Positions 1 through 64,000 of a DNA stretch of 64,000 nt are shown here, piece after piece (within the stretch, counting starts at the first letter, position 1; each line of letters begins with the position of its first letter). The stretch spans positions 434,001 through 498,000 of the forward strand of contig NZ_JAFIMU010000004.1 of NCBI RefSeq assembly GCF_017302985.1. Direction: 5' to 3'. The notes under the pieces are model-generated. The model searched no databases, was not told where the DNA came from, and saw only the letters and a program-made list of their open reading frames with translations. The position numbers and the translations under genes were made by a program. This stretch comes from Corallococcus macrosporus. Lineage in GTDB: Bacteria > Myxococcota > Myxococcia > Myxococcales > Myxococcaceae.

Positions 1-1128
1 AACAGCAGCCGGAGCCAGCGCGACTGCATTGTAGTCAGCCTTGGTCGCCGGATTTGAGTCGCCGAATGAGAGTTCAATGATGTCTCCAACGTCTACCGGC
101 TCAAGCAGAAGGGCGCCGAACTTGGAGAACGGGTCCCCGATGATCATGCTGACGGGCCACTTCAGCCGGGACGAAATAACTCGGGTCAGATCTTCGGGAA
201 GGACGTCAAGTTGGAAGCCAAAGAAGAGCCGATCGATATTGGCTCCGCTGTCGTCGCCTACCCAGGCATTGTTGTAGAAGTTCGTTTGACGGAAGTAGCT
301 CGGAGCGCTCAGGGAGCCGCTGGTTCCGGGATCAAAGTTGATAATTGCTGTGTTGAGCCGGATCGTCCGGAAGTTTTTTGATGTGTCGGTAGACAGTGTA
401 TTCCCTGCGGTGTCCCGCGCGGTGTTGGCGACGCGCCACGCGACGCTGACGCCATGGGCAAATTCACTATTGGAGCTGAAGCTCACTTCCGTGCTTGTTG
501 CGTTCCAGGAGAATTCTCCTGGTGTGAATCCGGACGGAGTTGTGAAGGAAATGGCAGCCTCCGTGGAGGCCTTGTCCATGGGCTCCGAGAAGGTCACCTT
601 GACGGTTGGCTTGCGCTCAATCCCGATGCTGCCGTGAGTCGGAGTGGTCGAGAGAATTGATGGTGGTGTCGTATCCGGCTGCGTGCCTGTGGTGGTGAAG
701 CTGAACGAGTCAACGCCCCCCAGGGAATTTCCCGCCAGATCCACCCCCTGAATCGTCACGGTGTAGGTGGTGTCCTCCGCGAGGCTGGATTCCGGTTTGA
801 TGGTGACTTGGGTGTGCCCTTCCTCCCAGATTGGGGCTGCCAGCGCCGCAGGGGGAGAAAAGGAAACCTGCAGCGAAGCCGTCTGCACCGGCTCGGAGAA
901 GGTAAGCAGGAACGCTGAGTCCGTGGGCACGCGGGTGCTTCCACTCGCCGGTGCGGTGGTCAGCAACTGGGGGGCTTGCTGATCGGCGACGCCCGCGTCC
1001 TGGAATGTCCCTGCATCCGTGGTCGTGCTCGGCACAGGGTCTTCGAACGGCGGAATCTCCACGCATGCGGCGAGCAACGCGAAGAGGACGAGCAGACTGC
1101 ATCGGCGATGGAATCGGGGATTGGACAT
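1..1128 (-). CDS. Ig-like (Big_5 type) lipoprotein, 3' end cut by window edge
   Basis: The frame opens at ATG 1128 and stays open for 376 codons to the window edge, so the C-terminus is missing. The N-terminus is a lipoprotein signal peptide: basic residues (R5, R8, R9), a hydrophobic stretch, and a lipobox LAAC with Cys22 as the predicted lipidation site. A Thr/Ala/Pro-rich spacer follows. Two tandem SbsA/Big_5-like Ig modules come next, each with the typical 'TFSEPV/M' strand and an 'LAGNSL' or 'TAGNTL' turn (about residues 50-135 and 145-235). The rest may be a surface or metal-binding domain that I do not recognise. Myxobacteria encode many such outer-membrane lipoproteins of unknown function. 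It starts 170 bases downstream of the ffh stop on the same strand, with no clear Shine-Dalgarno. Confidence 0.75.
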   Translation of the reverse strand, partial: MSNPRFHRRCSLLVLFALLAACVEIPPFEDPVPSTTTDAGTFQDAGVADQQAPQLLTTAPASGSTRVPTDSAFLLTFSEPVQTASLQVSFSPPAALAAPIWEEGHTQVTIKPESSLAEDTTYTVTIQGVDLAGNSLGGVDSFSFTTTGTQPDTTPPSILSTTPTHGSIGIERKPTVKVTFSEPMDKASTEAAISFTTPSGFTPGEFSWNATSTEVSFSSNSEFAHGVSVAWRVANTARDTAGNTLSTDTSKNFRTIRLNTAIINFDPGTSGSLSAPSYFRQTNFYNNAWVGDDSGANIDRLFFGFQLDVLPEDLTRVISSRLKWPVSMIIGDPFSKFGALLLEPVDVGDIIELSFGDSNPATKADYNAVALAPAAV

Positions 1129-1298
1129 GGGGGCGTGTTCTGCAAGGTCGGGTCCGTTCGGTCCCGAGGGAGAACACTGCCACGGGTGTCCCGGGAACAG
1201 GACGGGCGTCCTTCTCGCGAGGCTCCGGATACACGTCTGCCCGCCGCCCCTGGCTTCAGGTGGGGACGCGCGGGCAGGGGGACCGCGAAGGCCTCGGG

Positions 1299-2945
1299 CT
1301 ACTTCTTCTTGCGGTTCTTCTTCTTGTTCTCCTTCTCCTTCTTGCGCCGCTCCTTGATGGCGTCGCGGTCGTCCGGCTTGCTCACGGACGGGGGCGCGTA
1401 GCCCATCAGGCGGGCCTTGGCCATCGCGGCCTGGCCCATGGGCGGCGTGTAGCCCGGGGCGATCTGCGGCAGCTGCATGGGCATGCCGCCCATGCCACCG
1501 CCCATCGCGGACATGGCCTTCTCCAGCGCCTTCGGGTCCTTCCCGAACATGCTGCCCAGGTCCATGTTCTTCATCTGGCCCAGCTGCCCCAGCTGCTTGA
1601 AGCCCGGGATGCGGCCCAGCAGGCCCGGGTTCTGGCCGATGGTGCCCATCACCTGCTGCATCATCCCGAACTTCTGCAGGAGTTCGCGCACCTCCTCCGG
1701 CTTGCGGCCGCTGCCCTTGGAGATGCGGTTGATGCGGCTGGCGTTGATGATGTCCGGACGCAGGCGCTCCTTCTGCGTCATCGAGTCGTACATCGCCTCG
1801 ATCTTCGTGAGCTCCTTCTCGTCCGGGTTCAGGTGCTCGGTGAGGTCGCCGAAGAGGGGGAACTTCTCCAGCAGGTCCTTCAGCGGGCCCATCTTGCGGA
1901 CCATGCGGATCTGCTCGACGAAGTCCTTCATCGAGAACTGGCCGGAGAGCAGCTTGCGCGCGTCGTCCTCGGCCTTCTTCTCGTCGACGACCTTCTCGAA
2001 GTCCTTCATCAGGCCGACGATGTCGCCGAAGCCCAGGATGCGGCCCGCGAGGCCCTCCGGACGGAACTCCTCCAGCTTGTCCATCGACTCGCCCATGCCG
2101 AGGAACTTGATGGGCTTGCCCGTCACTTCCTTGATGGACAGCGCCGCGCCGCCGCGCGCGTCACCGTCCAGCTTCGTCAGGATGAAGCCGTCCAGCGTGA
2201 GGCGCCGGTCGAACTCGGCCGCGGTGCGCACCGAGTCCTGGCCGATCATCGCGTCGCACACGAGCAGGATGGTGTCCGGCTGCACGTTGGACTTGATGGA
2301 CTCCAGCTCCGTCATCAGCGTCTCGTCGATGGCGAGCCGGCCCGCCGTGTCGATGAGCACCACGTCGCACTTCTGCTCGCGCGCGGCGGCGTAGCCCCGC
2401 TTCGCCAGCTCGGGCGGCTGCACGCCGGGCTCGTGGTAGACGGGGACCTTCAGCCGCTCGCCCAGGACCTTGAGCTGATCCACGGCGGCCGGGCGGTAGA
2501 TGTCCGCGGCCACGAGCAGGGGCTTGCGCCCTTCCGCGAGGAGCCGGCTGGCGAGCTTGCCCGTGGTCGTCGTCTTACCGGAGCCCTGGAGGCCCACCAT
2601 CATGATGCCGGACAGCTGACCCTTGGGCTTCAGGTGGAGGCTGGTGTCCACCGGGCCCATCAGGCCCTCCAGCTCGTCGTGGCAGATCTTGATGAAGTGG
2701 TCCATCGCGCTGACCTTGCGCTTCTGGCCCCCTGCGTCCGTGACGGACGTCTGCACGACTTCGCCCACGGCCTTCTCGCGGACGCGGGCGACGAACTTCT
2801 TCACCACGTCGAAGGCGACGTCGGCCTCCAGCAGGGAGACGCGGATGTCGCGCAGCGACTCGTCCACCAGCTCGGGGGTGAGTTCGCTCTTGCCGGCGAG
2901 GCGGTTCTTGGCGGCCCGGAAGCCCTTGGTGACGGTCTCAAGCAT
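1299..2945 (-). CDS. ffh: Signal recognition particle protein Ffh (SRP54)
   Basis: This 548-residue protein is the GTPase and signal-sequence-binding subunit of the bacterial SRP. With 4.5S RNA it delivers nascent membrane and secreted proteins to FtsY. The helical N domain covers residues 1-90. The G domain has the P-loop GLQGSGKTT (118-126), DTAGR (199-203) and TKLDGDARGG (257-266). The Met-rich M domain (about 325-490) carries several Gly/Met-rich runs, including GGGMGGMPM. The tail ends in a long Lys/Glu/Arg-rich stretch, which makes it somewhat longer than E. coli Ffh (about 450 residues). It lies 121 bases downstream of the pabAB stop on the same strand. A TATAAA hexamer at 2955-2960 on the minus strand could be a -10 element very close to the ATG. 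Confidence 0.97.
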   Translation of the reverse strand: MLETVTKGFRAAKNRLAGKSELTPELVDESLRDIRVSLLEADVAFDVVKKFVARVREKAVGEVVQTSVTDAGGQKRKVSAMDHFIKICHDELEGLMGPVDTSLHLKPKGQLSGIMMVGLQGSGKTTTTGKLASRLLAEGRKPLLVAADIYRPAAVDQLKVLGERLKVPVYHEPGVQPPELAKRGYAAAREQKCDVVLIDTAGRLAIDETLMTELESIKSNVQPDTILLVCDAMIGQDSVRTAAEFDRRLTLDGFILTKLDGDARGGAALSIKEVTGKPIKFLGMGESMDKLEEFRPEGLAGRILGFGDIVGLMKDFEKVVDEKKAEDDARKLLSGQFSMKDFVEQIRMVRKMGPLKDLLEKFPLFGDLTEHLNPDEKELTKIEAMYDSMTQKERLRPDIINASRINRISKGSGRKPEEVRELLQKFGMMQQVMGTIGQNPGLLGRIPGFKQLGQLGQMKNMDLGSMFGKDPKALEKAMSAMGGGMGGMPMQLPQIAPGYTPPMGQAAMAKARLMGYAPPSVSKPDDRDAIKERRKKEKENKKKNRKKK

Positions 2946-3066
2946 GGGGGGCGCTTTATAACAGCGTCCCGCCGGATGCGACGTCCTCGGAAGCCCCGGC
3001 CGTCCAGCAGTGGAGGAATCGAGGGGCTTTCCCCACCACCTGGAGGGCCTCCCACCCCTCCCGGGC

Positions 3067-5202
<2,136 letters not shown>

Positions 5203-5326
5203 CTTACCCTTCGGAGGCGCCTCTCCGGGCCGTTTCGAGCCCGGCTGCTTGGCGGCCAAAGGATGAAGGTGCGGGATGCGCGGGTGCCTCGCATGCGCTG
5301 CGGGGTCTGCTATCTTTCCTTCCATC

Positions 5327-5412
5327 GCACGAGTGGCGGAACTGGCAGACGCAGCGGACTTAAAATCCGCTGACTCGCAAGGGTCGTCCGGGTTCGAGCC
5401 CCGGCTCGTGCA
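5327..5412 (+). tRNA. tRNA-Leu (anticodon UAA)
   Basis: The acceptor stem GCACGAG (5327-5333) pairs perfectly with CTCGTGC (5405-5411), followed by discriminator A at 5412. The anticodon stem GCGGA/TCCGC encloses the loop CTTAAAA with anticodon TAA. The long variable arm is the class II pattern expected for Leu. The T-loop GGTTCGAGCC is canonical. No CCA is encoded. It stands alone between the divergent pabAB start and the small cysteine protein gene. Confidence 0.95.
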
Positions 5413-5482
5413 ATGGTCATCCTGGCGCGGTGTCTGTCTTTCGCTCAGACGGCCAGGGCTTTTCGCCGCTATCCTTGTCACC

Positions 5483-5788
5483 ATGACCGGACCGCGAGCG
5501 AAGACCTGTGCGACGTGCGGGCGCGTCATCGCGGCGCATGCTGTCTACTACCGCTTCAGTCTGGTGCTGGAAGGGGAGCAGGACATCCTCGACCCTTCGG
5601 ATGACCTGTCTGGCAATTCCTCGGAGGCGCTGGCGGAGCTGGTCCGGCGTTTAGACGAAGGCTCCGCGGATCCGAGTGAGCTGGAGGCACAGGTGCACTG
5701 GGAGCGCTCCGGTGTCGTCTGCTCCGAATGCCGCTCCGTGGCGATGCGATTGCTGCGCACCGCCACGGAGGACTCGGGACCGCATTGA
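5483..5788 (+). CDS. Small four-cysteine (zinc-ribbon-like) protein, unknown function
   Basis: This is a 101-residue cytoplasmic protein with no signal peptide or membrane segment. It has two CxxC pairs, CATC (Cys9, Cys12) and CSEC (Cys80, Cys83), which could bind one zinc ion as a split ribbon around an acidic helical middle rich in Asp, Glu and Ser. I do not recognise a named family. The frame is open further upstream, but those starts lie in tRNA-Leu. ATG 5483 is the first start after the tRNA and immediately precedes the first CxxC. It converges with the MDR oxidoreductase gene, with only three bases between the stops. The function could be nucleic-acid or protein binding, but nothing here decides that. 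Confidence 0.65.
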   Translation: MTGPRAKTCATCGRVIAAHAVYYRFSLVLEGEQDILDPSDDLSGNSSEALAELVRRLDEGSADPSELEAQVHWERSGVVCSECRSVAMRLLRTATEDSGPH

Positions 5789-5791
5789 GGG

Positions 5792-6766
5792 TCAGTGGAT
5801 CCGGATCGTGTACTTGCCCAGATGGTGCTTGAGGACCTCCTGCTGCGCCTTCGCGGCTTCCTCCAGGGCGTAGATGCGGCCGATCTCCAGGTGGAACGGG
5901 CCGGCTTCGATCAGCGCGTTCATGCGCTTCATGACGTCCGCTCCGGGAATGCCGTCGTAGGCCTTCGCCTGGATGCCCTCGGGAACCTTCGGCGCGGGCT
6001 CCACTCCGTGCGGCCAGGCGATGCGCCCCTCCTTCTTCACGTGCTGGAGCACCTTCTCCGCGGCGTCACCGCTCGCCAGCACCAGCGCCGCGTCGAAGCC
6101 GTCTGGCGCGAACTCACGGCAGACCTTGTCGAAGTCCCCCTTGCGGCCATCCACGACCGCATCCGCGCCCACCCTCCGGGCCAACTCCACCCCGTCCTCT
6201 CCCGAGGCAACCGCCAGCACGTTCGCTCCCATGCGCTTCGCGAACTGCACCGCCATGTGGCCGATGCCTCCGTTCGCTCCGAAGATGATCAGGCGTTGCC
6301 CTGCCTTGAGCTGGAGGTGATCCTCCAGTCCCTCCAGCGCGGTGATGCCGTCCGCCGCGAGCACCGCCGCCTGCTCCACCTTCAGCCCCTTGGGGATCCG
6401 CGACGCCTGGTCTTTCTTCACGGCGACGTACTCCGCGTAGAACCCTCCCTTGGCGCTCATGAACGCGGAGCCGTAGACCTGGTCGCCCACCTTGAGATCC
6501 TTCACGTTCTTGCCCACGGCGACAATCTCTCCCGCGCCGTCAGCTCCGGGCACATAGGGGAAGCGCGGGGCGGCCGGGAGCAGTTCGGCCAGCTTGCCCT
6601 CTCGCTCCAGCCAATCCCAGGCACCGATCCCCGCGACCGCTACACGGACGAGGACTTCATCGTCTCCGCAGGTGGGCACGGAGACGGTCTTGATGCCCAG
6701 GACCTCTGGACCGCCGAAGCGGTCGAGCGCCGCGGCCTTCATCTTGTCGGGAATGGTTGCTGGCAT
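5792..6766 (-). CDS. Zinc-independent MDR-family NADP-dependent oxidoreductase
   Basis: This 324-residue protein is a medium-chain dehydrogenase/reductase of the quinone oxidoreductase branch. It should reduce an enone or quinone with NADPH. The N-terminal GroES-like fold covers about 10-125, with YVPGADGAGEIVAVG near 71-85. The Rossmann nucleotide-binding loop is GANGGIGHMA at 163-172. The catalytic zinc ligands and the four-cysteine structural zinc lobe of classical alcohol dehydrogenases are absent, which places it in the zinc-free branch. The ATG is preceded by GAAGGAG seven bases upstream. It diverges from the hydrolase gene at 6912, so the 145-base gap should hold both promoters. The substrate cannot be told from sequence. 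Confidence 0.85.
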   Translation of the reverse strand: MPATIPDKMKAAALDRFGGPEVLGIKTVSVPTCGDDEVLVRVAVAGIGAWDWLEREGKLAELLPAAPRFPYVPGADGAGEIVAVGKNVKDLKVGDQVYGSAFMSAKGGFYAEYVAVKKDQASRIPKGLKVEQAAVLAADGITALEGLEDHLQLKAGQRLIIFGANGGIGHMAVQFAKRMGANVLAVASGEDGVELARRVGADAVVDGRKGDFDKVCREFAPDGFDAALVLASGDAAEKVLQHVKKEGRIAWPHGVEPAPKVPEGIQAKAYDGIPGADVMKRMNALIEAGPFHLEIGRIYALEEAAKAQQEVLKHHLGKYTIRIH

Positions 6767-6911
6767 GCTGTGACTCCTTCACGGGGAATGCCTGTCCTCC
6801 GAGACGATGCGCACTCCGCGTCTCACGACCAGCGTCCACGGTGCTCCAGGGCGCCTATCCCCTCCCTCGTGAATCGGGCATCCTGACGGCTCCAGGGTTC
6901 ACGGGGGAACC

Positions 6912-8075
6912 ATGCACTCAGGCAAGGAAGCCATCGTCCTCATCCATGGCTCGGACTCCAAGCAGCGCGACTCCGGCCGGGAACTCCTGACCGAGGGTCT
7001 GCTCAAGGTTCCCGAAGACGTGGTCGTGACCCAGCAGGGGCCCATCACCATCCAGGGCGCCAGCGGCCTCCAGCTCCAGGTGACCCGGCATGAGGACCGC
7101 TCCACGCGGTCCCTGGATGTCTATGAAGCGTTCTGGGCGGACCTCATCCCGTCGCTCACCCGGATGGGGCTCAAGGACCGGGTGCTGGGGGGACTGGAGC
7201 TGCTGGCCTACTGGCTCTTCTCCGGCGTCTGGAAGGGCTTCCGCCAGCGCAAGGTGCTGACGACCAGCATCGTCAGCGGCCTCGTCCTCCTGCTGTTCTG
7301 GTACACGAGCACGCTGATCCTGTTCTTCTCCGCCCTGAAGCAGGACCCGACGTTCCCGGCGATGGCGCTGCCGGACACCACCGTGCGCTCCGCGAACTCG
7401 ATGCTGCGGCACCTGGCCGACGTCGTCGCGCCCGCTGCCTCGACGCTGGGCTCCTGGAAGGGGTGGGTGCTGCTGTCGCTCCTCATGGGGGCGCTCCCCG
7501 TCCACCGGGCCGTGGACGTCGCGAACCTCGTCCATCGCTACCTGACCGACAAGCTCATGCGAAACGGCGTCGTGGGCCTGCGCACGGACCTGCGGCACCG
7601 GGTCCATGCCACGCTCCGGGCGGTCGTCGAGAGCGGTGCGTACTCCCGCGTCACGGTGGTGGCCCACAGCTTCGGTGCCGCGATGGCGGTGGACGTCCTC
7701 GCGGACTTCCGCTCCAGCTCCAGCACCGCCATCCGGCTCGTCACCCTGGGCGGGCCCCTGGAGTTGCTCGCGCGCCGGGCGGAGTGGTTCGAGAAGGAGA
7801 TCCAGCGCTGCGCCGACAATGGACAGCTCATCCAGTGGATCGACTTCCATTCAGACGAGGACTGGTTCTGCACGAAGACGCCCTTCCGCGCGGATGACAC
7901 GCGGCTCATCCACCGCCCCATCCAGCAGAAGGCCTCCCTGGGCGCCCGGATGTCGGGCGAGACGCACAATCGCTACCTCGGGGACGCGCGGGTGCTCCAG
8001 GCGCTGCTGGAGCCCATGCCCGCGCCCGCTTCGGAAGCGCCCGCGGCGGCGCCCGTCAGTCCAAGAGCTGCATGA
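6912..8075 (+). CDS. Membrane-anchored alpha/beta hydrolase-fold protein
   Basis: This 387-residue protein combines alpha/beta-hydrolase signatures with an embedded membrane segment. The first strand and oxyanion region is IVLIHGSDS (8-16). The nucleophile elbow is AHSFGAAM (251-258), with Ser253 in a G/A-x-S-x-G context. A late FHSDEDWFC stretch may supply the acid. Residues about 117-141 form a strong hydrophobic segment, and a weaker one lies near 186-196, so the first strand and the elbow are separated by a membrane-associated insert. There is no signal peptide. Lipase or esterase activity is plausible, but no specific family is recognised. Its last 20 bases overlap the 3' end of the convergent SNF2 gene. 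Confidence 0.7.
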
Positions 8076-11052
8076 GGTCCGCGCGCGTGAGGGCGGCGCC
8101 TCCCGTGGCGCCTCCGAGCGCGGCCTCGAAGAGGGCCCGCTTCTTCTCCTGGAGCAGGAGGATCTTCTCCTCCACCGTGCCCTGGGACACCATCCGGTAG
8201 ACCATCACCGGCCGCTGCTGCCCGATGCGGTGCGCGCGGTCCGCCGCCTGTGCCTCCACCGACGGGTTCCACCACGGATCCACCAGGAAGACGTGGTCCG
8301 CCGCCGTGAGGTTGAGCCCCGTCGCGCCCGCCTTCAACGAGATGAGCATGACGGGCGCTCCCTTCTCGTCCTGGAAGGACGTCGCCACCGCGCCTCGGTT
8401 CGCCGTGCTGCCGTCCAGGCGGATGAACCCGATGTCCGCTTCGTTCAGCGCGGGCTCGATGAGGTCCAACATCGACGTCCACTGCGAGAACACCAGCGCC
8501 TTGTGACCGTCCGCCACCGCCGTGCCGAGCGCCTCCACCAGCGCCTGCACCTTCGAGGACGTCCGCGCCTGCTGCCCCGGCACCAGCGCCGGGTGACAGG
8601 CCGCCTGCCTCAGCCGGAGCAGCGCCTCCAGCGCCTTCATCACGCTGCCGCCCTCCTCGAGCTGCGACACCACCTCCTCGCGGGTCGCGGCGTGGACCGC
8701 GTCGTAGACGGCGCGCTCCTGCTCGGTGAGGGTGACGTGCCGCACGGCCTCCGTGCGCGGCGGCAGCTCCGGCGCCACGTCGCGCTTGAGCCTGCGCAGC
8801 ACGAAGGGCCGGATGCGCGCGCGCAATGCCTCCGCGGCGCCCTTCTGGTTCTCCGACACCGGCCGGGCCCAGCGCTCCTCGAACGCCTTGCGCCCGCCCA
8901 GCAGGCCCCGGTTGGTGAAGTGCATCAGGCTCCACAGCTCCTCGAGCCGGTTCTCGATGGGCGTGCCGCTGAGCGCGATGCGGAAGCCCGCGTCCAGCTC
9001 GTACGCGGCTCGCGCCACCTGGCTGTCCGGGTTCTTGATGGCCTGGGCCTCGTCCAGCACCACCGTGTCCCACGTCTTCGACGCGAGGATGGCCGCGTCC
9101 AGGCGCAGGAGCGCGTACGTGGTGAGCGTCACGTCCGCGGACTCGTCCAGCGTGCGCCCCACGCCGTGGTAGACGGACACCTTCAGCGATGGGCGGAAGC
9201 GCTTCACCTCCGCCTCCCAGTTGGGCAGCACGCTCGTGGGTGCCACGACCAGCGTGCCCCGGCCCAGCGTGCAGATGGTCTGCAGCGTCTTGCCCAGACC
9301 CATGTCGTCCGCGAGCACGCCGCCCAGCCCCGCCTGGCGCAGGAAGGTGAGCCAGCTCACGCCCTGCAGCTGATACGGGCGTAGCGTCGCGGTGAGGTCC
9401 CTGGGGAGCTGGGGCTCGGGCAGCTTCTCGAAGCCCTGCACCAGGGGCGCGAGCCGCTCCATGACGGGCGGGGCGGGGTGCTCCAGCGCCTCGCACAGGC
9501 CGGTGAGCTGGGGGATGGCGTGGTTCGCGAGCCGGCCGTCCCGCTCGCGCGCGGCCAGCAGGTCCGTCACGCGCTGGCCGTGGGCCTTCAGCCAGCCGGT
9601 GGGCAGGGGCGCCCAGCCTCCGCCCTCCAGGGGCACCAGCCCCAGGCCTTCCTCCCAGGCCCGCATCACCGCGCCCGCGTCCACGGTGCGCTTCTCACCC
9701 GGGCCCAGGCCCTCCACCTGGAAGTCGAGCGAGAAGCCCACGCGCGGCACGCCCGCGTCGGTGGTGGCCGTGTCCAGCGTGAGCAGCGGCTTGAGCTTCA
9801 CGTCGGGGCTGACCACGCCCGCGGCGTTGCCCGTGAGGCCTCCGCGCCACTTGCGCAGCTTGTCCGCGAGCTGCACGGCCTCCTTGCCGTGGACCGTCAC
9901 GCGGCGGCCGGGCGACATGTTCAGCTCGTCGCGGAGCTGGTGGATGAGCTTCGTCTCCGTGGGCTCGTCGCGCACGGGCGCGGCGCCCTGGAGGTACACC
10001 AGGCGCCCGTTGTCGATGCGCGCGGTGGGCGGGGAGCCGTACACCAGCGTGGGCAGCACCGAGAGCCCCGTGTCCAGCTTGTCGAGCTCCAGCGAGATGC
10101 GCGGCTTGAGCGTCCGGTCGATGGGCGGCAGCCGCCGGCTCTTCACGTCCACCGGCATGCGCCGCGCGAAGTCCGGCAGCACCTTGCCCGTCAGGTCCGC
10201 CAGCTGCTCCGGGGAGAAGACGCGCTCCTGGGGCAGGTTCTCCAGCCGCGTGCCCGTGAGGGTCTGCTCGCCCAGGCGGCAGAGCGCTCCGGCGGCCAGC
10301 GCGACGCCGGGGCTCACCAGCTCGTTGATGCGCGGATCCTTCTCCACCTTGAGCACGGTCTGCTCGCCCCGGTCGTCCACGGTGACGCGGGGGAGGAGCG
10401 GCTCGCTGGAGACGGAGACGAACGCTCCGTCGAACATGACCGTGCGCGCCTTCTCCAGCACGTGCAGCAGGGCGTCCAGCTTGCTCTGCGGCAGCGCGCC
10501 CCGCGTGGGCTGCGCGAGCAGCTTGTCCGCGAGCAGGTCGCACGGGTCCACGTGGATGCGCGCGGCCTCCACCGGGTTCTGGAGCACGGACGCCAGGCTC
10601 CGGGCCAGCAGCCGCGCGGTGTTGTCCGGCCGGACCACCAGCCGCTCCAACTGGAGGCCGCCGTCCACGCGCTTGAAGCGGTACACCAGCCGCTCCGGCT
10701 TCGGCGCGGCGCCAGGGCGCGCGGCCGTGGAGGCAGGGCCCGGGCGGGCAGGGGATGCCGCCGCCGTGGCCTTCCGGCCCTCCGCCTGCCGCAGGACGAT
10801 GGCCGCGGCGATGACGTGCTCACACGGGTCCACCTTCCCCCGGCAGTCGCACTCCCAGATTTCGTCCTCGGGGTAGAGGGTGGTGGTGAGCGGGGTGGGG
10901 CGGCCGGGGATGCGGACGCGGAGGACGACCTCCTCCTCGTCCACGGACTGCACCGACACGACCCCCGCGCGCGACAGGGCCTGTCCGGCGGACCACGTGG
11001 CCGGGCCTGACTCTTCCCGGATGGCTTCGAGCAGTTCCGCGAGCGCCGACAT
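8056..11052 (-). CDS. SWIM-domain SNF2-family DNA-dependent ATPase
   Basis: This protein is about 998 residues from ATG 11052. It is a Swi2/Snf2 translocase of the bacterial RapA/HepA-like group. An N-terminal SWIM zinc finger is visible as [12 protein letters not shown] (CxCx6CxH, around residue 70). A long middle domain of unknown fold follows. The ATPase core has [10 protein letters not shown] (Walker A, motif I), LDEAQAIKN (motif II, DEAQ rather than DEAH), LSGTPIENR (III), [14 protein letters not shown] (IV) and HRIGQQRPV (VI). Such enzymes remodel protein-DNA complexes or RNA polymerase, but the target here is unknown. A TTG at 11091 gives 13 more residues. ATG 11052 is preferred because it has an AGGGA about ten bases upstream and starts the conserved SALAELLEA segment. 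Confidence 0.9.
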
Positions 11053-11140
11053 ACGAAGGCTGTCCCTAGCCCCGTGCAGGGCCTGGCGCAAGCAACGGGG
11101 CGCGTCGCTGTGACACCCCGGGACACACGCTCCGGCGCTT

Positions 11141-11161
11141 CTGTAGCAGGCCGCGCTACAG
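11141..11161. repeat. Short inverted repeat upstream of the SNF2 gene
   Basis: CTGTAGC (11141-11147) and GCTACAG (11155-11161) form a perfect 7-bp inverted repeat with a 7-base loop, about 90 bases upstream of the SNF2 ATG. It could be an operator or a small hairpin. No partner regulator is evident. The rest of 11053-11244 holds nothing else I can name. Confidence 0.35.
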
Positions 11162-11244
11162 CCCCCAGGACAGGCGTGTCACCTGGGACGGCGCCCTCCT
11201 GGGAGGGCCTCGAGATCCTGGAACATGGCGTGGCAGGTGCATGA

Positions 11245-11466
11245 GGTACGGCCGGCAGTGTCCCCCCGACAGTCGAGGTCCCACCTGCACCTGAGACGTT
11301 CAACCTCAAGACGGCGGACGGCAAGGCCCTCACCGGCGACACCGTCGAGTTCATCGAGGAGATTGGCGACGGCGCCTACCCGTACCGCCACTTCTCCGGC
11401 ATCGACGTGAACGCCAGCGCCACGGACTTCCTCGTCACGGGCGAGTCCTTCGGCCAGGAGAAGTAG
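11245..11466 (+). pseudogene. Gene remnant: 3' end of a lost CDS with no start codon
   Basis: An in-frame stop (TGA 11242-11244) is followed by 73 sense codons and TAG at 11464-11466. There is no ATG, GTG or TTG early in the frame. The translation is protein-like (for example TFNLKTADGK, DTVEFIEEIGDG and FLVTGESFGQEK), with strongly G/C-biased third positions typical of real genes here. An intrinsic terminator follows ten bases after the stop. This looks like the C-terminal fragment of a small secreted or lipoprotein-like gene that lost its 5' end by deletion or frameshift. I do not recognise the family. A non-canonical start or a frameshift near 11240 are the alternatives. Confidence 0.45.
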
Positions 11467-11475
11467 GCCGCACCT

Positions 11476-11530
11476 CCACCGGGCGGCAGGCTCCTGCTTC
11501 CCGCCCGGTGGTCTGTTTGTCTGTCTTTGT
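11476..11530 (+). terminator. Intrinsic terminator after the gene remnant
   Basis: CCACCGGGCGG (11476-11486) pairs perfectly with CCGCCCGGTGG (11501-11511), an 11-bp GC-rich stem with a 14-base loop. A T-rich tract runs from 11512 to about 11530 on the plus strand. It lies between the remnant stop and the start of the di-haem oxidoreductase gene. Confidence 0.75.
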
Positions 11531-11553
11531 CTTCCCGTCGAGGAGTCGTGACG

Positions 11554-12936
11554 ATGCGCGTGCCCTGGTCCCTCGCTGGCATCTCCGCCGGAGCGCTGCT
11601 CATCGGCGCCGCGTGGGCCACCGTCGTCCGCCGCCCCGAACCCCTGGTACTGGGCGCGCTGCCCCCGGTGGTCCTGCCGAACGTGGAGCAGTCCGGCGGC
11701 GCCACCACGGTGGCGGACACCGGCCGCAACGCCTTCGGCCGCGCGCCCATGAACATGCCGCGCTCGCGCTGGCCGGACTTCTACGCGGGCAAGGGTGTCT
11801 TCGACCGCGACTGGAGCGATTCGCGCCTGAGCCCCGCCGTGGCCGGCCCCTTCTTCAGCGCCACCGGCTGCATGACCTGCCACGTGAAGGACGGCCGGGG
11901 CCAGCCTCCCTCCAGCCCCACGGAGGCGCCCGTCTCGCTGGCGTTCCAGCTGAGCGCGCCCGACGGCGCCGGCCCCCATCCGCTGTACGGCATGCAACTG
12001 GACGCGCACGCCGTGGAGGGCCAGGTCCCCGAGGGCCACGTCCGCGTCGACTTCGAGGAGACGCGCGGCACGTTCGCCACCGGCGAGCCGTACTCCCTGG
12101 TGCGCCCGCGCTACCAGTTCCAGGGGCTGGTGCACGGCCCCCTGGGGGACGGCGCCACCTTCTCCGCCCGCGTGTCGCCCGTGAACTTCGGCCTGGGCCT
12201 GCTGGAGGCCCTGCCCGAGGCCGCGCTGCTGGCCCGCGCGGACCCCGAGGACCGCGACCACGACGGCATCTCCGGCCGGGCGAACCAGGTGCTCGACGTG
12301 GAGACGGGGGAGACGCGCCTGGGCCGCTTCGGGTGGAAGGCCAACCAGCCCACGCTGCGCCAGCAGGTGGCGCACGCGCTCGTCGCCGACATGGGCGTCA
12401 CGACGACGCTCTACCGCCAGGAGCAGGGCCGGGACGCTCCGGGCGAGCCGGAGGTGTCCCAGGACGACCTGGACCTGCTGATGATCTACATGCGCCTGCT
12501 CGCCGTGCCCAAGCGGCGCGACTGGGAGGCATCCGAGGTCCAGCGCGGCCACGCCGTGTTCCGCGCCATCGGCTGCGCGGCCTGCCACGTCGACACGCCC
12601 CAGGAGACAGGGCCGGTGGAGGGCTTCGATGAGGTGTCCCGGCAGGTCATCTACCCCTACTCGGATCTGCTCCTGCACGACCTGGGCGAGGGGCTGGCGG
12701 ACGGGCGTCCGGATGGGCTGGCCACGGGCAATGAGTGGCGCACGCCGCCCTTGTGGGGCGTCGGGCTGGTGGAGTCCGTCAACCGGCACACGCGCTTCCT
12801 GCATGACGGCCGTGCTCGCTCCCTGGAGGAGGCCGTCCTCTGGCACGGAGGCGAGGCCGCCCCCGCGCAGGGACGCTACGTGCGGCTGCCCCGGGAGGAC
12901 CGGGCCGCGCTGCTCGCCTTCCTGAAGTCGCTCTGA
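11554..12936 (+). CDS. Di-haem c-type oxidoreductase (DHOR family)
   Basis: This 460-residue protein belongs to the 'di-haem oxidoreductase, putative peroxidase' group. An N-terminal hydrophobic segment (WSLAGISAGALLIGAAW) should export or anchor it in the periplasm. Two CxxCH haem-c sites are visible: CMTCH (Cys106, Cys109, His110) and CAACH (Cys341, Cys344, His345). The segment near residue 240 has the DRDHDGISGRAN calcium-loop-like stretch common in the family. The C-terminal part has RTPPLWGVG, RFLHDGRA and ALLAFLKSL, also typical. The predicted role is electron transfer or peroxide or thiol oxidation in the periplasm; the substrate is unknown. ATG 11554 is preferred over an upstream TTG because GAGGAG lies eight bases before it. 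Confidence 0.88.
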   Translation: MRVPWSLAGISAGALLIGAAWATVVRRPEPLVLGALPPVVLPNVEQSGGATTVADTGRNAFGRAPMNMPRSRWPDFYAGKGVFDRDWSDSRLSPAVAGPFFSATGCMTCHVKDGRGQPPSSPTEAPVSLAFQLSAPDGAGPHPLYGMQLDAHAVEGQVPEGHVRVDFEETRGTFATGEPYSLVRPRYQFQGLVHGPLGDGATFSARVSPVNFGLGLLEALPEAALLARADPEDRDHDGISGRANQVLDVETGETRLGRFGWKANQPTLRQQVAHALVADMGVTTTLYRQEQGRDAPGEPEVSQDDLDLLMIYMRLLAVPKRRDWEASEVQRGHAVFRAIGCAACHVDTPQETGPVEGFDEVSRQVIYPYSDLLLHDLGEGLADGRPDGLATGNEWRTPPLWGVGLVESVNRHTRFLHDGRARSLEEAVLWHGGEAAPAQGRYVRLPREDRAALLAFLKSL

Positions 12937-13065
12937 GGCACGGGCGGGGCGCCCTCCTGTCCGGACGGCGGCCAGGAGGACCGTCGCCTGGAGGGGGCTT
13001 CCGCCCTCGGAGGCCACGGAACGGTGGACGGCCCGGGCCCTTGGGCTACCCTGCGGGCCCCCTTC

Positions 13066-14514
13066 ATGCAGCCCTCAGCCCCCACCCCCGACGCTGTCCC
13101 CGACGTCCCGCTCGCGGTCGACCTGGACGGCACGCTGGTGCGCACGGACACGCTGCACGAGAACCTGCTCGTGCTCCTCAAGCACGCGCCGTGGTTGCTG
13201 CTGCTGGTGCCGCTGTGGGTGCTGAAGGGCAAGGCCTTCTTCAAGGCGGAGGTGGCCCGCCGCGCGCGGCTGGACGTCACGTCGCTGCCCTACAACGCGG
13301 AGCTGCTGGCCTTCCTGCGCGAGGAGCATGCGCGGGGGCGGCGGCTGGTGCTGGCCACGGCCGCGGACCGCGGCATCGCTGACGCGGTGGCCTCCCACCT
13401 GGGCCTCTTCGACACGGTGGTCGCCAGCGAGGCCGGGGTGAACCTCTCCGGCGCGCGGAAGCTCGCGCGGCTGCGCGAGGTGCTGGGCACCTTCGACTAC
13501 GCGGGCAACGACGCGGTGGACCTCCCGCTGTGGCGCGAGTGCCGGCAGGTCATCGTGGTGCATGCGACCGCGGGGGTGCTGCGCCAGGCCCACGGGCTGG
13601 GCCGCCCCGTGCACCGCGTCTTCGCGCTTCCTCCGGGCGGGGTGCGCCCCTGGGTGAAGGCGCTGCGGGTGCACCAGTGGGCGAAGAACGCGCTCGTCTT
13701 CGTGCCCGTGCTGGCCGCGCACAAGGCCACCCAGGGCGGCATGGGCCCGCGCGCGGTGCTGGCGTTCCTCGCCTTCAGCCTCTGTGCCTCCAGCGTGTAT
13801 GTCATCAATGACCTGCTGGACCTGGCGTCGGACCGGCGGCACCCGTCCAAGTCCCGGCGGCCCTTCGCGTCCGGGGCCCTGCCGGTGCGCGCGGGCGTGG
13901 TGCTGGCGCCGCTGCTCCTGGCGGGCGCCGCGGCGCTCGCGCTGACGACGCTGCCCCTGTCGTTCTCCGCGCTCCTGGCCGCGTACTTCGTCCTGACGCT
14001 GGCGTACTCGCTGCGGCTCAAGCAGGTGGTGATGCTGGACGTGCTGGTGCTCGCGGGCCTCTACACCGTGCGCATCTTCGGCGGCGCGCTGGCGGTGGGC
14101 GTGCCCACGTCCAGCTGGCTGCTCATGTTCAGCATGTTCCTCTTCCTGTCGCTGGCCCTGCTCAAGCGGCTGAGCGAGGTGCGGCGGCTGCGCGAGTCCA
14201 ACGAGGCGTCCGCGCACGGGCGAGGCTACCTGGCGCAGGACTACGAGCAGCTCGCGAGCCTGGGCGCGGCGGCGGGGCAGGTGTCCGTGCTGGTGCTGGC
14301 GCTGTACATCACCAGCAAGGAGGTGACGGCGCTGTATGCCCATCCGGAGCGGCTGTGGCTCCTGTGCCCGGTGATGCTGTACTGGGTGGGCCGCATCTGG
14401 GTGCTGGCACACCGCGGGCTCGTGAACGAGGACCCGCTCGTCTTCGCGCTGCGCGACCGGGTCAGCTACGTCGTGGGCGCGGTCGCGGCGCTGGTGCTGT
14501 GGGTGGCGACGTGA
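13066..14514 (+). CDS. HAD phosphatase-UbiA prenyltransferase fusion (DPPR synthase-like)
   Basis: This 482-residue fusion has an N-terminal HAD hydrolase with the DxDGT nucleophile motif (Asp19, Asp21), a TAAD threonine motif and a GNDAVD acid motif. A UbiA-type integral membrane prenyltransferase follows from about residue 200. The UbiA part begins with RVHQWAKN and has the Mg2+-binding motif NDLLDLASD (Asn248, Asp249, Asp252, Asp256) plus several transmembrane helices. The UbiA family member Rv3806c couples PRPP to decaprenyl phosphate. The fused HAD could remove the 5-phosphate afterwards; that step is inference. The next gene starts 13 bases on, so this leads an operon. ATG 13066 is chosen over GTG 13024 because it lies just before the HAD motif; neither has a strong Shine-Dalgarno. 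Confidence 0.85.
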   Translation: MQPSAPTPDAVPDVPLAVDLDGTLVRTDTLHENLLVLLKHAPWLLLLVPLWVLKGKAFFKAEVARRARLDVTSLPYNAELLAFLREEHARGRRLVLATAADRGIADAVASHLGLFDTVVASEAGVNLSGARKLARLREVLGTFDYAGNDAVDLPLWRECRQVIVVHATAGVLRQAHGLGRPVHRVFALPPGGVRPWVKALRVHQWAKNALVFVPVLAAHKATQGGMGPRAVLAFLAFSLCASSVYVINDLLDLASDRRHPSKSRRPFASGALPVRAGVVLAPLLLAGAAALALTTLPLSFSALLAAYFVLTLAYSLRLKQVVMLDVLVLAGLYTVRIFGGALAVGVPTSSWLLMFSMFLFLSLALLKRLSEVRRLRESNEASAHGRGYLAQDYEQLASLGAAAGQVSVLVLALYITSKEVTALYAHPERLWLLCPVMLYWVGRIWVLAHRGLVNEDPLVFALRDRVSYVVGAVAALVLWVAT

Positions 14515-14527
14515 CGGGAGCATGGCG

Positions 14528-15892
14528 ATGAGCACGTCGGATTCCTGGGGCCGCTTCCCCCGCGTGGAACAACAGACGCGCGCGCTCGTGTGGCGCTCGG
14601 ACGCGCTGCCCCGGGTGGACGGGCCGGTGCTGCCCCATGGCCTGGGCCGCAGCTACGGCGACTCCTGTCTCAACGACGGGGGCACGGTGCTGCTCACGGC
14701 GGGCCTGGACCGGCTCATCGACTTCGACCCGACGACGGGCGTGGTGCGCTGCGAGGCCGGTGTGTCCCTGGACACGCTGCTGCGGCTGGCCGTGCCGCGC
14801 GGCTGGTTCCTGCCGGTGACGCCGGGCACGAAGTTCGTCACGGTGGGCGGTGCCATCGCCAACGACGTGCACGGCAAGAACCACCACCGGGCCGGGACGT
14901 TCGGCCGGCACGTGCGCCGCTTCGAGCTGGTGCGCTCGGACGGCAGCCGCCGGATGTGCTCGCCCGTGGAGAACGCGGACTGGTTCGGCGCGACCATTGG
15001 TGGCCTGGGGCTCACGGGGCTCGTCACCTGGGCGGAGGTGCAGCTGACGCCCATCCGCAACCCCTTCGTGGTGCAGGAAACCGTCCCGTTCGACAACCTG
15101 GACGGCTTCATGCGCGTGTCCGCCGAGTCCGAGGCGGACCACGACTTCACCATGTCCTGGGTGGACTGCCTGGCGCGCGGCCGCAAGCTCGGGCGCGGCC
15201 TGTTCTACCGGGGCAACTTCGCGCCCACGCAGTTCGACCGGCTGCCCCTGGCGAAGAGCCACCTGTCGCATGGCAGCGGGCTCGCGGTGCCCATGGACCT
15301 GCCGGGCTTCTGTCTCAACCGGCTGTCGGTCTCCGCCTTCAACTTCCTGTACTACCACCGGGAGCGGACCAGGCCGTCCCCCCGGCTCGTGCACTACGAC
15401 CCGTTCTTCTACCCGCTCGACAGCGTTTACGGCTGGAACCGCATCTACGGCCGCAAGGGCTTCCTCCAGTTCCAGTGCGTGGTGCCGCATGCCACCGCGC
15501 GTGACGCGCTGAAGGAACTGCTGGAGCGCAGCGCCCGGGGCGGACTGCCCAGCTTCCTGTCCGTGCTCAAGACGTTCGGCGACCTGCCGTCGCCCGGGTG
15601 GATGTCCTTTCCGCGCCCGGGCTACACGCTGGCCCTGGACTTCGCCAACCGGGGCGAGAAGACGTGGCGGCTGGTGGAGGAGCTGGACCGCGTGACACGT
15701 GAAGCGGGCGGCGCGGTGTATCCGGCCAAGGACGCGCGCATGAGCCCGGAGAGCTTCGCGGCGTACTTCCCCCAGCGCGAGCGGTTCGCCGCGTACATCG
15801 ACCCTGCCTTCTCCTCCTCCTTCTGGCGCCGGGTGAACCCGGTGCCGCTGCCCCTGCCCTCGCTGGAGGGACGCCAGGTCTCCATCCCATGA
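14528..15892 (+). CDS. DprE1-like FAD oxidase (polyprenylphosphoryl-ribose 2-oxidase)
   Basis: This 454-residue FAD_binding_4 oxidoreductase is close in length to mycobacterial DprE1 (461 residues). It should oxidise the 2-OH of polyprenylphosphoryl-D-ribose to the 2-keto intermediate. Visible signatures are GLGRSYGDS, FVTVGGAIANDVHGKNHHRAG (the HGKNHH block is diagnostic of the family), TIGGLGLTG and a C-terminal FW-R-R tail. The codon aligning with M. tuberculosis Cys387, in the strand before the DF motif (GYTLALDF here), encodes Ala369. ATG 14528 is preferred over ATG 14522 because GGGAG lies seven bases upstream of it. The stop overlaps the start of the next gene by four bases (ATGA), a sign of translational coupling. 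Confidence 0.88.
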   Translation: MSTSDSWGRFPRVEQQTRALVWRSDALPRVDGPVLPHGLGRSYGDSCLNDGGTVLLTAGLDRLIDFDPTTGVVRCEAGVSLDTLLRLAVPRGWFLPVTPGTKFVTVGGAIANDVHGKNHHRAGTFGRHVRRFELVRSDGSRRMCSPVENADWFGATIGGLGLTGLVTWAEVQLTPIRNPFVVQETVPFDNLDGFMRVSAESEADHDFTMSWVDCLARGRKLGRGLFYRGNFAPTQFDRLPLAKSHLSHGSGLAVPMDLPGFCLNRLSVSAFNFLYYHRERTRPSPRLVHYDPFFYPLDSVYGWNRIYGRKGFLQFQCVVPHATARDALKELLERSARGGLPSFLSVLKTFGDLPSPGWMSFPRPGYTLALDFANRGEKTWRLVEELDRVTREAGGAVYPAKDARMSPESFAAYFPQRERFAAYIDPAFSSSFWRRVNPVPLPLPSLEGRQVSIP

Positions 15893-16626
15893 AGAAAGTC
15901 ATCGTCCTTGGCGCCACGAGCGCCATTGCCCAGGCCACGGTGCGGCTGCTCGCCGCGCGCGGGGCCGCGCTGTACCTGGTGGGCCGCAACGCCGCGAACC
16001 TGGAGGCGGTGGCCCGGGACGCGTCCACGCGCGGCGCGCCGAAGGTGGAGTTCCGGGCGCTGGACCTGAACGACTGTGAAGCGCACGCGAGCCTCGTGGA
16101 GCGGGCGTGGCAGGCGCTGGGCGGGCTGGACGGGGCGGTGCTGGCGCATGGCGTGCTGGGCGACCAGGCGGAGAGCCAGCGCTCCTGGGCCGCGACGGAG
16201 CTGGTGCTGCGCACGAACTTCCTCTCCGCCGCGTCGCTCCTGACGGAGCTGGCCAACCGCTTCGAGGCGCAGAAGGCCGGCACGCTGGTGGTCATTTCGT
16301 CAGTGGCGGGAGACCGGGGCCGGCAGAGCAACTACGTGTACGGCGCGTCCAAGGGCGCGCTGACCGTGTTCCTCCAGGGCCTGCGCAACCGGCTGGCGAA
16401 GTCCGGCGTGGCGGTGGTGACGGTGAAGCCCGGCTTCGTGGACACGCCGATGACGGCCCACGTGCCGAAGAACAAGCTCTTCGCCTCACCGGAGCAGGTG
16501 GCGCGCGGCCTGCTGAAGGCCGCGGATGGGCGCAAGAACGAGGTCTACGTGCCCGGCTTCTGGGCGCTCATCATGCTCATCATCCGCAGCATCCCGGAGC
16601 CGGTGTTCAAGCGGCTGAAGCTCTAG
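15889..16626 (+). CDS. DprE2-like short-chain dehydrogenase/reductase
   Basis: This is a 245-residue classical SDR. The nucleotide-binding loop is GATSAIAQA (residues 8-16), matching the DprE2-type variant rather than the usual TGxxxGxG. The catalytic residues are Ser138 in VVISSVAG and Tyr151-x3-Lys155 in YGASK. DprE2 reduces the 2-keto sugar left by DprE1 with NADH, giving polyprenylphosphoryl-D-arabinofuranose. The four-base overlap with the FAD oxidase gene and the upstream UbiA fusion support that pathway over a generic SDR role. The C-terminal hydrophobic stretch (ALIMLIIRSI) may help membrane association. It ends 63 bases before the convergent NRPS stop. Confidence 0.85.
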   Translation: MKKVIVLGATSAIAQATVRLLAARGAALYLVGRNAANLEAVARDASTRGAPKVEFRALDLNDCEAHASLVERAWQALGGLDGAVLAHGVLGDQAESQRSWAATELVLRTNFLSAASLLTELANRFEAQKAGTLVVISSVAGDRGRQSNYVYGASKGALTVFLQGLRNRLAKSGVAVVTVKPGFVDTPMTAHVPKNKLFASPEQVARGLLKAADGRKNEVYVPGFWALIMLIIRSIPEPVFKRLKL

Positions 16627-16628
16627 GC

Positions 16629-16681
16629 GTCTGTCATTGAGCCGGTTCCACTCCGTGCCTGGAAGACAGACACGGAGTGGA
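16629..16681. terminator. Convergent hairpin between the SDR and NRPS genes
   Basis: TCCACTCCGTG (16647-16657) pairs perfectly with CACGGAGTGGA (16671-16681), giving an 11-bp stem and 13-base loop between two converging genes. A second mutually exclusive pairing exists: GTCTGTC (16629-16635) with GACAGAC (16665-16671). No strong T-run follows in either direction. A bidirectional terminator or mRNA end-protecting hairpin is likely. Confidence 0.6.
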
Positions 16682-16689
16682 CGCGGGTT

Positions 16690-46038
<29,349 letters not shown>

Positions 46039-46185
46039 CTCGTGTACTCCGCTCGGGGACGCCTGCGCGAGCACCACCAGGGGGAGGTGGCACTCGCGAG
46101 AACTTGAAGCTGCTGCTGATGCTGGGATGCCGTGTGCGCTGCGCTCCCGGGTGAAGCGCGGTCTTGGGCATTTCGCGGTGGCTAC

Positions 46186-46213
46186 ATTATTCCGTTACGA
46201 CGTGACGTGTCAT
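46186..46213 (-). promoter_or_regulatory. Candidate sigma-70 promoter of NRPS-1
   Basis: On the minus strand, ATGACA (46213-46208) and AATAAT (46191-46186) are separated by 16 bases. Each matches the -35 and -10 consensus at five of six positions. This is the most A/T-rich patch of the gap, about 150 bases upstream of the NRPS-1 ATG. It implies that NRPS-1 can be transcribed independently of NRPS-2. Confidence 0.4.
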
Positions 46214-46386
46214 GAAGGCGCCCCAGCACCCCAGGCGCAGGCCCGTGGATCCAATAAATCCTCGTGTTTATGGGCGTCATCATAGGAGGGGGTTCCGACG
46301 TTGGAGCCTCGCCCGACCCAGGAACAACGCCACGGGCTCGGAGGCTTCCAGGGAACAGAGGCCCTCAACGAATCCGTGATGCAGCT

Positions 46387-46419
46387 CCCCGCGCCTGACT
46401 GATCAGCACAGGCGCGGGG
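46387..46419 (-). terminator. Terminator-like hairpin after NRPS-2
   Basis: CCCCGCGCCT (46387-46396) pairs perfectly with AGGCGCGGGG (46410-46419). The 13-base loop itself contains the palindrome CTGATCAG. It begins 11 bases past the NRPS-2 stop. No U-tract follows, so termination may be partial or Rho-assisted. Confidence 0.55.
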
Positions 46420-46429
46420 CAGAAGGGTT

Positions 46430-47245
46430 TCAACCTCCCATGGGAGTCTGGGGCTCGCTGCGCGACGCACGGGTGAGAAGCGCGCGCAGCCGCTCCACGA
46501 TGAACCCGAGGTGCGGATCCTGTAGCAGTTCATGGTGGCTGCCGGGGACGTCGTCCACCTCCAGGCCGCCTCGCACCAGGGGCTCCCAGCCCCGGTGACG
46601 CGGGAGCCCGGTGGGGGCCTCGCTGGCGCTCAGCAGCAGGGCGGTGCCGTCGTAAGGCCGGGGCACGTACTTCTCCTGGGCGAAGAGGTTGGCCTGGAAG
46701 ACCCGGAAGAGGGCGCGCAGCTGAGCAGGCCCGGAGTGCGCATCGAGGATGTTCGCCCGGAGCCCTTCCTGCAGCAGATGATCCAGCATCGCCGCGTCGT
46801 CGCCCTGTGCCAGCGCTTCGGCGGAGACGGCGAGCTCCCGGCCAAAGGCGGTGGCGGTGGTCTGGGCGAAGGCGATCCTCACTCGGGCCTCGGAGGAGAA
46901 GTGGCTGTCCTCCGCGGCAGGTCCCGTGAGCCCGGGCACGTGCGCGTCGATGAGCGCGAGCAGGTCCACCGCTTCGCCGGAGTCGCGCAGCCTGCGAGCC
47001 ATCTCGTAGGCGATGACGCCGCCGAGGGACCAACCTCCGAGCTGGTAGGGGCCATGCGGCTGCACGGAGCGGATCGCTTCGATGTAGAGGTCCGCCATCT
47101 CCTCGATGGACTCCGCGACCGGGCGTCCGTCGAGGCCGCGCGACTGGAGGCCGTAGACGGGCAGCGACGGCCCCAGGCGGCGCGCCAGCTCCGAGTAGGC
47201 GAGGACGTTGCCGCCGCCGGGATGGACGAGGAAGAGCGGCCGATG
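46430..47245 (-). other. NRPS-2 terminal thioesterase domain
   Basis: This is a type I TE of about 270 residues starting at RPLFLVHPGGG. The nucleophile is the Ser of GWSLGG (codon 47027-47029), and the histidine region is PGSHHELLQD. It should release the NRPS-2 product independently of NRPS-1. Confidence 0.93.
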
Positions 47246-50200
47246 GCCGGGCTCTCCCCGCTCCAGCGGGACGAGGGGCGTCCATGCCTGCGAGGCGTCT
47301 TGGAGCACCAGGGCGAGCTGCTCCACGGTGGGCTGCTGGAAGAGGACGGAGAGCGGAAGGCTGAGGCCAAGGCGCTCGCGGATGGCCGCGAGCATTCGCA
47401 CGGCGAGCAGGGAGTGACCGCCGAGTTCGAAGAAGCTGGAGCGAATGCCAACGGAGCGGACACCGAGCACGTCCTCCCAGATGCGCGCGAGCTGCATCTC
47501 GAGCGCATCGCGCGGGGCGACGAAGTTCCTGGCCTCGACAGCGTGGGCGTCGGGTTCGGGCAGGGCCTTGCGGTCGACCTTGCCGTTGGAGTTGAGCGGC
47601 AGTGCATCCAGGACGAGGAGGGTGGAAGGCACCATGTACTCGGGCAACTGCTGCCGGAGATGTGCCTTCAGTGACTCGGAGTCCAGCGAGTGGCCATCGC
47701 GCGCGGTGACGTAGCCGATGATGCGCTTGTCGGCAGCCTCGCCCCTGGCGACGACGACGGCGTCCTTGAGGCCCGGAGCGCGGCGGAGGGCTGCTTCGAT
47801 TTCACCCAGCTCGATGCGGAAGCCGCGCACCTTCACCTGGAAGTCGATGCGGCCGAGGTACTCCAGCCGCCCGTCCATGCGGTACCGGACGCGGTCACCC
47901 GTGCGGTACATGCGACCACCCGGAGGGCCGTAGGGTTCCGGGACGAAGCGCTCCGCGGTGAGCTCCGGGCGTAGCAGGTAGCCCCGCGCCTGGCCTTCAC
48001 CCGCGAGGTACAGCTCACCGGCGACGCCCACGGGCACCGGCTGCAACGAAGCGTCCAGCACGTAGGCGCGCGTCGCGGGCAGGGGCCTGCCGATGAGAGG
48101 CACCTCGTCACGACCGACGAGAGAGGCGGTGGAGTAGGTGGTGTCCTCGGAGGGGCCGTAGAGGTTGTAGAGCTTCTGCACCGTCGGGACGGCGTAGACC
48201 TGCTTCGCCAGTGTCTCCGGCAGCGCTTCGCCCGCGAGGTTGATGACGCGCACGGTGGGCGGTACCGCATTCAGGCGCAGCAGTTGCGCCATGGCGGAGG
48301 GCACCGTGTTGACGAGGGTGACGTGCGAAGCAGTGGGCAGCTCCGCCAGGTGCAGGGCGTTGCGTGCCACCACCACCGCACCACCGCTGCTCAACGGGGC
48401 GAAGAGCTCGAAGACGGAGAGGTCGAAGTTGAGGCTCGTCGCGGCAAGCGTGCCCTTCAGTTCCTCCGGGCTGAAGGTCTCAAGGGCCCAGTGGAGGAAG
48501 GAGACAGCGTTGCCATGGGAGATGGCGACGCCCTTGGGGCGGCCGGTGCTGCCAGAGGTGTAGATGAGGTAGGCGAGGTGCCCGGGGTGGATGTCCACCT
48601 CGGGCGCCGTGGTGGGCTGCCTGGCCAGCTCCGCATCCGAGTCGAGGCACACGGGCGTGGCAGCCGTTTCAGGAAGCGCGGCGAGCAGGTGTGAGTGGGC
48701 GACGAGGGCAGGGCCCTGGGCGTCCTCCAGCAGCCAGCCCAGACGCTCACGCGGGTAGCTGGGATCCAGCGGCACATACGCACCGCCGGCCTTGAGGATG
48801 CCGAGAGCTCCAATGACGAGGTCCTCGGTGCGCTCGACGCAGAGGCCGACGCGGACTTCGGGACCGACGCCAAGTCCTCGCAGGCGGTGGGCGAGCTGGT
48901 TGGCCTTCGCGTTCACCTCCCGGTACGTCAGTTGCCGCTCCGGCGTGATGACGGCCAATGCGTCCGGCGTGCGGCGTACCTGGGCTTCCACCATCGCGGG
49001 GATGCTGGGCTCACGCGGGGCTTCGGTAACAGGCGGGTTCCACTCGACGAGGAGCTGCTGACGTTCGGACTCGGTGAGCAGGGGCAGGTCCCCCAGCTTC
49101 GTGTCCGGCTTCTTCGCGATGGCGGCCAGCAACACGCCGAAGTGGCCGGCCATGCGCTGGATGGTTGCCGCGTCGAAGAGGTCCGTCGCGTACTCCAGCG
49201 ACCCGACCAGTTCTCCCTGGACCTCTTGCAGGGCCAGCGAAAGGTCGAACTTGGCGAATCGCGCTTCCAGTGGCACGGCCTGGAACGACAGCTCCGGCAG
49301 ACGCAGCGCCTCGGTGGGCGTGTTCTGCAGGACGAACATCGCCTGGAAGAGCGGGCTTCGGCTCATGTCCCGAGTGGGCTGCACGGCTTCGACAAGCTTC
49401 TCGAAGGGCAGGTGCTGGTGGTCGTACGCCGCGAAGGTCGTGCCTCGCACTTGAGCCAGCAGCTCACGGAACGTCTCGCGTGGATTCAGCCGCGCCCGCA
49501 GGACGAGCGTGTTGACGAAGAAGCCGATGAGCGCCTCGGTCTCCGCCTGGGTGCGGCCTGCGATGGGCGAGCCCACACTGATGTCGTCCTGCGCGGAGTA
49601 GCGCGACAGCAGCACCTGGAACGCCGCGAGCAGCACCATGAAGGGCGTGGCGCCCTCGCGTCCCGCCAGCGCCTTGAGCGCGTGAGAGACCTCCGGGGAA
49701 ACGCGCACCTCCACCGTCGCGCCACGGTGCGACTGCACGGGCGGACGCGGACGATCCGTGGGCAGTTCCAGCGCGGCGGGAACTCCGGAGAGCTGCTGCT
49801 TCCAGTAGTCGATCTGAGCGTCCAGCGCCTCGCCCTGGAGCCAGTCGCGCTGCCACGCCGCGAAGTCCGCGTACTGCACGGGCAGCGGCGTGAGTCCAGG
49901 CTCCTTGCCGTCATGGAATGCGGCGTACAGCGAGATGAGCTCGCGCACGAGAACGCCCATGGACCAGCCGTCGGAGACGATGTGGTGCATCGTCACCAGC
50001 AACAGGTGGGAGTCGTCCGTCAGGCGCACCAACGTGCTGCGCAGCAGAGGACCCGTGGCGAGCCGGAAGGGACGCCGGGCTTCTTCGTCGGCCAGCCGCC
50101 GCGCCTCGTTCCCCCGCAGGTCCTCGGGCAGGAGGGAGAGGTCCATGAGCGGCAGCGTCCATTCCGCCGGAGCATGGATCCGCTGCGTGGGCTGACCCTG

Positions 50201-53200
50201 ATGCTCGTGGAAGGTGGTGCGCAGGGCTTCGTGACGCGCGACGAGTGACTCGAAAGCGCGGCGCAGGGCCTCCACGTCCAGGTGGCCCGTGAGCTGGAGC
50301 GCTGCCGGGAGATTGTAGGATGCGTCTTCCGGCTGGAGCTGATCCAACAGCCACAGCCGCTGCTGGGCGAAGGACAGCGGCACCGGGCCCTCGTGCGTGG
50401 CCCGGGTGAGCTTCGGCGCCTTCGGTCCCACGCTCCCGTGCAGCCGCCCAGCCAGGGCTTCCACCGTGGAGGACTCGAAGATTGCTCGCAGCGGCAGCTC
50501 CACACCGAGTTCCGCGCGCACGCGGGACACCACCTGCGTGGCCAGCAGCGAGTGACCACCCAGCTCGAAGAAGGAGTCCTTCACGCCCACCTGGGGCAGA
50601 CGAAGGACCTCCGCCCAGATGGATGCGAGCTTCGCCTCCAGCTCCGTGCGGGGCGCTTCGTAGGTGCTGCGCGACCGCGGGGCCTCCGGCTCCGGCAGGG
50701 CCTTGCGGTCGACCTTGCCGTTGGGGTTGAGCGGCAGTGCGTCCAGCACCACGAAGGTGGAGGGCAGCATGTACTCGGGGAGCCCCTGACGCAGATGGGC
50801 CTTGAGGGCTTCCACCTCCAGCGAGTTGGGCGCGACGTAGGCAACGAGCCGCTTGTCGGCGGCTTCGCCCTTCGCGACGACGACGGCGTCCTTGAGGCCC
50901 GGAGCGCGGCGAAGGGCCGCTTCAATCTCACCCAGTTCGATACGGAAGCCACGCACCTTCACCTGGAAGTCGATGCGGCCGAGGTATTCCAGCCGCCCAT
51001 CCGCGCGGTAACGGACGCGGTCGCCCGTGCGGTACATGCGGCCGCCGGGAGGACCGTAGGGCTCCGGCACGAAGCGCTCCGCGGTGAGCTCCGGACGCAG
51101 CAGGTAGCCACGCGCCTGGCCTTCACCCGCGAGGTACAACTCACCGGCGACGCCCACGGGCACCGGCTGCAACGAGGTGTCGAGCACGTAGGCGCGCGTC
51201 GCAGGGAGCGGACGACCGATGAGCGGCACCTCGTCACGACCGACGAGGGAGGCGGTGGAGTAGGTGGTGTCCTCGGAGGGGCCGTAGAGGTTGAAGAGCT
51301 TTTGCACCGTTGGGACGGCGTAGACCTCCTTGGCCAACGTCTCCGGCAGAGCTTCGCCCGCGAGGTTGATGACACGCACGGTGGGCGGTACCGCATTCAG
51401 GCGCAGCAACTGCGCTATGGCGGAGGGCACCGTGTTGACGAGGGTGACGTGCGAAGCAGTGGGCAGCTCCGCGAGGTGCAGTGCGTTGCGTGCCACGACC
51501 ACCGCGCCGCCACTGGAGAGAGGCGCGAAGAGCTCGAAGACGGAGAGGTCGAAGTTGAGGCTCGTCGCGGCGAGGGTGCCCTTCAGCTCCTCCAGGGTGA
51601 ACGTCGCGAGCGCCCAATGGAGGAAGGAGACAGCGTTGCCATGGGAGATGGCAACGCCCTTGGGACGGCCCGTACTTCCAGAGGTGTAGATGAGGTAGGC
51701 GAGGTGCCCGGGGTGGATGTCCACCTCGGGCGCCGTGGTGGGCTGCTTCGCCAGCTCCGCATCCGAATCGAGGCACACGGGCGTAGCGGAGGTTTCAGGC
51801 AACGCGGCGAGCAGGTGCGAGTGGGCGACGAGGGCAGGGCCCTGCGCGTCTTCCAGCAGCCAGCCCAGGCGCTCACGCGGGTAGCTGGGGTCGAGCGGCA
51901 CGTAGGCACCGCCGGCCTTGAGGATGCCGAGAGCACCGATGACGAGGTCTTCGGTGCGCTCCACGCAGAGGCCGACGCGGGTTTCAGGCCCGACGCCGAG
52001 TCCTTGCAGGCGGTGGGCGAGCTGGTTGGCCTTCGCATCCACCTCTCGATACGTCAGCTGCCGTTCCGGCGTGATGACGGCCAGCGCGTCCGGCGTGCGG
52101 CGCACCTGGGCTTCCACCATCGCGGGGATGCTCGGCTCGTACTGCGTCTGCGTGGCAGGCGGATTCCACTCGATGAGGAGTTGCTGACGTTCGGGCTCCG
52201 TAAGCAGGGGCAGGTCCCCCAGCTTCGTGTCCGGCTTGTTCGCGATGGCCTCCAGCAACACGCCGAAGTGGCCGGCCATCCGCTGGACGGTCGCCGCGTC
52301 GAAGAGGTCCGTCGCGTACTCCAGCGTGCCCGTCATGCCCGTGGGGGCTTCCCGTAGACCCAGGGAGAGATCGAACTTCGCGAAGTGGGTCTCCAGCGGC
52401 AGCGTCTGCATGGACAACCCGGGCAGGCGCAGCACCTCCGCCGGCATGTTCTGCAGGACGAACATCGCCTGGAACAACGGATTGCGGCTCAGGTCGCGCG
52501 TGGGCTGCACGGCCTCTACGAGCTTCTCGAAGGGCAGGTGCTGGTGATCGTAGGCCGCGAGCGTCGTGCCTCGCACCTGGGCCAACAGCTCGCGGAACGT
52601 CGCTCGAGGGTTCAGGTTCGATCTCAGGACGAGCGTGTTGACGAAGAAGCCGATGAGGCCTTCCGTCTCCGCCTGGGTGCGGCCCGCGATGGGAGAACCC
52701 ACGCTGATGTCGTCCTGCGAGGAGTAGCGCGACAGCAGGACCTGGAACGCGGCGAGGAACACCATGAAGGGCGTAGCGCCTTCACGCTGGGCCAGGGACT
52801 TGAGCGCCTCCGCGATGCTGGCGGGAACTCGCACGTCCACCGTCGCGCCCCGGTGGGACTGCACGGGCGGACGCGGACGGTCCGTGGGCAGCTCCAGCGC
52901 GGCGGGGGCTCCGGCCAACCGCTGCTGCCAGTAGTCGAGTTGCGCTTCCAGGACCTCGCCCTGGAGCCAGTCGCGCTGCCACGTGGCGAAGTCCGCGTAC
53001 TGCACCGGCAGCGGCGCCAGGGCCGGGGTGCTGCCCGTGCTGAAGGCCTCGTAGAAGGCCGCGACCTCACGCACGAGGACGCCCATGGACCAGCCGTCGG
53101 AGACGACGTGGTGCATGGTCACCAGCAGCAGGTGCTCCTCCGCTCCCAGGCGCACCAGGAGCCCTCGCAGCAGCGGTCCCGTGGCCAGATGGAACGGACG

Positions 53201-56200
53201 ACGCGCCTCCGTGGCCACGATGCGCCGGGCCTCCTCCTCGCGCTGTGCCTGCGGCAGTGCCGTCAGGTCGACGATGGGCAGCTCCCACGCCGCCGAATCC
53301 TGGACCCGCTGCGAAGGGGCCTCGTGTGACGCGGCGAGCGTGGTGCGCAGGGACTCGTGCCGGGCGATCAGCGCTTCGAACGCGCGGCGCAGGGACTCCG
53401 CGTCCACCTGGCCCGTCAGCCGCAGCGCCGTGGGGATGTTGTACGACGCGTCCCCGGGCTGGAGCTGATCCAACAGCCAGAGGCGCTGCTGGGCGAAGGA
53501 GAGCGGGATGGCTCCGTTGCGCGACGCGGGCCGCAGCGGCGGCGCACGACGCGCGGCGGACGGCGACCCCTCCAGCTTCGGCGCGAGGGCTTCGACGGTC
53601 GGCGCTCCGAACAGGGCCCGCAGCGGCAGTTCGACGCCGAATCCGGCCCGCACGCGTGAGACGAGCTGGGTGGCCAGGAGCGAGTGGCCTCCCAGCGCGA
53701 AGAAGTCGTCCCGGATGCCGACCCGCTCCACCCGGAGGACCTCGGCGAAGAGGGCCGCGAGCTTCTCCTCGGTCGTGGTGCGCGGCGCGACGAGGGCGGC
53801 GGCTCGCGGTGCATCCGTCGGCTCGGGCAGGGCCTTGCGGTCCACCTTGCCGTTGGCGTTGAGCGGCAGCGCCTCCAGCACCAGGAGTGACGTGGGCACC
53901 ATGTACTCGGGAAGCCGCTGCTGCAGGTGGGCGCGCAGTGCTTCCACGTTCAGCACGAGGCCTTCGTGCGCGGTGACGTAGCCGATGAGGCGCTTGTCCG
54001 CGTCCGCGCCCCGGGCCACGACGACGACTTCGTTGACGCCCGGGAAGGCGCGCAGGGCGGATTCGATCTCACCCAGCTCGATGCGGAAGCCGCGCACCTT
54101 CACCTGGAAGTCGACGCGGCCCAGAAAGTCGAGCGTGCCGTTCTCCAGCCAGCGGGCCTTGTCGCCCGTGCGGTAGAGGCGCTCTCCAGGAGTGGAGGCG
54201 AAGGGGTGGGGGACGAAGCGCTCCGCGGTCAGCTCGGGGCGGTGGAGGTAGCCCCAGGCGAGGCCGGGGCCACCAACGTACACCTCACCCGCGACACCCA
54301 CGGGCACGGGGTGCAGGTTCGCGTCGAACACATAGGCCGTGGAGTTCGGGATGGGACGGCCGATGGAGACGGGGCCCTCCACGCGCGTGTCGCGGTGCAA
54401 CGGCAACGTAGTGGAGAAGGTAGTGTTCTCTGTCGGGCCGTAAGCGTGAATCAGCGTCGCGTCTTCGGCGAGACGGGGCAGGTGGTCGCGAAGGCGGGAC
54501 CAGGGCATCACGTCGCCACCGGTGAGGACCTGCCGCACGTGGGCCAGGGCTTCTCCCTGGTGCAGGGCCATCTGCTCGAAGAGGGCGGTCGTCAGCCACA
54601 GCGTCGTCACGCGGTGGCGCCGCACCTGCTCCGCCAGTTCCTCCAGCGAGAGGGCATGGGGAGGCGCGAGGACGAGCTTCGCGCCGTGCAGCAGCGCGCC
54701 CCAGATTTCGAGCGTGGAGGCGTCGAAGGCAACGGGCGCGATTTGCAGCCATACCTCGTCATGGCCGAAGCGCATGAAGGTGCTGCCGAGCACCAGGCGG
54801 GTGATGCCCCGGTGGGGCACGCTGACGCCCTTGGGGCGGCCCGTGGAGCCCGAGGTGAACATGACGTAGGCGAGGGCTTCGCCTTCCACTCGGACGTCGG
54901 GAGCATGCGTGGGCCGCGAGGCCAGCACGTCCTGCTGGGCGTCCAGCCAGACGCGGGTACCGGAGGCGGGCAGCTTCGAGGCGAAGGGCTGATGCGTGAG
55001 CACCACGCCGACGTCGGCGTCCTCCAGCAGCGTCGCGATGCGCTCCACGGGGGCGTTGCGGTCCACGGGGACGAAGGCGGCGCCTGCCTTGAGGATGGCG
55101 AGCAGGGCGGTCACCATCTCGAACGAGCGCTCGAGGGCGAGGCCGACGCGCGCGCCGGGGACGATGCCCAGCGAGCCCAGGTGGTGGGCCAGTTGGTTCG
55201 CACGTGCGTCCAGCTGCGCGTACGTCAGCGAAGCGTCCCCCAGCACCAGGGCCACCGCGTCGGGCGTGCGCTGGGCCTGCTGGGCGAAGTGGACGTGGAC
55301 AGGGACGTCCATGGGGCTGACGGCCGCCGTGTCATTCCAGTCCACGAGGATGCGCTGGCGCTCCTCGGGCGAGAGCAGCGGCAGCGCGGACAGGGTTTGC
55401 TCGGGCTTCGCGGCGACGGCCTCCAGTAGCATGCGCAGGTGGCCTGCCATCCGCTCCACGGTGCTCTGCTCGAAGAGGGCGGTGCTGTATTCCAGCCAGC
55501 CGGTGAACCCCTGCGGCGAATCCTGCATCGTCAAGGTGAGGTCGAACTTGGCGGCCCGCGCGCCGGGAGCGAGCTGCTGGAAGGTGAGGCCGGGGACTCG
55601 CAGATCGCCGGTGGGAGCGTTCTGCAGGGTGAACATCACCTGGAAGAGCGGGCTGCGGCTGGTGTCCCGCACGGGCTGGAGGACTTCCACCAGCTTCTCG
55701 AACGGCAGGTGCTGGTGTTCGTAGGCCGCGAGCGTCGTGCCGCGCACCTGGGTGAGCAGTTCCCGGAACGTCTCGCGTGGATTCAGCCGGGCCCGCAGGA
55801 CGAGCGTGTTGACGAAGAAGCCGATGAGGCCCTCGGTCTCCGCCTGCGTGCGGCCCGCGATGGGCGTGCCCACGCTGACATCGTCCTGGCCGGCGTAGCG
55901 CGACAGGAGCAGCTGCCAGCCCGCGAGCAGCACCATGAACGGCGTGGCGCCCTCGCGCCGGGCCAGGGACTTGAGGGCCTGGGAGGCTTCAGGCGAAAGC
56001 TGGAGGGAGAGGGCCGCGCCCTCATGGGACTGGACGGCCGGCCGGGGCTTGTCCGTCAACAGCTCCAGCGCGGCGGGCGCACCCGCGAGCTGCTGCTTCC
56101 AGTAGTCGAGCTGCGCGTCCAGCGTCTCTCCCTGGAGCCAGTTGCGCTGCCATGCCGCGAAGTCCGCGTACTGCATGGGCATGGGACTGAGTGCGGGGGC

Positions 56201-59200
56201 GGCGCCCTGGGTGAACGCCGCGTAGAACATCACGAGCTCCCGGACGAGGACGCCCATGGACCAGCCGTCGGAGACGATGTGGTGCATCGTCACCAGCAGC
56301 AGGTGTTCGTCGGCTGCCAGTCGCACGAGGGCCGTGCGCAGCAGCGGTCCGCGCTCCAGGTGGAACGGCTGACGGGCATCCTCCGTGACGTGGCGCTGGG
56401 CCTCGGCCTCGCGCTGCGCTTCCGGCAGCGAGGACACGTCGATGAGCGGCAGGGTCCAGGCTCCAGGCGCATGGATGTGCTGGGTGGCCTGACCCTGGTG
56501 CTCATGGAAGGTGGTGCGCAGGGATTCGTGGCGGGCGACGAGCGCTTCGAAGGCGCGCCGCAGCGACTCCACGTCCACGTGGCCCTTCAGGCGCAGCGCC
56601 GTGGGGATGTTGTACGACGCGTCCCCCGGCGTGAGCTGGTCCAGGAACCAGAGGCGCTGCTGGGCGAAGGACAGGGGCAGGGCGCCTTCGTGTGAAGAGG
56701 CGCGCAGCGGCGGCGGACGATGCTCGGAGCGCTGGGCACCGTCGAGCTTCGTCGCAAGTGCGGCCACCGTGGACGCTTCGAAGAACACGCGAAGCGGCAA
56801 TTCCACGCCGAAGGTGGAGCGCACGCGCGAGACAAGCTGGGTGGCCAGCAGGGAGTGGCCTCCCATGGCGAAGAAGTCGTCGTGGATGCCCACACGCTCC
56901 ACGCGCAGCACTTCCGCGAAAAGGGCGGCCAGTTGCTCCTCGGTGTCGGTCCGAGGCGCGACGAAGTCGGACGAGCGCGCGAGGTTGCCCGGCTCGGGTA
57001 GCGCCTTGCGGTCGACCTTGCCGTTGGAGTTGAGGGGCAGCGCGTCCAGGACGAGGAGGGCGGACGGCACCATGTACTCCGGGAGCCCCTGCCGTAGGTG
57101 AGCCTTGAGGGCGTCCACCTCCAGCGAGTGTCCATCTCGTGCGGTGACGTAGCCGATGAGGCGCTTATCGGCGGCTTCGCCCTTCGCGACGACAACGGCA
57201 TCCTTGAGACCGGGCACACGGCGAAGCGCTGCTTCGATTTCGCCCAGCTCGATGCGGAAGCCACGCACCTTCACCTGGAAGTCGATGCGGCCCAGGTACT
57301 CCAGCCGCCCGTCCGCGCGGTAACGGACGCGGTCACCCGTGCGGTACATGCGGCCACCCGGAGGACCGTAGGGTTCCGGGACGAAGCGCTCCGCGGTGAG
57401 CTCCGGACGCAGCAGGTAGCCACGCGCCTGGCCTTCACCCGCGAGGTACAGCTCACCGGCGACACCCACGGGCACTGGCTGCAACGCAGCGTCCAGCACG
57501 TAGGCGCGCGTCGCGGAGAGCGGGCGGCCGATGAGCGGCACTTCGTCACGGCCGACGAGGGACGCGGTGGAGTAGGTGGTGTCCTCGGAGGGGCCGTAGA
57601 GGTTGAAGAGCTTCTGCACCGTGGGGACGGCGTAGACCTGCTTGGCCAACGTCTCCGGCAGCGCTTCACCCGCGAGGTTGACGACACGCACGCCTGACGG
57701 CACCGCATTCAGGCGCAGCAGTTGCGCCATGGCGGAGGGCACCGTGTTGACGAGGGTGACGTGCGAAGCAGTGGGCAGTTCCGCCAGATGCAGGGCATTG
57801 CGTGCCACGACCACCGCGCCGCCACTGGAGAGAGGCGCGAAGAGTTCGAAGACGGAGAGGTCGAAGTTGAGGCTCGTCGCGGCGAGGGTTCCCTTCAGCT
57901 CCTCCGGGGTGAAGGTCTCAATGGCCCAGTGGAGGAAGGAGACAGCGTTGCCATGGGAGATGGCGACGCCCTTGGGGCGGCCGGTGCTGCCGGAGGTGTA
58001 GATGAGGTAGGCGAGGTGCCCGGGGTGGATGTCCACCGCGGGCGCCGTGATGGGCTGCTTCGCCAGCTCCGCATCCGAATCGAGGCACACGGGCGTAGCG
58101 GAGGTTTCAGGCAACGCGGCGAGCAGGTGTGAGTGGGCGACAAGGGCCGGGCCCTGGGCGTCCTCCAACAGCCAGCCCAGGCGCTCACGCGGGTAGCTGG
58201 GGTCGAGCGGCACGTACGCACCACCGGCCTTGAGGATGCCGAGAGCACCGATGACGAGGTCTTCGGTGCGCTCCACGCAGAGGCCGACGCGGGTTTCAGG
58301 CCCGACGCCGAGTCCTCGCAGACGGTGGGCGAGCTGGTTGGCCTTCGCGTCCACCTCCCGATACGTCAGCTGCCGTTCCGGCGTGATGACAGCCAGCGCG
58401 TCCGGCGTGCGGCGCACCTGGGCTTCCACCATCGCGGGGATGCTGGGCTCGTACTGGCTCTGCGCGGCTGGCGGATTCCACTCGAGGAGGAGTTGCTGAC
58501 GCTCGGGCTCGGTGAGCAGGGGCAGGTCCCCCAGCTTCGTGTCCGGCTTCTTCGCGATGGCCTCCAGCAACACGCCGAAGTGGCCGGCCATCCGCTGGAC
58601 GGTCGCCGCGTCGAAGAGGTCCGTCGCGTACTCCAGCGTGCCACTTATCCCCTCCTGGAACTCTTGCAGCGAGAGCGTGAGATCGAACTTCGCGAAGTGA
58701 ACCTCCAGGGGCAGGGGCCGCAGGGTGAGGCCCGGAAGCTGGAGCGTCTCCGTGGGCGTGTTCTGCAGAGCGAACATCACCTGGAAGAGCGGGCTGCGGC
58801 TGGAGTCCCGGACGGGCTGGATCGCTTCCACCAGCTTCTCGAACGGCACGTGCTGATGCTCGTAGGCCGTGAGCGTCGTGCCGCGCACCTGGGCGAGCAG
58901 TTCCCGGAACGTCGCGCGCGGCGCTACGTGGGCGCGCAGCACCAGGGTGTTGACGAAGAAGCCGATGAGGCCTTCGGTCTCCGCCTGGGTGCGGCCCGCG
59001 ATCGGCGTGCCCACGCTGACGTCATCCTGCGCGGCGTAGCGAGACAGCAGCACCTGGAAGGCCGCGAGCAGCACCATGAAGGGCGTGGCACCTTCGCGTC
59101 CCGCCAGCGCCTTGAGTGAGTGGGCGACCTCCGCGGGAATGCGCACGTCCACTTTGGCCCCCCGGTGCGATTGCACGGGCGGACGCGGACGATCCGTGGG

Positions 59201-62200
59201 CAGCTCCAGTGCGACCGGCGCACCCACGAGCTGCTGCTTCCAGTACTTGAGGTGCGTCTCCAACGTCTCGCCCTGGAGCCACTGGCGCTGCCACGCCGCG
59301 AAGTCCGCGTACTGCATGGGCAGTGGCGCGAGCGATGGACTCCGGCCCGCGCTGAACGCCTCGTAGCGGGACACCAGCTCCCGGACGAGCACCCCCATGG
59401 ACCAGCCGTCGGAGACGATGTGGTGCATCGTCACGAGCAACAGGTGTTCTTCCGCTCCCAGTCGCAGGAGGGCGGTACGCAGGAGCGGACCTGCCTCCAA
59501 CTGGAAGGGCTGGCGAGCGTCCTCGGTGACCCGGCGTCGTGCTTCGGCTTCACGCCGCGCTTCGGGGAGGACGGACAGGTCCTGCACGGGCAGGAGCCAT
59601 TCGCTCGGGGGATGGATGGACTGCGTGGCCTGGCCCTGGTGTTCACGGAAGGTGGTGCGCAGGGCTTCGTGGCGCGCGACCAGCGCTTCGAAGGCGCGGC
59701 GAAGGGACTCCACGTCCACCCGGCCCTTCAAGCTCAGCGCGCTGGAGATGTTGTACGACGCATCCCCCGGCGTGAGCTGATCCAGGAACCAGAGCCGCTG
59801 CTGCGCGAAGGACAGGGGCGCCGTGGTGGCTCGCACCCTGGGGATGTTCGGCGGGGCTTGCACCCCAGAGGTCCGAGCGGAGTCGATGCGCTGGGCAAGC
59901 CCGGCCACGGTCGGGGCTTCGAACAGCGCGCGCACCGGCAACTCACGCCGGAAGGTGGTGCGCACTCGGGACATGAGCTGGGTGGCCAGCAGCGAGTGGC
60001 CACCGAGCGAGAAGAAGTCATCGTGAATGCCCACGCGTTCCACGCGCAGCACCTGCGTGAAGAGGGCCTCGAGCTGCTCCTCGGTGGCTGTTCCCGGCGC
60101 GACGTAGGTGGACGCGACCGCGGTGCCCTGCGGCGCCGGCAGGGCCTTGCGGTCCACCTTGCCGTTGGCGTTGAGGGGCAGGGCGTCCAGGACGAGGAAG
60201 GCGGAGGGCACCATGTACTCGGGCAGCCGCTCCTTGAGGAAGGAGCGCACCGCGCTGGTGTCCAACTGCTGGCCCGAAGTGGGCACGAGGTACGCGACGA
60301 GACGCTTGTCGCCAGGGACGTCCTCACGGGCGAGGACAACGGCCTCGTGCACGGAGGCATGGGCGAGAAGGGAGGCTTCGATTTCCCCCAGCTCGATGCG
60401 GAAGCCGCGCACCTTCACCTGGAAGTCGAGCCGCTGCAGGTAGTCCAGCTGGCCGTCGGCCCGCCAGCGCACGACGTCGCCGGTGCGGTAGAGGCGCGCG
60501 CCCGGGGTTGAGGAGAAGGGGTGCGGGATGAAGCGCTCGGCACTCAGGGCCGGCTGGCCGAGGTAGCCCCAGGCGAGGCCTTCACTGGCGAGGAAGAGCT
60601 CGCCAGGGACGCCAATGGGCACCGGCTGCAGGTGGGCATCGAGGACGTAGGTGCGGGTGTTGGCGATGGGGCGGCCAATGGGAGGCCGTGTGCCGTCGTC
60701 GCGCGCGGAAGGCGGGACGGGCGTGAAGGTGGCGACGACGGTGCTCTCGGTGGGCCCGTAGTGGTTGAAGAGGGTGGCGGGGACGGAGGGAGGCGGGCCG
60801 TGGTGCAGGGCGTCGCCGCCCGTCAGCAGGGCACGCAGGGCCATGGGGCGGGGCCACTCCTCACGCAGGACGGCCTCGGCCAGCGGCGTCGGCATGAAGC
60901 AGGTGGTGATGGCCTCGCGGGCCATCCACCGCAGCAGTTGAGAGGGCTCCGCGCGCACGGCTTCCGGCGGGATGACGAGGCTGGCGCCGGAGGCAAGAGA
61001 GGGCCACACCTCCCAGGTGGAGGCGTCGAAGGCGACGCCGGCGGTGAGGGCGGTGGAGTCGTCCGGCGACAGCGAATAGGTGCGCTGGTGCCAGGAGACG
61101 AGATTCATCAACGCGCGGTGGTGGACGGCGACGCCCTTGGGACGGCCGGTGCTGCCGGAGGTGTAGATGACGTAGGCCAGGTCCTGCGGGCCCACGGCTG
61201 CCACGGGCAGCGGCTGCCGCGCTGCCGCACCCTCTTCCATCTCCAGGGAGAGGACGCGCGCGGAAAGCGCGGGCAGAGAGGGCCGCAGGTGCTGCTGGGT
61301 GAGGAGGACGGAGGCAGCGGAGTCCTCCAGCATGAAGGTGAGGCGCTCCGGCGGGACGCCAGGAGCGATGGGGACGTAGGCGGCGCCCACCTTGAGGACG
61401 GCCAGCAAGCCCGCCACCAATTCAGGCGAACGCTCGGCGAGGACAGCGACGCGGTCACCTCGGGAGACACCCGCCGCGTGCAACTGGACGGCGAGGCTGT
61501 GAGCCCAAGTGTCGAGGCCTGCGTAGGTGACGCTTCGCTCGCCCATGCGCACGGCAGTGGCGTCCAGCGTGCGACCGGCATCGGTGATGCTTTGCTCGCC
61601 CATGCGTACGGCAATGGCCTCCGGAGCGCGGCGGGCCTGCTCGGCGATGACGTGGTGGATGCAGGTGTCGCGCGGGAAGGCGACGTCCGTCTCATTCCAC
61701 TCGATGAGAAGCTGCTGGCGCTCGGAAGCGGTGAGCATCTCCAGGGAGGAGACGCGGGCGTCGGGCTGGGCGGCGAGGGCGGAGAGGAGGACCGCGAAGT
61801 GGCCCATGAGACGCTGGACGGAGGCGGCGTCGAAGAGGTCGGTGCTGTACTCGAGGAAGCCGGTGAGGCCCTGGGGCACCTCGAAGAGGGTGAGGGCCAG
61901 GTCGAAGCGGGAGGAGTTGCCCTCCAGGGGGATGGGCTGGAAGGCCATGCCCGGGACGCGCAGTGCCTCGGCGGGGGCATTCTGCAGGACAAGCATCACC
62001 TGGAAGAGAGGGCTGCGGCTCAAGTCTCGCGAGGGCTGGAGGACTTCCACCAGCTTCTCGAAGGGGACGTGCTGGTGCTCGTAGGCCGCGAGGGTGGTGG
62101 CCTTCACCTGGGAGAGCAGTTGACGGAACGAGTCCTCCGGGCGCACGTGGGCGCGCAACACCAACGTGTTGACGAAGAAGCCGATGAGGCTTTCGGCCTC

Positions 62201-64000
62201 GGCGTGGGTGCGGCCGGCGATGGGAGAGCCGACGCTGATGTCGTCCTGGCCGGAGTAGCGAGAGAGCAGCAACTGGAAGGCGGAGAGCAGCAGCATGAAG
62301 GGCGTCGCGCCCTCCCGCTGGGCGAGGCTTCGCAGCGAGTCCGTCAGCTCCGAGGGGAAGTGTACGGGCAGCGTGGCGCCACGACGCGACTGGACGGGCG
62401 GACGAGGACGGTCCGTGGGCAACTCCAGCGCCGAGGGGGCCCCGGCCAGCTGCCGCTTCCAGTAACCGAGCTGCGACTCCAGCGTCTCGCCCTGCAGCCA
62501 CTCGCGCTGCCAGAGGGCGAAGTCCGCGTACTGCACGGGCAGCGGCGGCAGTGACGGGGCCCGGCCGCTACTGAAGGCTTCGTAGAGGCTCGCCAGCTCG
62601 CGGATGAGGACGCCCATGGACCAGCCGTCGGAGACGATGTGGTGCATCGTCACGAGGAGGACGTGGGAGTCCGCTGAAAGCTTGAGGAGCGCGGTTCGCA
62701 GCAGCGGACCGTGAACGAGGTGGAAGGGCTGCCGGGCTTCCCGGGTGGCAAGCCGCACCGTCTCCGCTTCGCGCGCGAAATCGTCCAAGCCAGACAGGTC
62801 CTCGACCGGAAGCGCCCACGCAGCCGGCGCATGGATGCGCTGGAAGGGCTGGCCTTCGTGCTCGAAGAAGGTGGTGCGCAGGGCTTCGTGGCGTGCCACC
62901 AGTGCCTCGAAGGCACGGCGCAGGGCTTCGACGTCCAGATGCCCCTGGAGGCGGAGCGTGACGGGGAGGTTGTAGGACGCATCGTCCGGCGCCAACTGGT
63001 CGAGGAACCAGAGGCGCTGCTGGGCGAAGGAGAGCGGCTGGGGGCCCTCCGTGCGCGAGCGCGTCAGCGGCGGAAGCCGTGTGCCGGTAGAAGCCCGCTG
63101 CAACTTCTCCGCGAGGGAGGCGATGGTGGGGGCCTCGAAGAGGGCGCGGAGCGGCAACTCCACGTCGAGGGCGGAACGCACACGGGCCACCAGTTGGGTG
63201 GCGAGAAGCGAGTGGCCGCCCAATTCGAAGAAGTTGTCTGTGCGGCCCACGGTGGGCACGCGCAGCACTTCGCTCCAGAGCGCCGCGAGCTTCTCCTCCA
63301 GCGGCGTCACCGGCGCTTCGTAGGCGTGCGACGCACGAAGCAAGCTTGCGTCCGGGGCAGGCAGCGCCTTGCGGTCCACCTTGCCGTTGGACGTGAGCGG
63401 CAGCGTCTCCAAGGAGACGAAGGCGGCGGGCACCATGTACTCGGGCAGGTGCTGCTTGAGGTGGGCACGAAGGGCGGAGACATCGAGCGCTTCGCCCACG
63501 ACGTAGGCCACCAGCCGCCTGTCGCCTGGAGCGTCCTCACGGGCCAGCACCACGGCGTCCTTCACGGACGGGGCGGCACGCAGGGCGCTTTCGACTTCAC
63601 CCAACTCGATGCGGAAACCACGCACCTTCACCTGCGCGTCGATGCGCCCGACGAAGTCCAGTTGTCCATCCGCGCGCCAGCGCACCACGTCGCCCGTGCG
63701 ATAGAGGCGAGCGCCCTCTTCACCCGAGAAGTCGTCCGGCACGAAGCGCTCGGCGGTGAGGCCCGGACGCCCTGCGTATCCACGTGCGACACCCACGCCA
63801 CCGATGTGCAGTTCACCGCGCACGCCCACGGGCACTGGTTGCCCGTGCGGGTCGAGCACGTAGACACAGACGTTCGCCAACGGCTTGCCAATGGACGGGA
63901 CGTTCCCATCCGCGACCACCTCACCCAGCGTGGCGATGACGGTGGCCTCCGTCGGGCCGTAGGTGTTGAGCAACCTGCGCCCCGGAGCCCAGCGCGCGAC
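46430..64000 (-). CDS. Second giant nonribosomal peptide synthetase, 5' end outside window
   Basis: The frame is open from the window edge (64000) to the stop at 46430-46432, giving 5,856 visible codons. It enters within an A domain just before the YGPTE motif and then shows T, five full C-A-T modules and a TE. It is paralogous to NRPS-1 along its whole visible length. Predicted residues are Lys-like (partial), Leu, Ala/Gly, Val-like, Ala/Gly, Ala/Gly. All C domains have HHI/VVSDGWS and all T domains GGHSL. No epimerisation domain is present. Because it ends in its own TE, it should release its own product rather than pass a chain to NRPS-1. How many modules precede the visible part is unknown; by analogy with NRPS-1 the partial one may be module 1. 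Confidence 0.96.
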   Translation of the reverse strand, partial: VARWAPGRRLLNTYGPTEATVIATLGEVVADGNVPSIGKPLANVCVYVLDPHGQPVPVGVRGELHIGGVGVARGYAGRPGLTAERFVPDDFSGEEGARLYRTGDVVRWRADGQLDFVGRIDAQVKVRGFRIELGEVESALRAAPSVKDAVVLAREDAPGDRRLVAYVVGEALDVSALRAHLKQHLPEYMVPAAFVSLETLPLTSNGKVDRKALPAPDASLLRASHAYEAPVTPLEEKLAALWSEVLRVPTVGRTDNFFELGGHSLLATQLVARVRSALDVELPLRALFEAPTIASLAEKLQRASTGTRLPPLTRSRTEGPQPLSFAQQRLWFLDQLAPDDASYNLPVTLRLQGHLDVEALRRAFEALVARHEALRTTFFEHEGQPFQRIHAPAAWALPVEDLSGLDDFAREAETVRLATREARQPFHLVHGPLLRTALLKLSADSHVLLVTMHHIVSDGWSMGVLIRELASLYEAFSSGRAPSLPPLPVQYADFALWQREWLQGETLESQLGYWKRQLAGAPSALELPTDRPRPPVQSRRGATLPVHFPSELTDSLRSLAQREGATPFMLLLSAFQLLLSRYSGQDDISVGSPIAGRTHAEAESLIGFFVNTLVLRAHVRPEDSFRQLLSQVKATTLAAYEHQHVPFEKLVEVLQPSRDLSRSPLFQVMLVLQNAPAEALRVPGMAFQPIPLEGNSSRFDLALTLFEVPQGLTGFLEYSTDLFDAASVQRLMGHFAVLLSALAAQPDARVSSLEMLTASERQQLLIEWNETDVAFPRDTCIHHVIAEQARRAPEAIAVRMGEQSITDAGRTLDATAVRMGERSVTYAGLDTWAHSLAVQLHAAGVSRGDRVAVLAERSPELVAGLLAVLKVGAAYVPIAPGVPPERLTFMLEDSAASVLLTQQHLRPSLPALSARVLSLEMEEGAAARQPLPVAAVGPQDLAYVIYTSGSTGRPKGVAVHHRALMNLVSWHQRTYSLSPDDSTALTAGVAFDASTWEVWPSLASGASLVIPPEAVRAEPSQLLRWMAREAITTCFMPTPLAEAVLREEWPRPMALRALLTGGDALHHGPPPSVPATLFNHYGPTESTVVATFTPVPPSARDDGTRPPIGRPIANTRTYVLDAHLQPVPIGVPGELFLASEGLAWGYLGQPALSAERFIPHPFSSTPGARLYRTGDVVRWRADGQLDYLQRLDFQVKVRGFRIELGEIEASLLAHASVHEAVVLAREDVPGDKRLVAYLVPTSGQQLDTSAVRSFLKERLPEYMVPSAFLVLDALPLNANGKVDRKALPAPQGTAVASTYVAPGTATEEQLEALFTQVLRVERVGIHDDFFSLGGHSLLATQLMSRVRTTFRRELPVRALFEAPTVAGLAQRIDSARTSGVQAPPNIPRVRATTAPLSFAQQRLWFLDQLTPGDASYNISSALSLKGRVDVESLRRAFEALVARHEALRTTFREHQGQATQSIHPPSEWLLPVQDLSVLPEARREAEARRRVTEDARQPFQLEAGPLLRTALLRLGAEEHLLLVTMHHIVSDGWSMGVLVRELVSRYEAFSAGRSPSLAPLPMQYADFAAWQRQWLQGETLETHLKYWKQQLVGAPVALELPTDRPRPPVQSHRGAKVDVRIPAEVAHSLKALAGREGATPFMVLLAAFQVLLSRYAAQDDVSVGTPIAGRTQAETEGLIGFFVNTLVLRAHVAPRATFRELLAQVRGTTLTAYEHQHVPFEKLVEAIQPVRDSSRSPLFQVMFALQNTPTETLQLPGLTLRPLPLEVHFAKFDLTLSLQEFQEGISGTLEYATDLFDAATVQRMAGHFGVLLEAIAKKPDTKLGDLPLLTEPERQQLLLEWNPPAAQSQYEPSIPAMVEAQVRRTPDALAVITPERQLTYREVDAKANQLAHRLRGLGVGPETRVGLCVERTEDLVIGALGILKAGGAYVPLDPSYPRERLGWLLEDAQGPALVAHSHLLAALPETSATPVCLDSDAELAKQPITAPAVDIHPGHLAYLIYTSGSTGRPKGVAISHGNAVSFLHWAIETFTPEELKGTLAATSLNFDLSVFELFAPLSSGGAVVVARNALHLAELPTASHVTLVNTVPSAMAQLLRLNAVPSGVRVVNLAGEALPETLAKQVYAVPTVQKLFNLYGPSEDTTYSTASLVGRDEVPLIGRPLSATRAYVLDAALQPVPVGVAGELYLAGEGQARGYLLRPELTAERFVPEPYGPPGGRMYRTGDRVRYRADGRLEYLGRIDFQVKVRGFRIELGEIEAALRRVPGLKDAVVVAKGEAADKRLIGYVTARDGHSLEVDALKAHLRQGLPEYMVPSALLVLDALPLNSNGKVDRKALPEPGNLARSSDFVAPRTDTEEQLAALFAEVLRVERVGIHDDFFAMGGHSLLATQLVSRVRSTFGVELPLRVFFEASTVAALATKLDGAQRSEHRPPPLRASSHEGALPLSFAQQRLWFLDQLTPGDASYNIPTALRLKGHVDVESLRRAFEALVARHESLRTTFHEHQGQATQHIHAPGAWTLPLIDVSSLPEAQREAEAQRHVTEDARQPFHLERGPLLRTALVRLAADEHLLLVTMHHIVSDGWSMGVLVRELVMFYAAFTQGAAPALSPMPMQYADFAAWQRNWLQGETLDAQLDYWKQQLAGAPAALELLTDKPRPAVQSHEGAALSLQLSPEASQALKSLARREGATPFMVLLAGWQLLLSRYAGQDDVSVGTPIAGRTQAETEGLIGFFVNTLVLRARLNPRETFRELLTQVRGTTLAAYEHQHLPFEKLVEVLQPVRDTSRSPLFQVMFTLQNAPTGDLRVPGLTFQQLAPGARAAKFDLTLTMQDSPQGFTGWLEYSTALFEQSTVERMAGHLRMLLEAVAAKPEQTLSALPLLSPEERQRILVDWNDTAAVSPMDVPVHVHFAQQAQRTPDAVALVLGDASLTYAQLDARANQLAHHLGSLGIVPGARVGLALERSFEMVTALLAILKAGAAFVPVDRNAPVERIATLLEDADVGVVLTHQPFASKLPASGTRVWLDAQQDVLASRPTHAPDVRVEGEALAYVMFTSGSTGRPKGVSVPHRGITRLVLGSTFMRFGHDEVWLQIAPVAFDASTLEIWGALLHGAKLVLAPPHALSLEELAEQVRRHRVTTLWLTTALFEQMALHQGEALAHVRQVLTGGDVMPWSRLRDHLPRLAEDATLIHAYGPTENTTFSTTLPLHRDTRVEGPVSIGRPIPNSTAYVFDANLHPVPVGVAGEVYVGGPGLAWGYLHRPELTAERFVPHPFASTPGERLYRTGDKARWLENGTLDFLGRVDFQVKVRGFRIELGEIESALRAFPGVNEVVVVARGADADKRLIGYVTAHEGLVLNVEALRAHLQQRLPEYMVPTSLLVLEALPLNANGKVDRKALPEPTDAPRAAALVAPRTTTEEKLAALFAEVLRVERVGIRDDFFALGGHSLLATQLVSRVRAGFGVELPLRALFGAPTVEALAPKLEGSPSAARRAPPLRPASRNGAIPLSFAQQRLWLLDQLQPGDASYNIPTALRLTGQVDAESLRRAFEALIARHESLRTTLAASHEAPSQRVQDSAAWELPIVDLTALPQAQREEEARRIVATEARRPFHLATGPLLRGLLVRLGAEEHLLLVTMHHVVSDGWSMGVLVREVAAFYEAFSTGSTPALAPLPVQYADFATWQRDWLQGEVLEAQLDYWQQRLAGAPAALELPTDRPRPPVQSHRGATVDVRVPASIAEALKSLAQREGATPFMVFLAAFQVLLSRYSSQDDISVGSPIAGRTQAETEGLIGFFVNTLVLRSNLNPRATFRELLAQVRGTTLAAYDHQHLPFEKLVEAVQPTRDLSRNPLFQAMFVLQNMPAEVLRLPGLSMQTLPLETHFAKFDLSLGLREAPTGMTGTLEYATDLFDAATVQRMAGHFGVLLEAIANKPDTKLGDLPLLTEPERQQLLIEWNPPATQTQYEPSIPAMVEAQVRRTPDALAVITPERQLTYREVDAKANQLAHRLQGLGVGPETRVGLCVERTEDLVIGALGILKAGGAYVPLDPSYPRERLGWLLEDAQGPALVAHSHLLAALPETSATPVCLDSDAELAKQPTTAPEVDIHPGHLAYLIYTSGSTGRPKGVAISHGNAVSFLHWALATFTLEELKGTLAATSLNFDLSVFELFAPLSSGGAVVVARNALHLAELPTASHVTLVNTVPSAIAQLLRLNAVPPTVRVINLAGEALPETLAKEVYAVPTVQKLFNLYGPSEDTTYSTASLVGRDEVPLIGRPLPATRAYVLDTSLQPVPVGVAGELYLAGEGQARGYLLRPELTAERFVPEPYGPPGGRMYRTGDRVRYRADGRLEYLGRIDFQVKVRGFRIELGEIEAALRRAPGLKDAVVVAKGEAADKRLVAYVAPNSLEVEALKAHLRQGLPEYMLPSTFVVLDALPLNPNGKVDRKALPEPEAPRSRSTYEAPRTELEAKLASIWAEVLRLPQVGVKDSFFELGGHSLLATQVVSRVRAELGVELPLRAIFESSTVEALAGRLHGSVGPKAPKLTRATHEGPVPLSFAQQRLWLLDQLQPEDASYNLPAALQLTGHLDVEALRRAFESLVARHEALRTTFHEHQGQPTQRIHAPAEWTLPLMDLSLLPEDLRGNEARRLADEEARRPFRLATGPLLRSTLVRLTDDSHLLLVTMHHIVSDGWSMGVLVRELISLYAAFHDGKEPGLTPLPVQYADFAAWQRDWLQGEALDAQIDYWKQQLSGVPAALELPTDRPRPPVQSHRGATVEVRVSPEVSHALKALAGREGATPFMVLLAAFQVLLSRYSAQDDISVGSPIAGRTQAETEALIGFFVNTLVLRARLNPRETFRELLAQVRGTTFAAYDHQHLPFEKLVEAVQPTRDMSRSPLFQAMFVLQNTPTEALRLPELSFQAVPLEARFAKFDLSLALQEVQGELVGSLEYATDLFDAATIQRMAGHFGVLLAAIAKKPDTKLGDLPLLTESERQQLLVEWNPPVTEAPREPSIPAMVEAQVRRTPDALAVITPERQLTYREVNAKANQLAHRLRGLGVGPEVRVGLCVERTEDLVIGALGILKAGGAYVPLDPSYPRERLGWLLEDAQGPALVAHSHLLAALPETAATPVCLDSDAELARQPTTAPEVDIHPGHLAYLIYTSGSTGRPKGVAISHGNAVSFLHWALETFSPEELKGTLAATSLNFDLSVFELFAPLSSGGAVVVARNALHLAELPTASHVTLVNTVPSAMAQLLRLNAVPPTVRVINLAGEALPETLAKQVYAVPTVQKLYNLYGPSEDTTYSTASLVGRDEVPLIGRPLPATRAYVLDASLQPVPVGVAGELYLAGEGQARGYLLRPELTAERFVPEPYGPPGGRMYRTGDRVRYRMDGRLEYLGRIDFQVKVRGFRIELGEIEAALRRAPGLKDAVVVARGEAADKRIIGYVTARDGHSLDSESLKAHLRQQLPEYMVPSTLLVLDALPLNSNGKVDRKALPEPDAHAVEARNFVAPRDALEMQLARIWEDVLGVRSVGIRSSFFELGGHSLLAVRMLAAIRERLGLSLPLSVLFQQPTVEQLALVLQDASQAWTPLVPLERGEPGHRPLFLVHPGGGNVLAYSELARRLGPSLPVYGLQSRGLDGRPVAESIEEMADLYIEAIRSVQPHGPYQLGGWSLGGVIAYEMARRLRDSGEAVDLLALIDAHVPGLTGPAAEDSHFSSEARVRIAFAQTTATAFGRELAVSAEALAQGDDAAMLDHLLQEGLRANILDAHSGPAQLRALFRVFQANLFAQEKYVPRPYDGTALLLSASEAPTGLPRHRGWEPLVRGGLEVDDVPGSHHELLQDPHLGFIVERLRALLTRASRSEPQTPMGG
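47246..50393 (-). other. NRPS-2 module 6' (C-A-T), Ala or Gly
   Basis: The A domain is about 49015-47560 and T is near 47415. Pocket residues read D-L-F-N-N-A-L-T-Y-K. C-A corresponds to module 8 of NRPS-1. The T domain corresponds to T9, with the join right after the NGKVDRKALPEP motif. Confidence 0.78.
50394..53519 (-). other. NRPS-2 module 5' (C-A-T), Ala or Gly, chimeric
   Basis: The A domain is about 52150-50700 and T is near 50550. Pocket residues read D-L-F-N-N-A-L-T-Y-K. The C domain resembles C6 of NRPS-1 (RTTL with EAPSQRV against EPSQCI), whereas A-T resembles A7-T7. The His motif reads HHVVSDGWS. Confidence 0.75.
53520..56689 (-). other. NRPS-2 module 4' (C-A-T), Val-like
   Basis: The A domain is about 55300-53825 and T is near 53682. 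Pocket residues read D-A-L-W-L-G-A-T-F-K, the Val code with Ala instead of Gly at position 322. The C and T domains correspond to NRPS-1 module 5. Confidence 0.75.
56690..59826 (-). other. NRPS-2 module 3' (C-A-T), Ala or Gly
   Basis: The A domain is about 58450-57000 and T is near 56854. Pocket residues read D-L-F-N-N-A-L-T-Y-K. The C, A and T domains correspond to NRPS-1 module 4, sharing YNISSALSLKG, NAVPSGVRV and DDFFAMGGHSL. Confidence 0.78.
59827..63049 (-). other. NRPS-2 module 2' (C-A-T), Leu
   Basis: The A domain is about 61665-60140 and T is near 59995. Pocket residues read D-A-W-F-L-G-H-V-V-K, a Leu-type code. The C domain nearly equals the C domain of NRPS-1 module 2, but the A domain belongs to a different lineage. 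It carries a 19-residue tandem duplication at its N-terminal edge. Confidence 0.8.
61499..61612 (-). repeat. 57-bp in-frame tandem duplication in the Leu A domain
   Basis: Two adjacent 57-bp units (61612-61556 and 61555-61499) encode 19 residues each, beginning AVRMGEQSITDAG and AVRMGERSVTYAG. The first two-thirds of the units are highly similar and the last part has diverged. The frame is kept, so one unit is extra relative to other A domains. Confidence 0.85.
63050..64000 (-). other. NRPS-2 module 1' (partial A, T), Lys-like
   Basis: Only the C-terminal part of the A domain and the T domain (GGHSL near 63209) are inside the window. The visible pocket residues Thr322, Val330, Ile331 and Lys517 equal those of NRPS-1 module 1, and the two are almost identical through this stretch. 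I call it 1' by alignment to NRPS-1; further modules may lie upstream. Confidence 0.65.

Follow-up and report, generated by a model that had tools for sequence, protein, structure and literature searches.

The window, a stretch of 64,000 nucleotides from a Corallococcus genome (G000:C4:434001–498000, G000 being the source genome; coordinates follow window numbering), belongs to an assembly of 9.81 Mb in 17 contigs with 111 condensation (C) domain matches to Pfam PF00668. The minus strand carries three adjacent NRPS genes, whose C-A-T modules number 9, 6 and 9 and each of which has one thioesterase (TE; Table 1). The initial annotation had described two NRPS open reading frames on this strand, and both were borne out; the first C domain of NRPS-2 and the whole of NRPS-3 lie outside the window. 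NRPS-1, NRPS-2 and NRPS-3 are also referred to as genes 1, 2 and 3 (N1, N2 and N3), and primes denote NRPS-2 domains (for example, C5′).

C, A and T motifs were present in every module together with a GxSxGG-type TE motif, as in a linear multimodular NRPS with a terminal TE. The C domains were matched by PF00668 and three A domains by TIGR01733, while the NRPS-2 TE region gave only partial matches to TE-bearing synthetases, with scores below their cut-offs. In a TE search, the best named relatives were Corallococcus. Plasmid records gave one partial Streptomyces match (19% of the query), and no NRPS accessory genes were evident among 20 selected flanking open reading frames.

The N-terminal stretch ahead of the first C domain is nearly identical in the three genes. 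The S-type A with which genes 1 and 2 open is preceded in NRPS-3 by an extra front unit, A1(Gly-like)-T1-C2(beta), which follows the first C; gene 3 has this unit in each of the four complete arrays described below. The 19-residue duplication near the start of NRPS-2 A2 was absent from all ten further A domains of its type that were compared (G000, G001, G003, G005, G012 and G013). A 662-bp exact repeat, the longest among the three genes, links NRPS-3 A5 and A6 and marks either a very recent conversion or an assembly spot worth checking. A fourth related synthetase (G000:C4:157889–183853; 8731 aa; opposite strand; TE 62%) has Ala-like A domains 75–76% identical to those of the array and apparently takes no part in its exchange.

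The residues named for the pocket codes (Ala, Val, Gln, Glu, Leu-like and Gly-like) and the pocket positions are those that we take to apply. On that assumption, the predicted orders are presumably S-Gln-Val-Ala-Val-Glu-Ala-Ala-Val for NRPS-1, where S stands for the code DLESIGTVI without a residue name; we likewise take NRPS-2 to read S-Leu?-Ala-Val-Ala-Ala and NRPS-3 to read Gly?-S-Leu?-Glu-Val-Val-Glu-Ala-Val. NRPS-2 A2, the Leu-like domain, has the code DAWMLGHVV. In a passage of PMC12283262, DAQDLGVVDK is reported for both Glu and Gln, and Gly is given a code of DILQLG type. The C1 domains form their own clade, about 53% from the other C types. The solved first C of the CDA synthetase (4jn3) scored 80.5 bits with C1 and 80.2 bits with C2 and is hence non-discriminating for a starter C; fatty-acid lipidation of the first residue is plausible.

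Table 1. Positions of the array genes and of the features discussed in the text
Feature	Coordinates	Strand	Remarks
NRPS-1, gene 1 of the array	16690..46077	minus	9 C-A-T modules and TE
NRPS-2, gene 2	46430..64000, frame continuing to 66382 beyond the window	minus	6 C-A-T modules and TE
NRPS-3, gene 3	66787..96300, extended window numbering	minus	9 C-A-T modules and TE
Gene-2-like tract in NRPS-1, C4 residue ~111 to A5 residue ~207	31359..36079	minus	Two-state path, sliding identity, AU
NRPS-2 thioesterase	46430..47287	minus	Groups with gene-2 TEs of three other complete arrays
A/T junction of NRPS-2 module 6, directly after NGKVDRKALPEP	47550..47565	minus	Ala-module A with TE-adjacent T type
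Final ~40 residues of NRPS-2 C5, C-A linker and A5 start	52000..52333	minus	Nearest to NRPS-2 module 3, 90–100%
NRPS-2 C5, iota type	52214..53506	minus	Gene-2-specific C lineage, distinct from NRPS-1 C6
Matching NRPS-2 stretch, likely donor, C3 residue ~111 to A4 residue ~207	54763..59485	minus	Placed by residue number only
NRPS-2 C2-A2	60137..63037	minus	Closest to NRPS-3 C3-A3 (95% and 98% aa)
19-residue in-frame duplication near NRPS-2 A2 start, both copies	61517..61615	minus	

Domain partners of NRPS-2

Domain partners were assigned by amino acid identity among the array domains, junctions by sliding identity and clades by AU tests; each AU test covered four named C types only and was run without C6 of G013 gene 3, a chimera described below. 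The initial annotation had mapped NRPS-2 onto NRPS-1 with modules M3, A6-T6-C7 and C9-A9 missing. Part of this mapping was recovered. Module 1′ matches M1 (C 97%, A 96% and T 96%), module 3′ is nearest to M4 (C 84%, A 96% and T 99%) and module 6′ combines C and A domains nearest to C8 (85%) and A8 (96%) with a T domain nearest to T9 (87%). The junction placed directly after NGKVDRKALPEP in 6′ is also seen by sliding identity, as the sequence beyond the motif is 78–93% identical to M9 versus 50–68% to M8.

Elsewhere the proposed partners held only in part. C2′ is 94% identical to C2 but 95% to NRPS-3 C3, and A2′ is 98% identical to NRPS-3 A3, its best NRPS-1 partner reaching merely 52.5%. In module 4′, C is nearest to C5 as proposed (90%), but A4′ is closer to N1_A3 (87.5%) than to A5 (81.9%); T4′ is nearest to N3_T6 (84.6%), with N1_T5 at 80.2%. 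TE′ is 75% identical to N1_TE but 78% to N3_TE. For module 5′, read as C6 joined to A7-T7, the latter is indeed the best NRPS-1 partner, but C5′ shares 74% with C6 and 79% with C8, and a tree with C5′ sister to C6 was rejected (pAU 4e-35; 36 C domains, four types). Joining the iota and theta clades, which hold C5′ and C6, respectively, was marginally rejected by AU (pAU 0.039) and not rejected by SH (0.195). The 5′ junction had been placed at the C-A boundary; the source in fact changes ~40 residues before that border, and NRPS-2's own module 3 is the source thereafter. C5′, A2′, T2′ and TE′ do not nest with their proposed NRPS-1 partners.

Array architecture and module number among relatives

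A TE search at E 1e-60 matched 15 of 16 genus genomes, that of the source included. The array is complete in three other genomes, all single-contig (G003, G012 and G013), and in pieces in others. Gene lengths are 9818/7719/8744 residues in G003, 9819/7670/8744 in G012 and 9818/6652/7719 in G013, corresponding to 9/7/8, 9/7/8 and 9/6/7 modules. C types were named by clade in a tree of the 94 C domains of the four complete arrays, with a denoting the first C. Gene 1 reads a-gamma-zeta-delta-epsilon-theta-kappa-kappa-omega in G000, a-gamma-zeta-zeta′-zeta′-theta-kappa-kappa-omega in G003 and G012, and a-gamma-eta-zeta-zeta′-theta-kappa-kappa-omega in G013. Gene 2 reads a-gamma-delta-epsilon-iota-kappa in G000 and G013, the same with a second kappa in G012, and a-eta-zeta-epsilon-iota-kappa-kappa in G003. 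Four more gene-2 copies were recognized on drafts by their TE (86–89%): those of G001, G002 and G014 read delta-epsilon-iota-kappa-TE behind a Leu-like A, with the first module lost at a contig end, and that of G005 has five modules (S, gamma-Leu-like, epsilon, iota and kappa).

Across these strains, epsilon-iota-kappa is common to all eight gene-2 copies, and delta precedes it in six (not in G003 or G005). The NRPS-2 module order occurs in five of the eight strains compared, the two deepest branches included, although three of the five have cut 5′ ends and only four arrays are complete. NRPS-2 C5 and TE belong to gene-2 lineages. The shared C order and the gene-2 TE type point to an old paralog, and NRPS-2 is best read, from these lineages, as an old sister of NRPS-1 and no shortened copy.

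In the species tree (rpoB, gyrB and parE, rooted on G007, G010 and G011), G002 and G001 branch off first, with supports of 100, and the inner nodes are weak (62–89). No Rpb2_6 match was found at E 1e-60 for rpoB of G013, a genome rated 100% complete, and G013 was placed by gyrB and parE only. Module number varies between strains, from 5 through 6 to 7 in gene 2 and from 7 through 8 to 9 in gene 3. Since the basal G002 and G001 have the NRPS-2 order, six modules are the simplest ancestral state of gene 2, and the simplest history is one module gain in the G003–G012 pair and one loss in G005. Hence the direction of change, which the initial annotation held could not be told from one genome, is given in part by the relatives. 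An ancestral gene 2 with two kappa modules is possible at the cost of about four losses. G007, G010 and G011 have the same C types in other orders, such as epsilon-iota-kappa-kappa in a gene ending in omega-Val-TE. Their distant genes contain epsilon-nearest C domains, with epsilon-iota-kappa-kappa read in G007 and G011, and are too rearranged to root the gene order, an approach that was dropped.

Gene 2 of G005, without delta-Ala, provides a natural module deletion (on a draft contig, with the ancestor set by parsimony). The T domain behind its Leu-like A and the T-C linker are module 2's own (linker 73–81% versus 42–50%), and the change to the epsilon C comes no later than ~30 residues into the C domain. 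This is a clean C-A-T loss with the crossing in the conserved start of C, where exact runs common to the two C starts are only 18–29 nt long in three proxy genomes. C6 of G013 gene 3 is a chimeric C domain: up to about residue 300, theta is nearest in most windows (77–90%) with iota close behind, and thereafter it is 96–100% identical to module 8 of G013 gene 1. The extra kappa-Ala module of G003 and G012 could be traced to no single parent because the neighboring Ala modules are too alike. At the A/T junction of module 6′, all eight gene-2 copies join a final A of Ala type to a final T of TE-adjacent type; thus, the junction predates these strains and bears no trace of a recent C9-A9 loss.

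Probable exchange between and within the genes

Within NRPS-1, a two-state path over 829 informative sites ran from gene-1 to gene-2 and back to gene-1 affinity, the gene-2 part covering frame residues 3371–4945. This ~4.7-kb tract agrees with NRPS-2 at 460 of 603 informative sites. Nucleotide identity to NRPS-2 modules 3–4 is 96–100% over T4 and the C5 start and 72–98% in other windows; gene-1 orthologs are 57–96% identical to the same stretch and are ahead in a few windows inside it. The left edge is blurred, as NRPS-2 is nearest also in the two opening windows of C4 (~40 residues). Modules 4–5 of gene 1 carry delta and epsilon in G000 and zeta or zeta′ in G003, G012, G013 and G005, and placing the G000 domains with gene-1 zeta′ was rejected (pAU 8e-6 for C5 and 1e-4 for C4; 21 C domains). 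Exact repeats between NRPS-1 and NRPS-2 reach 282 bp. Because epsilon is found in eight of eight and delta in six of eight gene-2 copies, and among five gene-1 copies only in that of G000, the likely direction of copying is from NRPS-2 to NRPS-1. Overwriting of NRPS-1 by NRPS-2 would then be the reason that M4 and M5 match NRPS-2. By code both stretches read Ala then Val and the copy would hardly alter the peptide; the A5 pocket code is DALWLGGTF in G000 NRPS-1 and DALFLGATL in G003, G012 and G013.

These results bear on a derivation of one gene from the other, with M3, A6-T6-C7 and C9-A9 lost on the way to NRPS-2 or gained on the way to NRPS-1. The best NRPS-1 partners (M1, C2, M4, C5, A7-T7, C8-A8 and T9) are roughly collinear and the A/T junction of module 6′ is sharp, which speaks for that derivation. 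However, C5′ is not C6, A2′ lacks an NRPS-1 partner, the M4/M5 similarity is accounted for by a later copy from NRPS-2, the epsilon-iota-kappa order is common to all gene-2 copies and the Ala-type A domains are 93–96% alike, so that A partners say little. We set the derivation aside on the C5′ tests, A2′, the gene-2 C order and the gene-2 TE, and regard it as very improbable. What stands of the initial annotation is a real similarity between the two genes and a natural record of module shuffling, and what falls is the specific three-piece deletion. The remaining alternative is that genes 1 and 2 stem from one gene by far older insertions and deletions, which may be so.

By nucleotide identity, 81 of 94 A domains, 50 of 94 C domains and 48 of 94 T domains have their nearest neighbor in their own genome, as do the TEs of genes 1 and 3 (8/8) but not those of gene 2 (0/4). 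For the A core the count is 83/94, against a label-shuffle mean of 22.5 and a maximum of 46 in 1000; A domains, with paralogs within a genome closer than orthologs between genomes, have therefore undergone concerted evolution. We computed an identity profile along the module as the best same-genome minus the best other-genome identity. It is at or below zero over C (minimum at C345–390), rises above zero between C405 and C420 and remains there across A and Asub apart from a single window (A304); it then lies close to zero at T34–T49 and below zero at the T-C linker. The homogenized cassette thus runs from the C-A linker to about mid-T, with zero crossings at both borders. The C domains are also homogenized in G000, less strongly (nearest neighbors in the own genome for 18/24), and the A/C contrast is hence a matter of degree. 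The C1–330 difference is +3.0 points in G000, +2.4 in G013, −0.5 in G003 and −0.2 in G012; the second half of T (T31 to end) gives +2.3 in G000 and +1.4 in G013, with no homogenization in G003 and G012, close sisters whose other-genome identity is raised for that reason. The signal combines exchange rate and selection on A without distinguishing them.

Changes of the nearest source were more frequent than by chance: the 24 G000 modules gave 112 switches versus 35–45 in five codon-column permutations at penalty 20, and 60 versus 9–15 at penalty 30. At penalty 12 the excess was small (260 versus 193–220), and the fine segments at this Viterbi penalty were dropped, as permutations yield nearly as many switches. 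Over all 94 modules at penalty 20, the stretch C390–A18, which makes up 60 of ~1047 positions, takes 65 of 422 switch points (a raw count, uncorrected for position). Together with the zero crossing of the profile there, this places natural exchange at the C-A linker, an exchange-unit border. Seven array Ala A domains are 95–100% identical to the query and the next in G000 only 76% (one class tested), so exchange looks local to the array. NRPS-1 A2 (39901–41466) keeps the code DAQDLGVVD like gene 1 of G003 and G012 and is in good part nearest to G000 DAKDLGVVD cassettes, a hint that selection preserves the code through conversion.

With Val-like codes and the two Glx codes pooled and the chimeric C counted apart, 88 of 93 typed modules have a C type that matches their A class. 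Eleven of 13 C types pair with a single A class, the exceptions being gamma (Leu-like, 8; Glx, 3) and zeta′ (Val, 3; Ala, 2). Selection may maintain this matching, or it may simply reflect homologous exchange that needs similarity.

Separate old duplications under strong purifying selection on A and little recombination, with within-genome likeness reflecting shared constraint, would be in keeping with pocket codes kept by class. We find this highly improbable: constraint would keep between-genome likeness too, yet A cores are nearest within genomes at the nucleotide level, the within/between contrast stops near domain borders and source switches exceed the permutations at penalties 20 and 30. 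An assembly artefact, in which repeats were collapsed or wrongly joined, is favored by the long exact repeats within NRPS-3 and between NRPS-1 and NRPS-2 and by the breaks inside array genes in several many-contig relatives, but has very little chance of being the explanation, as three single-contig genomes show the same three-gene order, the NRPS-1 tract is 72–100% identical to NRPS-2 by window with no uniform identity and the G005 loss lies where exact runs are so short.

A three-gene array that probably exchanges its own modules

We consider it highly probable that the locus is a three-gene tandem array of complete assembly lines evolving by homologous exchange among its own modules. Each gene would make its own chain, released by its own TE. 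The comparisons support four points. NRPS-2 is an old paralog distinguished by C lineages and a TE of its own, and its ~4.7-kb Ala-Val stretch has taken the place of the NRPS-1 counterpart in G000. A cassettes are homogenized per genome within the same specificity class, whereas C domains track position more closely, as do the T-C linker and the later half of T, and whole modules have been gained or lost between strains. The presumed mechanism is homologous recombination, with gene conversion yielding replacements and unequal crossing-over yielding gains and losses, probably aided by adjacency and high identity. Within-class exchange would keep the peptide, and a different peptide would come from insertions, deletions and the few changes across classes.

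Searches of open-licence PMC turned up no paper on this locus, which the passages of PMC6616573 and PMC12283262 do not name either. Intragenomic recombination, module deletion and concerted evolution are already known in NRPS from passages of PMC9205934 and PMC8097286. In the wollamide/desotamide bifurcation (Booth et al. 2022, PMC9205934), the passages describe NRPS genes that were duplicated and then recombined with one another inside the genome, and gene conversion and concerted evolution that blur duplications. Duplication and intragenomic recombination are shared with the Corallococcus array; there, as described, one bimodular gene was copied, one A replaced and the substrate changed, whereas the array has three complete lines of 6–9 modules, mostly same-class cassettes and a strain-variable module number. 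Baunach et al. 2021 (PMC8097286), in the passages concerned, hold that A-domain recombination drives diversity, describe intragenomic events and cite a two-module deletion for nodularin; exchange there is Acore-centered and leaves the C-A linker and Asub intact, whereas the Corallococcus cassette spans the C-A linker through Asub into T in same-class modules. A passage of PMC10212144 credits Burgard et al. 2017 with a site of natural recombination at A alpha-1 in myxobacteria; the myxochromide synthetases are likewise myxobacterial NRPS with natural recombination near the A start, a likeness by description only. The C-A border is a usable recombination site in A-domain substitution (Calcott et al. 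2020, PMC7486941) and, as described in PMC10212144, in XU/XUC designs. These concern engineering and pyoverdine, whereas whole-module loss in Corallococcus crosses at the C start and not at the C-A linker.

Two engineering questions are open: one concerns the junctions that natural NRPS can tolerate, the other a possible gating of the incoming residue by C domains. Here orthologous synthetases of close relatives differ by single modules, polarity comes from the species tree and one module-loss junction is mapped to within ~30 residues. The matching of C and A although A cassettes move offers material for both sides of the gatekeeping debate. Module loss read from two paralogs of one genome misleads when gene conversion is active. 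The array may further be a diversity generator, in which three adjacent lines serve as mutual templates, the cassette is recycled within its class, C type and A class are kept matched and modules are added or lost by crossing-over in the conserved C start; we see the arguments for and against this idea as evenly balanced. If true, it would contradict the view of the C-A linker and Asub as untouched, and the array would be a wild, multi-strain test bed for the NRPS junctions that nature tolerates.
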